From: Pedobacter sp. SYSU D00535
GTDB taxonomy: Bacteria > Bacteroidota > Bacteroidia > Sphingobacteriales > Sphingobacteriaceae
Assembly (NCBI RefSeq): GCF_017355855.1
Contig: NZ_JAFEWD010000001.1
Span: 62,001-126,000, forward strand
Length of the DNA: 64,000 nucleotides
Direction of reading: 5' to 3'
The notes beneath the pieces are model-generated. The model was not told where the DNA came from. It did no database searches and worked only from the letters and a program-made list of their open reading frames with translations. Below, in pieces: positions 1 through 64,000 of the stretch (positions within the stretch are counted from its first letter, which is position 1; each line of letters opens with the position of its first letter). The position numbers were made by a program, and so were the translations under genes.

Positions 1-1
1 T

Positions 2-133
2 GAGCGTGACCATTCGGGTGGTAAAAATTCAATTTCAGTTCAGCAGGAAGCAGAACAGGGAAAGCAGGCTAAACCATCAAAACAGCAACAGGAGCAAGGA
101 GAGGTTAAGGAACGATCACGTGGCAGATCATGA
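2..133 (+). CDS. C-terminal tail of an upstream protein (partial)
   Basis: The frame is open from the window edge to a TGA at 131-133 and encodes 43 residues very rich in Gln, Glu, Lys and Ser, ending in KERSRGRS. Low-complexity basic and Gln-rich tails like this are common at the ends of mobilisation or relaxase proteins of Bacteroidota elements, but nothing here identifies the family. The stop overlaps the ATG of the next gene in an ATGA arrangement, so the two are probably translationally coupled. The start and any functional domain lie outside the window. Confidence 0.5.
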   Translation, partial: ERDHSGGKNSISVQQEAEQGKQAKPSKQQQEQGEVKERSRGRS

Positions 134-330
134 AACGAATCTTTCAAAAAATAGATCAGTTGCGAGCGAGCGGAAAAGCAACGCTAAATGTAAGGCAGGA
201 TTCTCCTTATTCCAAATTTAACGGAATTACCTATTCTGTTGTAGAGATCGGTAAGGCAGAACATAAATGTCGGGTGAGTTTGAAGATCGAAGGGCAGATA
301 ATTCATTTTACTCTCTGCGATATACTTTAA
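130..330 (+). CDS. Small hypothetical protein coupled to the upstream gene
   Basis: A 66-residue protein starting MKRIFQKIDQLRASGK. It has no signal peptide or membrane segment and a predicted mixed alpha/beta composition with several short hydrophobic strands in the second half. Its ATG overlaps the upstream stop by four bases, which supports the start and suggests a shared operon. A terminator-like hairpin follows at 357-393. I do not recognise the family. Its position after a Gln/Lys-rich tail and close to an excisionase-type HTH gene suggests an accessory or mobile-element context. Confidence 0.5.
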   Translation: MKRIFQKIDQLRASGKATLNVRQDSPYSKFNGITYSVVEIGKAEHKCRVSLKIEGQIIHFTLCDIL

Positions 331-356
331 TTTATTTCGCTCTGTAGTCTGTTTTT

Positions 357-393
357 CAGTCCTGTCGTTTTAGACAGGGCTGAGTCTTTTGTC
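357..393 (+). terminator. Probable intrinsic terminator
   Basis: A 10-bp stem (CAGTCCTGTC paired with GACAGGGCTG, one G-T pair) around a 6-base loop is followed by AGTCTTTT. It lies 27 bases downstream of the 66-residue gene and fits as the end of that transcript. Confidence 0.55.
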
Positions 394-435
394 AAAGCAC
401 CCATTATTCATAAAAGAGTAGTAAGCTATAGGTAT

Positions 436-591
436 TTAACGCCTAGTAAAACGCGAAATTTTGCTAATTAGAAAGACCCCAGCCAGCATTACAGGCAAAG
501 CAAATATTGCTGCATGCCCCGTCATTACACTATTAAACAGAGCTCCTGTTAACGCAAAAGTCACGAACACTAAAAAAAGTAGACGTATCAT
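436..591 (-). CDS. Small two-helix membrane protein
   Basis: A 51-residue ORF on the minus strand starts MIRLLFLVFVTFALTG and ends ISRFTRR. It has two hydrophobic segments (about residues 3-17 and 28-43) separated by a short polar stretch, and a basic C-terminus, as expected for a small inner-membrane protein with a positive cytoplasmic tail. The plus-strand frame over the same bases has no hydrophobic pattern and looks like a shadow. The upstream region is AT-rich with no obvious Shine-Dalgarno, which is normal in Bacteroidota. Function unknown; it could also be chance. Confidence 0.4.
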   Translation of the reverse strand: MIRLLFLVFVTFALTGALFNSVMTGHAAIFALPVMLAGVFLISKISRFTRR

Positions 592-986
592 ACTTAAATG
601 TTTTATTAAAAATACTAAAAATTATAGTAACGCAAAGTCTATTTGATTTTAATGTGAAAAAGACCGGAGATAAGTTCAGATATATACTTGTGTTTGCGAG
701 AAATAATAGAATCTACTTGATAATCTTTAACTTATTTATGATATTGGCACTCACAAAATTGTGATAAGGTTTAGGTTAACCCGCGGTCTCATACTGCGGG
801 TTCTTTTTTATCATCGGTAATCATACAGATTTACCACTGTTTCCGTCAAGCTAATAGTAATATTCTGAAAATTTGTAATCCGCTCCAGTATCAAAATGTT
901 CGTACATCTTATGTGCTGAACTTTCAAATTTGATGAACTAGCGCTTTCAATAACCTAATGTGATCCGCTGTCAATTAATGAAACTC
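592..986. other. Non-coding AT-rich interval
   Basis: No credible gene in about 395 bases. The only clear structure is the terminator-like hairpin at 778-809, which has no obvious plus-strand gene directly upstream. Confidence 0.5.
778..809 (+). terminator. Intrinsic terminator-like hairpin without an obvious gene
   Basis: A 7-bp stem, AACCCGC paired with GCGGGTT, encloses an 11-base loop and is followed by CTTTTTT. The nearest plus-strand gene ends 450 bases upstream at 330 and already has its own terminator. The hairpin may therefore end an unannotated short transcript from 600-778, or may be a remnant. Confidence 0.5.
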
Positions 987-1337
987 ATGGAGAACCTAAC
1001 ATTCGAACAATTGCCTGAAGCAATTAGGGTATTGATTGAGAAAGTAAATAATATCGAAGCTCTTTTAACAGACTTGCGCCAAAAGGAAAGCGATGAAGAT
1101 AAAATCTACACTGTAGCTGAAGCTGCCGCTTTTCTAAACCTTTCTATTCACACTATATATAGTAAAGTATCTCGGCAGGAAATTCCAGTTAATAAACAAG
1201 GTAAAAAACTGTACTTCTATAAATCAGAATTGATTCAGTGGATTAGAGCCGGAAAAGTAAAAACCACTGCTGAATTGGAATTGGAAGCAAATGGATTTTT
1301 AGAAAAACGAAAAGCGTTAAGATCGTCTAGATATTAG
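987..1337 (+). CDS. Helix-turn-helix (excisionase/MerR-type) DNA-binding protein
   Basis: A 116-residue protein beginning MENLTFEQLPEAIRVL, with an N-terminal helical (coiled-coil-like) segment and then a winged HTH of the excisionase family: YTVAEAAAFLNLSIHTIYSK, then a wing with KQGKKLYFYKSELIQWI. Such proteins in Bacteroidota usually sit in integrated elements and act as small DNA-binding regulators or directionality factors. In-frame starts exist further upstream (GTG 960, ATG 978). I chose 987 because MENLTFEQLP is the typical N-terminus of this family. No integrase is visible nearby. Confidence 0.75.
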   Translation: MENLTFEQLPEAIRVLIEKVNNIEALLTDLRQKESDEDKIYTVAEAAAFLNLSIHTIYSKVSRQEIPVNKQGKKLYFYKSELIQWIRAGKVKTTAELELEANGFLEKRKALRSSRY

Positions 1338-1442
1338 TTGTAGGTCTTTCAACATGGAAGGGCAGGGATTTTAAGTAGTTATTTTGCCCGGAAACAGCTT
1401 TAATGGTAAGAACGTTATGTCCGTTACAATTGAGTATTTCAT

Positions 1443-1994
1443 TTACAGTCTTGCCCACATTGGGTTCTGCTTCAAAACTTTTTTGTGTATAATACAACCC
1501 TCAGAGTGTGCCCCGGGCAGATAGCCAATACTCATTAAAAACTCGTTCACAATTTCTCCACCTGTAAAGCGAAGTGTTATCCCGAACAGTTTAATCCATT
1601 CCTCTTTAGATTTCGGGTGGTGGTACTCTAGCCAATTTGCGAACGAGCCATACTCTTTTTGCAGAACAAGTATTGTCTTTGCGTTTTCTATTGCTGCATT
1701 TACTTTCAGTTTGTTGCGTATAATTCCAGCATCAGTCAAAAGCCGTTCCCTGTCCGTTTCTGTGTAAGCAGCGATTTTTTTAATGTTGAAGTTACTGTAG
1801 GCATTTCTGAACGAGTGCTCCTTTTTCAAAATCGTTTCCCAACTCAATCCTGCCTGATTGATCTCTAAAATTAACCTGCCAAACAATTCATTGTCATCGT
1901 AGATCGGGAAACCATAGTGGTTGTCGTGATAGTTTTTATGCAAAGTCCTTCTTTCTTCGGATTGCATATTTTCAATAGCGGTACAATAGGACAT
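1443..1994 (-). CDS. tag: DNA-3-methyladenine glycosylase I
   Basis: A 183-residue protein, matching the usual length. Tag removes 3-methyladenine from alkylated DNA as the first step of base excision repair. The family's zinc site is visible: Cys4, His23 in the YHDNHYG motif, His163 and Cys167 in GAHSEGC. The active-site stretch LEINQAGLSW carries Glu44 and Trp52, equivalent to Glu38 and Trp46 of the E. coli enzyme. It is the last gene of a leftward group (SDR, NTF2-like, tag). Its first 124 bases overlap the extended 3' end of the NTF2-like gene, which is odd and discussed separately. Confidence 0.92.
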   Translation of the reverse strand: MSYCTAIENMQSEERRTLHKNYHDNHYGFPIYDDNELFGRLILEINQAGLSWETILKKEHSFRNAYSNFNIKKIAAYTETDRERLLTDAGIIRNKLKVNAAIENAKTILVLQKEYGSFANWLEYHHPKSKEEWIKLFGITLRFTGGEIVNEFLMSIGYLPGAHSEGCIIHKKVLKQNPMWARL

Positions 1995-2383
1995 TCTCTA
2001 TCTAATTCTGGTCGTAAGGTCTTAAAGATAAAAGAAATGGCTAAATCAGCCATTCCCATTAAGCCAGAAATTTTGAGCTTCTGTATCAAGCCTTCAATGA
2101 TTTCTAAATGATAATTTAACACAATGGGGCTTCCCTCAAAACTTCCTGAAACTTTTGCTTTTAAAATGCTCTCAGTTTCTTTTTCTTCGAAGCTTATTGG
2201 TTCCATTGTCGCCCTGTATCGGTTATTGGCATTGTCAATCCAATGTTCTATCTCTTTTCGCCCTATATGCGTCTTGCCTTCATCAAAAACTACCGCACTT
2301 TCGGAAAAACAATTTGCGTAAGCAACGCTTTCAAAGTCGTTTTGTGCTTTTACTAAATCTGCTATTACTTTCGGTAAGTTCAT
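1871..2383 (-). CDS. NTF2-like/SnoaL-fold protein with an unusual C-terminal extension
   Basis: The first 110 or so residues (MNLPKVIADLVKAQNDFESV to IQKLKISG) fit a compact NTF2-like cone-fold protein, a family with varied roles as small-molecule enzymes or binding proteins. From memory, relatives end near the Lys-Ile-Ser-Gly position. Here the frame continues about 60 more residues, becoming Thr- and Met-rich and running 124 bases into tag in another frame. A one-base change that removed the normal stop would explain this, so the natural product may be only about 108 residues. It lies 18 bases after the SDR gene, as expected for an operon. Confidence 0.7.
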   Translation of the reverse strand: MNLPKVIADLVKAQNDFESVAYANCFSESAVVFDEGKTHIGRKEIEHWIDNANNRYRATMEPISFEEKETESILKAKVSGSFEGSPIVLNYHLEIIEGLIQKLKISGLMGMADLAISFIFKTLRPELDRECPIVPLLKICNPKKEGLCIKTITTTTMVSRSTMTMNCLAG

Positions 2384-2401
2384 TCTTTTATTCCTGAAAT
2401 A

Positions 2402-3193
2402 TTAAATGGTGGGTACAGTTCCACCGTCAATTATAAAATTTGTTCCTGTTAAGTAGCTGGCTCTTGGTGAAACCAGAAAGCCAACCAATTCTGCTACTTC
2501 TTCCGGTTCGGCTGGCCTGCCGTAAGGTATTCCACCCAATGCATCCATAACACTTTGCTGAGCCTCTTCTATAGTACTGTTTGCATTTCTTGCAATCTCG
2601 CCCAACCAGGCTTTTGATGCTGTTGTATTTATCCATCCCGGCGAAACAGTGAGCACGCGCACACCTTTCGGCGTAACTTCGTTCGATAAGCTTTTACTGT
2701 AATTAATTAATCCTGCTTTTGCAGTAGCATACGGCAAGGTAGAATCGTACAAAGGCAATTTGCCCTGGATGGAAGCAATGTGAATAATCACACCACTCTT
2801 GTTATCGATCATTTGCGGTAAAAAGCCTCTGTCAAGTCGAACCGGAGCCAGCAAATTTGCTTGCAGGGTTGACTCCCAATCGCCATCAGTTAAAGCAGCA
2901 AAGCCACCAGCAGGTGTTACAGAAGAACCCAAGTTATTTACAAGAATATCCAGTCTCCCATAAGAGGACAGAACTTCACTGATTACTTTTTGTGTTCCTT
3001 CTGCTGTACTTAGATCGGAAGGGATAAAGTGCAGACTGCCGGTTTCTTTTTCGGGTGCGTTTCTTGCTGTAATAATAACTGTTGCTCCGGCTTGTAAAAG
3101 TCTTTCTGCAATTGCTCTTCCAGCTCCTTTTGTACCTCCTGTTACCAATGCTATCTTGCCTGATAACTCATTGTTGAAATCAAATTGTTCCAT
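2402..3193 (-). CDS. SDR family NAD(P)-dependent oxidoreductase
   Basis: A 263-residue classical short-chain dehydrogenase. The cofactor loop TGGTKGAG is at residues 18-25, NNLG at 86-89, and the catalytic set is Asn113, Ser141, Tyr155 and Lys159 (YATAK). A C-terminal DGG motif is also present. I start at MEQFDFNNEL rather than at the ATG 69 bases upstream, because the extra 23 residues are outside the fold. The substrate cannot be read from sequence. It is divergent from an HxlR regulator with a palindrome between them, so that regulator probably controls it. Confidence 0.88.
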   Translation of the reverse strand: MEQFDFNNELSGKIALVTGGTKGAGRAIAERLLQAGATVIITARNAPEKETGSLHFIPSDLSTAEGTQKVISEVLSSYGRLDILVNNLGSSVTPAGGFAALTDGDWESTLQANLLAPVRLDRGFLPQMIDNKSGVIIHIASIQGKLPLYDSTLPYATAKAGLINYSKSLSNEVTPKGVRVLTVSPGWINTTASKAWLGEIARNANSTIEEAQQSVMDALGGIPYGRPAEPEEVAELVGFLVSPRASYLTGTNFIIDGGTVPTI

Positions 3194-3263
3194 TTTGAGA
3201 ATTATTATAGGCCAAAATTGAGCTATAAAAGCAGGCTCCACAAGTAGGGCATTACGATTCATA

Positions 3264-3284
3264 TAGGGATAAATTATTCCCCTA
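3264..3284. promoter_or_regulatory. Near-palindrome in the SDR/HxlR divergent promoter
   Basis: TAGGGATAAATTATTCCCCTA is an imperfect inverted repeat centred between the divergent SDR (start 3193) and HxlR (start 3320) genes. HxlR-type regulators are dimers that usually bind such sites next to the gene they control. The operator role is inferred from position and symmetry only. Confidence 0.4.
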
Positions 3285-3319
3285 TTGCACAGCTTGGAAC
3301 ATACGTTTAATTTAGCAGG

Positions 3320-3679
3320 ATGTATGAAAGGAAGATACTTCCAAACTTAAATTGTGGGCTTGATCTGATAGGTGAAGTGCTTTACGGCAAATGGAAAATC
3401 CGCCTGTTATGGTTTATCAATGAAGGCAATAAACGCCCGAGTGAATTGCAACGCAAAATACCCGATGCCTCTCGCAGGGTTTTAAATATTCAATTGAAAG
3501 AATTGGAAGAACATGATCTGATTAAGAAAAAGATCTATCCGGTGGTACCGCCAAAAGTAGAATACAGACTCACTGAATTCGGTAAGACCTTAATTCCAGT
3601 CATTGCCGCCATGGGGCAGTGGGCCGATGAACATGAAGTTCATTTACGTGATGTGATTTTGAAGCAGAACCTAGTGTAA
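3320..3679 (+). CDS. HxlR family transcriptional regulator
   Basis: A 119-residue winged-helix protein with the family signature: an N-terminal Cys (Cys12 in LNCGLDLI), then LYGKWKIRLLWFI, the recognition region RPSELQRKIPDASRRVLNIQ, the wing PVVPPKVEYRLTEFG, and a C-terminal dimer helix. HxlR proteins sense electrophiles or oxidants, often through the N-terminal Cys, and control a divergent oxidoreductase. Here the neighbour is an SDR with an NTF2-like protein and the DNA-alkylation repair gene tag, which would suit a response to reactive compounds (inference). Confidence 0.9.
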   Translation: MYERKILPNLNCGLDLIGEVLYGKWKIRLLWFINEGNKRPSELQRKIPDASRRVLNIQLKELEEHDLIKKKIYPVVPPKVEYRLTEFGKTLIPVIAAMGQWADEHEVHLRDVILKQNLV

Positions 3680-4047
3680 CTCATTGAATATATCTCTCAA
3701 GAATTACCTAATAGTGCTTGAATATTCTTGTTTTCATCGAGGCACAGTTTAAAAGATAACTTCTAGATAAGAATGTGTCATTCTCATTATATCTAAAAAA
3801 TTCGTTTTATTACATAATCGGTGGTAGGGAAGGCTAGCCAGAAAACGTACTTAGATAGTTCAAGAAGTTGGTCTCAAAAAGGAAAAATACTATTTTTTCT
3901 GGACCTACTTCTTGAACCCTCATTTTGATTGCTCTTTTATGAAAATAGGAAGAAATGAGCCAAGCCCAGAAAGTTATGACTTTTTGGCCCTTTAAGTATT
4001 CTTGAAAATCACAATTATTTTCAACTTTAAATAATATTAAGCAGAAC
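3680..4047. other. Non-coding interval with a 16-bp inverted repeat
   Basis: No credible gene. The minus-strand frame at 3834-4094 overlaps the AraC start and shows no family features. The interval holds the inverted repeat described at 3858-3917, and a weaker hairpin near 3966-3988 (AAAGT TATG ACTTT). A similar hairpin occurs at 6128-6141. Confidence 0.5.
3858..3917. repeat. 16-bp imperfect inverted repeat with a 28-base spacer
   Basis: The left arm GTTCAAGAAGTTGGTC (3858-3873) and the right arm GACCTACTTCTTGAAC (3902-3917) pair at 15 of 16 positions. The A/T-rich spacer contains a further weak stem. The repeat lies 130 bases before the AraC-type gene and 180 bases after the HxlR gene. It could be an operator, a transcript-end hairpin or the trace of a small mobile element. 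Confidence 0.6.
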
Positions 4048-4911
4048 ATGTCAGAGGAAATAGTTAAGTATGAATTTAAACATGGCCTACCCATCGAGTT
4101 TGAAATAGTAGATATTACTGAACTATATAGAGATAAGCGGGAGATGATTATTCGACCTCACCGAACTGGTTTCTATCATATTATATGGATTCAAAAGGGA
4201 GGTACTACCCATATAATCGACTTTCAATCTGTAACCGCCCCTGCAAATACTATTCTTTTCTTAAATAAGGATATAGTGCAGATGTTTAACCCTGAACCTT
4301 TCCAGGGACAAGCAATCTTATTTACCGAGGCTTTTTTTTCAAAATCAGATACAGACATAAAGTTTTTAAAGGAGAATGTTTTATTTAATGATCTGTTCTC
4401 CATTTCAAAGTTAGAACTTGATAGTGCTGGGGTGTCTTTTGAAGTGTTATTAACCCTTATGCAGGAGGAAGCTTTGAAAGCCGAAGATGCCTATCAATCC
4501 GGAATTCTAAAAAATTTCCTTCATAGCTTTTTGCTACTGGCTGAGCGGGAAAGAAGAAAGAATGGCTTTTTGGAAGTAAAGAAAGGAGCTGACAAAGATT
4601 ATATTATTCTTTTCCGGGATCTTTTGGAGGGAAATTTCAAACATCAAAAGCAAGTAAACTTCTATGCCTCAAAGCTGAGCGTAACCGAAAAGCGGCTAAA
4701 TCAGGCAACTTCAAAAATTTTGGGGAAGACCGTTAAACAGGTGATTGATGAGAGAGTGATGTTGGAAGCAAAGCGATTGCTGGCTCATACAACCGATAGC
4801 ATAAAGGAAGTAGGCTTTACCCTTGGCTTTGAAGAGCCTACAAACTTCATAAAATATTTTAAAAAGCACAATTCCAGTACGCCCTTTGAATTCAGGGAGA
4901 ACTTCTTATAG
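4048..4911 (+). CDS. AraC family transcriptional regulator
   Basis: A 287-residue protein with an N-terminal cupin-like sensing domain (HRTGFYHIIWIQKGGTTHII, residues about 35-60) and a C-terminal double HTH (about residues 190-287). The second HTH follows the consensus closely: IKEVGFTLGFEEPTNFIKYF, then STPFEFRE. Such proteins bind a small ligand and activate nearby genes. The next gene, a SnoaL-like lipoprotein, follows by 91 bases and is the likely target. The ligand is not predictable. Confidence 0.9.
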   Translation: MSEEIVKYEFKHGLPIEFEIVDITELYRDKREMIIRPHRTGFYHIIWIQKGGTTHIIDFQSVTAPANTILFLNKDIVQMFNPEPFQGQAILFTEAFFSKSDTDIKFLKENVLFNDLFSISKLELDSAGVSFEVLLTLMQEEALKAEDAYQSGILKNFLHSFLLLAERERRKNGFLEVKKGADKDYIILFRDLLEGNFKHQKQVNFYASKLSVTEKRLNQATSKILGKTVKQVIDERVMLEAKRLLAHTTDSIKEVGFTLGFEEPTNFIKYFKKHNSSTPFEFRENFL

Positions 4912-5002
4912 TAACTGTCGCAAAAGTATCATTCAAACGGCTGTTTCTACCTTTTCCAGGGCTTCAAGTCTTCCAATCTTTGTAGCAGAAAAAAACAAGG
5001 AT

Positions 5003-5869
5003 ATGAAATATTTCAAGCAGACTTTATTAACAATAACAGCAGCAATAACATTCAGTTCTTGCTCATCACAGGAAAGAGAAATAATAAAAAAAGAAACAGT
5101 CATGAATAAGAAACAACAAGTAGTAGCTTTATTAAAAGCTATTGAAACCGGAGCGGCAGAGCCAGTAGGTGTAATTGATGCAGCTAAATACAAACAACAC
5201 AACTTAGCAATAGCAGATGGCTTAGCGGGCTTTGGTGCTGCTCTTGCTCAACTACCTAAAGGTTCCGCAAGGGTCAATACCGTAAGGGTATTTGAAGAGG
5301 GGAATTTTGTGTTCGCCCACACAGACTATAACTTCTTTGGCCCGAAAATAGGCTTTGACATCTTCCGCTTTGAGGATGGTAAAATTGTAGAGCACTGGGA
5401 CAATTTACAAGAAAAACCAGTGAACGCAAATCCGAGTGGGCGCACAATGACAGATGGGCCCCAAGAAGCATCTGAACTGGAAAAGACTGAAGCAAATAAA
5501 ATATTAGTCAGAGCTTTCGTAGATGATATTCTGGTTAATGGAAAAATGGAAAAACTAGCGGGATACTTCAATGGTGATAACTACATTCAGCATAACCCAC
5601 AAATTGCTGATCAATTGTCAGGCCTAGGACAGGCACTCGGAGAATGGGCTAAACAGGGAATTACGATGAAATATGATACCATTCATAAAGTATTAGGAGA
5701 AGGTAACTTTGTGCTGGTAGTAAGTGAAGGTCATTTAGCTGGTAAGCTAACTTCGTTCTACGATTTATTCAGAGTAGAAAAGGGAAAGATCGCGGAACAC
5801 TGGGATGTGATAGAGCCAATCGCTCCACAAAGTGAATGGAAAAATCAGAACGGCAAATTTGGTTTTTAA
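5003..5869 (+). CDS. Lipoprotein with two SnoaL/NTF2-like domains
   Basis: A 288-residue protein. The N-terminus MKYFKQTLLTITAAITFSSC is a lipoprotein signal with lipobox Cys20. Two tandem SnoaL-like domains follow (about residues 35-140 and 165-275). They share matching motifs: KYKQHN, then FRFEDGKIVEHWD in the first, and NYIQHNP, then FRVEKGKIAEHWDVI in the second. SnoaL-like proteins act as small hydrolases, isomerases or binding proteins, and the reaction here is unknown. I start at 5003, not the upstream in-frame ATG at 4886, because only this start gives a signal peptide and does not overlap the AraC gene. Confidence 0.82.
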   Translation: MKYFKQTLLTITAAITFSSCSSQEREIIKKETVMNKKQQVVALLKAIETGAAEPVGVIDAAKYKQHNLAIADGLAGFGAALAQLPKGSARVNTVRVFEEGNFVFAHTDYNFFGPKIGFDIFRFEDGKIVEHWDNLQEKPVNANPSGRTMTDGPQEASELEKTEANKILVRAFVDDILVNGKMEKLAGYFNGDNYIQHNPQIADQLSGLGQALGEWAKQGITMKYDTIHKVLGEGNFVLVVSEGHLAGKLTSFYDLFRVEKGKIAEHWDVIEPIAPQSEWKNQNGKFGF

Positions 5870-5883
5870 TTGAACATAATGAA

Positions 5884-5920
5884 AAACAGTAGAGCCCTTT
5901 CAGGGGCTTTACTGTTTTTA
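5884..5920 (+). terminator. Intrinsic terminator after the SnoaL lipoprotein
   Basis: A stem of AAACAGTAGAGCCC with GGGGCTTTACTGTTT (one bulge), loop TTTCA, ends in a T-run. It begins 15 bases after the stop codon. Confidence 0.75.
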
Positions 5921-6603
5921 CTAGCAGGGGAAATATGAAACCTTATAAAGTCTATGATCGAAGAGAATAAAATAAATGCAGTTGCTTTCTAGGACTTGAT
6001 GTTTAACCAAAATAAGCACTAGCATTAACTCTTGAACTGGGTTATCATCTAATTAAATCAAATTTTTATGGCCTAATTAAACCCTACTTTCTGACTCCCT
6101 TTTCCAGAGGAAATAACGAAGGTTCATAAAGTTATCACTTTTTGAACTAATGGACTATACTCACATCCGGAAGAGCCAGATGAGAAGTATTAAAAAGCAT
6201 ATTGAAGAAATTCTATTTAAGATCCGAAAGGCAGAATCTGGGAAGGGATAAAAGCTTAATGGTCCATTTGATCCGTGATAGTTAGCTTGTATAACTAGGT
6301 GAATAAAATAAAAAGGGAAGCCTTAAGCTTCCTATCCGTTTCTAGTAACTGATTTTAGAACAATGCTGTGGAGATCAGATGAAGGGATATACTGAAATTT
6401 TATTTAGCTTAATTGATAATTAGTAGAGTTGACATCATGTGTAGTAAAAAAAAAATTTCCACAAGCATGAAACAGCCTATCTTTTAAGTTATATTTGAAC
6501 TACCTGACCATAATTACTTACACCTCCCGTTATTTCAATTAGTTCAGGCCGATGAGTTTCACGATTGCTGCATGATTTTTCATGTGGGCTTATTAATGCT
6601 TGA
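5921..6603. other. Long non-coding interval before the RT operon
   Basis: About 680 AT-rich bases without a convincing gene. It holds an 11-bp hairpin with a 4-base loop at 6122-6147 (GTTCATAAAGT with ACTTTTTGAAC). Directly after this is a 36-codon frame (6150-6260, starting MDYTHIRKSQMRSIKKHIEE) that is very basic and helical, and may be the remnant of a longer gene. A hairpin at 6316-6332 is followed on the minus strand by CTTTTTATTTT, a terminator with no minus-strand gene feeding it. The interval is large enough to carry a non-coding RNA belonging to the reverse transcriptase operon; none can be proven from sequence. Confidence 0.45.
6490..6497 (+). promoter_or_regulatory. Candidate -7 box of the RT operon promoter
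   Basis: TATATTTG matches the Bacteroidota -7 consensus TAnnTTTG and lies 107 bases before the helicase ATG. No good -33 TTTG is visible at the expected distance, so this is a weak call. Confidence 0.3.
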
Positions 6604-9600
6604 ATGATTAGTTTATTTCCTGAAGAAAAGTTCGTTGTTAAGTTTGAATGTTCAAAAGTTATTCCTGTGCATGGTAATAAGATCGAGTATCATGTTGGCA
6701 CAGAAAAAGGCATACTGAGAAAGTATACGGCTAGTGATTATAGTGGATTTGAATTTTTTTCAGATAATGGTTCCAAGTATTTCATTTCAACAGTAAAATC
6801 AAGCATTCCTAATGGATACGATGCTGCCTTCTTTGTTGATACAACTAAATATGATAAACTAACTTACTCTGTTTTAGCTAAATGCTCAAAGAAAGCTGTA
6901 TATATCAACATCCCCAAGAGTAGCGAAGTAGAGACTTCATGGGAGAACGCCTTCAAGTATAAAAAAGAGACTAGGAGTAAAGATAAATCATCGATATTAC
7001 AAAAGGGGCTTAGACCCCCACAGTTAGGAGCGTTGCATGCAATTCAAGCGCATTGGAGTATTTCTTCTAAGCCTGCTGTAGTCGTTATGCCAACAGGAAC
7101 AGGCAAGACTGAGACAATGTTATGTTTAACTGTTGCTGAGAAGCTTACTGGTCTACTAGTAATCGTACCAACGGCATCATTGCGCACACAAATTTTTGAT
7201 AAATTTAAAACTCTTGGAATATTAAAACAACCAGATACAGAGATCATTTCCTTTGAAGCTAAGGCTCCTTTGGTAGGACATTTAAACACAAAAATTAAAT
7301 CTGACGAAGATGCTGATCAAATTTTTAAGTCAAATGTTATAGTTTCAACCCCGCAGATTATTACAGGAATTCTTAAAGGACCTTCAAAGATTAAGAGCAA
7401 ATTTTTACAATGGCTTAAGGTGCTTACTATGGATGAAGCGCATCATAGTCAAGCACAGGAGTGGAATAAAATCAAGCAAAATGTAGAAATTTTAGAGCTC
7501 CCTGTTCTTCTCTTTACTGCAACTCCATTTAGAAACGATAAAAAAAGGCTTCAAGGTGAAATAATTTACAATTATCCATTATCACTTGCTCAAAGGGATG
7601 GGTACTACAAGAATATAAATTTTCATCACATTTTAGATTTTAATCCTGAAACAGCTGATAAAGCAATTGCGCAGAAAGCAATTGATATTTTGATTAAGGA
7701 TCGAAAAGTGTATGATCATATACTCATGGCACGTGTTGATCTTAAAGAGCGAGCTCAGATCGTGTTTGATGATATATATAGTAAGTATACAGAGTTCAAT
7801 CCGATATTAATAGATAGTGATACGCCCGATAAAAAGGCGTTATTGGAAGATATTAAAAAGGGACTTCACAAGATAATTGTGTGTGTTGACATGCTTGGAG
7901 AAGGATTTGACTTGCCTCAACTTAAAATTTGTGCATTACATGATCTTCATAAGAACATAACAACGTCCTTTCAATTTTTCGGCAGGTTTACTCGTGACTC
8001 AAGCTTAAGGCTGGGTGAAGCATCGATAGTTGCAAATATTGCTGACCCAAACTTGAAGGGTACATTAAACAAGTTGTATCAGAAGGATTCAGACTGGAAT
8101 ACTATTATAAAAAGCTCAAACGAAGAGATAATTGAGTCGATAGTTAAGGAAGAGAATTTTTTTAAAAACTTCTCTCAAGCGGAAATTCCTAATAAAATCC
8201 CGTTAAGAAATATAATGCCGGCAATGAGTACGGTTGTATTTCAACTTCATGACTCTAAAATCGAATGGAACCCCAACAAGTACAAAAAGTTGTTTGATAA
8301 AGATAAGTATGAAGCAGTCTCAGTAGAACATGAAGAAGAAAAGCTGTTAATAATCATCGTTAAACAGATTGAATCTGTAAAATGGGGAAAAATTGATGAT
8401 TTATTAAATTGTGCGTACCATTTGTACATCGTATACCTAAACGAAGAACAGAAGTTGTTGTATATCAACAGTTCTAATAATGGAAGTATTCATCGAGAAT
8501 TAGGCGAACTAGTTGTTGGTGAGAATATATCGTTATTTAATGAGTCTAAAATTTACCGATGTCTGGGAAATATTTTTCAAATAGAACTTTTTAATCTTGG
8601 GCTGAAATCGGTACTTGATGGTCCGATTAGTTTTACAATGTACGCCGGAAATGGTATTGTAAATGGATTGGATGAATTAGATAATAAAACTAAATCAAGT
8701 TCCAATCTTTTTGGGGTTGGATATGAGGATGGCGAGAAAATAAGTATTGGTTGTTCATCAAAAGGGCGTGTTTGGACTAAGCTTGTAAAAAGTATACCTG
8801 ATTTTTGCACGTGGTGTGATTTGCTTGGATTAAAGCTTCTCGATGAATCTATAAATACAGATGATATATTCAGCTTCATTCAAAAGCCAGAAGTAATTAC
8901 AACCTTGCCTATTGACCTTGTCCCTGTCTCAATATCTTGGAATGAGGAACTTTATGCGTATCCGAACTTAGCACTCTACCGAAATATACCAATTGTAGAC
9001 TATGGTATTTCTCTTGTATCATTTGATGCAAGTATTTTAAACTTCTCAATTCAAATTGATGAGTTAAGAATTGAGTACAGATTGCATTTGATTGATGAAG
9101 GCAGAGGCTTTAAATATGAGCTTAAATCTACTATCCCACTATATATAACTCAAGGAGGCGATTTGAAATTATTGGAGGAGGTGTTTTATGAATATCCGCC
9201 AATCATTCGATTCCATGATAACTCAAAAATGCACAATAATATACTGCTCAGATTTAAGGGTGATTACGATATTTTTGACGTCAATAATATTATTCCTTAC
9301 GATTGGAAAGGTGTTAATATTCAGCAAGAGTCTCAGAAGGAAGAAAAACGTCTAAATTCCATTCAATATTTTATTTTATTGCAGTTGAAATCAGATGAAG
9401 ATTGTAAGATTGTATTTGATGATGACAGCGCTAACGAGGCAAGTGATATAGTTGCAATAAAGTATTGGGCTGATGCTGACTATAAAATTGATGTCAGTTT
9501 ATATCATTGCAAATTTTCAAGCAAACCGCAAAGTGGAGCAAGGTTAAAAGATATTTATGAAGTAAATGGACAGGCTCAAAGAAGCTTTCATTGGCGACAT

Positions 9601-9882
9601 CAGAGTATCGAGCTTCTTAATCACATGATCCGTCGAGAAAATTTGAGAATTAATCAGGGCAGAAATTCTAGGTTCGAGAAGGGTACGAAAGATGACATTA
9701 AACTCTTATTAAGTATGTTATCTACCGGTTATTGCAGGATCAACTTTAATATTTATGTAGTACAACCTGGATTAAGTAGAGAACTATTGATTAATGAACC
9801 CGAGCATCTAAAACTTTTGGGAGCGACCGATTTACTGTTAAAGAAGACGGGAAACAATTTTTACATCATTACTGATAAATAG
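6604..9882 (+). CDS. SF2 DEAD/DEAH helicase, first gene of the RT operon
   Basis: A 1092-residue protein. An N-terminal region of about 130 residues precedes a complete SF2 helicase core: Walker A MPTGTGKT at 162-169, DEAH at 277-280, motif III FTATPFR at 304-310, motif V VCVDMLGEGFDLP at about 426-438, and motif VI QFFGRFTR at 457-464. The core resembles the translocase subunits of restriction-type systems. The last 600 residues match no family I recognise and have no visible nuclease motif. The gene starts an AT-rich operon, with MBL, protease-RT and polymerase genes following at 31 bases or less. Likely role: an ATP-driven DNA motor in a defence or element-maintenance system (inference). 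Confidence 0.85.
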   Translation: MISLFPEEKFVVKFECSKVIPVHGNKIEYHVGTEKGILRKYTASDYSGFEFFSDNGSKYFISTVKSSIPNGYDAAFFVDTTKYDKLTYSVLAKCSKKAVYINIPKSSEVETSWENAFKYKKETRSKDKSSILQKGLRPPQLGALHAIQAHWSISSKPAVVVMPTGTGKTETMLCLTVAEKLTGLLVIVPTASLRTQIFDKFKTLGILKQPDTEIISFEAKAPLVGHLNTKIKSDEDADQIFKSNVIVSTPQIITGILKGPSKIKSKFLQWLKVLTMDEAHHSQAQEWNKIKQNVEILELPVLLFTATPFRNDKKRLQGEIIYNYPLSLAQRDGYYKNINFHHILDFNPETADKAIAQKAIDILIKDRKVYDHILMARVDLKERAQIVFDDIYSKYTEFNPILIDSDTPDKKALLEDIKKGLHKIIVCVDMLGEGFDLPQLKICALHDLHKNITTSFQFFGRFTRDSSLRLGEASIVANIADPNLKGTLNKLYQKDSDWNTIIKSSNEEIIESIVKEENFFKNFSQAEIPNKIPLRNIMPAMSTVVFQLHDSKIEWNPNKYKKLFDKDKYEAVSVEHEEEKLLIIIVKQIESVKWGKIDDLLNCAYHLYIVYLNEEQKLLYINSSNNGSIHRELGELVVGENISLFNESKIYRCLGNIFQIELFNLGLKSVLDGPISFTMYAGNGIVNGLDELDNKTKSSSNLFGVGYEDGEKISIGCSSKGRVWTKLVKSIPDFCTWCDLLGLKLLDESINTDDIFSFIQKPEVITTLPIDLVPVSISWNEELYAYPNLALYRNIPIVDYGISLVSFDASILNFSIQIDELRIEYRLHLIDEGRGFKYELKSTIPLYITQGGDLKLLEEVFYEYPPIIRFHDNSKMHNNILLRFKGDYDIFDVNNIIPYDWKGVNIQQESQKEEKRLNSIQYFILLQLKSDEDCKIVFDDDSANEASDIVAIKYWADADYKIDVSLYHCKFSSKPQSGARLKDIYEVNGQAQRSFHWRHQSIELLNHMIRRENLRINQGRNSRFEKGTKDDIKLLLSMLSTGYCRINFNIYVVQPGLSRELLINEPEHLKLLGATDLLLKKTGNNFYIITDK

Positions 9883-9913
9883 CTCGATCGACAGTAATCA
9901 ATCAAGTAAAATC

Positions 9914-10906
9914 ATGAAGATAAAATTTTTAAAAGCAGGGACTGGAGACTCCATATTAATTCAGCATAATAACAAAAATATATTAATTGATGGTGGTAAT
10001 GAACCCAAATTTTTACTATCGCAAGTTTCTCAGATTCGGCAACTTGAAGAAAAGTTAGACTTGCTTATTATTACGCATCATGATGATGATCATATAAGAG
10101 GAATTCTTGAACTCTTAAATCTTATTATAGATGAAGATTATGGCAAAGACTTTATCAAAGAAGTCGTTTTTAATTCTCCAAGAAAGATCATGGGAAAAAT
10201 AAGTAGGGACGATTCAAATAATTTATCCTATAAACAAGCTTTCGAGGTAGAAAATCTTCTAACACGAATAGGTCGTAATTGGAAGACTTCTATTGAGTTT
10301 GGTATATGTAGAGAATTTGAGGATCTCAAGCTTACTTTTTTTGGACCTACCACGGAAATCTTAGAGAAATATTCAACTCAGAAAGGTGCATATCTAACTG
10401 GAGATTATCGTTGTGATTGGAATTCGCCAATGGCGACTTTGGAAGAGTTTATAGACGATGCAAGCTTGGATACGTCTCTCCCAAATAAAACAAGTGTCGT
10501 TGTTCTGATCGAACATGAAAATTCGCGGGTTTTGTTAACTGCAGACTCTACACCTGATCGATTGGAAGACGTTGTAAATACTTTAATTGATCCTAATACT
10601 GGAAAAGCTTTTTTTTCTGCTGTAAAATTACCTCATCATGGAAGTTACAGAAGTTTATCAAAAGGAATTCTTGAGAAAATCGATTGTAACAAGTTTATCA
10701 TAAGCACCAACAGTCAGAAACATTTTCTTCCAAATAAAAGAGCCATTCTGAAGATATTAAAATTCTTGAGAAAAGATACCAAGCCTGTGGAATTACTTTT
10801 CAATTATGAGGAGGCTCTAAATGCGTTAAAAATTTCAGATTTAGAGAAAAAGAAATATAAAATCGAATTAATAAAAAACAACGAACCTTATGGAGTCGCT
10901 CTCTGA
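9914..10906 (+). CDS. ComEC-like metallo-beta-lactamase-fold hydrolase
   Basis: A 330-residue soluble MBL-fold protein. It opens KIKFLKAGTGDSILIQ and LIDGG, as in ComEC/Rec2-type MBL domains. The metal motif is H-x-D-x-D-H at 55-60 (THHDDDH). Later motifs are NKTSVVVLIE with LLTADS, and LPHHGS. There are no membrane segments, so it is a stand-alone hydrolase, probably a phosphodiesterase or nuclease. It lies 31 bases after the helicase and overlaps the protease-RT gene by 17 bases. MBL and trypsin-like proteins also occur together in AVAST type I systems (from memory), which makes a defence role plausible. Confidence 0.85.
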   Translation: MKIKFLKAGTGDSILIQHNNKNILIDGGNEPKFLLSQVSQIRQLEEKLDLLIITHHDDDHIRGILELLNLIIDEDYGKDFIKEVVFNSPRKIMGKISRDDSNNLSYKQAFEVENLLTRIGRNWKTSIEFGICREFEDLKLTFFGPTTEILEKYSTQKGAYLTGDYRCDWNSPMATLEEFIDDASLDTSLPNKTSVVVLIEHENSRVLLTADSTPDRLEDVVNTLIDPNTGKAFFSAVKLPHHGSYRSLSKGILEKIDCNKFIISTNSQKHFLPNKRAILKILKFLRKDTKPVELLFNYEEALNALKISDLEKKKYKIELIKNNEPYGVAL

Positions 10907-13283
10907 AAAACTGAAAAGTTGCGGCATAAAAATTAAAACTAACATTAGTGGTGTCAACGGTTACGGCTCCGGCGTATTGTATTCTACTCCTAACCGTATT
11001 TCTTACAATTATGTTCTTACCGCAAAACATTTATTTCAGGAAGATTCAAATACACCCTATGACAGTCATAAGGTAGGGAAAATCGAACTTGAATACCTGC
11101 ATGATCATAAATTTCACAGGTTAGATCTTATTAAAAAGTCAGAGGTAAAGGATAGGCTAATTGTGTTTGAGGAAGATTTTGCGGTAATAAAAGTAAGCAA
11201 AAACCACAAGTTGTCTTTTAGACAAATTTTTGTGGCGGACGAGCTACAGGTTGAAGATGAAAAATTCTTTTTTTGGGCTGTTTTTTCTGCTAACGAAGGT
11301 GAGTTAAGCAAATTTAACTTGGAGAGAAATGATATAACAGCAAAACGTTTCTCTTTACATGCTAATCTTAAAGCAAGTGCCCTACCAGGAATGTCGGGCG
11401 CCGGTGTTTTCCTAAATACTAAAAGCGTGCTTTATGGGATAATTTCTAGGTATCCCAATGAAGATTTTCAAAATGAAACCATTGATTGTACCAGAATCAA
11501 ATTTGCAGATATTAATTTGCAATTAAAATCCTTAGGACTAGTTGAATTAAGTACAGAAAATTCTAGTTTTAAAAGGGAGGTTGGTAGCAATGTTGTAGAT
11601 ATAAATCAAGCTATAATAAATGATGCGTGTTTGAATTTAGAGCTAGCTAGGAGGCGGCTTTCAACGGATATATCAGATGACTGGTTTTACGACCCATTAA
11701 AATATATTGATTTACTTAATCAAGATTATCTTTTTGCTCAATTGGAGCCATACTTATCCGGTGTAACGTACGAAGCTTCAGTAGCTGAAAGATTTTACGT
11801 ACCGAAAAAGCAATTTACATTAAGGCAAAGTTTAAATGTACCATTTATTGATAGAATAATGTATATGGCAGCGGTTGGGGTAATTGCAGAAAAGCTTGAT
11901 TCAGCTATGATTAACTCAGTCTATTCAGCCCGATATAACAGATTTTCCAAAAACAACTTGATCCTAAATGGAGTAGAGCAATGGAAGAAATTGCAATATC
12001 AGTTAGAAGAGACAGTACTACAAAGAAATGTAGATGGAAAATATGATTTTAACTGCGTTATTGAAGTTGATCTGTTGAATTTTTATGACAATATAAGCAA
12101 GAAGCTTCTTCATGAAAAAGTTTTACGAGTATGCGAGACTCAAAACGAAAAGAATGCAGCTCTCCTTCTAACCAAAATGTTAAGAAGGTTCAGTAATCAA
12201 GATGTCGGACTTCCTCAAAATAGTGATGCATCGTCATTGCTGGCCTCATTTTATCTTAATCAAGTAGATGTATTTATGCAAAGCCATGGCATAGTGTACT
12301 ACAGATTCATGGACGACATCAGAATTTTTTGCAAAAATAAATTTGAAGCCAGGCGAATACTACAAACTTTCGAATTTGAGTTGAGAAGATGCTATCTGTC
12401 TGTTAATTCACAAAAAACAAAAATTATAACGCTTATCGAGGAAAATGAAAAAGGTTGCTCTTCTGACGAGAAATTTAGAAAAGACTTTTTTGTAGAATTT
12501 AACTTCGATTTGGCCAAGATTAGCAGATATAGACAATCAGAGAATCAACAGTACCTTAATGAAGCTTTTCATGGAAGTATTAAATTGATAAAGGATAATA
12601 TAAAGGTTAAAGTAGAGCGTTTCGATGATGCTCAAAAAAGATTAAACTTTGCATTTAATACATTTCGCTTTTTGGCGATAAAAAAGTTCTCTCTTGAAAA
12701 CGCTGCTTCCGATTTTCTTCCAACCATTTTGAAGGCGACCAAAGCCTTGATTAATAGACCCTGGACCACTACAGAAGTTTGCAAAGTCTTAAATTATATC
12801 TCTTCTGATGTTATTGAAACACATTTTATTGATTCTCTAAAAAGAATCGTATTGAAAGTAAGATATAACACTTATGCCTTTCAAACTTATCAAATATGGT
12901 TACTCCTTGCTAAACATAAATGTAACCATGCAGATCTCAAAGCCCATGCTATAAGACAGATTGAAAGGAATGACGACACCAATCGCTCCGTAATCGGCGC
13001 AATGATTATCTATTTATGTTCGGTAAATCCGGCCTATAGAAGAGTAGTTCTAAGAAAACTGGGCGAAGGTTTCACTCATGGGTATTTTCAAAATAGGATT
13101 GCGCTTATTGCTTTGAGACACTTTACTTCAGATCTTTTACCATTTGACAAAATAGAAAGTACCTTAAATAAAGCTCATGCTTTTAGCCATAGGTGGAAAG
13201 AAAAGGATCTTGTTTTTGTACAGGGGGCAGAGGAATCGGAAGAGACGGAAGAAAGTGAGGCTGAACAATTATATTCTCTATAA
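10890..13283 (+). CDS. Trypsin-like protease fused to a UG/Abi-like reverse transcriptase
   Basis: A 797-residue fusion. Residues 1-215 form a trypsin-like serine protease: GYGSGVLY, then TAKH with His47, EEDFAVI with Asp96, and PGMSGAG with Ser169, so the triad is intact. Residues about 300-515 are a reverse transcriptase: FTLRQSLNVPFIDRIMYMA, VDLLNFYDNIS with Asp394, LPQNSDASSLLASFYLNQVD, FMDD at 473-476, and SVNSQKTKI. LPQ is followed by Asn rather than Gly, which is closer to the UG/Abi RTs than to group II introns or retrons. Residues 560-770 are helical, like the alpha-repeat tail of UG/Abi RTs. An acidic tail ends the protein. It overlaps the genes on both sides, so production is coupled. 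Confidence 0.85.
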   Translation: MESLSEKLKSCGIKIKTNISGVNGYGSGVLYSTPNRISYNYVLTAKHLFQEDSNTPYDSHKVGKIELEYLHDHKFHRLDLIKKSEVKDRLIVFEEDFAVIKVSKNHKLSFRQIFVADELQVEDEKFFFWAVFSANEGELSKFNLERNDITAKRFSLHANLKASALPGMSGAGVFLNTKSVLYGIISRYPNEDFQNETIDCTRIKFADINLQLKSLGLVELSTENSSFKREVGSNVVDINQAIINDACLNLELARRRLSTDISDDWFYDPLKYIDLLNQDYLFAQLEPYLSGVTYEASVAERFYVPKKQFTLRQSLNVPFIDRIMYMAAVGVIAEKLDSAMINSVYSARYNRFSKNNLILNGVEQWKKLQYQLEETVLQRNVDGKYDFNCVIEVDLLNFYDNISKKLLHEKVLRVCETQNEKNAALLLTKMLRRFSNQDVGLPQNSDASSLLASFYLNQVDVFMQSHGIVYYRFMDDIRIFCKNKFEARRILQTFEFELRRCYLSVNSQKTKIITLIEENEKGCSSDEKFRKDFFVEFNFDLAKISRYRQSENQQYLNEAFHGSIKLIKDNIKVKVERFDDAQKRLNFAFNTFRFLAIKKFSLENAASDFLPTILKATKALINRPWTTTEVCKVLNYISSDVIETHFIDSLKRIVLKVRYNTYAFQTYQIWLLLAKHKCNHADLKAHAIRQIERNDDTNRSVIGAMIIYLCSVNPAYRRVVLRKLGEGFTHGYFQNRIALIALRHFTSDLLPFDKIESTLNKAHAFSHRWKEKDLVFVQGAEESEETEESEAEQLYSL

Positions 13284-14722
13284 TGAAAAGATTTGCGATA
13301 ATTCTACTTAATAACCAATGGCATGGATTAAATATCGACGACCATTCTGAATCAATTTTGCATCTTCCAGTTTCTCAAGATGTTACCTTAGTTTCGTCCC
13401 AAACTGCAGATGTCATTAGATCTATAAAATCGATGCAAGGCATCAAAACTCTGCCTGATATAATTGATCTTGAATCATTTGATAAGCAAATGTCTCAAGA
13501 AGGAAAAGAGTTTCGAGCCGATAAAAAATGGAAACTTCTCTCGTTTCTAAAGCACTATAGGGTTGTTGGTCAGGATTTTAAATTAAGCTCTGCTACAATT
13601 AAAGAATGCTTGGAAGCTATTGCAAAAGTGTTTCTTCAATTGTACGAAAAGGATACGGAAGAAAAAAATAGGTTCGAGGAGATTGAGAAAAAAATAAATA
13701 AAGTTATATACAGAAGGCAGCTTGAAGGGATAAAAATTAACGCACATATAATTTTAGAATTATGCAAGAGTTTAGAGAGGGAAATCTATAGGGCAAAAAA
13801 CAACTTGCAATTAAAGTATAATATCTATAATCCAGATAGTATTGATCAACAACGGCATTATATAGAAAAATGTGGTTATAATCTCATAAAATCTACAACG
13901 TTTACTTTTAAGGCAAGAAGAGGAGATGATGAAGTTTGTAAAATGTTTTACGAAATTTTTCGAAATCAGCAAGATCTTGATAGTTTGCTAATGATGCTAT
14001 CGCATTGGGGAGGAGAGAATAGAACGAACCCAACTTATCATGGCTTCGGTACAATTACATCTCGGATAACATTAAGAGAACCTGGTCTTCAAAATCTTAG
14101 AAAGGCCAATCGGGTGGTTATTGAAGCAGATGAAGGCTATAATTTACTTTATATTGATTATTGTCAATTTGAAGCTGGTATTCTTGCATCAATAAGCAAG
14201 GACAATAATTTGATAAACCTTTATAAAAAAGACATTTATAGGGATCTTGCAAGGGAGGTAATTGGTGACGAGACTAAACGAGGAGACGCCAAAATCATTT
14301 TCTACAGATATATCTATGGTGACAATTCATTAAGTGAACATGCGAAGGCTTATTTTCACAGATTCAAGAAGCTTGAAGTTTTTCGAGATAAGGTATATAA
14401 TTCGATTCACAGCAGCAGTCGAATCGGAACAACCAAAGGAAACTACAGATATCGAAAGAACGATGAATATACTTGGGCATTAAGTCACTTAATCCAAGGT
14501 ACAGCATCATTGATTTATAAGCAGGCTGTATTACGTGTTGCGGAAGATGTTCAGGGCGCTGATTTATTAATTCCCATGCATGATGGCACCCTTTACCAAG
14601 TAGCTACTGGTTCCTATATCAATGTTAAGGAACAGATTGAACAGATTTACAAGGATGAATTTAAGAAGATTTGCCCAGAAATAGATGTTTTAGTAAAGTG
14701 TGATGAACGTTTTCATGTATAG
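13283..14722 (+). CDS. Family-A DNA polymerase-like protein with altered motif C
   Basis: A 479-residue protein whose C-terminal 330 residues follow the PolA palm and fingers: TSRITLREPGLQNLRK, motif A IDYCQFEAG (Asp292), motif B RGDAKIIFYRYIYG (333-346), the QGTA helix at 405-408, and motif C PMHDGTLY (431-438). Motif C normally reads HDE; here the Glu is Gly435. No 5' nuclease domain is present, and the first 130 residues have no clear exonuclease motif, so it is about half the size of Pol I. It begins at the TAATG overlap with the RT gene. It may copy the RT product to double strand or extend DNA ends (inference). Confidence 0.85.
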   Translation: MKRFAIILLNNQWHGLNIDDHSESILHLPVSQDVTLVSSQTADVIRSIKSMQGIKTLPDIIDLESFDKQMSQEGKEFRADKKWKLLSFLKHYRVVGQDFKLSSATIKECLEAIAKVFLQLYEKDTEEKNRFEEIEKKINKVIYRRQLEGIKINAHIILELCKSLEREIYRAKNNLQLKYNIYNPDSIDQQRHYIEKCGYNLIKSTTFTFKARRGDDEVCKMFYEIFRNQQDLDSLLMMLSHWGGENRTNPTYHGFGTITSRITLREPGLQNLRKANRVVIEADEGYNLLYIDYCQFEAGILASISKDNNLINLYKKDIYRDLAREVIGDETKRGDAKIIFYRYIYGDNSLSEHAKAYFHRFKKLEVFRDKVYNSIHSSSRIGTTKGNYRYRKNDEYTWALSHLIQGTASLIYKQAVLRVAEDVQGADLLIPMHDGTLYQVATGSYINVKEQIEQIYKDEFKKICPEIDVLVKCDERFHV

Positions 14723-15010
14723 CAAATCTTAAATGCTTCTCCCGTACTTCTTTTAATGTACGACCATTTGATCGTTTTAATCAGATACTAAGAAACTACA
14801 CGCTTCATTTTTGTATGCAGTAGCAAAATATTTTCAGGTTGGACAAGATTTTGCATTGTCAGATAGATAAAACTAAATACTAGAATCTAAATGTTATTTG
14901 AAATAATTACCTTTGTAACACGCTGAAAATAACAGTATTAATGGATTCTGTTTTTCTGTTTCATATTTGTATCTCTTGATATACATCTAGCTGACTATCA
15001 ATAGTGTTTT
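14723..15010. other. Non-coding interval between RT operon and lipoprotein array
   Basis: About 290 AT-rich bases without a gene. A TACCTTTG box at 14908-14915 matches the Bacteroidota -7 consensus and could serve the lipoprotein array. No strong terminator follows the polymerase gene. Confidence 0.4.
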
Positions 15011-15108
15011 ACTGCAAGAAAGAAGAAGAAGTAAAACCAGCTGAAAGCCAGCCAGAATCAACCGTAATGACAGGCGGAATAGGTGACAAGACCTATGGCT
15101 GGGATTAA
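15011..15108 (+). pseudogene. 5'-truncated copy of the tiny lipoprotein gene
   Basis: From the Cys codon at 15013 onward it matches the other copies through ...TMTGGIGDKTYGWD-type coding sequence to TAA at 15106-15108, but the signal-peptide half is absent. Upstream in frame there is a TGA at 14992 and no ATG, only a GTG at 15004. It therefore lacks a usable signal and is probably the broken edge of the array. Confidence 0.75.
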
Positions 15109-15137
15109 TTATTAAAGAACACAAACAGACTAAGAAT

Positions 15138-15272
15138 ATGAAAAAAACACTATTTGCCCTTGCCCTCGTAGTTGTTGGATTCTCATCCTGCAAGAAAGAA
15201 GAAGAAGTAAAACCAGCTGAAAGCCAGCCAGAATCAACCGTAATGACAGGCGGAATAGGTGACAAGACCTAG
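15138..15272 (+). CDS. Tiny lipoprotein, copy 1, shortened by an early stop
   Basis: A 44-residue product starting MKKTLFALALVVVGFSSC, a lipoprotein signal with lipobox Cys18, followed by KKEEEVKPAESQPEST and GGIGDKT. Codon 45, TAT (Tyr) in the other copies, is TAG here, so the conserved last four residues YGWD are lost. The former stop is still present 9 bases further on, at 15282-15284. Either the end is dispensable or this copy is decaying. Function unknown. Confidence 0.7.
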   Translation: MKKTLFALALVVVGFSSCKKEEEVKPAESQPESTVMTGGIGDKT

Positions 15273-15333
15273 GGCTGGGATTAAGTATTAGGAAGCATAA
15301 ACAGATTACACCAAACACAAAAAGACTAAGAAC

Positions 15334-15480
15334 ATGAAAAAAACACTATTTGCCCTTGCCCTCGTAGTTATCGGATTCTCTTCCTGCAAGAAAGAAGAAG
15401 AAGTAAAACCAGCTGAAAGCCAGCCAGAATCAACCGTAATGACAGGCGGAATAGGAGACAAGACTTATGGCTGGGATTAA
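15334..15480 (+). CDS. Tiny lipoprotein, copy 2
   Basis: A 48-residue protein: signal peptide and lipobox ending at Cys18, then a charged linker KKEEEVKPAESQPEST, and an end reading TGGIGDKTYGWD. Mature length is only 31 residues, so it would be a short lipid-anchored peptide at the envelope. I know no function for it. Being repeated and full length, it is the reference copy of the array. Confidence 0.75.
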   Translation: MKKTLFALALVVIGFSSCKKEEEVKPAESQPESTVMTGGIGDKTYGWD

Positions 15481-15527
15481 TTATTAGAAACACAACAGAT
15501 TACGCTAAACATAAACAGACTAAAAAC

Positions 15528-15674
15528 ATGAAAAAAACACTATTTGCCCTTGCCCTCGTAGTTATTGGATTCTCTTCCTGCAAGAAAGAAGAAGAGGTAA
15601 AACCAGCTGAAGGTCAGCCAGAATCAACCGTAATGACCGGCGGAATAGGTGACAAGACATATGGCTGGGATTAA
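15528..15674 (+). CDS. Tiny lipoprotein, copy 3
   Basis: A 48-residue copy differing from copy 2 at one residue (Gly for Ser in the linker AEGQPEST) and at several silent sites. It retains lipobox Cys18 and the TYGWD end. It is the last unit of the array, 73 bases before the M20 dipeptidase gene, with no hairpin terminator between, so readthrough into that gene is possible. Confidence 0.75.
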   Translation: MKKTLFALALVVIGFSSCKKEEEVKPAEGQPESTVMTGGIGDKTYGWD

Positions 15675-15747
15675 ACAGTCTCAAATTTTTTCCTTACCTA
15701 AATCAAACTGCTATGCATGCAGTTATATTTGCTGAAAATAGTCTCGT

Positions 15748-17118
15748 ATGCAAGAAATCAAAAAATACGTAGAGGAAAATAAACAGCGGTTTTTGGATGA
15801 GTTATTCGAGCTGCTGCGTTTTCCGTCGATCAGTGCAGATCCAAAATACAAAGAGGATGTATTAAAAACGGCCGAGTATGTAGCTGCAAAGCTACAGGCA
15901 GCGGGGGCAGAACAGGTAGAAGTGTGCTCCACGGCCGGTTACCCAATTGTATATGGAGAAAAGATAATTGATCCAACCAAACCGACGGTACTGGTGTACG
16001 GGCATTATGATGTACAACCAGCGGATCCTTTGGAGCTTTGGGAAACTCCTCCCTTTGAGCCGACGATAAGAGAGGGGAAGATATTCGCCCGGGGAGCCTG
16101 CGACGACAAAGGTCAATTTTACATGCATGTGAAAGCATTTGAAATCATGATGCAAACCAACTCGCTTCCGTGCAATATCAAATTTATGATTGAAGGAGAA
16201 GAGGAAGTCGGGTCGAGCAATCTGGATAAGTTTGTGGCGGCAAATAAAGAACGATTAAAGGCGGATGTGGTCCTTATTTCTGATACTGCCATGATCAGTC
16301 TGGAAAATCCTTCCCTGGAGACCGGTTTGCGTGGCTTGTCGTACCTGGAGGTAGAGGTTACAGGCCCTAATCGGGACTTGCACTCGGGCGTTTACGGCGG
16401 TGTAGTGGCTAATCCGGCAACTATCCTTTGCCAGATGATTGCCTCTTTACACGACCAGAATAATCATATCACCATTCCTGGTTTCTATGACGACGTGGAA
16501 AGTCTGACGGAGGAAGAGCGGGAGATGTTAAACGCAGCTCCTTATAACGAAGAGGTATATAAAAAGGACTTAGGCGTGGAGGATGTATGGGGCGAACTTG
16601 GTTACACAACCATCGAACGAACCGGCATACGGCCAACATTAGAGGTAAATGGTATCTGGGGGGGGTACATTGGAGAGGGGGCAAAAACGGTTCTTCCGTC
16701 CAAGGCTTACGCCAAGATCTCAATGCGATTGGTTCCCAATCAGAGCTCAGAAAAAATCACACAATTATTTAAACAACACTTCGAAAATATTGCACCGAAA
16801 TCGGTGAAGGTGAAAGTAAGTCCGCATCATGGGGGAGAGCCTGTAGTTACTCCTACAGACAGTGTTGCATTCCGGGCTGCAGAAAAAGCAATAGAGGAAT
16901 CATTTGGTAAGAAGCCGATTCCTACACGGGGTGGTGGAAGTATTCCTATTGTAGCGCTGTTTGAAAGGGAACTTCAAATTAAAACAGTATTGATGGGCTT
17001 CGGACTGGATAGCGATAACCTGCATTCGCCCAATGAGAAATACGATATCGCCAACTACTTCAAGGGGATAGAGACCATTCCTTTGTTCCATAAATACTTT
17101 GCCGAACTGAGCAAGTAA
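15748..17118 (+). CDS. M20 family dipeptidase
   Basis: A 456-residue cytoplasmic metallopeptidase of the M20 (carnosinase/CNDP-like) group. The metal and catalytic motifs are visible: GHYDVQP with His86 and Asp88, ACDDKGQ with the bridging Asp at 119, EGEEEVGSSN with Glu151-Glu152, and DNLHSP near the end with the last His ligand. The lid domain carries DLHSGVYGG. The protein would cleave dipeptides with two bound metal ions. Length and motifs are normal. A strong bidirectional terminator follows. Confidence 0.93.
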   Translation: MQEIKKYVEENKQRFLDELFELLRFPSISADPKYKEDVLKTAEYVAAKLQAAGAEQVEVCSTAGYPIVYGEKIIDPTKPTVLVYGHYDVQPADPLELWETPPFEPTIREGKIFARGACDDKGQFYMHVKAFEIMMQTNSLPCNIKFMIEGEEEVGSSNLDKFVAANKERLKADVVLISDTAMISLENPSLETGLRGLSYLEVEVTGPNRDLHSGVYGGVVANPATILCQMIASLHDQNNHITIPGFYDDVESLTEEEREMLNAAPYNEEVYKKDLGVEDVWGELGYTTIERTGIRPTLEVNGIWGGYIGEGAKTVLPSKAYAKISMRLVPNQSSEKITQLFKQHFENIAPKSVKVKVSPHHGGEPVVTPTDSVAFRAAEKAIEESFGKKPIPTRGGGSIPIVALFERELQIKTVLMGFGLDSDNLHSPNEKYDIANYFKGIETIPLFHKYFAELSK

Positions 17119-17126
17119 TAGACAAA

Positions 17127-17156
17127 GAAGCCGCCATATAAAGGCGGCTTCTTCGT
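17127..17156. terminator. Bidirectional terminator
   Basis: GAAGCCGCC and GGCGGCTTC form a 9-bp GC-rich stem with loop ATATAAA, followed by TTCGTTT. It lies between the convergent M20 and SRAP-like genes and probably serves both. Confidence 0.8.
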
Positions 17157-17693
17157 TTAAACGCGATTCAGTATTTCTTTCTTCTGCAAGTCATCAGTAG
17201 GGTGAAGCCAAGCCTGCACTTCTTCTTCCTTTAAAAACAGTGGCACTCTCTCAAGCTCGGAAGGCGCTTCGTGAGGAGCTGCCTCCGTCAGAAAGGTACA
17301 GCTGTATAGGGTGGTGGCCATTAAAGGGTCCTCGGTAGCATCCCAAACAGCCGCGATGTAAGCAGGTGAACCACCATAAGGATTATACGACGTCCGACTT
17401 CCTTCCTGGTCCAGCTTATCATACGAGTTACAAATAATCACACAGTATTTTTTTCCTTCGATCTTCTGGAGCAGTTCCTCACGATCGAAATGTTCTGAAA
17501 GTCCATCCTCCGAATTTTTATTTAAAGGAAAATACTGCAGGCGCCCGGGGCAGTCATCCGTGATAACAGGGACAGAGTAGCTGTAAGTGGCCTCAGGTTC
17601 GGCCATTTCCAGTTGTCCGTCGTACTCTAAACCCAGTTTTTGCATAATGACACCCGTTGCCGGGATGTTCAGTTTTTCTTCAATAGAATTCAT
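17157..17693 (-). CDS. SRAP-like protein lacking the catalytic Cys2
   Basis: A 178-residue protein. The C-terminal half reads like an SOS response-associated peptidase (SRAP/YedK) fold: PAYIAAVWDATED, then TTLYSCTFLTEA, then APSELERVPLFLKEEEVQAWL, the equivalent of the family's 'HDRMPVIL...WL' end. SRAP proteins crosslink to abasic sites in single-stranded DNA through Cys2. Here residue 2 is Asn and the usual N-terminal motif is absent, so this could be a degenerate or repurposed member. The assignment rests on the C-terminal pattern only. It ends on the terminator shared with the M20 gene. Confidence 0.5.
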   Translation of the reverse strand: MNSIEEKLNIPATGVIMQKLGLEYDGQLEMAEPEATYSYSVPVITDDCPGRLQYFPLNKNSEDGLSEHFDREELLQKIEGKKYCVIICNSYDKLDQEGSRTSYNPYGGSPAYIAAVWDATEDPLMATTLYSCTFLTEAAPHEAPSELERVPLFLKEEEVQAWLHPTDDLQKKEILNRV

Positions 17694-17838
17694 AGTTTCT
17701 TTAACATATCACACTCTTTTTTGTTATTAACAAGAGCGCAAGCAAATTGCTCGGAAGAGAAATTTCATTTCAATTAATTGGCATAAGAATTGGTAAACTT
17801 TCTATAATTAATTAAACATCTATCTAACAAGAAACATT

Positions 17839-18078
17839 ATGGCAACTAATTTCAATCCTGAACACTCAGAAGGTCCTGTAGCGAGAGCAATTGAAGAGCA
17901 AACTGCAAAACTTCCTTCAGACCTGTTCCTGTGGACTGCCGGCGCTGCGATTGCAACGTCATTAGTACTGCAGGTAATAGGTAAAAAGCCTAAAAGTCTA
18001 TTTGTTGGCCAATGGGTTGCACCATTCCTGCTTTTAGGTCTTTACAATAAATTAGTTAAGTTGGAAGGACACGACTAA
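17839..18078 (+). CDS. Small conserved membrane protein
   Basis: A 79-residue protein, MATNFNPEHSEGPVARAIEE at the N-terminus, with two hydrophobic segments (about 30-47 and 54-71). It looks like a small inner-membrane protein with its soluble N-terminus on one side. I recall similar short proteins in Sphingobacteriales but no function. It has its own terminator 8 bases downstream and stands alone between two leftward/rightward units. Confidence 0.65.
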   Translation: MATNFNPEHSEGPVARAIEEQTAKLPSDLFLWTAGAAIATSLVLQVIGKKPKSLFVGQWVAPFLLLGLYNKLVKLEGHD

Positions 18079-18085
18079 CAGTAAG

Positions 18086-18120
18086 AGAGCCGGTATTTTT
18101 TATCGGCTCTTTTCATTTTT
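18086..18120 (+). terminator. Intrinsic terminator
   Basis: A 10-bp stem AGAGCCGGTA/TATCGGCTCT with a T5 loop, followed by TTTCATTTTT, directly after the small membrane protein gene. Confidence 0.85.
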
Positions 18121-18367
18121 ACACAATGTCAAGCCTGTGATGGTAGTTTATGCAGCAGCTATTACTTTAGCCGCATAATCTCGGCTACATAGATACTACA
18201 ATCCACTCAGCGCCAACTATCCCTTGCTTTCATCTTTCAATCCTGACTTGCAGTATTACTTTCGCCCAGTCGAAGGAGGAGACCGAAGAAAAGGGAAGTC
18301 ACAATTCTCGTATTTAGCCGGCTAAATCATATTCTTTTCCACTACTTTTGCAGCTTTGGAAATACTT

Positions 18368-19258
18368 ATGATTTATAACAAGGCACTTACTTTTACGCTT
18401 TTAGCCTCTTTATTTTTGGCCACTGCCTGCCAGCAAAGCAAAACAGTTAGTTCGGAGAACAACAACGAGAACGCGGCAGTCGCGGACAGTATCGGCGCTG
18501 CTTCTGCACCCGTTCAGCAAGCAAGGACCCAACAGGAACGAAAGCCGGCAGACGCAGCCACCATTCTTGCCAGAAAGCAGGTACCTATCTTGTGTTACCA
18601 CCAGGTGAGGGATTGGAGAGCCACCGATTCTAAGACAGCTAAAGATTACATTACCCCGGTAAGTACCTTCAAGCAACATATTAAAATGCTTGCAGACAGT
18701 GGTTATCAGACGGTTCTTCCTGATCAGGTTTACAATTACCTGTTGTATGGAGATCCACTTCCAGCAAAGCCCGTGATGATAACATTTGATGATACGGATC
18801 TGGATCAGTTTACCGTTGCTGCTCCTGAGTTGAAGAAGTACGGTTTCAAAGCCGTCTATTTCATCATGACCGTTTCCATTGGCCGCATGGGAAAATATAA
18901 GTACATGAATAGTGAGCAAATTAAACAACTATCGGACGAAGGAAATGTGATCGGTAGCCATACATATGATCATAAAAACGTGAAGAAATATGTAGCGGAA
19001 GACTGGGTGCAACAAATAGAAAAACCAACAAAGCGACTGGAAGAAATTACAGGCAAGAAGATCGAGTACTTTGCTTATCCCTTTGGCTTGTGGAACGAGC
19101 AAGCGATACCAGAACTTAAAAAAAGAGGCTTTAAAGCCGCGTTTATCCTCTCGACTAAAAGAGATGAGAACGATCCCTTATATACCATTAGAAGAATCAT
19201 TGCCAGCGGTTACTGGAGTGCTAAATCACTTCATAACAGTATGGTTAATAGTTTTTAG
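18368..19258 (+). CDS. Polysaccharide deacetylase family lipoprotein
   Basis: A 296-residue protein with a lipoprotein signal ending ATAC (Cys21), then an Asn/Ala-rich linker and a NodB-type domain (about residues 75-290). Motifs: PILCYHQV, TFDDTDLDQF (motif 1, where TFDDG is usual), GSHTYDHKN (motif 2 with the two metal His), and AYPFGLWN (motif 3). It should remove acetyl groups from a cell-surface or peptidoglycan-related polysaccharide outside the cytoplasm. A TTG start 12 bases upstream is possible but ATG 18368 directly precedes the signal peptide. A 9-bp terminator follows. Confidence 0.88.
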   Translation: MIYNKALTFTLLASLFLATACQQSKTVSSENNNENAAVADSIGAASAPVQQARTQQERKPADAATILARKQVPILCYHQVRDWRATDSKTAKDYITPVSTFKQHIKMLADSGYQTVLPDQVYNYLLYGDPLPAKPVMITFDDTDLDQFTVAAPELKKYGFKAVYFIMTVSIGRMGKYKYMNSEQIKQLSDEGNVIGSHTYDHKNVKKYVAEDWVQQIEKPTKRLEEITGKKIEYFAYPFGLWNEQAIPELKKRGFKAAFILSTKRDENDPLYTIRRIIASGYWSAKSLHNSMVNSF

Positions 19259-19265
19259 TAGGACG

Positions 19266-19291
19266 AAGGCTGAAGAAATTCAGCCTTTTAT
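19266..19291 (+). terminator. Intrinsic terminator with GAAA loop
   Basis: A perfect 9-bp stem AAGGCTGAA/TTCAGCCTT closed by a GAAA tetraloop and followed by TTATATT, 7 bases after the deacetylase stop. It may also act on the leftward gene ending at 19304. Confidence 0.75.
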
Positions 19292-19303
19292 ATTGATTTA
19301 CTT

Positions 19304-19561
19304 TTAGATATCCTCGTTCAGCTGCTCGTTCAACAGTGCTTTGATTTCATCAATATCCCGCGGGAAACCTTCAGGACTTCCCGGAGCCACCAGGTCTGCA
19401 CTGTCTGTCTCCAGGATCCGTTCCAGATCCTCACGATCAGCGGCCAGAATAATCGTCTCGCCACCAGCATTAAAAGAGTCAGAGATACTTGCATCGATCT
19501 CCAACAGGTTGATGATTTTTGTCAGGCTTTCTTCATATTTAGGGGACAATTCAATGTGCAT
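19304..19561 (-). CDS. Small acidic hypothetical protein
   Basis: An 85-residue acidic cytoplasmic protein starting MHIELSPKYEESLTK, with helical segments and a C-terminus rich in Glu and Asp. An upstream in-frame ATG (19615) would add 18 basic residues that fit the rest poorly, so I prefer 19561. No known domain. It is divergent from mnmE, with about 240 bases between the starts. Confidence 0.5.
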   Translation of the reverse strand: MHIELSPKYEESLTKIINLLEIDASISDSFNAGGETIILAADREDLERILETDSADLVAPGSPEGFPRDIDEIKALLNEQLNEDI

Positions 19562-19798
19562 AAGCGGACGTTTCTTTTGAGGATTAACAATTCGAAGCCG
19601 AAAACGTTCGTACAAAACTGTCTCAAATTATCCTGGTCAGAATTGGCTCGCGGGTTTCTGCTTCCCGTCGTCACCACTGATTGGGCTAGCAACAGCCAGA
19701 TTCTTTTATCATATGAGTAGATGAGGCGATCAGATGAAACAAGCGCAGGAAAGCAACCGCTCTTAGCAAAATATTTGCGAACTTTGCCCGCACTCAGT

Positions 19799-21157
19799 AT
19801 GACAAACTCCGACACTATCGTAGCGCTCGCAACGCCTTCGGGACTAGGCGCAATAGGCGTGATCCGGCTTTCCGGGCCGGACGCAATTGCCATCGCCAAT
19901 AGCGTTTTCAAAGGCAAAAACCTTTCTCAACAGGCATCCCATACCATTCATTTTGGAACAATCCGCGACGGAGAAGCAATCCTCGACGAGGTACTGGTTT
20001 CGCTCTTTATTGCTCCCCACTCTTATACCAGGGAGAACGTGGTAGAAATCTCCACCCATGGGTCGCCCTATATCATCGAAAGTATGATCAAGCTGATGAT
20101 CAGGAAAGGAGCAAGGGCAGCCCAGCCGGGAGAATTTACGCTGCGGGCGTTTCTCAATGGCGGGATGGATTTGTCGCAGGCAGAAGCTGTTGCCGACCTC
20201 ATTGCATCCAACTCTCAGGCTTCTCACCAGGTAGCACTCCAGCAAATGCGAGGCGGCTTTTCAAACGAACTGAAGGTGCTTCGCGAGCAGCTGATCAATT
20301 TTGCTTCTCTTATTGAGTTGGAACTCGATTTTTCGGAGGAGGATGTAGAGTTTGCCAACCGCGATCAGTTGAAGCAACTCATCCTGCAGATCACCCGAGT
20401 GTTAACGCGGTTAATTCGCTCCTTCGAACAGGGCAACGTAATGAAGAACGGAGTACCGGTAGTAATTGCCGGAAAACCGAACGTCGGGAAATCAACACTA
20501 CTAAATGCGCTGCTGAATGAGGACCGCGCAATAGTCTCTGACATTGCCGGAACGACCCGGGATACTATCGAAGATGAGATGACGATTGGCGGTATCTTGT
20601 TCCGCTTTATAGATACGGCTGGAATCCGCGAAACGGAGGATTTTATAGAAGCGAAGGGCGTGGAGCGCACGCTCGAAAAAATGAAACAGGCAAAGCTGAT
20701 CATTTACCTGGTGGATCCGTTGCAGAAGCTGGAAGAGATCAGGGAACAGATAAGCGAAGTGGAGCAACTCCAGATTCCCCTCGTAGCAGTAGTGAATAAA
20801 AGCGATCTGCTGAGTCCGCAGGAACAGTATGAGTTCGCCCAGTTGAATCCCAACTTCATCTCGGCCAAAAATAAGGAAGGAATAGACGAACTTAAGGACG
20901 AAATCCTGCGCAAAGTAAACCTGCACAACATCAGCACCGACGATGTGCTGGTAACCAATATCCGACACGTCGAAGCACTCCAGCGAACACTGGATTCCCT
21001 CGAACGCGTCCTTCATGGCATCGACAATCCGGTAACATCCGATTTTCTCGCTATGGACATCAAACAGGCTCTACATTACCTGGGTGAGATTACGGGCACA
21101 GTCACAACAGACGACCTGCTCGATAATATCTTTTCCAAGTTCTGTATCGGCAAATAA
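19799..21157 (+). CDS. mnmE: tRNA modification GTPase MnmE
   Basis: A 452-residue protein, matching the family (E. coli 454). With MnmG it makes the 5-carboxymethylaminomethyl group at the wobble uridine of several tRNAs. The N-terminal folate-binding domain starts DTIVALATPSGLGAIGVIRL. The G domain has GKPNVGKSTLLN (G1), TTRDTIEDE (G2), DTAGIRET (G3) and NKSD (G4). The C-terminus is FCIGK with the catalytic Cys. I start at MTNSDTIVA, since the upstream 26 residues are not part of the fold. Confidence 0.96.
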   Translation: MTNSDTIVALATPSGLGAIGVIRLSGPDAIAIANSVFKGKNLSQQASHTIHFGTIRDGEAILDEVLVSLFIAPHSYTRENVVEISTHGSPYIIESMIKLMIRKGARAAQPGEFTLRAFLNGGMDLSQAEAVADLIASNSQASHQVALQQMRGGFSNELKVLREQLINFASLIELELDFSEEDVEFANRDQLKQLILQITRVLTRLIRSFEQGNVMKNGVPVVIAGKPNVGKSTLLNALLNEDRAIVSDIAGTTRDTIEDEMTIGGILFRFIDTAGIRETEDFIEAKGVERTLEKMKQAKLIIYLVDPLQKLEEIREQISEVEQLQIPLVAVVNKSDLLSPQEQYEFAQLNPNFISAKNKEGIDELKDEILRKVNLHNISTDDVLVTNIRHVEALQRTLDSLERVLHGIDNPVTSDFLAMDIKQALHYLGEITGTVTTDDLLDNIFSKFCIGK

Positions 21158-21190
21158 AGGACAGGAACAGATCACTCTCTCCGCCGGTTC

Positions 21191-21559
21191 TTATTTCAGT
21201 TTAGATCCCTGCGATATAAGCTGAGGGGAGCGGGTACTTTTTTTGTACTGGAACGCCGAATAGAGATTAAGATTGCTTTTAAGCAGCTCTTCATTCGAAA
21301 TCTTCCTTTTGCTGACCTCATAACTTTTTACAGAACAGGTTAAAACAAGCGGTTCTTTCGACATCCCCCGTACACGGTACCTTAAGCAATAGCCCGTGTC
21401 TTCAAGCGAGGCGATGACGTTATTCTTAGTGCTGGTTATAAAAACGAGGGTATCACTGCGACCATTCATATAGGTGACGGCAACTTTATACTCTCTCTTT
21501 TTAAAACTCATTGTAATAGCGGCCAATGCCAGCAGGGCGTAGGGAAGAAGCGTTTTCAT
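21191..21559 (-). CDS. Hypothetical secreted protein
   Basis: A 122-residue protein with an N-terminal hydrophobic segment, MKTLLPYALLALAAITMSF, that acts as a signal or anchor, followed by a soluble beta-rich part (VTYMNGRSDTLVFITS). The longer upstream reading frame adds 65 residues without export features and is not used. It is convergent with mnmE. No family recognised. Confidence 0.55.
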   Translation of the reverse strand: MKTLLPYALLALAAITMSFKKREYKVAVTYMNGRSDTLVFITSTKNNVIASLEDTGYCLRYRVRGMSKEPLVLTCSVKSYEVSKRKISNEELLKSNLNLYSAFQYKKSTRSPQLISQGSKLK

Positions 21560-21775
21560 AGATTTCAGAAGTAGATAAAGGGAGAACAGATTGATAAATA
21601 AAATGTTTCTATAGTTAAAAACTTTTTTGGAAGGTATTTTCTCAGTTCTTGTTTTTTTAGTTTTTACTTTAGTCAATTGATTTAAACTGCTCCTGGCTAT
21701 ATCCAGGGGAAAAAGGAATGGTTTATTCGATTCTAGTTTTCCATCCCTCAACAACTAATTATATCTTGGATTTAT

Positions 21776-22891
21776 ATGAAAAAACAGTTCAGCCATTGCA
21801 AGTACCTCCTAAGCTATGCTATACTGCTTGTTAGCTTTTTTCCTGCTTTTTCGCAGAAGAGCCAGGACATGCGCGGAAGTATGTTGTCGCCAAGAAAATC
21901 TAAACAAACGCTCCAGCTAATTTCAGCCGAGAAAGGCCCGGTGATTAAAGCCGATCATCCCGACGTTCTCGCTACCCATAACCGTTCTGGCTTTGAAACC
22001 GGACAGGTAGTGAAGCTGAAGGGAGTGTACCATATGTTCGTAAACGAAATGTTTGAGCGGCCCCATCGCGACCTTCGAATTTCGCATTGGACAAGCCCCG
22101 ACGCCCGGAACTGGAAACGGCAGTCGACAGTAGTCAACAGCGTACCTGGTCGTACCCATACAAATCCGCGTGCCGAAGTCTGGGTGACAGGTGTGGTGTT
22201 TAATGAGGAGGAGAATGCCTGGAATATCTTCTATGTCGCTTACCGGGGAGGAGACGAAAGTAAGGGTGAAATCCCGGGAAGTGATTATCAGGGACGGATT
22301 TGGCGGGCTAAATCAACAATAGCCGGAATTGACGGAATCGCTGGTCCCTATGCAGATATGGGAATCGTACTGGAGCCAGATGCAAATTCCCAGGCCTGGG
22401 AAGGGCAACAGGCAGTAGCCTGCTTTAACCCCTATAAAGTTGGCAACACGTGGTACTCACCCTACGACGGGCACAATTACATCCCCATGACAGGCTGGCC
22501 CACAGGACTTGCCTTCGCGAGTAGTCTGTCCGGTCCATGGACCCGTATGCCGGAAGGCTTTAATCCGCTTCCACTAGCTGAAGTGTTTACCGAAAATGAA
22601 GTAGTCAGCCGTTTGAAGGATGGTCGTTACCTGATGATCTATGATTCGATGGGGGACCACGAAATCGGCTATAGTTTATCCGAAGATGGAATTCATTGGA
22701 CGAAGGAAACCAGAGTAAAGATTCAGAATCAGCGTAATTTATGGGCGGAGCCCGGCGATCACTACACTCGCACTCCGCTTTGTGCGATTGAGGAAGACGA
22801 TGGTACCTTCACGGTAGTGTATACCGCGATGATGAAAGTGGATGGAAGAAACTTTTACGCCGTTGGTAAATGCGTGCTTGGCTGGAAATAA
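21776..22891 (+). CDS. Secreted beta-propeller glycoside hydrolase-like protein
   Basis: A 371-residue protein with a signal peptide (ending FPAFSQ), then repeated blades of the five-bladed propeller fold shared by GH32, GH43, GH117 and GH130-type enzymes: YHMFVNE, SPDARNWKR, WNIFYVAYRG, TWYSPYDGHNY, RYLMIYDSMGDHEIGYSLS, FTVVYTA. I cannot name the GH family or identify the acid/base pair with confidence. It lies tail to tail with the Sus-type locus on the other strand and may act on the same substrate (inference). Confidence 0.7.
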   Translation: MKKQFSHCKYLLSYAILLVSFFPAFSQKSQDMRGSMLSPRKSKQTLQLISAEKGPVIKADHPDVLATHNRSGFETGQVVKLKGVYHMFVNEMFERPHRDLRISHWTSPDARNWKRQSTVVNSVPGRTHTNPRAEVWVTGVVFNEEENAWNIFYVAYRGGDESKGEIPGSDYQGRIWRAKSTIAGIDGIAGPYADMGIVLEPDANSQAWEGQQAVACFNPYKVGNTWYSPYDGHNYIPMTGWPTGLAFASSLSGPWTRMPEGFNPLPLAEVFTENEVVSRLKDGRYLMIYDSMGDHEIGYSLSEDGIHWTKETRVKIQNQRNLWAEPGDHYTRTPLCAIEEDDGTFTVVYTAMMKVDGRNFYAVGKCVLGWK

Positions 22892-22957
22892 CTAAATCGA
22901 AGAAGAACTTTTACTGGCAGATGAGAAGGAGTGGAGCAGATTTGGAAAAAACTAATG

Positions 22958-22985
22958 AAGGCTGTCTCACGACAGCCTTTATTAG
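22958..22985. terminator. Bidirectional terminator
   Basis: AAGGCTGTC and GACAGCCTT pair in a 9-bp stem with loop TCAC, between the convergent propeller enzyme and metallophosphoesterase genes. A-rich on the left side, T-rich on the right. Confidence 0.7.
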
Positions 22986-22994
22986 TCCAACTTA

Positions 22995-24797
22995 TCATTC
23001 GCTTTTGAAGAAAGCGCTTCTGATAGGATAAGGAAGGTTGAGGATCGCTGCTTTTGTGGAGCCTGCTTTCAGTTGTTTCCCGGAGGCAGAATAAACAGTG
23101 CCACTCGCCGGACGGTATACCGCAGGCTCTATACGGCCATTGCCAAAGTAATCTCCCGGCACTGGGATGTCTCCCGGTTTGCCTAGCTTGACCGCTGTTT
23201 TGGCATTATAAAAAAGCCATTCCCCTGAAGAGGGGCGGTAGACAGCGATCTCGCTTTTTCCGTCTCCGTTGTAATCTCCCGGCACAGGGATGTCTCCGTC
23301 TTGCCCGAAAGGAACATTACCCAGATCCGCGATGTACCATACGTGGTTCGAATAGCGGAAGACTGCCAGTTCTGCTTTTCCGTCTCCATCATAATCAGCG
23401 GGAACAGGCAAAGATTCCTTCCAGCCATGCTTCCTGGGTTCCTGGCCTTTAATGTACCAGGTAGCATTTGAAGGACGCCATACGGCAAGATCCGCAACAC
23501 CATCGCCGGTATAATCTGCCGGAAGCGGAACGTCTCCTGCTTCTCCTAAAGGCTGGTCGGCGAGGCCCTTAATCCGAAACACTTGTTCAGCAGGGGAGTA
23601 GACTGCCAGTTCTGCTCTGCCACTTCCCAGGTAGTCGGCGGGAACAGGAATGTCACCTTCTTTCCCAAAGTTTACTTTATCACCACCGATGTGCCAGGTA
23701 CCCGCCTGATAGAACGCTATCTCCGATTTGCCATCATTATTAAAATCGTAGATCCTCGAAGCGGAAGATTCGCGCAACCAGGGCTTCACGAACTCACTGT
23801 CGCCGTCCCGTTCGTAGGTGCCCAAGTCCGGGGAGAGTGTCTGGACACTAATCAGATCTTTTTCAGGAGAAAACTTCATCAGTCGCATCAAACCGTTGCC
23901 ACCCCTCGGCCGGCTCTGATAGTCGGCAAGGAAAGTTTTGACCGTTTTGCCTGCATAGGTGTCCTGCCGGTAGCCTTCACCGTTATCCCCGACATGTCCG
24001 CAAAGCATCATAAACAAGTTCGGTTTCGTTTTAAGGCGGTCATACAGCCTCTTACCCTGCTTGCCGAACTGTGCTTCTCCTCCCAGATTCGTTCCGGGAA
24101 CTTTATTAAAACCAATAATGTAATGACTCACGACGATTGCCTTCCTGTCGGAGTACTTATCCAGCAAGCCTGCGGCCCAGTTGTTCATATTTTCCTGGTC
24201 CTCGTCAAACGCATCATACTCAATATAGATGACGATGAAGTCTGAACCTCCTGCCGAGAAGAGGTCGTAGTGACTGTCGTTGTCATTTTTATAGTTTCCG
24301 CCATACCAGGGCCGGTTCTTGAAATGCTCCACACCAAAATACTTATTGAAGTAATAGGTGTTACCGGTTACAGCGAACTGGCTCGGCGACTGGTCGTGGT
24401 TTCCTACGGCCAGACCGTAAGGAATCCCGTAGGGCAGGCCGGGCTGTGGTTTTTCCAGGCGGTACAGTGCTTTCACCGCGTTATCCCATTGCTCCGGCTT
24501 GCTATCTCCGTCGTCTACAATGTCTCCCACGTGAATCACATAGACGATGTTTTCTTTCTCCCGGTTCTTAACAATCCAGTCAGTTTGGGCAGTAAAAAGT
24601 GCATTGGAGCCGCCCTGGCTTTCTTTGGTATTGTACTGAGTGTCCGGAATCACTGCTATAGAGAATTCCTTTTTTTCCTTAGCTGTGTCAGCTACCTTTT
24701 TTGGCGGCGTAGTTTGTCCGTAGACTGCTACCACTGCAAGAAGACTAAGGCAGCTTAAAGGGAATTTAAGCTGCTGGTTCAGTTTGTTCAAAATCAT
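22995..24797 (-). CDS. Secreted metallophosphoesterase with FG-GAP propeller repeats
   Basis: A 600-residue exported protein. After the signal peptide comes a calcineurin-like phosphoesterase domain (about 45-330) with all metal motifs: PDTQYN, HVGDIVDDG, GNHD, VSHY and CGHVGD. The C-terminal half has at least six FG-GAP/VCBS-like repeats around DYDGDGKAELAVFR and YNGDGKSEIAVYR, with Ca-binding D-x-D-G-x-x patterns. It would cleave phosphate esters outside the cytoplasm. A GTG overlaps the SusD stop by one base (24803); I prefer the ATG 6 bases later. It is part of the Sus operon, suggesting a phosphorylated substrate. Confidence 0.88.
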   Translation of the reverse strand: MILNKLNQQLKFPLSCLSLLAVVAVYGQTTPPKKVADTAKEKKEFSIAVIPDTQYNTKESQGGSNALFTAQTDWIVKNREKENIVYVIHVGDIVDDGDSKPEQWDNAVKALYRLEKPQPGLPYGIPYGLAVGNHDQSPSQFAVTGNTYYFNKYFGVEHFKNRPWYGGNYKNDNDSHYDLFSAGGSDFIVIYIEYDAFDEDQENMNNWAAGLLDKYSDRKAIVVSHYIIGFNKVPGTNLGGEAQFGKQGKRLYDRLKTKPNLFMMLCGHVGDNGEGYRQDTYAGKTVKTFLADYQSRPRGGNGLMRLMKFSPEKDLISVQTLSPDLGTYERDGDSEFVKPWLRESSASRIYDFNNDGKSEIAFYQAGTWHIGGDKVNFGKEGDIPVPADYLGSGRAELAVYSPAEQVFRIKGLADQPLGEAGDVPLPADYTGDGVADLAVWRPSNATWYIKGQEPRKHGWKESLPVPADYDGDGKAELAVFRYSNHVWYIADLGNVPFGQDGDIPVPGDYNGDGKSEIAVYRPSSGEWLFYNAKTAVKLGKPGDIPVPGDYFGNGRIEPAVYRPASGTVYSASGKQLKAGSTKAAILNLPYPIRSAFFKSE

Positions 24798-24802
24798 TTT
24801 CA

Positions 24803-26356
24803 CTAGTTGTATCCTTTGTTTTGAGTTAATGCAGGGTTTACCTCACGCTCCGACTGTGGAATAGGGAACAAGAGCCTTTCGGCTGTCACATTGTAGGTGT
24901 CAGCGCCGAGGTAAGGGAACTTGCTCTTCATTTGCTCGCCATAGGTTGTCATTACCTCTATGGCCTTACCGGTCCTTACCAGGTCATGCCACCGGTGATT
25001 TTCAAATGCCAGCTCCACCCTGCGTTCGCGAGCAATAATGTCACGCAATTCAGCAGGGTCAGTAGTGGTGATAGGAGACACACCGGCACCAAATGCCCGG
25101 TCACGCACCTGATTGAGGTAGGGCAGTGCCTGAGGCGACAATCCCTGTTCATTGAGGGCCTCGGCCAACATTAGGAGTGCATCCGCATACCTGTAGATGG
25201 GCCAGTTGTCGTTGGTATTGTTGGCGATGCTATGCGGGTTCAGGTACTTCTTGATATAAGGAACACCAATTTTTCCCGCGGCCGGGCTATAGTTTTCAAT
25301 GCTTTTGTTTGCAGAGATAGAAAAGATATTGCTGGCATTGTAGGTGCCCTCTGCAATACCGATAGAAGCGGCCTTCCGCTTGTCGCCTTCTTCATAAGCA
25401 TTAATCAAATCTTCTGTAGGCGTGTTCCAGCCCCCTGTGCCGCTGTTGTTAGTGGCAACGCCGGTAATGATGGAAGTATTGAGACTTCTCGGAAGAAATG
25501 AATAGATAAAGGTGCTCTGCTGATCGCCCTGGGCACCAGCCATATACTGAACTTCAAAGATCGACTCCCTGCTGTTTTTGTTCGCCGTCGAGAAAACAGC
25601 GGCATAGTCGGGTAGGAGCTGGTAGCCCATCCCCGGAAGGGTTCTAAGCAGCTTCTCCGCTTCATCATAGTCCTTCAGGGTCATGTAGACCTCTGCAAGG
25701 AGCATTGTGGCTGCCCCCTTCGTAGCCTGTCCCGTTTGAGGAAACTTGGGTACATCGAGTTTCAGGATTGCATCGTTAGCATCTTCAATGATCTGGCTAT
25801 ACACTTTTTCAACATGGCTCCTTGTTAGGAAGGCATCTTCAGCTGTGCTAACTTCCTTCAGGTACAACGGTACTTCCCCAAAGTAGCGGACGAGCTTGAA
25901 GTAATTGAAAGCCCGAAGGAATTTTGCTTGTCCTTCAATTTCGTTTTTAGCCTTCTCTTCCAGCGTCGCCGTCGCTAGTCTTCCAAGCACAATATTCGCT
26001 CTCGAAATACCTTTGTAGCAGTGGAAGTAGACTGCATTGCTGTAGGCATTGTTGGGATCGTCGGTAAAATCGGCAATAGTTTCCCTGAAAAGGTAAGCGG
26101 TGCCCCGGTTGATCTCATAAAATTCGTAATGCGTATTGTCAGAGCGCATTTCCCCAGTAAAAAAGTCGTTGACCAGCAGGTCGCGCAGGGGAGTATAGGC
26201 TGCTGTAACGGCTTGTCTGAACTGTTCCTCCGTGCGAAAGAAGCTTTCGCTGGATTGCTGATCTTCCGGCGCGAGGTCAATAAAGGATTCTTTACAGGAA
26301 CTTCCCGCCAGGGCTAGCATCAGCAGAAGTCCGTATGTTGATTTCGATAGTTTCAT
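24803..26356 (-). CDS. SusD/RagB family nutrient-binding outer membrane lipoprotein
   Basis: A 517-residue lipoprotein (lipobox GSSC, Cys21) with the SusD start pattern SFIDLAPEDQQSSESFFRTE, an N-terminal TPR-like helical part and the C-terminal WPIYRYADALLMLAEALNE, RERRVELAFENHRWHDLVRTG and LLFPIPQSE motifs typical of the family. SusD forms the lid of the SusC channel and captures a glycan or other large nutrient at the surface. It follows susC by 13 bases and precedes the phosphoesterase in the same operon. Confidence 0.95.
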   Translation of the reverse strand: MKLSKSTYGLLLMLALAGSSCKESFIDLAPEDQQSSESFFRTEEQFRQAVTAAYTPLRDLLVNDFFTGEMRSDNTHYEFYEINRGTAYLFRETIADFTDDPNNAYSNAVYFHCYKGISRANIVLGRLATATLEEKAKNEIEGQAKFLRAFNYFKLVRYFGEVPLYLKEVSTAEDAFLTRSHVEKVYSQIIEDANDAILKLDVPKFPQTGQATKGAATMLLAEVYMTLKDYDEAEKLLRTLPGMGYQLLPDYAAVFSTANKNSRESIFEVQYMAGAQGDQQSTFIYSFLPRSLNTSIITGVATNNSGTGGWNTPTEDLINAYEEGDKRKAASIGIAEGTYNASNIFSISANKSIENYSPAAGKIGVPYIKKYLNPHSIANNTNDNWPIYRYADALLMLAEALNEQGLSPQALPYLNQVRDRAFGAGVSPITTTDPAELRDIIARERRVELAFENHRWHDLVRTGKAIEVMTTYGEQMKSKFPYLGADTYNVTAERLLFPIPQSEREVNPALTQNKGYN

Positions 26357-26369
26357 TTGTCTGTGTCGT

Positions 26370-29300
26370 TTATCTGAATGTTGTGTTGATACCTAAAGAA
26401 AAAGTACGGGGAACAGGGTACGCATTCTCGTCGATCCCCAGACCCTTTGACGGGTCCATTCCTCCCACATTTACTTCCGGATTCATGCCCGAATAGTTGC
26501 TGATAGTGAAAGCCTGTTGCACGGAGGCATAAATGCGAAGGTTGCTCAGCGTCTTACTATTCTTTAGAGGCACGGTATAGCCCAGGGAGATATTTTTGGC
26601 AGTCAGGTAGGAGACATCCTCGATCCACTGGGTGTTTACACTGCGACCGAGACCGGTAGTGCCCGACATGGTGCGCGGATAAACACCCGAACCAGGATTC
26701 TCCGGCGACCTCCACCGGTCCTTCGTAGCAGCCAGCATCATGCGGGCACCGTCGAGGTTAGCCAGGTAGGCCCATTTTCCTGGGTTCATAATTTTTCCTC
26801 CAACAGATCCCGCCATGGCGATATTTAAGTCGAAATTTTTGTATCGGAAGTCGTTGAAGAAACCGAAGTTGAAATCTGGGGTGGGGTTTCCAATGAAGGT
26901 ACGGTCGTCGTTGGTGATAAAGCCATCTCCGTTCACGTCCTTCATTTTGACGGTACCTACTGCCGATTTCAGACCGGAGATCTGCAACTTCGGAGAATTG
27001 GCCAGATCCTGCTCGTCTTTATACAAACCCTCGAAAACGAAGCCGTAGAATTCGCCTAGCGAGCGACCTTCCTGGTGGCGGTAATAGTCGGAGGAAGTAG
27101 TGTTGTTCCGGCGAAGGAAGCCAGGATTTACGAGTGATTTAATCCGGTTGCGGTCGAAAGACATGTTGAAACTGCTGTTCCACTTGAGCTTTCCGGTGAG
27201 GTTTACCGTATTCAGACTAAGCTCATGTCCCCATAGCTCAAGCACTCCAACGTTAGATTTAATGGTGGTAAATCCGGAAGCGCGGGGAATCGGCATGTCC
27301 ATGATCAACCCGTCTGATATCTTATCATAATAATCGTAGGTAAATGATACGCGATTATCCAGAATGCTTAAGTCTGCTCCGATATTAAACTGTTTGTTCC
27401 GCTCCCAGGCAAGATCCACGTTGCCCAGGTTACTGATGGAAATGCCAGGAGTTAGTTGATTTCCAAATACATAATTATAGCTACCTGTATTAGGAATAAA
27501 GGTATAATTTCCAATGCTGTTATTACCTGTGATACCGTAGCTGGCGCGAAGTTTCAGGAGGTCCAGCTTGGTAAACCTATCCATGAACGGCTCTTCACTC
27601 AATACCCAGCCCGCGGCTACGGAAGGGAAGTAGCCATATTTCCGGTTACTGCCAAATCGGGAAGAACCGTCGCGGCGAACGGCGCCTGATAGAAGATACT
27701 TTCTTTTGAAATTATAGTTCAGTCGGGCGATCTGTGAGATAAGGGAATAATGGGTGGTATTGCTGCTACCCTCACTGATCGCTGTCGCTGCCGAGATCCA
27801 TTCCACATCATCATTTGGAAAATTGGTACCCGTTACGGAGTTACTTTCCTGATCGAACTTTTGGGCAGAATAGCCAACCAGCGCCTCCACATGGTGGTAA
27901 TCAAAAAAGGTTTTATTGTAATGCAGATTAGCCTCTGCTGTCCAGGAGTAATTGTCAACTGCACTGCTTAATCCACTGGCGATACCATTTGCCACAATGG
28001 TGGAAGGCACAAAGCGGTTCCGGGTTTCTGCCCCCTTGTCAACCGCGAAATTGGTTTTCAGGCTCAAGCCTTTCAGAAACTCGTAGTTGAGGTAGGCATT
28101 TCCCAGGATCCGGGTCGTCTTGTAGTCGTCCTTCGTCTGTAAAAATTGGGCGTAAGGATTCAGATTTGTCACCATGCCCGGCGAGTTAACGTAAAGCGGC
28201 ATGGTACCATCAGGGTTTACTGGGGAAATCAATGGACTAGCTTCTACGACTTTCTCCATCAGACCATTCAGGCCATCGGTGCTCAGTCGGTTATTATGAT
28301 CTATCCGGTAACTTGGCGCGATATTAAATCCAAGCTTTATCCGGTCGTTATTCAAACGAAGATCCTGGTTGAGACGAAGCGAAAAGAGCTGGGTTCCGGT
28401 GTTTAACACGACTCCCTGGTGATTCAAATAGCCTGCAATGATGGTAGAGCTGGAACGCTCTCTCGCCGAGGATACGATCAGGTCATACTTTTGAATAGGA
28501 TTCGTTTCGGTGAGGGTGTTGAACCAGTTGGTTCCTTCGCCGTAGCGTTCCGGATTCTGATACACGGGATCCAGCGTCCCTTTGTAGTTTTCGTATTTTA
28601 CTCTGTCTTCATAATACTCGTTTTGAAATTCGGCGAACTCGCGTGCCGTCATCATTTTCGGTATTCTGCCTTCCGGGATTTTTTGGATCCCATAAAAACT
28701 GTTGAACTCTACTTTCGATTCCCCCGCTTTCGCGTGCCTGGTAGTGATCAATATGACACCGTTTGCTGCCCTTGATCCGTAGAGCGCGGTTGATGAGGCA
28801 TCCTTCAGGACGGTGAAAGATTCAATTTCTGCCGGATTGATATTGTTGATACTTCCGGTCACCGGTATTCCGTCAATTACTACCAGTGGCTGGTTGTCCG
28901 CAAAAAGTGAGGCAGCTCCCCGTATCCGGAATTCGATGCCTCTTCCGGGCTGGCCACTGTATTGGTTGATCTGGACCCCTGCAATTCGTCCCTGTAGTTG
29001 TTGGGCAAACTGACCTACCGGCTGGTCCTGAAGGTCCTCGGCATCTACCTGGGCTATAGCTCCTGTGATTTCAGCTCTGCGCTGCTGCCCGTAGCTGACC
29101 ACCACTTCTTTCAATTGCGCCATCGCTTTAAGGCTGACATTCAACTCCTGATCGCTGCCTTCAGCAACGGTAACAGGGTATTCACGACTCTGGTAGCCGA
29201 TATAGCTTACTACTAGCGTATAGTTTCCCGGCTCGAGTGAGAGCACATAGGTACCTTGCATATTGGTCATGGTACCTTTGTTGGTCCCTTTTACACGGAC

Positions 29301-29735
29301 ACTGGCACCAGGTAGGCTCTCGCCGGATTCGTCCGTTACGGAGCCCCTTATGCTGCCGGGCTGTGCCTTGCGTCGCACATAGATATTTTCGCCCGACTGA
29401 CGGTAGCTTATCGGCATCTCGCGGGAAAGCAGGTCCAAGATTTGTTTTAACGACTGCTCATTTCTGGGCAGGGTGAAGGGGAGTGGTCGCTCTCCACCCA
29501 AATCCCGGGAGTTGTACATGATCATAAAGCCGGATTTCTGCTGTAGCTCCTGCAACAGTTCGTCCAACGTTCCCGGGCGGTTTTCCAAACGCAGCCTGAC
29601 CTGGTTCAACTGCTGCGCCCGGGTTTTATTAGCCATTAATGAACCACTCAATACTGCTATGACTGTGAAGACTAAAAGCGAGAATTTCATGATGGGTATG
29701 GTATGGTAAAAGAGTTTTTTTAAGTGTTTTTTCAT
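26370..29735 (-). CDS. SusC/RagA family TonB-linked outer membrane transporter with STN domain
   Basis: A 1121-residue transporter. In order: signal peptide, STN domain (about 45-110, QQKSGFMIMYNSRDLGG) that contacts the FecR anti-sigma factor, a carboxypeptidase-like beta domain (GSIRGSVTDESGESLPGASV), the TonB plug (VVSYGQQRRAEITGAIA, then ADNQPLVVIDGIP and SSTALYGSRAANGVI), and a 22-strand barrel. It imports a large substrate bound by SusD using TonB energy. The STN domain together with the sigma/FecR pair upstream indicates trans-envelope signalling: substrate binding frees the sigma factor to activate this operon. Confidence 0.95.
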   Translation of the reverse strand: MKKHLKKLFYHTIPIMKFSLLVFTVIAVLSGSLMANKTRAQQLNQVRLRLENRPGTLDELLQELQQKSGFMIMYNSRDLGGERPLPFTLPRNEQSLKQILDLLSREMPISYRQSGENIYVRRKAQPGSIRGSVTDESGESLPGASVRVKGTNKGTMTNMQGTYVLSLEPGNYTLVVSYIGYQSREYPVTVAEGSDQELNVSLKAMAQLKEVVVSYGQQRRAEITGAIAQVDAEDLQDQPVGQFAQQLQGRIAGVQINQYSGQPGRGIEFRIRGAASLFADNQPLVVIDGIPVTGSINNINPAEIESFTVLKDASSTALYGSRAANGVILITTRHAKAGESKVEFNSFYGIQKIPEGRIPKMMTAREFAEFQNEYYEDRVKYENYKGTLDPVYQNPERYGEGTNWFNTLTETNPIQKYDLIVSSARERSSSTIIAGYLNHQGVVLNTGTQLFSLRLNQDLRLNNDRIKLGFNIAPSYRIDHNNRLSTDGLNGLMEKVVEASPLISPVNPDGTMPLYVNSPGMVTNLNPYAQFLQTKDDYKTTRILGNAYLNYEFLKGLSLKTNFAVDKGAETRNRFVPSTIVANGIASGLSSAVDNYSWTAEANLHYNKTFFDYHHVEALVGYSAQKFDQESNSVTGTNFPNDDVEWISAATAISEGSSNTTHYSLISQIARLNYNFKRKYLLSGAVRRDGSSRFGSNRKYGYFPSVAAGWVLSEEPFMDRFTKLDLLKLRASYGITGNNSIGNYTFIPNTGSYNYVFGNQLTPGISISNLGNVDLAWERNKQFNIGADLSILDNRVSFTYDYYDKISDGLIMDMPIPRASGFTTIKSNVGVLELWGHELSLNTVNLTGKLKWNSSFNMSFDRNRIKSLVNPGFLRRNNTTSSDYYRHQEGRSLGEFYGFVFEGLYKDEQDLANSPKLQISGLKSAVGTVKMKDVNGDGFITNDDRTFIGNPTPDFNFGFFNDFRYKNFDLNIAMAGSVGGKIMNPGKWAYLANLDGARMMLAATKDRWRSPENPGSGVYPRTMSGTTGLGRSVNTQWIEDVSYLTAKNISLGYTVPLKNSKTLSNLRIYASVQQAFTISNYSGMNPEVNVGGMDPSKGLGIDENAYPVPRTFSLGINTTFR

Positions 29736-29775
29736 ACATTTAACTGTTTTTAATTATTGAAAGAGATTAAAGACC

Positions 29776-29811
29776 TGCTGCCCGGAGCTGGGCCAATAGC
29801 TCGGGCAGCTT
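29776..29811. terminator. Hairpin between fecR and susC
   Basis: GCTGCCCG and CGGGCAGC with inner AGCT/AGCT pairs form a long stem around GGGCCAAT. T-rich sequence (TTTGTTT) follows on the plus strand. In the direction of the operon (minus strand) the downstream bases are only mildly T-rich, so it may attenuate readthrough from fecR into susC or simply be part of the susC leader. Confidence 0.4.
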
Positions 29812-29861
29812 TGTTTAAAAGCGTTATCTTACATATACTGTCCTCCTTTGGCTGATCCTGG

Positions 29862-30845
29862 TTAATGACTTATAAAAACTTTCCTGTTATCGATGCGGTA
29901 GTGGAAGGAGTTGATGTCCCGGAGCGATTCCAGCACTTCGCGCAAAGGCTTATCCCGGTAGGCTGCGGTGAACAATTGTTTTCCCGAACGCGTTCCCTGA
30001 AATATTACCTCAACGTCGTACCAGTTTTCAATTTTTGATTTGATTTCCGTCCAGGTCGCGTCCTTAAATACGAGGAGGTTATCCTTCCAGGCAGTATAAT
30101 TGCTTACATCTGCCGTGTTTTTGCTAAAGCCACCGTCTTTGCGACGGTAGTTAAGGCGATATCCCCTGGTAACGGTGTCAATCACTCGGCGGTTCCCCTG
30201 ACTTTCGGAAACGAGCACCCTGCCGGTACTTACACAAAGCACGAAATCTTCCTCTCTGCTGCCGGCGGAAATATTGAAGGAAGTACCTAATACCCGCGTA
30301 TCGATACCAGCTGAATGGACTACGAAAGGCCGCTGCTTATCGTGCTTTACTTCAAAGAATGCTTCGCCCTTGTCCAGGTATACCTCCCTGATTTTGTCAA
30401 ACGTTTTACTGTAGCGAATGCTGCTACGCCCGTTCAGCCAGATGGTACTGCTGTCCGGCAGCGTTATTTTAGCTTTTTGTCCCGCAGGTACGTGCAGCTC
30501 CGTAAAGACCGGCACCTCGCGGGTTTTCCCGTGCTTTTTACCCGTTTTTAAATATTCGTAGGAACCATAGAATAAGAGGGCGAAGCCAAGAAGGGCAGCT
30601 GCCTTGAATAAGAATGGCAGGACTTTGATCAACCTGCCGGAACTCTTCACCGGCTCAGGATCTATCCTCTTTTCAATACTGCGATAGATGTCAGTGCGGA
30701 TATGCTCCCTTTGCTGATCAGAAAGCACAGGTGGAACTTTAGCGCCTGTTCTTCGGAACCATCCCTCGATAAACTCGAGTTCTTCCTGACTTGCCGTTCC
30801 GGAAAGGTATTTATCGAAGAGCCGGAGCAGTTGTTTATCATTCAT
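29862..30845 (-). CDS. FecR family anti-sigma factor
   Basis: A 327-residue single-pass membrane protein. A short N-terminal cytoplasmic domain (about 1-85) binds the sigma factor, a transmembrane helix (about 87-107, LPFLFKAAALLGFALLFYG) follows, then the periplasmic FecR domain (AGQKAKITLPDSSTIWLNG, then GEAFFEVKHD, RPFVVHSAGIDTRVLGTSFN) and a C-terminal STN-like segment ending FHYRIDNRKVFIS. It passes the substrate signal from the SusC N-terminal domain to the ECF sigma factor encoded just upstream. Confidence 0.94.
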   Translation of the reverse strand: MNDKQLLRLFDKYLSGTASQEELEFIEGWFRRTGAKVPPVLSDQQREHIRTDIYRSIEKRIDPEPVKSSGRLIKVLPFLFKAAALLGFALLFYGSYEYLKTGKKHGKTREVPVFTELHVPAGQKAKITLPDSSTIWLNGRSSIRYSKTFDKIREVYLDKGEAFFEVKHDKQRPFVVHSAGIDTRVLGTSFNISAGSREEDFVLCVSTGRVLVSESQGNRRVIDTVTRGYRLNYRRKDGGFSKNTADVSNYTAWKDNLLVFKDATWTEIKSKIENWYDVEVIFQGTRSGKQLFTAAYRDKPLREVLESLRDINSFHYRIDNRKVFISH

Positions 30846-30943
30846 GCTTATTGTTGTATATAAGCATGAGGAAAGTTATGAAGGAAAGTACCGGTCCGAC
30901 CTGGTTATGAAAATATTAAGAAATTGTTTCTTTAATGGGCGAC

Positions 30944-31513
30944 CTACTGCATGAGGAACAGCAGGCCCAGCATAGCTTCGCTCGCCGCCGTCCTAAGACG
31001 TTTTTTTGCAAGTCCGAGCTGGTTCTTCACGGTTTGGCTGGAAAGGTTTAGCTGAGCGGCGATTTCCTGAATACTTAGCTCCTGCTCTTTATTAAGCCTG
31101 TATATTTCCCTTTGACGGTCGGGTAGGTTTTCTATTTCCCGGTCGAGAATACTGACGAGTTCTTTGTAAGCAGCATGATCGTCGGGAAGTACGAAGGAAG
31201 GGAGAACGTATTCGTGGTAGTGTGTGATTTTTTCCTGCAACCTTAAGGCATGGCTGATTTTCCGGATGGTTTCATGCTTCACCATCGTCAGGAGGTAGGC
31301 TCGGATATTTTCTACGCTTTCCAGCTGTTCTTTTTTCAACCACGCCGTTACAAATATTTCCTGCACTACATCTTTTGCCTCGTCGGTATCTTTTAATCGA
31401 CTGATAGCAAACTGGTAAAGAAACTCCCAATTCCGGTTGTAGAACTCACTGAACGCTTCCTTATCGCCACTGATGATCCCTGCAATTAAATCCCTTGTAT
31501 CTAAGCTCTCCAT
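30944..31513 (-). CDS. ECF RNA polymerase sigma-70 factor
   Basis: A 189-residue sigma factor with region 2 (FSEFYNRNWEFLYQFAISRL, then DEAKDVVQEIFVTAWLKK) and region 4 (LPDRQREIYRLNKEQELSIQ, then EIAAQLNLSSQTVKNQL). It belongs to the Bacteroidota group that pairs with FecR. It should direct transcription of the susC operon when released. The start MESLDTRDLIAG is preferred over an ATG 21 bases upstream. It is 98 bases upstream of fecR, with the same orientation. Confidence 0.93.
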   Translation of the reverse strand: MESLDTRDLIAGIISGDKEAFSEFYNRNWEFLYQFAISRLKDTDEAKDVVQEIFVTAWLKKEQLESVENIRAYLLTMVKHETIRKISHALRLQEKITHYHEYVLPSFVLPDDHAAYKELVSILDREIENLPDRQREIYRLNKEQELSIQEIAAQLNLSSQTVKNQLGLAKKRLRTAASEAMLGLLFLMQ

Positions 31514-32113
31514 TCGTTGATCGAATTGCAGCAAAGGTAGCAGGGGAGTGTTAGCTCAATGTTAAGGACAGGGAAATACGGCGTTTTTGCTGACGCAGAC
31601 GGACTCTTTGCTGCCTGTGTGTCGCTGGGAGAACTGTAGCATGTCCTTTATTTTATTGACCACCAATGTCTCTCTTGTCGGCTTAGAAAAAACATTTCTT
31701 CGGAAAAGAAAATCTTTCTATCTTTGCCTCAATTCCTGTACGTCTTAATACCTGGAGTTATGAATCACACTATTCACATATAGCCCTTTCGCCTTCAGCT
31801 TTTAGCTGAATCCATCATTTATTGTATTTCGATCAAATGTTGCTTGAGTTGTAATGCCAGGCATTGCGGAAAGGTATATTCCCGTCCTTGGGGAATGAAT
31901 CAACTTTACTATTTCAAAATATTTACTTATTGATTGATCGCTGAAATGCTCAGTGATCAGGGATTGAACTAAGGGTGAGCTGAATTCGCCGGCGTCTGAA
32001 GTCCCAGGTGACGCTGCTGTTTCTGCTATAGATAACGCTCGTGCTGCTGGACCTCACGCTTTATTCCTACTGCTTTTCCTCGTTTCGATCCAGTTACACA
32101 AAAAAACAAAGAC
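31514..32113. other. Long leader/intergenic region before rtcB
   Basis: No gene in 600 bases. A good -7 box, TATCTTTG (31719-31726), lies almost 400 bases before the rtcB ATG, so the messenger would have a long 5' leader. Within it are an 8-codon frame (31760-31783, MNHTIHI) preceded by GGAG, a 7-bp hairpin (TTCAGCT/AGCTGAA, near 31796-31812), and several GC-rich blocks at 31985-32060. The leader may carry a structured regulatory RNA or attenuator; this is inference. Confidence 0.45.
31719..31726 (+). promoter_or_regulatory. Candidate -7 promoter box for rtcB-prfH
   Basis: TATCTTTG fits the Bacteroidota TAnnTTTG consensus. A transcript from here would begin near 31733 and carry a leader of about 380 bases. 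The -33 element is not clear. Confidence 0.4.
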
Positions 32114-33514
32114 ATGGGCAACCATTTAAAAACAAAATACTTAACCCAATTGGGTTATACCAATAATCAGTTGAGGAGCCTGGTAGTGAACATTTTTACC
32201 AGGCATTTTAAGCACAGCGGTGTGGAGGAGCAATGGGACTTGCTGGCTCGGATAAAGGAAGAGCCCGAGGCCTTTATCGCCGATCCACTGACGAGTAAAA
32301 TTGCGATGGCCTTTACAGCTAAGCCGCAGGCGAAGAAGCTGGCCTATGATCTTCTGGAAGAGCATGCGCCTCTGAAAGTCTACGGCGGCAAGGAAATCGA
32401 GGAACAGGCTTTGAAACAAATGAAGCTGGCCACTTCCTTGCCCGTCAGCGTGCAGGCTGCGCTTCTGCCCGATGCACATAGCGGCTACGGTTTACCTATA
32501 GGCGGGGTACTTGCTACTGAAAACGTCGTCATACCTTACGGCGTGGGCATGGACATCGGCTGTCGTATGGCCCTTTCCATCCTGGATGCTGGCGAACTGT
32601 ATCTGAAGCGATACGACTATAAGTTAAAGCAGGCACTTCGCGACTTTACCCACTTTGGGATGGAGGGGGGACTAGCTTTCCGGCAAGAACACGAAGTGCT
32701 GGACAGCCCGCTGTTCAAAACCAGTTCACTGCTCAAGCCTTTGCATGCTAAAGCAGTAAGGCAGCTGGGAAGTTCCGGCAGCGGCAATCACTTTGTGGAG
32801 TTCGGGGAGATCTCTTTGCACGGGGAAAATAGTCTGGGGCTTGAACCGAAGAAATACCTTGCCCTGCTTTCCCATTCAGGAAGCCGTGGCTTAGGTGCGG
32901 CTATTACGATGCACTTCACAAAAATCGCCATGGACACCTGTAAACTTCCAAGGCAGGCGCAGCAGCTAGCCTGGCTCGATCTGCAGACCGAGGCAGGACA
33001 AGCCTACTGGCAACACATGAATTTTGCGGGAGAGTACGCCCAAGCTTGCCACGACCGTATCCACGCCAACCTGCTTCGATCGCTGGGGCTGGAAACACTG
33101 GCTCGTGTAGAGAACCACCACAACTTCGCCTGGAAAGATACGCTGCCTGATGGACGGGAGGTAATCATCCATAGGAAGGGGGCCACCCCCGCCCATGCCG
33201 GAGAACTGGGTATTATTCCCGGGAGTATGTGTACACCTGCTTATCTGGTGCGGGGCTCGGGCCGGCACAGCTCTCTGTTTTCTGCTTCACATGGAGCAGG
33301 AAGAGCAATGAGCAGGCAAAAGGCAAAGAATAGCATGACTCCCTCGGCCTTGAAGAAGATGTTGCTGAAAGCGGGAGTAGAGCTGATCGGGGGAAGCGTG
33401 GAGGAAAACCCGTCAGCCTACAAGGATATTGACAACGTAATGCGCGCTCAAAGGGACCTCGTAACCATCGAGGGTAGCTTTCAACCCCGCCTAGTACGGA
33501 TGAACAAGGAGTAG
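32114..33514 (+). CDS. rtcB: RNA-splicing ligase RtcB (PrfH-associated type)
   Basis: A 466-residue RNA ligase that joins 2',3'-cyclic phosphate (or 3'-phosphate) and 5'-OH ends using GTP and Mn2+. Key residues are visible: GMDIGCRM with Asp147 and Cys150, GSGNHFVEF, SHSGSRGLG, HHNFAW, and the guanylylated His393 in ASHGAGRAMSR. It is followed after 2 bases by prfH. This pairing is known: PrfH releases stalled ribosomes whose 16S decoding centre has been cut, and RtcB then reseals the rRNA. The product is thus probably a ribosome repair ligase rather than a tRNA splicing ligase. Confidence 0.95.
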   Translation: MGNHLKTKYLTQLGYTNNQLRSLVVNIFTRHFKHSGVEEQWDLLARIKEEPEAFIADPLTSKIAMAFTAKPQAKKLAYDLLEEHAPLKVYGGKEIEEQALKQMKLATSLPVSVQAALLPDAHSGYGLPIGGVLATENVVIPYGVGMDIGCRMALSILDAGELYLKRYDYKLKQALRDFTHFGMEGGLAFRQEHEVLDSPLFKTSSLLKPLHAKAVRQLGSSGSGNHFVEFGEISLHGENSLGLEPKKYLALLSHSGSRGLGAAITMHFTKIAMDTCKLPRQAQQLAWLDLQTEAGQAYWQHMNFAGEYAQACHDRIHANLLRSLGLETLARVENHHNFAWKDTLPDGREVIIHRKGATPAHAGELGIIPGSMCTPAYLVRGSGRHSSLFSASHGAGRAMSRQKAKNSMTPSALKKMLLKAGVELIGGSVEENPSAYKDIDNVMRAQRDLVTIEGSFQPRLVRMNKE

Positions 33515-33516
33515 AT

Positions 33517-34170
33517 ATGGAAGAAAAGATTATTCAAATTACTGCAGGACGCGGTCCCCTGGAATGCGCGCGGGTAGTGTATAAAGTGCAGGAAATTTTC
33601 CGGAAAGAAGCAGAAGGCAGGGGAATGAAAACCGAAGTAATGGAAGCGGTAAAAGCCGAAAAAGCAGGGACACTACTTTCCACTACCCTCCGCTTAAAAG
33701 GGGAGTTGCTTGGTGCCTTTCTTTCGGGCTGGAGAGGAAGTATTCTTTGGATCGGAAAGAGCCCTTACCGGACCGGCCATAAGCGAAAAAACTGGTTCGT
33801 AGGGTTGGAAGTATTCGACCAATTGCCTCCCGCATGCAATGAAAAAGCGACAGGGGCAGAACGAGACGTTTCATTCCTGCAGGAATCAGAACTGCGCTTT
33901 GAAACCTTTCGCGCTTCGGGACCGGGCGGGCAGAACGTCAATAAGGTGGAAACAGCGGTTCGTGCTACCCATCTGCCTAGCGGACTGCAGGTACAGGTGA
34001 TGGACAGCCGTTCTCAACTTGAAAATAAAAAGATAGCTATCCGCCGCCTGGAAGAAAAGCTGTATCAACTGCAGGAGCGGGCATTCAGTCAACAGCGACA
34101 GGAGCAATGGCACGAACACCATTCACTGGAGCGGGGAAACCCGGTAAGGATAATCCGGGGAACCCTTTGA
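33517..34170 (+). CDS. prfH: Peptide chain release factor homologue PrfH
   Basis: A 217-residue class I release factor homologue. The N-terminal part (ITAGRGPLECARVVYKVQEI) replaces the codon-recognition domain of RF1/RF2. The catalytic domain has FRASGPGGQNVNKVETAVRA with GGQ at 137-139. It lacks stop-codon reading domains, consistent with acting on ribosomes with a damaged decoding centre. It lies 2 bases after rtcB, in the same operon and probably coupled. Confidence 0.95.
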   Translation: MEEKIIQITAGRGPLECARVVYKVQEIFRKEAEGRGMKTEVMEAVKAEKAGTLLSTTLRLKGELLGAFLSGWRGSILWIGKSPYRTGHKRKNWFVGLEVFDQLPPACNEKATGAERDVSFLQESELRFETFRASGPGGQNVNKVETAVRATHLPSGLQVQVMDSRSQLENKKIAIRRLEEKLYQLQERAFSQQRQEQWHEHHSLERGNPVRIIRGTL

Positions 34171-34199
34171 GTTTTATTGATTACCAGACATTAATTATT

Positions 34200-34715
34200 A
34201 TGGACATTTATTGTACTACAGATGAGCGGTACATTCAGGCAATAGAAGAGCTGCGATATGGAGAAGCAGCAAAGTCGCTGCGATTATTCAACGAGCTGCT
34301 GCTGGCCGATCCTGGCTATGCACGCGCTTATTTTCAGGTCGGCATTCTGAACTACTATTATACTCAGGATTATCAGGCAGCCGGATACTATTTCGGCAAA
34401 TGCATAGAGCTGGAACCAGGTTTTCCTGAAGCCTACCAGGAGTTTCTTAAACTCCTGGTCTTTTTAAATATGAAGAAGAAAGCCGGAGAGCTGGCATCTC
34501 AGGCGCTCAAGGTACCGGGCATGGAGAGGTCTTTCATCTACCAGCAGCTGGGCTTGCTGGAAGAGAAAAATCAGGACGACCGAAAGGCCCTGGACCTTTA
34601 TAGGAAAGCATATGCTTGTGTACTGGAGAAGGAGGAAGCTGATAATTTGAAAGAAGCGATAGGACGAGTGAAGGAGAAACTGCAAAGGGGGGAGAAATTT
34701 GTGTATAGCTGCTGA
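34200..34715 (+). CDS. TPR repeat protein downstream of prfH
   Basis: A 171-residue all-helical cytoplasmic protein with about four TPR-like repeats: GEAAKSLRLFNELLLADPGY, then QDYQAAGYYFGKCIELEPGF, KKKAGELASQALKVPG, and DDRKALDLYRKAYACV. TPR proteins act as protein-binding scaffolds. It starts 29 bases after prfH and precedes a strong terminator, so it is probably the third gene of the repair operon. I do not know this gene as part of the standard RtcB-PrfH pair. Confidence 0.75.
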   Translation: MDIYCTTDERYIQAIEELRYGEAAKSLRLFNELLLADPGYARAYFQVGILNYYYTQDYQAAGYYFGKCIELEPGFPEAYQEFLKLLVFLNMKKKAGELASQALKVPGMERSFIYQQLGLLEEKNQDDRKALDLYRKAYACVLEKEEADNLKEAIGRVKEKLQRGEKFVYSC

Positions 34716-34769
34716 GAGACAGGTACGCTCTATGATCTCATAAAAACTCGCTTTCGTCGAGACCATAAT

Positions 34770-34806
34770 AACGCTCCTTGCTCAGCAGTAACAAGGAGCG
34801 TTTATG
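34770..34806. terminator. Bidirectional terminator
   Basis: AACGCTCCTTG and CAAGGAGCGTT form a perfect 11-bp stem with an 11-base loop, between the rightward prfH operon and the leftward secreted-protein operon. Confidence 0.85.
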
Positions 34807-34830
34807 CTTAACCCGTTGATAGGTATCAGC

Positions 34831-35514
34831 TTATTTCACACTAAATTGATAAACTACCGTTTCTGAACTGTTCCCTTTAGCATCTTTGGTAATCACCTTC
34901 CAGTAATAGGTTGTCCCACTTCTCACCGTAACATCGGTTATACTGGTTTCCTTTGTATCCGTTTTTAGCAGGGAAAGGTTGCCTTCGGTACCGAAATAAA
35001 CGTCGTAAGTGCTGATATCCCAGTCGACGTCATTCCCGCTCCAGTTCAGGTTCACCTTTTGTGTCCCTTGAGGAAAACTTTCAGCCATTGCAGGTGCATT
35101 TATTGTTGCGGGGTAGGGCGCGTAAGAGCTGGAAGCCGGTCCCGAATTATAAAATTTCCAGCCTTCACTCTTCGCTGTTTCTGCTGTCTTTGATGACTTC
35201 GAAATCACGTACCAGGAATAGGGAGTGTTCCTGGAGAGCGGGACAGACAGACTTGTAGCAGAAGTGGTTTTAACTACGGCCGAATCTTTTAGCAGGTGCT
35301 TGATGTGGAGCTCGTAAGATTGCGCATTCCCGGCCGGATTCCATTTGAATTCGATAATACTTTGGCTGTTGGAAATGACACTGCCCGAAGTACACACCTG
35401 GTTCTGAAGCGGAAAAACCAAACTTGCTTTCTCCGGGGGAAGCACTGGTGTATCTTTTTTTCCTGAGCACCCCGCCAGGGAGACAATTAGCACTGATAGA
35501 ATTAGCTTCCTCAT
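34831..35514 (-). CDS. Lipoprotein with two fibronectin type III-like domains
   Basis: A 227-residue lipoprotein (lipobox SLAGC, Cys16) with two FnIII-like beta-sandwich domains (about 35-125 and 140-227), showing the strands SYELHIKHLLKD with TPYSWYVISKS in the first and STYDVYFGTEG with TTYYWKVITKD in the second. Likely at the cell surface, binding protein or glycan. Its ATG overlaps the stop of the giant upstream gene by four bases (ATGA), so the two are made together, and it may anchor or assist the giant protein (inference). Confidence 0.85.
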   Translation of the reverse strand: MRKLILSVLIVSLAGCSGKKDTPVLPPEKASLVFPLQNQVCTSGSVISNSQSIIEFKWNPAGNAQSYELHIKHLLKDSAVVKTTSATSLSVPLSRNTPYSWYVISKSSKTAETAKSEGWKFYNSGPASSSYAPYPATINAPAMAESFPQGTQKVNLNWSGNDVDWDISTYDVYFGTEGNLSLLKTDTKETSITDVTVRSGTTYYWKVITKDAKGNSSETVVYQFSVK

Positions 35515-38500
35515 TTCTTGATGACTTTTAATAATGACTCGTGTTTACCGTTCTTCACTGACAGGATATACATTGCCGGTTGCAGGTGCTGAAGATTTAA
35601 TTGCAGCTGGCCCTCGGGTAGCTGAGCTATCTTTTCGTATACCACTGTTCCGCTTGTAGAAAGCACCCTTACCATCACGATATCTTCCCCGGGATTGGGA
35701 ATACTTAAATTCAATAGATCGTCAAATGGGTTAGGGTAAACCCTGGCTGAAGGCAATAGATTAATTACCCGCTCAAAAACACCCTGACAGTCTTTTCCTG
35801 TCCTCACTTTTATGCGGTTAGTCCCGTTTACGAGGGGAAGCTCGATCGTACCTTGTTTAGTGGTATAAGTTGTTCCGTTAAAATCAACAACGTAGTTCTC
35901 ACCGCCCGCCATTTGTAACCTCAGCTTATTTGTTTCTTCGTTGAAATTCGTATAAACCGCCAAGTCCTCAGGTTCGGTGATGCTTACCGAATAACACTGC
36001 TGATAACCGGGCTGGTCTGGTACGGTGATACAAACTGAGTACTTCCCGGCGCCAAGGTTGTTAATGTCCTTGCTAATACTAAAGGTGTAATCGGCGTTGA
36101 TACCGCCCCCGGTTATGCGTGCATTATAGCTCATTGGATTTTTTGCGGTTATCTTAACCGAGCCATCATTGCTACTGCGACAGGTCTCGTTGGTATTCCT
36201 TATGTTGAAATTATCGGGGGGAAGGGCGAATATCACTTTGACTTCGACTGGCTCAGCACTGATAGAAAAAGAGCCGGCACTCAGCATAACCGAGTAAGAT
36301 CCAGCCGACCTGGCTTCATAGCTTGTACCGTTGGCACCAAGGATTGGAACACCGTTTCTCGACCACTGCAAGGTGTAAGGAACCGGTATGTTCAGGGAAG
36401 ACGAGAAATTCAGATTTACTTTTCCGCCCGTGATAAAAGTGGTGTTGCCTGCAGCACTAATAAAAGGCTTGGGGATGAAAGTAAACCCTTCTTTAGAGGT
36501 GCTTCCACCCGCTGTGGTAACCGAAACAGCACCGCTGGCAGCGGAACCCACCACCGCCGAAACAGAAGTGGGAGAGTTGAGGGTAAAGGAGGCCGCAGGG
36601 GTGCCGCCGATACTTACCGCGCTAACACCCGCCAGGTTTTCTCCTGTTATGGTAATGGTGCTGCCTAATCCCCCTACAGCAGGACTGAAGGAGGTAATAA
36701 CAGGTGCCTTAATGAAGCTAAAACCACTTTTGGTAGCAGAGCCGCCGGCAGTTGTCACCTTTACTTGGCCGTCAGCACCTCCATCAACAATCGCAATGAT
36801 GGTGTTGGGCGATTCTACGCTGAACCAGGTTGCTTCAACCCCTCCAAAGCTAACAGAAGTGGTACCTGTAAAATTCTGTCCGCTGATCGTTACCCGCGTA
36901 CCTTTTGCAGCGGCAGAAGGGGTAAAGCCAGTCAGCGTGGGCGCTGGCTTATTTAAAAATGTAAAGCCGGGCAGCGATACGTCCCAGCCCTGGGCGCTAA
37001 CGGTCACGCTTCCGCTGCTTCCCTTGCCAACCACTCCAATAAGGGTTGTTGGAGATACAAATATCACAGAGGTAGCATCATAATTACCGAACATGACAAC
37101 GGAGTTCTCTGAAAAATTAGTACCCGTTATAGTCACCCGTTCACCTTCACCTGCTTCGGTAGGAGCAAAGGAGCTGATAGTATGCTTAACCAAATAGGTA
37201 AAATCAGCATTGCTTGTTGCTACACCTCCGGGAGATGTTACCGATATGCGGCCCGTGGCTCCTTCTCCAACTACCGCTTTGATAGTAGTGGCGGATACGA
37301 CCGTAAATGAACTCGCTGGACTTCCCCCGAAACTTACCGCTGTAACATCAGATAAATTAGTTCCTGTAATAGTCACCACGGAACCAAGACTACCTCTCGA
37401 TAGATCAAATGAAGTAATAAGCGGAGCAGCAGTAAAATTAAAGCCTGCTTTGCTGGCCGTTCCGCCTGCTGTTTTCACTGAAACAGGTCCCGCGCCTCCA
37501 GCACCTACAACCGCAGTGATGGTAGTAGGGGAGACGACAGTGAAAGAAGCAGCGGACACATCCCCGAAGCTTACGGCTGTTGCTCCTGAAAAGTTTGTAC
37601 CACTGATCGTAACGGTAGTCCCTTCCTTGCCTGAGAGGGGATTGAATGAATTAATAACAGGCCCGGCAATGTAAGTGAAGCCTGCGATAGTGCCTTCACC
37701 TCCGGGCGTCTCTACAGACACACTCCCCGTAGATCCTGCACCTACTACGGCAGTAATACTTGTCGCCGAATTCACGGTAAAGGATGCTGCGGCCGTGCCT
37801 CCGAACTTAACAGCAGTCGCCCCGCTTAAATTAGTGCCGCTTATTGTTATGGTGGTTCCGCTACCTCCAACTGGCGGCGAAAATGTGAATACAGCAGGCT
37901 TTGGGATAAAAGTAAAGCCGGTCACGGAATCACTGCCTTCCGGCGATGTGACGGAAACAGTTCCGGAACTTCCGGTTCCAAGTGTGGCAGTAATATGGGT
38001 AGGGGATTTGACGATAAAGGTCGCCGCAGTTCCGCCAAATTTAACCTCGGTGACTCTGCCTAAATTTACACCGCTGATCATAACCGTATCGCCAGCAGCA
38101 GCTGTAGCCGGACTAAAAAGCCTAATGTCTGGTACTTGATATTTGTTAGGTAGGATCGATATGCTGTTATCTGTATAGTTGGCTACTACCAGGTCGGGGC
38201 GACCGTCATTATTTACATCGCCTGCAGACACCCAGTCGGCTCCAAGGCCAGTAGCATAATCTACCTTCCAGTCAAAAGAAAGGGCAGTATTTGTACTGGT
38301 ATTCTTTAGTACAGAGACGGTTGTTCCGTAGCCGGCTTCAAAATTTACTATAGCTAAATCTGGCTTTCCTTCACCGTCCAGATCAGTGATCGCGATACCG
38401 TTGGGACCGCTGCCTGTATAGTAATCTACTTTCCCGGCAAAGGCGATGGAGCCATTAGTGCTGATGTTCTTTAATACAGATACCGTGTTGGATGCGGTGT

Positions 38501-41500
38501 TTAGTACCGCGATATCTAATTTACCATCTGCGTCAAGATCAGCTACAGCAGTTTGCAGGGGATCCGACCCCGTAGTAAACTGGATGCCGGCAGCAAAAGA
38601 AATGGTACCCACATTGCTGGTGTTTCTGTGCACGGAGACCGTATTCGAGAACCTGTTAGTGACTGCGAAATCTGGCTTCCCATCCATGTTAAAGTCGCCA
38701 ATGGCAATTCCATAGGGACGATCGCCAGTCAGAAAATCAACTTTAGCTGCGAAAGATACCGTCCCCTCCGTGCTTATGTTTCTGAAAACAGAGGCGGTGT
38801 TGGAGGATTGGTTTACCAATACCAGATCCGTCTTTCCGTCGCCGTCAAAGTCTGTTGCCGCCACGCCATAGGAACCTCTTAAACCATCAGCGTAATCTAC
38901 TTTGGTTGCAAAGGAAATAGCCCCCGGTGTACTCGTGTTCTTATAAACCGAAACAGCACTGTTACTACCCGAATTGTAATTCGTGGTAATTAAATCCAAC
39001 TTGCCGTCGCGGGTAACATCTGCAATAGCGATACACACCGGTTCATTATTCGCCGGCAGGTCTAATTTCTCAGCGAGTGCCGCGTTCCCATTCGTCCCTG
39101 TATTCCTAAATACAGATATAGTGTTTGAGAATACGTTGGCCGATACCATGTCTGCTTTACCATCCCCATCGAAATCTGCCAGAGATACAGCTCGTGGCCC
39201 CCTGCCCGTCGCGATATCTGTTTTCTTCTCGAACGAAGCCTGTGTGAAGGTGCTGGCAGCACCGGGGAAAAGAACGTGGAAAGGCTTAGCTGAAAATGCT
39301 GTCAGTTCATTGGTCGTAACACTAATCGGTTCATAGGTGGCTCCCAGAGGAACGGTTACCGTAAGGGTCTTCACCGTCGCAGCAGTAACCTTAGCTTTTA
39401 CCGCCCCAAAAAAAACAATATTCTCAGCCGCTATCGGACTAAAGTTTGCTCCCTGTATAGTTACAGTAGTGCCTGCCGCACCAGACGCCGGCGCAAAGGT
39501 TTGGATGAAGGGCCGTGCTTTAGGGGCATTTAGGATGACTGATACCGAGCTTGAAAAGCTATTGCTGTTCGCAGCAAGGATATCGGTCCTGTTATCATTA
39601 TCAAGGTCGGCAAGGGCAACACTTGAGGGTTGCTGGCCTGTGGGTAGGTCCAGCGTTTCCGCCAATGAAATAGAACTCGTGCTGGTGTTTCTCAGTACCG
39701 ATATACTGTTCGAGCTAAAATTCGCAACAGCTACGTCTACCAGTCCGTCACCATCCAGGTCATTTAGAGCGAGCCCCCTCGGATTTTTTCCGGTGGGGTA
39801 ATCTGCTTTAGCATCAAAAGAAATTGAACCGATGGTACTCGTGTTTTTAATTACTGAAACAGTATGGGTAAGGTCGTTCGCAGCAATCAGGTCGGGCTTG
39901 TTGTCATTGTTTAGATCGCCGGCAGCCAGAGAAAGGAGGTAGGCGGATGCGTTAACATACGTTGATCCGGCGAAAGAAATAGAGCCTATGCTGCTCTCAT
40001 TTCTACGAATATCAATGGTAGTGCTTGTCATGCTGCCTACCGCTACATCTGGTTTACCGTCTCCGTCGAAATCTGCTATAGCCAAACTTACCGGACTGCT
40101 TCCTGCGGCAAAATCTACTTTGTCAGCAAAACTGACAGTACCATTGGTACTCGTGTTTCTGAAAATGGAGAACGACTTCTCGCCTCCGTTTGTGACCACT
40201 ATATCCGGTTTACCATCCTGGTCGATATCGGTAACTGCAACGGCTGAAGGATTAATTCCAGTGGTCAGATCGATTTTTGGTTGGAAGGAGATGGTGCCAG
40301 CGGTGTTGTTTATTAAAACAGATACACTGTTACCATTCTGATTTGCCGTCACTACATCCAATTTTCCATCTCCATTGAAGTCTCCCAAAGCTGCAGCAGA
40401 GGGCGATTCGCCGGTGGTGAAATTTAGTTTAGGATCGAAGGAAATCTGTTCCCTGCTACCGGTATTTTTAAGCACAGCAATCGTAGTAGCATGCGGCGAT
40501 AAACTTACGCTTGTTGCGATTATTTCAGATTTTCCATCACCGTCCAAATCTCCCACCGCCACGCTATTTACTCCACCGGTTGGGAAATCGCTCTTTGGAG
40601 AAAACGTTTTGGACTCCATCTGGATGGGATTCACCTGTTTTACCATAAAGGGCTTCTGGGAATAGGCAGTCAGATTATTGACGGTTACGGTGATGGGCGC
40701 AAAGGTCGCGCTGAGGGGAACTGCTACTGTTAATGAGGTGCTGCTGGCAGCCTGTACCTGTGCTTTTACTGCACCAAAGTAAACGATATTATTTCCGGGC
40801 GTTGGACTAAAGTTCGTACCTGTGATAGTCACCGAAGTTCCGTTGACACCGGAGCTTGGGCTAAAGGAGGTGATCTTTGGGACACTGGCAGCATTCGCTT
40901 CCGGCTGGTTCGTGAGGTTACGAAGTATACTCACAGAATTTGCCGAAGTGCTGCTGTTGGCAGCGGCAAGATCCGGAACACCATCACCGTCGAAGTCATT
41001 AATGAGAATTCCCGCGGGCTCGGCGCCGGTAGCGAAATTTACGGCCGACGAAAAGTTGATTAAACCGCTGGTGCTGGTGTTTTTGTACACTGAAGCGTTA
41101 TTGTTGTTTTTGTCTGAAATGACAACCTCAGGCATCCTGTCTCCGTCCAGATCAGCTACAGCAAGGCCAGTTGAGGTGCCGGAGAAAGGAAGAGTTGTGC
41201 CGGTTGAAAAGGACAGTGAGTTCCCTGTGTTGGTATTTCTAAATGCACTGACAGCTGCACCGGTAGTTACAATATCGACTTTTCCGTCGCCGTCGATGTC
41301 ATTCAGCTTCAAAGACGAAACTGTGCTGGCTGCTGTAAGGCGGAGCTGTGGCCCAAAGCCGATGTAGTCGGGAGTGCTGCCGCCTCCATAGATCAGGACA
41401 CTAGCAACAGTAGCGTGACCAATAACCAGGTCTTGGGTTTTATCATTATTCATATCGCCGATTGCGATGCACGTCACGGGCGCATCAGCTGTAAATACTT

Positions 41501-43934
41501 GTGGTAACGAGAATTGAGTTGTGTCATTGATAGAAACATTTCTGTAAATTGAAACGCGGTTCTCAAGTACATGGCCAACTACAACATCAGGCTTACCATC
41601 AAGATCCAGGTCCCCGGCAGTAATCGTAGAAGGGGCGTTTACCTGAAAGGCGAAGGGGGATGTAAATGAGATAGATCCAGCTTGACTGGTATTAAGACTC
41701 ACAAAAAAACTATTGCTGCCTTTACTTACCCAAAGCAGGTCCGGTTTTCCATCTCTATTCATATCAGGCGCAGATACGGCTGCCGGATTACTACCGGCAG
41801 TAATACTTCCCTGAGAGAGATAGGCGGAACTTCCCGATGAGCTCGTGTTCCTTAAAATGCCGAGTGTACCTGCACTTGACAAACCGCCACTGTTCACAGT
41901 TACAATATCTACTTTTTGATCTCCATCAAAATCGGCCGCAACCATGTCAGTAGGAGCGATGCCTGCTGTAAAATCTATCTTGCTACGAAAAGAGTTTATA
42001 TCAATCTGCGTTGTTCCGGGAAAAGACGGATAGAACGTTCTTGCCGATGTGCCGGTCAAATTCTTTGCAGTCACAGAAATAGGTTGGTTGGCAGCTGCTA
42101 ATGGCACTTTGACCAGCAATGATGAGGTTGTCGCGGTCATAACTTCTCCTTTCACCGGTCCGAAGTAAACGAAATTCTGCTCAGCCTCCTGATTAAAGTT
42201 GGCACCGTTTACAGTGATGGTACTCCCTGCTGAGGCACTTGCAGGAGAGATGGTACTGATTATCGGCACATTGGCTTCATACCGAAACTTATTCAGGGAA
42301 GCGATACCGTGAGGGAGTGTTACAGAAACGCTTCCGGTGTTTCCTTTTCCTATGATTGCAGAAATACTTGTTGAAGAATTGACAGTAAAAGAAGCGGCTG
42401 GTCGGCCTCCGAAGTACACTGAATTTGCATTTAGGAGGTTTTTTCCTGTTATGGTCACTGTTTCGCCTTCAAGACCGTTTGATGGCAAAAAAGCAGTTAT
42501 TTCCGAGGCGTTGCCATGCCCATTTAGTATAAATAGTTCTCTTCTATAACGGCTACTTACTGCAAGGTCTGGCTTTTTATCATCATTTAGATCTGTGAGA
42601 GCTAGTCCTGAAGGACCAGGTAGCTGATAGTCGACATGTTCGCCGAAATTAATCGTTCCCGGACTGCTCGCATTCTTTAATATGCTCACGTTCGATCCAT
42701 TGGAATTAGCGACAAGAAGATCAGCTTTCCCGTCGTCATTCAGGTCTGCTGAAATGATATCTGCTGCTGAGAAAGTAGCTGGATAGTCGGTCTTTTCAGT
42801 GAGGGGAAAGGAGATATTTCCGGTAGTGCTGGTGTTTTTATAGACCGAGATATGTCGGGAAGCCGTATTGGTAACAGCGATGTCCGGGAGCCCGTCCCCA
42901 TCGTAGTCGGCGGAAGTGATTTGTTTCAAATTTCCGCCTTCTCCGGCAATATCTACCCTTCCTGCAAGGGAAACCTGCCCCGGCTTGCTTAAGTTTTTAA
43001 AGACCGAAAAGGAACTTCCATCTGCATCCGTGTTCGCTGCAATGAGATCGGCAATCCCATCTCCATCAACGTCCGTCATTATAAGTGCAGTGGGAGAGTA
43101 AGGGGCCTGATAGACGCTTTTTGAGAAGGTGATACCCGTGCTGCCGCCTTCATTTCTCAAAACCGTAATTGTTCTATTCCACAGGTCGGCGGTAATTATA
43201 TCTGGTTTCCCGTCGTAATCAACGTCCCTGATTAAGGCATCAAAGGCAGCAAAAAGACCAGCTATTTCCGATCGTTGAAAGCTGATCTTACCCGGTGTTC
43301 CGGTGTTTTTTAAGATGCTTATTCGCCCAGTGTTCTTGTCCATTACTACCACATCAGCCTTGCCGTCTCCATCAAGGTCTCCAGCTGCTAAATTATCAGC
43401 ACCATAACCAAGGTGGTATGTAAGTTCTTCTGCAAAAGAGGTCTGTGTAGAGTTTGAAGTTGTGTTTCTGTAAAGAGAAATATAATAGGAGTCCCGGTTT
43501 ATCACCAGGATATCCAATTTGCCATCGTTGTCCAAGTCGGCCAACTCCACACTTTCGGCCCCCACCCCAGTGTCGTAGCTTATCTTGGATAGAAAGGTTC
43601 CCGGCCCAATAACTGATCCGGTATATCGGGGAAGAAAAGGTTTGACTGAGTAAGCGGTGAGGCCGTTGCTGGTAACCGAAACGGATCCATAAGTGGCGCC
43701 GGCAGGGACTTGCACCTTTATCTCGGTTGCAGTAGCGGAAATAACGGAGGCTTTCTTCTTACCGAAGAAAACAATGTTATCCGGTGCGCTTGATGCAAAG
43801 CCCGTGCCGTCAATCGTAACTTCAGTACCTGCAGCACCTGAGTAAGGATCCAGTGAGGTAATGACAGGTGTTGTTTGCGCAAAAGACGAGACAATGGGTA
43901 AAATAGCTGCGATAAGGAGTAAAAATCTTCTCAT
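35511..43934 (-). CDS. Giant secreted FG-GAP/TIG repeat protein with T9SS type A sorting domain
   Basis: A 2807-residue secreted protein. After the signal peptide (ending SSFAQ) it alternates IPT/TIG beta-sandwich domains with four large FG-GAP/VCBS propeller blocks, each with many Ca-binding stretches like DLDGDGKADV, beginning near residues 105, 645, 1115 and 1575. A run of seven TIG domains fills about 1940-2500, then a PKD-like and repeat-poor region. The end has VYPNPFDDLLNLSIPN and a final LLKVIKK, a type IX secretion sorting tail. About twelve TIG domains in all. The protein is probably a surface adhesin or substrate-binding scaffold. No catalytic domain was seen. Confidence 0.92.
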   Translation of the reverse strand: MRRFLLLIAAILPIVSSFAQTTPVITSLDPYSGAAGTEVTIDGTGFASSAPDNIVFFGKKKASVISATATEIKVQVPAGATYGSVSVTSNGLTAYSVKPFLPRYTGSVIGPGTFLSKISYDTGVGAESVELADLDNDGKLDILVINRDSYYISLYRNTTSNSTQTSFAEELTYHLGYGADNLAAGDLDGDGKADVVVMDKNTGRISILKNTGTPGKISFQRSEIAGLFAAFDALIRDVDYDGKPDIITADLWNRTITVLRNEGGSTGITFSKSVYQAPYSPTALIMTDVDGDGIADLIAANTDADGSSFSVFKNLSKPGQVSLAGRVDIAGEGGNLKQITSADYDGDGLPDIAVTNTASRHISVYKNTSTTGNISFPLTEKTDYPATFSAADIISADLNDDGKADLLVANSNGSNVSILKNASSPGTINFGEHVDYQLPGPSGLALTDLNDDKKPDLAVSSRYRRELFILNGHGNASEITAFLPSNGLEGETVTITGKNLLNANSVYFGGRPAASFTVNSSTSISAIIGKGNTGSVSVTLPHGIASLNKFRYEANVPIISTISPASASAGSTITVNGANFNQEAEQNFVYFGPVKGEVMTATTSSLLVKVPLAAANQPISVTAKNLTGTSARTFYPSFPGTTQIDINSFRSKIDFTAGIAPTDMVAADFDGDQKVDIVTVNSGGLSSAGTLGILRNTSSSGSSAYLSQGSITAGSNPAAVSAPDMNRDGKPDLLWVSKGSNSFFVSLNTSQAGSISFTSPFAFQVNAPSTITAGDLDLDGKPDVVVGHVLENRVSIYRNVSINDTTQFSLPQVFTADAPVTCIAIGDMNNDKTQDLVIGHATVASVLIYGGGSTPDYIGFGPQLRLTAASTVSSLKLNDIDGDGKVDIVTTGAAVSAFRNTNTGNSLSFSTGTTLPFSGTSTGLAVADLDGDRMPEVVISDKNNNNASVYKNTSTSGLINFSSAVNFATGAEPAGILINDFDGDGVPDLAAANSSTSANSVSILRNLTNQPEANAASVPKITSFSPSSGVNGTSVTITGTNFSPTPGNNIVYFGAVKAQVQAASSTSLTVAVPLSATFAPITVTVNNLTAYSQKPFMVKQVNPIQMESKTFSPKSDFPTGGVNSVAVGDLDGDGKSEIIATSVSLSPHATTIAVLKNTGSREQISFDPKLNFTTGESPSAAALGDFNGDGKLDVVTANQNGNSVSVLINNTAGTISFQPKIDLTTGINPSAVAVTDIDQDGKPDIVVTNGGEKSFSIFRNTSTNGTVSFADKVDFAAGSSPVSLAIADFDGDGKPDVAVGSMTSTTIDIRRNESSIGSISFAGSTYVNASAYLLSLAAGDLNNDNKPDLIAANDLTHTVSVIKNTSTIGSISFDAKADYPTGKNPRGLALNDLDGDGLVDVAVANFSSNSISVLRNTSTSSISLAETLDLPTGQQPSSVALADLDNDNRTDILAANSNSFSSSVSVILNAPKARPFIQTFAPASGAAGTTVTIQGANFSPIAAENIVFFGAVKAKVTAATVKTLTVTVPLGATYEPISVTTNELTAFSAKPFHVLFPGAASTFTQASFEKKTDIATGRGPRAVSLADFDGDGKADMVSANVFSNTISVFRNTGTNGNAALAEKLDLPANNEPVCIAIADVTRDGKLDLITTNYNSGSNSAVSVYKNTSTPGAISFATKVDYADGLRGSYGVAATDFDGDGKTDLVLVNQSSNTASVFRNISTEGTVSFAAKVDFLTGDRPYGIAIGDFNMDGKPDFAVTNRFSNTVSVHRNTSNVGTISFAAGIQFTTGSDPLQTAVADLDADGKLDIAVLNTASNTVSVLKNISTNGSIAFAGKVDYYTGSGPNGIAITDLDGEGKPDLAIVNFEAGYGTTVSVLKNTSTNTALSFDWKVDYATGLGADWVSAGDVNNDGRPDLVVANYTDNSISILPNKYQVPDIRLFSPATAAAGDTVMISGVNLGRVTEVKFGGTAATFIVKSPTHITATLGTGSSGTVSVTSPEGSDSVTGFTFIPKPAVFTFSPPVGGSGTTITISGTNLSGATAVKFGGTAAASFTVNSATSITAVVGAGSTGSVSVETPGGEGTIAGFTYIAGPVINSFNPLSGKEGTTVTISGTNFSGATAVSFGDVSAASFTVVSPTTITAVVGAGGAGPVSVKTAGGTASKAGFNFTAAPLITSFDLSRGSLGSVVTITGTNLSDVTAVSFGGSPASSFTVVSATTIKAVVGEGATGRISVTSPGGVATSNADFTYLVKHTISSFAPTEAGEGERVTITGTNFSENSVVMFGNYDATSVIFVSPTTLIGVVGKGSSGSVTVSAQGWDVSLPGFTFLNKPAPTLTGFTPSAAAKGTRVTISGQNFTGTTSVSFGGVEATWFSVESPNTIIAIVDGGADGQVKVTTAGGSATKSGFSFIKAPVITSFSPAVGGLGSTITITGENLAGVSAVSIGGTPAASFTLNSPTSVSAVVGSAASGAVSVTTAGGSTSKEGFTFIPKPFISAAGNTTFITGGKVNLNFSSSLNIPVPYTLQWSRNGVPILGANGTSYEARSAGSYSVMLSAGSFSISAEPVEVKVIFALPPDNFNIRNTNETCRSSNDGSVKITAKNPMSYNARITGGGINADYTFSISKDINNLGAGKYSVCITVPDQPGYQQCYSVSITEPEDLAVYTNFNEETNKLRLQMAGGENYVVDFNGTTYTTKQGTIELPLVNGTNRIKVRTGKDCQGVFERVINLLPSARVYPNPFDDLLNLSIPNPGEDIVMVRVLSTSGTVVYEKIAQLPEGQLQLNLQHLQPAMYILSVKNGKHESLLKVIKK

Positions 43935-44205
43935 TCAATTGTGATAAAAAATGTTTAAGTACAAGCGTGGATCACATCATCTATTCAACTCATCGCTATG
44001 TGGATCCCTGGGGAGAGCGCTTTGCGTTCAAATTTAGTCATTACTCTGGAAAAGAAAAGGATAAACACCTTTTTAAGAGCAAAACATAGAGGAAAGTGGT
44101 TTCGATCTCTCATCCCTTTCCTGAAATCTTTTCATCCATAGCTAACTTTCATCTAGTTCTTCTGCATATATTTATACCATTAATTCAATTGTAAACCTGA
44201 AACAA

Positions 44206-44946
44206 ATGCAAACTTTAACCTTAAAACACATCTTAGCGCTGCTATTGATCGCTTCTGCAACACTTTCTTGTCAAAAAGGAGATGACGCTCCCGGGAAACC
44301 TGGCACTGCTGCTCAGGGGGAAGTATCTTACTTTGCTAAAGCTTTAGGGACAGGCACCAAAGCTACCGCAATAAAGTCAGCACAGGTTTTAACCGATTCA
44401 ATGGTAGCTGTTAACTGGTCTTCCGCCAGCATTTGGGTAGAAAAGATTTCGTTTGTGGGAATGAGTAATAAGATGCTTGACACCACGATCATTGTTGGGA
44501 AGAATATGAATATTTTTGACAGTGATGCATTAGCAGGCGTATTTAAGCTACCTTCCGGATCTTACACTAACGTCAAGGTGAAGCTACTTTTACGGAAATC
44601 TCCAAAATCCGAATTGGCCTTTTACCTGAAGGGAACGTTTGAGAACAGCCGTGCGGGACGGGACACGGTGGTAGTGGCCAGCTCACTTCCTTTTGAAGCA
44701 AATATCGCTGTGAACGACTTCAATATTCAACCGCAGGACAATTACAAAGTGGTGTTTAATTTTAACCTTGACCGGGTATTGGCCGGAATTAAAACCCGCG
44801 CCTTAGAACATGCAGTGAGCTACAACGGCTCCAGCGATCGAAAAACTTATTATATCTGGAAAGGTGGATCGGACGATGTACCTTTTTACCAGCAGGTCAG
44901 CCAAAACTGGCAAACGGTAGCCAGTGTAGTGGTGTTGAAACAATAG
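44206..44946 (+). CDS. Hypothetical lipoprotein
   Basis: A 246-residue lipoprotein: signal MQTLTLKHILALLLIASATL, lipobox LSC with Cys22, then a soluble beta-rich domain containing VNWSSASIWVEKISFVGMS and PSGSYTNVKVKLLLR. The pattern of a strand-rich domain with a 'L-P-x-G-x-Y' turn resembles the DUF4382-type lipoproteins of Bacteroidota, but I am not sure. It is divergent from the giant repeat protein, with 271 bases between, and stands alone. Confidence 0.7.
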   Translation: MQTLTLKHILALLLIASATLSCQKGDDAPGKPGTAAQGEVSYFAKALGTGTKATAIKSAQVLTDSMVAVNWSSASIWVEKISFVGMSNKMLDTTIIVGKNMNIFDSDALAGVFKLPSGSYTNVKVKLLLRKSPKSELAFYLKGTFENSRAGRDTVVVASSLPFEANIAVNDFNIQPQDNYKVVFNFNLDRVLAGIKTRALEHAVSYNGSSDRKTYYIWKGGSDDVPFYQQVSQNWQTVASVVVLKQ

Positions 44947-45101
44947 AAAAGGTGGCTAAAGTTACAACCGTGGCTGATTGAAGGGCAGACATACCGTTTC
45001 ATACCGTTAGATATCAGTCCTCGCCGCGCTTACCTTAGGAGGAGGGTGCGGAGCAAGGGTGCCCTCTGGCCCGAATCCGGTAATCTTAGTTGTAATAGTA
45101 C

Positions 45102-45869
45102 CTAAGGTAAAAAAGCCCCTAAGCGAAAGATCTTAACCAGCTTTTTCATTCCTTTTTTAGATAAGGGTGCTCCTGTTTCCAGGAAGGCTTTGACGCTTTC
45201 AAACGGTTCCCCTAAGTCTAGTGCCAACAGGTCGGTCGTATATCTACGCTCCTCCATATGAAGCCCCACCACGTCCAGCAAGGTCACCTCCATAAACCGA
45301 AATTGGTCATCTTCATAGTCCCTGATCAGCGGTAGCAATGACAATAGCTCTTCATATTCTTTGGTGCCGGGTTCTGAGTTAAATATCATTAACGCCCGGA
45401 AATACAGCCGTTTATATTCCTTGTCATTCCCAATAGCTTTACGTTCTTCCTTTTCAGTTCTTTGCGACGCTTTCGCCGCTTCGGCCTGGGGGATGGGATA
45501 GTCTTCATCGCGAAGCTTGTTTGGGACTTCCTTTCGTTCGATGATCGTTTTAGTCCGCCCTCTTCCGGTCATGATCGTGATTGATTCTGCTATCAGGTCC
45601 TCCTGGATTTCTGGCATCGTAACATCGCCCGGAATACTCTTATGCTCCTTGCCTGCGTAGTGCACGTATCCCCATCTAAGACCTCGATTATAGACATAGT
45701 TAAGCTGAAACTTCCCGAAGGGACTACAGCTAGCAAAGCTGGGTCGAAAGACCGGCGAATAGAGACCATGATCAAGCCGATCTTGTTTAAGCCATGCAGA
45801 CAGCGCTCTTTCGTCTTCGGGATAGGCCTTAATAAATTCTGCTAATTTGTACTTTCCGATAAGGTCCAT
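45102..45869 (-). CDS. Probable HigB-HigA single-chain fusion protein
   Basis: A 255-residue protein in three parts. Residues 1 to about 80 resemble HigB-type toxins (DLIGKYKLAEFIKAYPEDER, then ALSAWLKQ). A charged middle linker (about 85-145) has no fold signal. The C-terminal 108 residues align by eye to Bacteroidota HigA antitoxins: NDKEYKRLYFRALMIFNSEP, GTKEYEELLSLLPLIRDYED, and an HTH-like end with PLSKKGMKKLVKIF. In normal loci these are two genes. Here there is no stop between them. An ATG 30 bases upstream (45899) is also possible. The toxin half may be inactive or held silent by its fused antitoxin. Confidence 0.55.
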   Translation of the reverse strand: MDLIGKYKLAEFIKAYPEDERALSAWLKQDRLDHGLYSPVFRPSFASCSPFGKFQLNYVYNRGLRWGYVHYAGKEHKSIPGDVTMPEIQEDLIAESITIMTGRGRTKTIIERKEVPNKLRDEDYPIPQAEAAKASQRTEKEERKAIGNDKEYKRLYFRALMIFNSEPGTKEYEELLSLLPLIRDYEDDQFRFMEVTLLDVVGLHMEERRYTTDLLALDLGEPFESVKAFLETGAPLSKKGMKKLVKIFRLGAFLP

Positions 45870-46098
45870 GGTTAAAGATACAAAAAACGCGTTGTTCATC
45901 AGTTCCTTCCTGAACAGCGACTACTTTTTTACTTGAATTCGGCCTGACTTATGACAATCTCCCTCTTTATTAAAGGATTTAGATTCATCCTTTGCTGAGA
46001 TGGTAAGAAAATACCCTCGGTGCTATTCCTGCAGACCTGCCTTTTTGTATTGTTACTATATTTCCCTATTTTTCTCCTCAAATCTTACAATTGCAATT

Positions 46099-46800
46099 AT
46101 GAAATACGCCTTATCATTTATTTGTCTCCTGTTATCCGCTTGTAACTTCAGGCCTCATCAGAAAGCAGAAACGATTCGTGTGACAGGAGAAGGAAAGATC
46201 AGGGCGAAACCCGATTTGGTGATTTTGACCCTTCAGGTTTCCTTCACGCAACCCCGGATGGCCGATGCTGTTCGAATGACCCAGCAGACAGTAGATTCCG
46301 TGTTGAACATCCTTGGCCGGTACAGTTCAAACGAAAACGATATAAAAACAAGCAGTATATCTGCTAATAAGCATTACGAATATAATGGCAGAGCGAACGT
46401 ATTTGCCGGGTACCAGGCAGAACAGTCCATCGACTTCGTGTTGCACGATATCCGGAAATTTACTGAACTGACGGGAAATCTGCTGGCAACAAAGATCAGT
46501 AGTATTTCGCAGATCCAGTTTGACCATTCAAAGGCCGACAGTCTCTTTAGAGAAGCCGACCTGCTGGCATACGACGATGCCCTTCAGTCGGCGAAGAAAC
46601 TTAGCAGCAGGGCAAATGTAGAACTCGGGAAACTGGTTTACATCAGCAACGCGGGCAGCGCCGCTACCGACCATTCAGGCTATTCCTCAAATGACGAGAT
46701 CCAAACCTTCGCCAAGGGATATGGTGGAAATGGCTTTAAAATCTCGCCAGAGGTAATGGAATTTAGACGGACAATTATTTCTGAATACGAAATCGATTAA
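46099..46800 (+). CDS. SIMPL domain (DUF541) lipoprotein
   Basis: A 233-residue lipoprotein (MKYALSFICLLLSAC, Cys15) with a SIMPL/DUF541 domain: TIRVTGEGKIRAKPDLVILT, then KTSSISANKHYEYNGR, YQAEQSIDFVLHD and the C-terminal ALQSAKKLSSRANVELGKLV. SIMPL proteins sit at the envelope of many bacteria and are loosely linked to oxidative stress; the mechanism is not known. The start 99 bases downstream of the longest frame is chosen because it begins the signal peptide. Confidence 0.88.
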   Translation: MKYALSFICLLLSACNFRPHQKAETIRVTGEGKIRAKPDLVILTLQVSFTQPRMADAVRMTQQTVDSVLNILGRYSSNENDIKTSSISANKHYEYNGRANVFAGYQAEQSIDFVLHDIRKFTELTGNLLATKISSISQIQFDHSKADSLFREADLLAYDDALQSAKKLSSRANVELGKLVYISNAGSAATDHSGYSSNDEIQTFAKGYGGNGFKISPEVMEFRRTIISEYEID

Positions 46801-46955
46801 GAAAAGGGATCATTTCTTCCTTCTGCACTGTTAAATTTAAAGAGAACTTGTTTCCGGCTGTTTCAGAAATTGCCCGAGTTGTTGCGGTCTTGATTCATCA
46901 ACGGCTTTATATCTCTTTTCTCCAATCGAGATGAAAGCGGTATCACTTATAACCT

Positions 46956-48179
46956 TCATTCCCTTATGACAACTCCGTTCCCTCCTTGACGCCGTTTTCT
47001 CGGTAATCTGGCCGCTTTTCTGGCTTTCTTTCGTCGTCCCCACCAGATGATAAAGCCGGTAACCGGTAAACTTGCCGCAATAAGGCTGGCGATAAAGGCG
47101 ATGATCTTCCCGGTCAGCCCCCAAACAGCACCCACATGAATATCGTAGTTCATCTTTATGATTTTCTCCCCGTTATTCTTGTCGGAGAAATTCTCCCTGC
47201 CCAGCAGCTTGCCGCTGTATTGGTCGAGCTTCAGCACATCTGCGTCGTAATAGGTTTCCGTCCCGTAATAGCCAGTGGCAGAAATCGCCCCCGATGCATC
47301 TTTTGCGGGTGAAAGCGCGATCCTCTTGGCATCCGGAAAACGGGAAAGCGCTTGCAGATAGGCTGCCTGAAGCGGATCTTTTACAGGAACAGCGGTAGAA
47401 TCAGAGCTGTAGACCTTCTTGACAGGTGGAGTGACCGACTGTGAGGCGACTACATAGACCGCCGTCTGGAACCATTTCATTGCCCAGTTCATGCCGGTGA
47501 GGGCCAGAATCAACAGGATCAACATAGCGTAGAAGCCTGGGACATTGTGCAAATCATAATTTAGACGCTTAAAACTAGCCCTCCAGTTGATGCTAAAACT
47601 TTTGCGCAAATTATGGCGGTTCCAGTTCCTGGGCCACCACAGGATCAGGCCGGTGATGAGGAGTACCACAAAGATCAGGGTAGCATAACCAACAATGGGC
47701 TGTCCGTACTTGGTATTGAGCAGCAAACTCCAGTGCAGGTATTTAACGATGATGAAGAAATCCTGCTTGTAGTCCTTCAGCCCTGTAAGCTCCCCGGTGT
47801 ATGGATTAAGGAAGGCCGATTTGTAGGCTTTCACTGTATCGAAGAACCAAAGCGCTTCTTTGTCGCCTGGTTCAAACACCATAAACTCCCAGGCATGCTG
47901 CTGATCTCTATAAGTAGTTATGGAATAGACCTTCTGCTGGAGCGCTTTTTCCGCCCGTTCCTTCAGTTCACCGATCGGCAGGAGGGAGCTGCCGGCGGCT
48001 GGCGGCTCAATATATAGCGTCTCCCGGTCTGCTACCTGCGAAATCTCTTTATGAAATACGTAGAGGCAGCCAGTTACCGCGACTATAAACACCACCAGCC
48101 CGGACGCTAGTCCGAGCCATAGGTGTAAAAATGAGGAGATCTTCTTCTTTTTTGGGTTCGAAGGGCTTGTCGCTGCCAT
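46956..48179 (-). CDS. PepSY-associated TM helix protein (ferric-siderophore reductase-like)
   Basis: A 407-residue inner-membrane protein with four membrane helices: LHLWLGLASGLVVFIVAVTG near the N-terminus, a pair around YATLIFVVLLITGLILWW and FYAMLILLILALTGMNWA, and a last one near IIAFIASLIAASLPVTGFII. Periplasmic PepSY-like parts lie between. The family is often encoded beside TonB-dependent siderophore receptors and is thought to reduce or release iron in the periplasm. It starts one base after the receptor's stop, so it belongs to the same operon. The upstream in-frame ATG lies in the receptor gene and is not used. Confidence 0.9.
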   Translation of the reverse strand: MAATSPSNPKKKKISSFLHLWLGLASGLVVFIVAVTGCLYVFHKEISQVADRETLYIEPPAAGSSLLPIGELKERAEKALQQKVYSITTYRDQQHAWEFMVFEPGDKEALWFFDTVKAYKSAFLNPYTGELTGLKDYKQDFFIIVKYLHWSLLLNTKYGQPIVGYATLIFVVLLITGLILWWPRNWNRHNLRKSFSINWRASFKRLNYDLHNVPGFYAMLILLILALTGMNWAMKWFQTAVYVVASQSVTPPVKKVYSSDSTAVPVKDPLQAAYLQALSRFPDAKRIALSPAKDASGAISATGYYGTETYYDADVLKLDQYSGKLLGRENFSDKNNGEKIIKMNYDIHVGAVWGLTGKIIAFIASLIAASLPVTGFIIWWGRRKKARKAARLPRKRRQGGNGVVIRE

Positions 48180-48180
48180 T

Positions 48181-50604
48181 TTACAGTTTGAAAGCAATAC
48201 CCGCCAGCACACTTCTTGGAAGCTGCGGCTCTACCGTTGTCCAACCTTTATAATAAGTTTCATTGCTGATATTATCCACTTTCAGGCTGATTCTATATAA
48301 GCGGGCATTATAAAAGGCCGTGGCATTCAGAACGGTATAAGCCGGGATAGAAAATACCCCCGTAGCAGCTGAGTTGGTGATCAAATTTTCACTTGCATAA
48401 TTTCCACCGAAACCAAAGCCCAATCCTTTTAATGCTCGTTGCTGTATGGAATAGCTGATCCAAGCGTTCACCAGGTGCGCCGGGCCCGCAGTGACCGGCC
48501 GACGGCCTTGTACTCCAGCGGCGGCTTTCGTCATTTTGCTGTCGTTATAGCTATAGCCTGCTACGATGTTCAGCCCCTTTAAGGGATTGCTCACGACGTC
48601 AGTTTCAAATCCTTTGCTCGTCTGTGTTCCATCCTGAATCGTTACGTTGTAAGGAGTTCCGTTTACTGTGATAGTTTCGGCACGTGTCATATTCGATACA
48701 GTAATGTCGTAATAGCTCGCAGTAAGACTTAGTTTATTTCGGAAGATATCAAGTTTTACCCCACCTTCCAGCTGGTTTGCATGTTGCGGTTTGAAGGTTC
48801 CTGAATAGTCAGGAAGCGGCTGAGTGACAGGCGCTACGTTTTTAAAGCCATTCATGTAATTTCCGAATAGCGCAACCTTGTCTTTAACTACCTGATAAAC
48901 CAATCCCAATTTGGGAGACCAGGCGGTTTGCAGGTACTTTCCGGTGGTTGAACCATTGCTTTGGTTAAAAGTGCCCCGGTTATCGAAGCGGTCCACGCGA
49001 ACACTTAACATCGCCATCAGTTCTGGTGTGATATTTAATACGTTAGAGACGTACGCACCGTAGACGTTATTTAGCAAGGTGTTCTTTGTGAAAGCCGCAG
49101 TACTTGCTGCTAATTTCGCTTCCACTGCGGCTTCGTTTAGTTTTCCATAGTTGGCGTCGTCTGCTTGAACAGAATTTACCTGATCAAATAAGATATAGGG
49201 TGAATTGTTATTGCGCGTTTCCAGTCTCAATGCGTCGAATCCGGCCACCAGCCTGTTTCTTAGTCCGGCAATCTGGAAGTCGCCCGTGAAGTTCTGCTGG
49301 AAGTTTCCGGAAGTGCTGATAGAGTTCTGGTCGGCCACATACCGATTCAGCAGATCATCGGTAGCACCGATGAACATGACATACTGGTAAAGGCCGTTTG
49401 ACTGGCGGTTGCTTCTGGAGAAGCTGGTTTGCGAGGTCCAGGAGTCAGACAGTTTGTAGGTGATCTGACCGAAGATATTACTGGTAGGAGTTTGAAAAGT
49501 AACGTCATTACTGGTGTAGGAGCGCTCGAAATTAAAGTTCAATTCTGCGGGTGTCCTGGCGATCAGCTGGCGACTTCTGTTTAGAAATACCATCAAGGGA
49601 TTAGTGCCCTCATAATTGTAAAATTGCGCATCCAGGTTCAAACGTAGGCGATCGCTTACCTTGTATTCAAGGGCCGGTGCTACAAAAAAGGACCGCGAAA
49701 AGCCTGCATCCTGAAAGCTGTTGCGGTAATTGTAGGCCGTGTTAAGGCGCCCCGTCAGTTTACCGTCCTTGCTCACCGGCCCATAAATATCGCCACTAAG
49801 TCTGTTTAGGTCAAAGCTACCTGTTGTATAGCTTAGCTCGCCACCAAGCGTATCAAGTGGTCTTTTGGTCACGATGTTGATCAAACCGCCGAAATTAGTC
49901 AGGGCACCGCCGAAAAGTGTACCGGATGGACCTTTGATTACCTCGATCTTTTCAATGTTCGCTGGATCCAGATCTCCGTTAGTCAGGCCTGCAATCCCGT
50001 TTACCATTGAAGCTTGGGTGGCAAACCCGCGGAGATTATAGTAGGCTGCTCCATCGCCTGCACGGCCGGTAGAAGACCAAAGCTTGTCGATTCCAGAGGA
50101 ATTTTTCAAAGCATCATTGAAATTAATCGTCATCTGCAATTGCATCAACTCTTTGTTGATCGTGGTGTATACTTGCGGATTCTCCAGGTTCTCCAGGGGT
50201 AATCTCGCTACCGATTCACTTTTTCTGGTATGAAGCGTATTTACTTTCTGGGAAGAGATAGTGACCTCTTGCAATCGTGCAGCATCAGCGCTAAGTACAA
50301 AGTCCGCGACAATTGTCTCACCAGCACCCAGTTCTACAGTTTTTTCCTGGGCAAGCGAACCTACCGCAGTCACCCGTACCATATAGGCGCCGGGGCGTAG
50401 CTCATTGAATGAATACTCTCCTGCAGTATTCGTCGCCGTGCCGCGTCCTTTTCCTTTCAGCATTACGGATATTTTCTCAGCTGGCTTTCCATCGGGTGTG
50501 CTTATGCTGCCCCGGATAGTACCGGTAGATTGGGCAAAAAGGCTGCTAAAATTCAAAAGGACAACGCTAAGTAGAAGTGTTAAAAAAGGTATCTTTTGTT
50601 TCAT
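48181..50604 (-). CDS. TonB-dependent siderophore receptor
   Basis: An 807-residue outer-membrane receptor. After the signal peptide (MKQKIPFLTLLLSVVLLNFS) comes a carboxypeptidase-like regulatory domain (TIRGSISTPDGKPAEKISVM), a plug domain (QVYTTINKELMQLQMTINFN, then YYNLRGF and KIEVIKGPSGTLFGG) and a 22-strand barrel ending in Phe-Lys-Leu. The plug and the ANQLEGGVKLD and SKGFETDVVSNP motifs are typical of ferric-siderophore receptors. Two DtxR-like palindromes precede the gene, so low metal should raise expression. The start is at 50604; the longer frame adds 13 residues outside the signal peptide. Confidence 0.92.
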   Translation of the reverse strand: MKQKIPFLTLLLSVVLLNFSSLFAQSTGTIRGSISTPDGKPAEKISVMLKGKGRGTATNTAGEYSFNELRPGAYMVRVTAVGSLAQEKTVELGAGETIVADFVLSADAARLQEVTISSQKVNTLHTRKSESVARLPLENLENPQVYTTINKELMQLQMTINFNDALKNSSGIDKLWSSTGRAGDGAAYYNLRGFATQASMVNGIAGLTNGDLDPANIEKIEVIKGPSGTLFGGALTNFGGLINIVTKRPLDTLGGELSYTTGSFDLNRLSGDIYGPVSKDGKLTGRLNTAYNYRNSFQDAGFSRSFFVAPALEYKVSDRLRLNLDAQFYNYEGTNPLMVFLNRSRQLIARTPAELNFNFERSYTSNDVTFQTPTSNIFGQITYKLSDSWTSQTSFSRSNRQSNGLYQYVMFIGATDDLLNRYVADQNSISTSGNFQQNFTGDFQIAGLRNRLVAGFDALRLETRNNNSPYILFDQVNSVQADDANYGKLNEAAVEAKLAASTAAFTKNTLLNNVYGAYVSNVLNITPELMAMLSVRVDRFDNRGTFNQSNGSTTGKYLQTAWSPKLGLVYQVVKDKVALFGNYMNGFKNVAPVTQPLPDYSGTFKPQHANQLEGGVKLDIFRNKLSLTASYYDITVSNMTRAETITVNGTPYNVTIQDGTQTSKGFETDVVSNPLKGLNIVAGYSYNDSKMTKAAAGVQGRRPVTAGPAHLVNAWISYSIQQRALKGLGFGFGGNYASENLITNSAATGVFSIPAYTVLNATAFYNARLYRISLKVDNISNETYYKGWTTVEPQLPRSVLAGIAFKL

Positions 50605-50609
50605 CTTAT

Positions 50610-50682
50610 TTGGATTGATTCTAAGTAAGGGCAAAAGAAGCACCTTTTTTTCTTTTTCACAAATAAATTAGATTAAATCTAA
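50610..50682 (-). promoter_or_regulatory. DtxR-like operators of the siderophore receptor gene
   Basis: TTAGATTAAATCTAA at 50668-50682 is a perfect 15-base palindrome. A second copy, TTGGATTGATTCTAA at 50610-50624, matches it at 12 of 15 positions. TTAGnTTAnnCTAA-like palindromes are bound by DtxR/IdeR/MntR-type metal repressors. With an iron-uptake operon directly downstream, iron-dependent repression is a reasonable inference. Confidence 0.6.
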
Positions 50683-50755
50683 ATAGTAACTATTAATTAA
50701 TTTAGTATCGCCCTGATGACTAAGAGTGCTGGTTGTTAATTGCAACTCAAATTCA

Positions 50756-52620
50756 CTACCGCTGATCCCGGGCCGGACTTCCCTTAGGGTTGGAAAAAGT
50801 TCCTGAATCAGCAGGGTTTGAGCCAGGGAAGAGGGCATTGGCTGGTTGGCTGAAGTGAAAGCCCGTGCGTCTTGGTCCCAAACAGGCGCAGCCCTCGAAC
50901 GCTAATGCAGGAACTGTGCGGTTGACTTGTGCGACAAAGGCACCTTGAGATCCTTTTATCTTTTTGTCTTGCACAAAAAGAAACCATGCCGAGCGAAGCG
51001 AGACCATGAACTCCAATAACAATCAAATCAACCCTTGTTCGGATTGCAAATGCTGTGATAGGGCTTTTTAATTTTATTCAAAAGCTCCGGAATTTTTCTC
51101 CGCTCATGGCCGCGGAAAGGCCTAGTCCTTTTGTCTTGACACAAAAGGAAACAATGCCGAGCAAAGCGAGACCATGAACACCATTAAATAACAAATAATT
51201 TGTGAATAACGTCAAGCCTTCCCGAATGTTCCTTGGCCGCACATAGCAACCGCACAAATTTGCTCATCAGCTCGGGGCCTTGGCTGCTTGTCCCCTGAAA
51301 CGCGCAAACCTTCGCTTCAGACAACCAGCCAAGGCCCCATCCCCAAGCACAAGCCAGCTGATGCGCAAATTTTTCCCGAAACTTACGGGAAGGCGGGCCC
51401 ATTGATCAACGTAGCTGCAAGTTTTCGACAAAGCTAACCGTACTACCCTCGATAAAAAGGTACTGCAGTTGAAGCAACAATCATATTTAGTACTAACGTT
51501 TATCCGGAGGGCCGGACTTCCCTCAGTGCCGGAAAAAGCTCTGGCAGCAGTAGGCCTGTGTAATGGGAAAGGGCATTGGCTGGTTGCGAAGCGAGGGATA
51601 TGGGTATGAGGGCAAAGCAGCCCAGCCCTTGAGCGCTGCTGGCAGAACTGTGCGGTTGCCTTGTGCGGTAAAGGCACCTTGGGAAGTCCTTGAGTTTTTC
51701 AGTGTTTTAATTGATTTTTAATGGCCTGAAAGAAATCGCTTCGCTAAGTTTTGGTTACTTTTCTTTCAAGAGAAAAGTGACGAGAAACACAGGCACCCTG
51801 GGAAGTCCTTGAGTTTTTCAGGTGTTAATTTGATTTTTAAAGGCATGAAAGAGATCGCTTAGCTAAGTTTTGATTACTTTTCTTTCAAGAGAACCGACCG
51901 AAGGGAGTTCATGAGTGCCGATGAAAACCAATAATCAGACGAATAAAAGTGACAAGAAAGGCCTGAGAGAGAATGCTTCGCTAAGTCTTGCTTCTTTTCT
52001 TTTTGTCTTGACACAAAAAGAAACAAAAAACTCAAGCCTTCCCGAATGTTCCTTGGCCGCACATACCAACCGCACAAATTTGCTCATCAGCTCGGGGCTG
52101 CGTCTGCTTGTCCCCTGAAACGCGCAAACCTTCGCTTCAGACAACCAGCCAATGCCCCATCCTCCCGCACAAAGTCAGCTGATGCGCAAATTTTTCCCGG
52201 AACTTACGGGACGGCCGTCCCATCGATCAACAACAAAGCTGACCGTACTACCCTCGATAAAAAGGTACTGCAATTGAAGCAACAATCATATTTAGTACGA
52301 ACGTTTATCCGGAGGGCACGGACTTCCCTCAGTGCAGGAACTGTGAGGGACCTTGAGCGAAAAGGCACCTTGGGAAGTCCTTGAGTTTTTTAGTGTCTAA
52401 TTTGATTTTTAAAGGCCTGAAAGAGATTGCTTCGCTAAGTTTTGGTTACTTTTCTTTCAAGAGAAAAGTGACAAGAAAAGCCGGAAAGTGATCGCTTCGC
52501 TAAGTTTTGGTACTTTTCTTTCAAGAAAACCAACCGAAGGGAGCTCATGAGTGCAATGAAGACCAACAATCAGACGAATAAAAGTGATAAGAACCAAAGG
52601 CACCTTGGAAATTCTTCGAG
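50756..52620. repeat. Repeat cluster 1: 205-bp repeats in alternating orientation
   Basis: No real gene in 1.9 kb. The region is built from imperfect copies of a roughly 200-bp unit. Forward copies (marked by CCGGAGGGC and CGGACTTCCCTCAGTGCC) lie at about 50756-50953, 51501-51694 and, with an internal deletion, 52305-52385. Reverse-oriented copies (marked by AAGCCTTCCCGAATGTTCCT) lie at about 51212-51410 and 52032-52231. The inverse complement of the second type aligns with the first over its whole length. Between them are short hairpins built on TCTTGAC or TTCAAG loops. Frames here, such as 136 and 112 codons, come from the repeat and not from genes. Confidence 0.85.
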
Positions 52621-52674
52621 TATTTCAGGCACAAAGCATCAGCGCTATCGTATTATCGCCACCACAATTCACAA

Positions 52675-52709
52675 AAAAGCCAGGCGCCCAATCAGAACAC
52701 CTGGCTTTT
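52675..52709 (-). terminator. Intrinsic terminator of the transglutaminase-like operon
   Basis: AAAAGCCAGG and CCTGGCTTTT form a 10-bp stem with a 15-base loop. On the minus strand it ends in a T-run, 13 bases after the stop of the leftward 736-residue gene. Confidence 0.8.
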
Positions 52710-52721
52710 CTTAAACAAAAA

Positions 52722-54932
52722 CTAATTTACCTTCTCCAGTAACACCTTCTTCAAGCCCAGCGCACTGCCTTCCTCAATTAGTTCAGCAAGAAGAGGCCAA
52801 TCTGCAGCCTTTTCGAAATAATTGGTGTAAGAACGACTGATGGTGATACGAAGCGTTTCCCCTTCCACAGCTGCCCTGGAACTGAATGCTCCGGTTTTAT
52901 TCTTTTTCTCTGCATTTAAGTCTTCCAATCCTTTAACCCTGTAACCCTTAGGTACGGCCAGATTGATGGCATACTGAAATGTCCTTGGTCCTGACATATA
53001 CACATCCACTGTGCGGGTCCGGCTTTCATCATCCAATTTAAGAAAAGAGCCAGCCAATTTTCCAGCCTCAACGATGTAGTTGTTGCCTGCTTTCTTGACA
53101 AAATTGTCCAGCACGAATGTGGCCGTATACTCAAACTCAGGAGCTGACGCTTTCAAGCCCGAGTTGAGGATCTTGTAGTTGCTGAGTTGTTGTGGCTCCT
53201 GGTCGAAGTGTTCTTTGATCTCTGAAGAAAAATTGTTCTTCTCGTCAAGCCTTGCCTTTTCAAAAGCCGCCTGATAGTCATCTACCATTTTCTTAGTGAT
53301 ATAGTTCTTTGACAAACGTGTTTGAAGCGGCTTGCCTTTTACGAGTGCCGTCAGTTCCCGGTCGATATCCTCCATCAGCAACAGGTGAGCCTGAACATCG
53401 CTCCGAAGGAAGCCGCGCTGTTTGCTCGTTCGGGTAATTTTTACCTTCTGCGGCGCTTCGTTAAGCAGGCTTACATGAAGTACTTCCGATAAAGTATTCT
53501 CGTCACTGCTGCCTGCCGGGAGCACTGTTTCGCTTTTTGTAAAGTTCGTTTCAAACTTGTTTTTTCTGTCAGGTTTCAGCACAATAGCTTTTTCGCCCAG
53601 AAACATGTGAGGAATTTCATTATACAATCCTGTAACGCTGTTAAAAAACAGATAGATGGGTTTCGCTCCCTTCACCCGGATAAAGGTTTCCAGGGGAGTA
53701 TCTCGCTTTTTAGCATCTAACGCCGGCGAGAATCTGGAAGCTGCAAGCAGAACGTCGTGATCAATTTTCAAATCAATGAGGTTCTGACTGAACACCGCGG
53801 CATTGTACAAGCTCTTGGCTGTCCTGGAATTGCGTGCGTTCGACATATCCATCTCTTCTCCATCATAAAAGCAAAAGAGGGAATGTTTCCAGGTGTCGTA
53901 TAGCTTGCAGATCACGCTGTCCAAAGGCACTGCCTTCAATTGTTTAGCACCTCCGAAGTAGTCTTTTACTTTAGTGCTGATCTCCGGATCTGCCACCCCT
54001 GTCCTTGCATCATACATGTTTTTCAGCGTCTCTATATGGGCGTCAACTACAGGCAGAGTCGACTCCTCTCGGGTTGAGCCTTTTCCTACAAACGTCCCTG
54101 ACACCGAGATGTAGGGGAACTGACGGTAGGGGGACGACCAGATCAGGCCCTTATGCTTGGGAAGGTTACTGAGTTGAGCTGTCAGAATATGGTCTTTATC
54201 ACTGTTCGTGGTGATCTTTAGTTCAGGAGCCCCATTGCCACTCATCTGCCTGACCACAATGTTGGGTCCGTAGCGGAAGTGGATCTTATAGTTTAGCACC
54301 GGGTACTCATCTTTCAGGAAAAATACATAATTGTTATCGTCGTAGTTGTCAGCATATCCTTCGGTAATCTCCGAGGTAGCAATGTAGTAATCGATGATAT
54401 CACCGACGCTGAGGTTGGACACCGCAATTTTTCCGGCCTCGTCTTTTTTATCCTTCAGCAGCACCTGTTCATCAATATCTACCTCAATGGTTTTACCATC
54501 GGATTTCAGAATTTTGATACCAATAAATGTCTCTGCCGTATTTCTCAGCTTTGACACGCCGAAGTGACTGGTATTGTCCAGCCTTTTCTGATATTCGATG
54601 GTCGAAAATTCCTCCAGGGAAGATTTGTCGTTCAGTTTTACTCGTTCACGGAAAATCGTTGTTTTATCGGTACGGGCCACATTGCCGGTTCCGCCGGATG
54701 CACCCCATTTAAACCTGCTGCCCTTGGTCCGCTGCAGGTCAAAGTAACGGGCCAGCACCACAGCACTTTCAGAATTCATACCTGCAGGCGCCTCCTTCAG
54801 TTCAAAGCCAGGTGCCGGAGTCGCCCATACCTGCTTCTTTATCTCTTCCGCCTTTTGCTGGTAGCTCAGTTTCTGCCCGAAGGCCAGGCATTGGACCAGC
54901 AGCAGGGGGGTAATAAGTAAGGTTTTTTTCAT
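52722..54932 (-). CDS. DUF3857-domain secreted protein with degenerate transglutaminase domain
   Basis: A 736-residue exported protein (signal MKKTLLITPLLLVQCLAFGQ). An N-terminal DUF3857-type beta domain (about 60-280) is followed by a region that aligns in layout with the transglutaminase core of its neighbour. However, the Cys, His and Asp are not present: LYNAAVFSQNLIDLKIDHDV stands where the partner has GDCKGMANLTKNLLVALGFD. A C-terminal beta domain follows. It is therefore probably a non-catalytic relative. It begins in a TAATG overlap with the active paralogue, so the two are made together and may form a complex (inference). Confidence 0.8.
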   Translation of the reverse strand: MKKTLLITPLLLVQCLAFGQKLSYQQKAEEIKKQVWATPAPGFELKEAPAGMNSESAVVLARYFDLQRTKGSRFKWGASGGTGNVARTDKTTIFRERVKLNDKSSLEEFSTIEYQKRLDNTSHFGVSKLRNTAETFIGIKILKSDGKTIEVDIDEQVLLKDKKDEAGKIAVSNLSVGDIIDYYIATSEITEGYADNYDDNNYVFFLKDEYPVLNYKIHFRYGPNIVVRQMSGNGAPELKITTNSDKDHILTAQLSNLPKHKGLIWSSPYRQFPYISVSGTFVGKGSTREESTLPVVDAHIETLKNMYDARTGVADPEISTKVKDYFGGAKQLKAVPLDSVICKLYDTWKHSLFCFYDGEEMDMSNARNSRTAKSLYNAAVFSQNLIDLKIDHDVLLAASRFSPALDAKKRDTPLETFIRVKGAKPIYLFFNSVTGLYNEIPHMFLGEKAIVLKPDRKNKFETNFTKSETVLPAGSSDENTLSEVLHVSLLNEAPQKVKITRTSKQRGFLRSDVQAHLLLMEDIDRELTALVKGKPLQTRLSKNYITKKMVDDYQAAFEKARLDEKNNFSSEIKEHFDQEPQQLSNYKILNSGLKASAPEFEYTATFVLDNFVKKAGNNYIVEAGKLAGSFLKLDDESRTRTVDVYMSGPRTFQYAINLAVPKGYRVKGLEDLNAEKKNKTGAFSSRAAVEGETLRITISRSYTNYFEKAADWPLLAELIEEGSALGLKKVLLEKVN

Positions 54933-56800
54933 TATGATTTTGGTTTTAGAATAACTGTTTCGTTGTACGCTGTATTTAACTTCTTAATGTCCGCGTTCCA
55001 CTGCGCAAACTGAGCACGTTGAATACGGGGATTTTGAAAGCGCAACGTTTTTTTATAAAATACTTTGTCGCCTTCTTGTCGGTAGGAGATTTTGAATTCA
55101 TAGTTGGCATTACGAATGGAAAGATCTTGGGGAAGGCTTCCCACAGTATAATCCGAAGGTATTTTTAGCTCCGTTTCTCGTTCGATATTGAACTTGTAAG
55201 GAAGCCAGTAGTCGTGTCTCCGGCTAGCTTCATCGATCTGGAAGTTGCCAAACTCCTTCCGCAGATCCATCTCTACATAATATTCTTTATCGAAAGAGCT
55301 GATCCCGCTCTTCTGTACCACGTTGTACCGGATGCTCAGCTCCTCATCATAATTGTTCAGATCAGAGGTGGTCACATTCTTCACCGTGTTTTCTTCGCCG
55401 CTGCTCAAATACTTCATTAAACTATTTTCGTAGTCACTTTTTTTCAAAGCATTAATGCGGCTAAGCATATACTCTTTCTCTTCTCCTTTATAGCTGTGCT
55501 GAGCAGTCCCCTGCAAGGCAGCAGCCTGCAGATTTAGCAGCCTTTTTTCATAATCCAGGTTCTGGGAAACGCTGGTAGCAGGGATTTTAGACAAAATGTA
55601 TTTTTCACCATCTTCTATCAGCACCTGCCGGCCCTGGATGCGTTCGGCATACTCGTTAAAAGGCAGGTAAGTTTCTGTCGCGTCCAGAAAATACTGCTTC
55701 CCTTTATAGTTGACTGCACAGATCATGTGGTTATCTACGGCTAACGAAGGAGTACTGTAATCATAAGCAATGTGATTGGTTCCAATCCAGCACAGGCGGG
55801 CATCAAACCCCAGGGCGACCAGAAGATTTTTAGTAAGATTAGCCATGCCTTTGCAGTCGCCGTACTTTTTCCTGAGTACTTCATCGGCTTTGTCGGGTCT
55901 GAAGCCGGCAATACCATCTTCAAAAGCGATGTAACGGACGTTATCCTGCACCCAATAGAAGATCTTCTTGATTTTCTGCAGGTCATCGCTCAGTCCCTGC
56001 GTTAGTTCAAGTGCCTTGGCCTTCACGGCCTCCCTGTTTTCACCGTTTACTGCAACAGCCTTGTACCAGGCATACTGGTCGGCAAGGGTATTGAAATAGG
56101 TGATCGAAGTGCCATTATAGCTGGCTGATTTTGGTAAAAAAAGCAGGTGAGGGTAGAGGTAGGTGGGACCAGGGCTTTCCGGTTCTGCCTTTTGAGGAGC
56201 CAGATTACTGACCTGGTAGGTGAATACGTCGGCATCGTCACGCTTATCATAGCGGACGGTTTTGAAGATGTTGGGGCCGAAATTCAACTCTTTGATGTCG
56301 AGCTTCATCCACCTCGGTACAGATACACGGATCTCACGCGATTGTATCCGGTAGGGCTCCGTGAAATACAGGTTGCAGAAATACCTGGGGTCTTCTGTTG
56401 TTTTTACAATCGTGGAAGTAGCCTTATTCCCCTTTTCTTTAAGAACAATTGGGAAATGACAAACCCGGGCATCTGAATAGAAAATCCCGTCAATCGAATG
56501 GTGGCTATATTGCGGGCTGAAGCCCAGAGGCTTATACCCATTCACCGTGCAGCTTACCTGATCGATTTCGGTGTCGTTATCATAGAACTCCGCCACCTGG
56601 ATATTGGCATTATAACCCTCGGCCAGATAGTTCAGTACCTCCTTTTGTCGCACTTTCACCTGCGACGTCTTTCCGTTCCACTCGAACTTGATCTCGGTCA
56701 CGGCACTGGTGATTAGAACACTTGAATCGGGCTCGACAGCAAAAGATTTGATAACAGCAACAAAGGCTATCATCAATGACAGAAACAGATTCTTTAACAT
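54932..56800 (-). CDS. DUF3857 and transglutaminase-like domain protein
   Basis: A 622-residue exported protein with an N-terminal DUF3857-type domain (about 25-230), a transglutaminase-like cysteine protease domain (about 260-385) and a C-terminal beta domain. The catalytic triad is visible: Cys316 in YGDCKGMA, His358 in VDNHMICAV and Asp373 in YFLDATE. Such proteins are thought to be envelope proteases or crosslinkers, with unknown substrate. The stop overlaps the start of the degenerate paralogue by one base. This gene pair lies between the two repeat clusters. Confidence 0.9.
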   Translation of the reverse strand: MLKNLFLSLMIAFVAVIKSFAVEPDSSVLITSAVTEIKFEWNGKTSQVKVRQKEVLNYLAEGYNANIQVAEFYDNDTEIDQVSCTVNGYKPLGFSPQYSHHSIDGIFYSDARVCHFPIVLKEKGNKATSTIVKTTEDPRYFCNLYFTEPYRIQSREIRVSVPRWMKLDIKELNFGPNIFKTVRYDKRDDADVFTYQVSNLAPQKAEPESPGPTYLYPHLLFLPKSASYNGTSITYFNTLADQYAWYKAVAVNGENREAVKAKALELTQGLSDDLQKIKKIFYWVQDNVRYIAFEDGIAGFRPDKADEVLRKKYGDCKGMANLTKNLLVALGFDARLCWIGTNHIAYDYSTPSLAVDNHMICAVNYKGKQYFLDATETYLPFNEYAERIQGRQVLIEDGEKYILSKIPATSVSQNLDYEKRLLNLQAAALQGTAQHSYKGEEKEYMLSRINALKKSDYENSLMKYLSSGEENTVKNVTTSDLNNYDEELSIRYNVVQKSGISSFDKEYYVEMDLRKEFGNFQIDEASRRHDYWLPYKFNIERETELKIPSDYTVGSLPQDLSIRNANYEFKISYRQEGDKVFYKKTLRFQNPRIQRAQFAQWNADIKKLNTAYNETVILKPKS

Positions 56801-57009
56801 AAGAATATAAATTTGATAGAGCGCTTGTAACCGGTTAGTCCGGATGCGGGGTTCTCAGGTCGTTGGGAGCTGATTCCAACCTCGCAGCTTCGGGAGAGCG
56901 TTTGAAGCCGGAGTTGTGATAATACTTAATGAGCGGGATTTCTCAGCTTTCTTTAAAATGAATGAACGCTATTGCTTTTGTTACCATTCTCAGGAGGGAA
57001 GCCCGGAAC

Positions 57010-57588
57010 CTACTTTCTTCCGCCGCCGAACATCCAGCCCAGCTTAAGGGAAGCATAATCGCCGTTGAAGCCGTAAGTCTTCAGTAACTTATTGTATTCG
57101 AGTCCCAGTCGGAAGTGTCCCGTTTCAAATCCGGTCCGCGCAAGAATGGCAGGGCTGTCTTTGTGGGTCAAGCGTTCTCCTGATTCATCTACGGCTGCCG
57201 CGTCCAGCACACCTACACCAATGCCAAACAGGGGACGTAGTCCATTCGTGTTCAGATAGTAGTCGCCGGTAGCCATGTAGGAGCCCGCCAGGTCGTCAAA
57301 TTCAATTCTGCTTCCGGCAGCATAAATCCGTTCTCCGCTTTCCAGCCGAAGACCGAAGGTGAGTTTATCGTTGATAGCATACTTAGGTTCCATCGCTAAC
57401 ACGACACCTACGTCGCCTCCCTTACCGGTGGCCATGGTCGGCCCCACTGCAAGCTCTACTTTAAAGGCTTTAAAAGATTGTGCGCACACACTAGCCTTCG
57501 CACCCAGTGCTAAGGCCGCAACTAACATCATACGTTTCAATTGTGACAAGTTTTGCTCAAATATAGAAAAGAAGCTTTGTTTTTGCAT
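57010..57588 (-). CDS. Small outer-membrane beta-barrel-like protein
   Basis: A protein of up to 192 residues. The exported part has the export signal MMLVAALALGAKASVCAQ and then alternating strands: FKVELAVGPTMATG, YAINDKLTFGLRLESGE, LRPLFGIGVGVLD, FETGHFRLGLEYNKLL, and the end YASLKLGWMFGGGRK, the pattern of an eight- or ten-strand porin-like barrel. The true start is uncertain: ATG 57588 gives a long N-terminal region, while a TTG or ATG near 57531-57540 gives a normal signal peptide. It is leftward and monocistronic. Confidence 0.65.
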   Translation of the reverse strand: MQKQSFFSIFEQNLSQLKRMMLVAALALGAKASVCAQSFKAFKVELAVGPTMATGKGGDVGVVLAMEPKYAINDKLTFGLRLESGERIYAAGSRIEFDDLAGSYMATGDYYLNTNGLRPLFGIGVGVLDAAAVDESGERLTHKDSPAILARTGFETGHFRLGLEYNKLLKTYGFNGDYASLKLGWMFGGGRK

Positions 57589-57820
57589 AAAGCTTCTTTC
57601 GTCGGAGAGAAAAAAAGTACCTTCAAACGAAAGCATGCCCTTGAGATTTTTCTGCCCTAAAAACAAGAAACGAGGACTTATCTGGGTCAGCTCCCAAGCT
57701 ACCGCGGGGGAGGCTGAAGTCCTATTGAACTTGGTTGTTTGTGTACGTTCTTTCTCCTTTTGTTCATTAAAATTCTTTGTCCTATCATTGTATTCGATTT
57801 TTTAAAAAAGCCGATACCTT

Positions 57821-58750
57821 ATGCCAAGAATTTTCACTACTACAATTGCCTTGATTATATCGCTGCACGCTTCTTCACAGATAAATATGAAAGATTCGAC
57901 GATGCAGGTCATCGCTTACTGGAATAAGCAGGAAAAGCAGACTTATCATATCGTAGATGAAAAATTCAAGGTGACAGATAGCGATACTACTTCGAGGGAA
58001 ACTACGGAGTACGATGTCGAGATCACCGTAAGCGACTCCACAGCTAATTCTTTTACGGTTCAGTGGCTTTATAAAAACGTGAGGGTGAAAACAGATAATA
58101 AATTTATTCAGAAGGTGGCCGGCCTCTCAGAGCAGCTTCCCATTGTGTTTAAAACGGATGAAATGGGTGTCTTTCAGGAGGTGCTAAACTGGAAGGAAGT
58201 CAGTGACTACATAAAAAAAGCAACAGCTCTACTGCGGGAGGAGTTTAAAGGCACGCCCAAATTGAAGGAAATTACCGGGCAGGTAGAACAAAGATTTAGC
58301 ACTAAGGCCGGCATCGAAGCATCAGCGATAAAAGATATTATTCAGTTCCACAATTTTTACGGCGGAAAATACACCTTACACGAAGAGGCGACCGGAAAAA
58401 CCAAAATGGCGAATCTGTATGGCGGGGAGCCTTTCGATGCAGAAGTCTCTGTTATTTTGGAGGAGATGGATGAAAAGGAAGATACCGGAATCATAAAATC
58501 CTGGCAAACTATCGATTCTAAACAGGTGACCGAAGCAACGTATGAATATCTAAAAAAGATGGCTTCTAGCTTGGGTAGCCCTGCCCCTAAACGTGAAGAT
58601 CTTCCTGACATGACAATTGAAGACTACCTCGGATCCAGTTTTCATGCCTCCTCAGGCTGGCTTCTTTACAGTGTTCTTGAGCGAACTACAAAAGGTGACA
58701 ATATCACGCAGATCGACAAGAGGACAATTGAGCTGGTTACGGAGGAGTAA
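57821..58750 (+). CDS. Hypothetical secreted protein
   Basis: A 309-residue protein with a short signal peptide (MPRIFTTTIALIISLHASSQ), then an alpha/beta domain rich in charged residues, with strands such as EYDVEITVSDSTANSFTVQW and helices KEVSDYIKKATALLREEF. There are no Cys residues and no catalytic motif that I recognise. It is divergent from the porin-like gene. Function unknown. Confidence 0.7.
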   Translation: MPRIFTTTIALIISLHASSQINMKDSTMQVIAYWNKQEKQTYHIVDEKFKVTDSDTTSRETTEYDVEITVSDSTANSFTVQWLYKNVRVKTDNKFIQKVAGLSEQLPIVFKTDEMGVFQEVLNWKEVSDYIKKATALLREEFKGTPKLKEITGQVEQRFSTKAGIEASAIKDIIQFHNFYGGKYTLHEEATGKTKMANLYGGEPFDAEVSVILEEMDEKEDTGIIKSWQTIDSKQVTEATYEYLKKMASSLGSPAPKREDLPDMTIEDYLGSSFHASSGWLLYSVLERTTKGDNITQIDKRTIELVTEE

Positions 58751-58919
58751 TGGAGGTGCAGCGTAGTCAGAACCGCGGGGAGCTATGAAAGACGCCGTCT
58801 GGAGCTCTCTATCTCTGCAGTAGAACTGCACTTTTCTTCGTCATCCTGAAATTTACGCTGAACTTATTTCAACCCTATTTCAGTATCTCTAGAACCCCTT
58901 TTTACACTTAACCAGGTGC

Positions 58920-59186
58920 TCACGACTTACCCAAATACTCTCTTAACGTACTTTCAATTTTTCCACAGCCCACCAGGAAGGGCTTATCCTCAATGCTGAT
59001 ATTAAAACCCTGCCCTTCCACCATATAGGCTCCGGATACCTTACCGAGAGGAGTAGAAATAGCAAAGCTGCCAGCTGAGGAGCTGCCATTAAAAGTTCCG
59101 CCCGCCTGCGCAATAGCAGTCTGAGCCTTGGCAACAAGGGATTCCGCCGAGCCTTGAAAGGGGATTGTAAAGTTACATTTAGCCAT
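58920..59186 (-). CDS. Small conserved cytoplasmic protein (polyhydroxyalkanoate granule-region-like fold)
   Basis: An 88-residue protein, MAKCNFTIPFQGSAESLVAK at the start, with a beta-rich pattern NGSSSAGSFAISTPLGKVSG, then an ending ESTLREYLGKS. I recall close relatives across Sphingobacteriales and Flavobacteriia, described as hypothetical or resembling the polyhydroxyalkanoate-granule-region family. The role is not known. It is the last gene before repeat cluster 2. Confidence 0.7.
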   Translation of the reverse strand: MAKCNFTIPFQGSAESLVAKAQTAIAQAGGTFNGSSSAGSFAISTPLGKVSGAYMVEGQGFNISIEDKPFLVGCGKIESTLREYLGKS

Positions 59187-59279
59187 AAGGATTGTTTTTT
59201 TGTTTACAACGTGAGGAGCTTGAAATAGTTTAGGTCACTATTGTCTTCCTAAATTCATCTGATTGATACCTACTAATGT

Positions 59280-61280
59280 TATTACTACGTTTGATCCGGA
59301 GGGCTGTGTGAGAAAGGCACCTTCGGTTGCCCTCATAGCCGGGCAGGCCTAGTCCTTTTGTCTTGACACAAAAGGACCCAAAAGTCAAGCCTTCCCGAAT
59401 GTTCCTTTGCCGCACATGCCAACCGCACAAATTTGCTCATCAGCTCGGGGCTGCGTCTGCTTGTCCCCTGAAACGCGCAAACCTTCGCTTCAGACAACCA
59501 GCCAATGCCCCATCCTCCCGCACAAAGTCAGCTGATGCGCAAATTTTTCCCGGAACTTACGGGACGGCGGTCCCATTGATCAACCAAACTGCAGGTTTTC
59601 AACCTAGCTAACCGGTACAACCCTTGATCGCAGGTATTACATTTATCCGTTTAGCAGCTTTTTACCCCATTACTTGTATTAGTTGCTCAAATTGCACTAC
59701 CGTTGATCCGGAGGGCTCGGACTTCCCTCAGTGCCGGCAAGAGTTCCTGGATCAGCAGGGTTTGAGCAAAGGAAGAGGGCATTGGCTGGTTGGCTGAAGC
59801 GCAAGCCTTGTGCGGTTAGGGCCAAGCAGGCGCAGCCCTCGAGCGCTGATGCAGGAACTGTGCGGCTGACTTGGGCGAAAAGGCACCTTGGGAAGTCCTT
59901 GAACTTTTGGTTACTTTTCTTTCAAGAGAAAAGTGACAAGAAAGGCCTGAAAGAGAACGCTTCGCTAAGTCTTGCTTCTTTTCTTTTTGTCTTGACACAA
60001 AAAGAAACAAAAAACTCAAGCCTTCCCGAATGTTCCTTGGCCGCATATACCAACCGCACAAATTTGCTCATCAGCTCGGGGCTGCGTCTGCTTGTCCCCT
60101 GAGTCGCACAAGGCCTTTACTTCAGACAACCAGCCAAGGCCCCATCCTCATGCACAAGCTAGCTGATGCGCAAATTTTTCCCGGAACTTACGGGACGGCG
60201 GTCCCATTGATCGACGTAGCTGCAAGTTTTCAACTTAGCTAACCGGTACTACCCATGATAAAAGGTACCACGGTTGAAGGGACGATGATATTTAGTACTA
60301 CCGTTGATCCGGAGGGCCCGGACTTCCCTCAGTGCCGGCAAGAGTTCCTGGATCAGCAGGGTTTGAGCAAAGGAAGAGGGCATTGGCTGGTTGGCTGAAG
60401 CCTAGGCCCTGTGCATTTAGAGCCAAGCAGGCGCAGCCCTCGAGCGCTGATGCAGGAACTGTGCGGCTGACTTGCGCGAAAAGGCACCTTGGGAAGTCCT
60501 TGAACTTTTGGTTACTTTTCTTTCAAGAGAAAAGTGACAAGAAAGGCCTCAAAGAGAACGCTTCGCTAAGTCTTGCTTCTTTTCTTTTTGTCTTGACACA
60601 AAAAGAAACAAAAAAGTCAAGCCTTCCCGAATGTTCCTTTGCCGCACATACCAACCGCACAAATTTGCGCATCAGCTCGGGGCTGCGTCTGCTTGTCCCC
60701 TAAAACGCGCAAACCTTCGCTTCAGACAACCAGCCAATGCCCCATCCCTAAACACAAGCCAGCTGATGCACAAATTTTTCCCGGAACTTACGGGACGGCG
60801 GTCCACTAATCAACGGAACTGCAAGTTTTCAACTTAGCTAACCGGTACTACACATGATAAAAGGTACCACGGTTGAAGGGACGATGATATTTAGTACTAC
60901 CGTTGATCCGGAGGGCTCGGACTTCCCTCAGTGCCGGCAAGAGTTCCTGGATCAGCAGGGCTTGAGCAAAGGAAGAGGGCATTGGCTGGTTGGCTCAAGC
61001 TCAAGCCTTGTGCGGTTAGGGCCAAGCAGGCGCAGCCCTCGAGCGCTGATGCAGGAACTGTGCGGCTGACTTGCGCGAAAAGGCACCTTGGGAAGTCCTT
61101 GACTTTTGCCCAACTTTTTGTCAAGAAAAAGTTGGAGGAAAAAAGGCACCTTGGGAAGTCCTTAAGTTTTTCAGTGTTTGATTTGATTTTTATTGGCCTT
61201 CAAGAAATCGCTTCGCTAAGTTTTGGTCCTTTCTGGCCTAAGCAAAAAGGACTAGGCCAGCCCGGTCATGAGGGCATTAC
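59280..61280. repeat. Repeat cluster 2: tandem ~600-bp supra-repeat of the same 205-bp unit
   Basis: No real gene in 2 kb. Forward copies start near 59697, 60298 and 60897, spaced by 601 and 599 bases. Reverse copies start near 59384, 60015 and 60616, spaced by 631 and 601 bases. Together they form a higher-order tandem array of about 600 bp. Each 600-bp period has a forward unit, a hairpin segment and a reverse unit. Hairpins include GTCCTTTTGT/ACAAAAGGAC, TTTCTTTTTGT/ACAAAAAGAAA and CCAACTTTTT/AAAAAGTTGG. The 123-codon frames read across units and hairpins are repeat artefacts. Confidence 0.85.
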
Positions 61281-61423
61281 ATCACTACGCCTCTCTCAAA
61301 ATCCCTTCAATCTCTTCATTAATCCCCTTCAACTTCCTCTGACAAAAAACCATCAACCCCTTTTTCTCCTCTTTACATTAATTCCAGTATTTTCATTAAT
61401 TTCCCATGCCTTTATCGCAACCG

Positions 61424-64000
61424 ATGAGTAAATATTCAACCTTATTCCTATTGATCCTGGCGAGCATTGCTTGCTTCGGTCAGCAAAACCTTCAAAATAC
61501 CCGAGAGAGCAGCGAGTTTACCTACGTTTATCCGTTAAACGAGAAAGTAGTCGAACAGCTTTACAAGGGCCTTCCCCTGGATGAAAAATTGTTGACGCAT
61601 CCGGTCGACTCTTTTAAAACAGGTTCCTATTACGAGCCCTCCCTGGCTCCGGGCAACTATCTGAAAGTGTATGCCGATCAGAATTCCCTGAAATATACAC
61701 TGCTCGAACAACGCAGTGCCCAGCTCAAGCTGTTGTCAAATGGAAAAGAGCTCCAGTTTATACTGCTCGACAAGAAGGGGCAGGCGATCAGGGATGCCGA
61801 AGTCTCCGTCAACAACAAAGCGGTATCTTACGATCAAAAGGGAGGGGTATGGCGTGCCGCTTATCCCCGGAAGGACGAAAACCTCGTGCGGGTCTTTTAC
61901 CAGGGAGTGGCTAACTATTCCATCATCGAACGGGACAAGGAAGGGAAGCCTTTTAGTCATTACAGCAACTGGTTCTTGCGCCAATCTCCTATTAAGTACC
62001 TCTTTGTCCCGGCGGAACGCTTGTACAAGCGCTGGGTAAAAAAGCAATACTATGGCCGGCGACAACGGCCCGCCGCCTCAGGCTACCTGGTTTTCAATAA
62101 ACCGTTCTATAAGCCCCTCGATACGGTAAAATTTAAAGCCTATTTGCTTAAACCGAAGGCTCATAAGCCCTTGGATTTGCCACTACAGGTGATACTTAAT
62201 ACACCGCAGGGCAAATCGCTGAAACTTGGTGGGGCCTTATCGCCCCACCCAGGTGCCTATCATTTTGCGTTTCCCCTGCATGACAGCCTGAAGCTGCAGC
62301 TCGACAGAACCTACCGCATTCAATTGAAACACCGGAACAAGCAGTACTATGAAGGTACTTTCGAATACGAAGAATATGAATTAAAGTCAATCTCCTTTAG
62401 TATGCGCGGCGACAAGCCCGAGCACTCTCGAAAGCAAGCCCAGTCGCTTTACTTCCGGGCGCTCGACGAGAACGGCTTGAACGTACTCGATGGCCGGGTA
62501 GAGCTGCTGATTCGGACCCAGTCTGTTTCCGGTTTCAAGAAGGACAGAGTGTTTGTGCCAGACACCCTTTGGAAACACCAACTGAAACTAGACGCGCTGG
62601 GAGAAACCCGGCTCGTGCTGCCCGATTCTATTTTTCCGCATGCAGATTTAGAGTATGTAGCTGAAGCAACTTTCCTCAATAGCAATAACGAGGAAAGGGA
62701 TGCCTCCGAACATTTCGATTTTCAAGATGAACCGGGAAGCGACCTGGAATTTGAATTGAAGGCTGATAGCCTGTATCTCTCTTTCCGTGATCCTGCTGAG
62801 CGGAAAAGGGAGGTAACGATCAGGGCCCTGGACCAGAACGGGGATGAAATCGATCAATTCAGGGCCAGCGTTCCTGGTGCTGCTCCAATAAATTTGCAGG
62901 CCGCCGAGTACGAGGTGGAAGGAGAAGATGTTTCTGACTGGTATGAGTTTGAGCAGGACGAGCATCGTGTGTCAGCCGCTGCCCGCAGGACCGCCGATTC
63001 GATTTTGGTCAGCATTACCAATCCACGAAGGATCCCAATCTGGTATACGGTGTTTAAGGGAAATAAGGTGGTCGACAGAGGAACCACTATCGATTCCGGC
63101 TATAGAAGTGCCTGGCGAGGGAAAGAGAAGGCGACGTTCAGTTACAGCTTTATCTGGGCGGGAGAAAGCGTTGGGGCGAATACCGAGGCGCAGTTTGCAG
63201 AGAAGCAGTTGCAGCTGGACGTTCGGCAACCGCTCGTGGTATCGCCCAGGGAGCGCGCAGAAATGGAGGTTTCAGTTAGGGATGCGAAAGGTAAGGCTGT
63301 TGAAGGGGTCGACCTTACTGCATTTTCCATTACCTCCAAGTTCGATTATCAGGTCCCTCACATACCCTACTTCGGCCGGCGGGCTAAGGCGATACGCTGG
63401 AAACAGGAATTGGAAACAGATGAGGGTTTCAGTGGAAGCAGCAAGCTTGCCTGGGAACGCTGGGGACGGGAGCTGGGCCTGGATTCCATCGCCTATTTTC
63501 GTTTCACACATCCGCAGAAAGAATATAAATACTATGAAAGCGATCCTGATTCCATCACCCAGATTGCTCCCTTTGTGGTGGAGAACGGCGAGATTCTGCC
63601 TGTCCACATCCTTTATATCAACGATAGACCAGTCTATTTCAGTCGGGCGCAACAGCTCAGGCGTTACTCCTTCAAGGTGGAGCCGGGTCTTTTGAATCTC
63701 CGATTCCGGCTGAAAGATAGAATTATAGATGTTGCCGGAGTGAGGGTAGAAAAAGGGAAGAGGCTGGTCATTAGTTTCAACGCAGACCCAAGTCAGCATA
63801 TAAACCTCTCCATTGCTAAAGCTCCCCCCGTGCTCAGTGACGCAGAGGCCAATGTACTGAACCGGTACATGATTTCAGTAGCCGATACCTGGAGCCCGCG
63901 TTATGCAACGGTAAAAGGTCCCGATAACGTATTTCTGCTTTCTTCGGGCGGCGACTCCTATTTCCAGAGCCACCCGAAATTAGTGGGCCCCTTGTCGTAT
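61424..64000 (+). CDS. Alpha-2-macroglobulin-like (MG2) family protein, 5' part (runs off the window)
   Basis: The frame is open from ATG 61424 (or 61406, six residues earlier) to the window edge, 859 residues without a stop, which is why a stop-bounded search would miss it. After a signal peptide (MSKYSTLFLLILASIACFGQ) there are several macroglobulin-like beta domains. The clearest is MG2: SGYLVFNKPFYKPLDTVKFK, followed by AYLLKPK. A charged, linker-like part is followed by more beta domains (LVVSPRERAEMEVSVRDAKG, then AVEGVDLTAFSITSKFD). Bacterial members are periplasmic or surface protease traps or envelope scaffolds. Shadow frames such as 62928-63695 lie in this gene. Confidence 0.8.
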   Translation, partial: MSKYSTLFLLILASIACFGQQNLQNTRESSEFTYVYPLNEKVVEQLYKGLPLDEKLLTHPVDSFKTGSYYEPSLAPGNYLKVYADQNSLKYTLLEQRSAQLKLLSNGKELQFILLDKKGQAIRDAEVSVNNKAVSYDQKGGVWRAAYPRKDENLVRVFYQGVANYSIIERDKEGKPFSHYSNWFLRQSPIKYLFVPAERLYKRWVKKQYYGRRQRPAASGYLVFNKPFYKPLDTVKFKAYLLKPKAHKPLDLPLQVILNTPQGKSLKLGGALSPHPGAYHFAFPLHDSLKLQLDRTYRIQLKHRNKQYYEGTFEYEEYELKSISFSMRGDKPEHSRKQAQSLYFRALDENGLNVLDGRVELLIRTQSVSGFKKDRVFVPDTLWKHQLKLDALGETRLVLPDSIFPHADLEYVAEATFLNSNNEERDASEHFDFQDEPGSDLEFELKADSLYLSFRDPAERKREVTIRALDQNGDEIDQFRASVPGAAPINLQAAEYEVEGEDVSDWYEFEQDEHRVSAAARRTADSILVSITNPRRIPIWYTVFKGNKVVDRGTTIDSGYRSAWRGKEKATFSYSFIWAGESVGANTEAQFAEKQLQLDVRQPLVVSPRERAEMEVSVRDAKGKAVEGVDLTAFSITSKFDYQVPHIPYFGRRAKAIRWKQELETDEGFSGSSKLAWERWGRELGLDSIAYFRFTHPQKEYKYYESDPDSITQIAPFVVENGEILPVHILYINDRPVYFSRAQQLRRYSFKVEPGLLNLRFRLKDRIIDVAGVRVEKGKRLVISFNADPSQHINLSIAKAPPVLSDAEANVLNRYMISVADTWSPRYATVKGPDNVFLLSSGGDSYFQSHPKLVGPLSY

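Follow-up and report, generated by a model that had tools for sequence, protein, structure and literature searches.

Do four adjoining genes near the end of a Pedobacter conjugative element form one undescribed defence system, or do they combine a known system with an unrelated neighbour? The genes lie in a window of 64,000 nucleotides from Pedobacter sp. SYSU D00535 (contig C11, positions 62001-126000, forward strand) and encode, in order, proteins of 1092, 330, 797 and 479 amino acids (Table 1). An earlier note had described four plus-strand genes joined by a 31-base spacer, a 17-base overlap and a 1-base overlap, and the coordinates of the open reading frames bear this out. The cluster is also AT-rich relative to its flanks, as the note had it, with a GC content of 0.33-0.36 against 0.34-0.42 on the left and 0.41-0.50 on the right. 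Pfam agrees with the gene identities proposed there: an SF2 helicase (ResIII/DEAD), a ComEC-like MBL protein (Lactamase_B), a fusion of Trypsin_2 and RVT_1, here called the trypsin-RT, and a family-A polymerase (DNA_pol_A). An identical copy of the stretch on contig C12 appears to reflect a contig overlap and not a second operon.

Table 1. Features of the locus and of the surrounding element; positions are those of the window.
Feature	Position	Strand	Basis
Integrative conjugative element, right end (about 77 kb as a whole)	1..15013	.	17-bp repeats, conjugation genes
Stand-alone SF2 helicase with RadD-like core and PD-(D/E)xK-like C-terminus; neighbour	6604..9882	+	co-occurrence, conservation, model
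MBL-fold predicted pro-nuclease (RTasMBL), ComEC-like	9914..10906	+	PADLOC RTasMBL, conservation
UG9-large RT with N-terminal trypsin-like domain	10890..13283	+	PADLOC RT_UG9_large
Trypsin/HtrA-like domain, residues 1-217, triad H47, D96, S169	10890..11540	+	VIA-align, conservation
RT palm and fingers, residues 245-536, D394, D475, D476	11622..12497	+	Pfam RVT_1, conservation
C-terminal helical-repeat domain, residues 539-777, as in class-1 UG/Abi RTs	12504..13220	+	model alignment
Short family-A DNA polymerase (RTasPolA), without exonuclease domain	13283..14722	+	PADLOC RTasPolA
Uninterrupted attachment site (empty attB), mnmE 3' end	21140..21156	+	letter-by-letter attL/attR/attB comparison

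A catalogued DRT subtype

The claim of an undescribed system did not withstand a search with the defence profiles of PADLOC-DB 2.0.0, which contains dedicated models for the MBL protein, the trypsin-RT and PolA. The trypsin-RT matches RT_UG9_large with 1053 bits (residues 1-797 on profile positions 1-772 of 772), and both partners are matched over their full length, the MBL protein by RTasMBL with 434 bits and PolA by RTasPolA with 479 bits. Because of these full-length matches to three dedicated models, together with records in the literature, positions 9914-14722 are, as judged from sequence, a catalogued candidate DRT subtype, UG9-large. The grouping goes back to the UG/Abi survey of Mestre et al. 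2022, as cited in PMC12799240, and a PolA-type domain (PRK14975) co-occurs with UG9 RTs in 94% of cases (PMC8934634). The genes, their order, the domain fusion and the full-length profile matches are those of the UG9-large DRT with no essential difference; here, an unrelated helicase gene adjoins upstream. A search of mainly non-subscription literature found no published antiphage or biochemical data for any UG9 system.

Several other systems share parts of this architecture. UG9-small has the RT with its helical domain and the adjacent PolA, but neither the trypsin domain nor the MBL gene. Pairs of MBL and trypsin are known from Hachiman, AVAST, Lamassu and rare DRT variants, and activation by cleavage has been shown for Hachiman and AVAST (Tuck et al. 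2025, PMC12799240). In Hachiman HamMAB and AVAST type 1, too, a homologous MBL gene immediately precedes a defence enzyme that bears a trypsin domain; this enzyme is, however, HamA or a STAND ATPase instead of an RT, PolA is missing, and Hachiman brings its own helicase, HamB. The nuclease-protease form of Hachiman was rejected as an assignment, as neither HamB nor HamA models figure among the matches listed at E-values up to 1 (for the RT, the best 25 of 45). AVAST type 1 was set aside as well, since the MBL protein scores 146.6 bits on Avs1a against a cut-off of 420 and the protease is fused to an RT and not to a STAND ATPase. LmuA models of Lamassu match the MBL and trypsin parts (218 and 96 bits), but the operon is without an SMC-type gene (LmuB).

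Among the DRTs, DRT4, DRT6, AbiK and Abi-P2 share the RT with C-terminal helical repeats (Z 17-21 for DRT6, DRT4 and AbiK in comparisons of the model) and are without a protease, nuclease or PolA partner, DRT4 and AbiK being single-protein systems. DRT3 and DRT7 have in common with UG9-large two polymerase activities per system, and a double-stranded or duplex-like product has been reported for them; in place of a family-A enzyme, DRT3 uses an RT and DRT7 a primase-polymerase domain for the second activity. An assignment to DRT7 (UG10) was therefore dismissed, the second polymerase of the present operon being a separate family-A enzyme and not an RT-fused primase-polymerase.

Distribution and origin of UG9-large

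Across 395 Bacteroidota genomes a UG9 RT with PolA occurs in only three, namely the present genome and two with UG9-small. A genome scan with a single RT as query and a viral-contig scan with PolA as query returned nothing; an alignment query succeeded and yielded 80 UG9 loci from the genomes of 84,980 species. The RTasPolA profile alone is unsuited to such searches because housekeeping PolA matches it too. The upstream side is visible at 16 UG9-large loci, two of which are near-identical Pedobacter loci and two of which, L095 and L096, are limited to 1.7 and 0.4 kb on this side.

At all 16 the MBL gene lies directly upstream of the RT and PolA directly downstream, and PolA is present in 74 of the 80 UG9 loci. 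The earlier note had united the RT with three further genes, yet the RT also occurs without some of them, which, like a good match to a defined subtype, the note had named as counter-evidence: it stands without an adjacent helicase at 16/16 UG9-large loci, and most other UG9 loci consist of RT and PolA with neither MBL nor trypsin. Since these UG9-small relatives retain RT and PolA alone, the comparison of loci marks this pair as the core and MBL and trypsin as an add-on. A branch with an SH-aLRT of 99 sets all UG9-large members apart in a tree built from 45 UG9 RTs, consistent with the single origin given by Tuck et al. (PMC12799240). A single gain of MBL and trypsin is thus likely from the phylogeny, and falls short of proven because a wider tree including distant RTs leaves the two UG9-large clades unjoined. 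The sole operon of the 16 outside Bacteroidota is that of L096, in a record titled Limnohabitans (Betaproteobacteria), and reflects either transfer or a contaminated MAG.

The neighbourhoods of other UG9-large loci hold a type I RM system (L080), Mokosh (L093) and PADLOC candidate defence genes (L081, L089). Together with the family membership, these neighbours give good support to the role in defence that the earlier note had proposed.

Structural and catalytic features

The AlphaFold model of the trypsin-RT has a mean pLDDT of 87.6 and shows an RT fused to a C-terminal helical-repeat domain, the feature of class 1 UG/Abi RTs. In VIA-align comparisons of the model, residues 1-217 align with DegP, DegQ, Deg2 and V8 protease (Z 17-18). 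Residues 248-777 align with DRT6 (Z 20.9, 4.2 A, 449 residues), DRT4 (Z 20.3, 450 residues) and AbiK (Z 17.3, 465 residues), and these alignments take in the helical domain. The protease triad is kept in 15/15 UG9-large proteins and the three catalytic aspartates of the RT are invariant in 25/25 UG9 RTs. Judging from the modelled fold, DNA synthesis by this RT is probably protein-primed and untemplated. Four tyrosines are conserved (Y294, Y325, Y470 and Y708); we propose none of them as priming residue because Y294 is also common to group II intron RTs.

Catalytic residues of the partners are conserved too. The metal ligands of the MBL protein (H55, D57, D59, H60, D211 and H242) are invariant in 16 homologues, and so are D292, E297, R333, K337 and D434 of PolA (16/16). 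Compared with the MBL domain of ComEC, the protein carries about 54 extra residues between the two halves of the metal site, within about residues 72-190. By analogy to HamM, which has comparable gating inserts, this insert is a candidate for the gate of a pro-nuclease. The cleavage sites of HamM follow isoleucines (Tuck et al. 2025, PMC12799240). In the MBL protein, the second clade does not retain I92, and position 161 holds Leu or Ile in 16/16.

A proposed synthesis-gated cascade

Gene content, folds, intact catalytic residues and the order MBL-RT-PolA are directly observed; from them, and by analogy to characterised systems, we infer the steps that would join RT synthesis to a protease-gated nuclease as well as the role of PolA. 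In this proposal the class-1-like RT would synthesise DNA independently of any nucleic-acid template and probably serve as its own primer. Such synthesis is known from AbiK and Abi-P2, which need trimers or hexamers for it, AbiK priming on a tyrosine (PMC9508834), and the random single-stranded DNA synthesised by DRT4 turns toxic once a phage protein protects it (review PMC13213688). PolA would then take the RT product as template for a second strand, or extend it. A precedent for paired synthesis is DRT3, in which two RTs make complementary strands (PMC13174585). Phage infection may alter the amount or the DNA or oligomer state of the RT-DNA complex, and this altered state would activate the N-terminal trypsin-like domain. 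The protease would in turn cut the gating insert of the MBL pro-nuclease, as in Hachiman and AVAST, where a trypsin domain cuts the MBL gate and releases a DNase (Tuck et al. 2025, PMC12799240). The freed nuclease would degrade DNA, and the infected cell would stop or die (abortive infection).

We favour with reasonable confidence the reading of positions 9914-14722 as a UG9-large defence system with such a cascade, next to a separate and probably defensive helicase. More tentative is the specific idea that the fused protease responds to DNA which the RT makes and PolA completes, with PolA turning a single-stranded product double-stranded; we consider this synthesis gating of the protease-nuclease cascade somewhat less likely than not. 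UG9 would combine a DNA maker that is probably non-templated with a second DNA polymerase and a candidate protease-activated nuclease, and the joining of these activities makes it a good case for studying what role the DNA made by such RTs plays. Given the conserved catalytic residues and the 16 relatives, UG9-large can be tested directly.

The conjugative element and its attachment site

The operon is the last cargo at the end of an integrative conjugative element. The element continues to the left of the window, on contig C11 from base ~79, with its copy on contig C12 at about 681213-758147. There it is flanked by two copies of a 17-bp direct repeat, TTCTGTATCGGCAAATA, at the 3' end of mnmE. 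A tyrosine integrase lies just inside the left end, and the conjugation genes comprise TraG, TraM, DUF4138 and a coupling protein.

This location bears on the unlikely alternative that the RT-PolA core serves maintenance of mobile elements or DNA repair, with defence secondary or absent. UG9 RT and PolA are found on conjugative plasmids as well as on the present element, but defence cargo is common on mobile elements, related loci stand among defence genes, and the protease-nuclease pair of UG9-large is otherwise known from defence systems.

On contig C11 the right end of the element (15013) abuts a degenerate copy of a tandem array. In the window, positions 15014-15675 hold about four tandem copies (one degenerate) of a unit of ~200 bp with a very small lipoprotein-like gene. 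The occurrence of an occupied and an empty site in one assembly could result from excision in some cells of the culture, or from misassembly, and for this reason the DNA to the right of 15013 is not a certain neighbour of the operon. In a Chitinophagaceae MAG (L085), mnmE lies ~3 kb upstream of the UG9-large operon, and no convincing flanking repeat was found at that locus. The same element as in the window also carries adjoining genes for an AAA ATPase and an HNH nuclease, in this order, a Septu-like pair (L055:15547-17570, contig C11 35547-37570) and possibly further defence cargo. Further right in the window, long repeats of about 84-95% identity at ~50.7-52.6 kb and ~59.3-61.2 kb probably belong to one repetitive gene family.

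Searches for a non-coding RNA

Several DRTs need an ncRNA, and the RT could in principle copy an associated ncRNA like class 2 DRTs, with PolA making the second strand. We regard this as quite improbable. PolA beside an RT does suggest second-strand synthesis, and at other loci gaps of roughly 160-800 bp upstream of the MBL gene are noncoding. In the window, however, only 31 bases precede this gene, and the RT with its helical domain has a class-1 build. Moreover, blastn among UG9-large loci revealed no conserved nucleotide sequence in the gaps upstream of MBL or in the region downstream of PolA, a comparison to which conservation of structure alone is invisible. There is no Rfam match in window positions 1-24000, and a Bacteroidota promoter motif occurs upstream of MBL in 3/15 loci, no more than in shuffles. 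Template-free synthesis by a class-1-like RT stays the preferred reading.

The adjoining helicase

In this section we focus on whether the helicase belongs to the operon, as the earlier note had proposed with its four-gene unit. A true four-gene system, in which the helicase acts like HamB as a sensor of foreign DNA ends or structures and drives the RT-borne protease, would account for the shared strand, the short spacer to MBL, the promoter-like TANNTTTG upstream of the helicase with none upstream of MBL, the cooperation of the HamMAB helicase with MBL and protease (PMC12799240) and a helicase homologue ~5 kb upstream in the two Pedobacter loci, but it is very improbable, as the helicase adjoins none of the 16 UG9-large loci, lies within 9 kb of the operon only in those two Pedobacter loci, where several genes intervene, and is not matched by the PADLOC HamB models, so that its identification as HamB is unsupported.

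The distribution of the helicase itself also speaks against the unit. Homologues, roughly 25-50% identical and mostly full length, occur in 64 plasmid records and in 7/395 Bacteroidota genomes including the present one. Around 25 inspected homologue loci, including the closest (G308, 48-50% identity), there is no UG9 RT, MBL or PolA. Their neighbours vary: a Wadjet-like set, type I RM, a pair of PD-(D/E)XK and UvrD, a toxin-antitoxin pair, or none. The helicase is a separate, stand-alone and probably defensive gene, and in annotation it should not be counted in the UG9-large system.

Its core, the only part listed in VIA-align comparisons of the model, is placed closest to RadD (Z 26), and other families are possible. 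The C-terminus has invariant residues D940, E945, D948, H968xK970 and Q990 and a predicted alpha-beta-beta-beta-alpha arrangement, which suggests a PD-(D/E)xK nuclease in a model with a mean pLDDT of only 66.5. No PADLOC model was found that covers the protein beyond its core. The family (homologues L045, L046, L073-L076, L160-L172 and L252-L255) is widespread, has no PADLOC model of its own and is a candidate single-gene defence family. On rhizobial and roseobacter plasmids (L163, L165) a member forms a tight trio with a PD-(D/E)XK nuclease and a UvrD helicase. Two relatives of the host have a gene row (L045:1639-13431 and L046:496-12273) that is headed by the helicase and, from reading of the sequences, looks like a Wadjet-type set.
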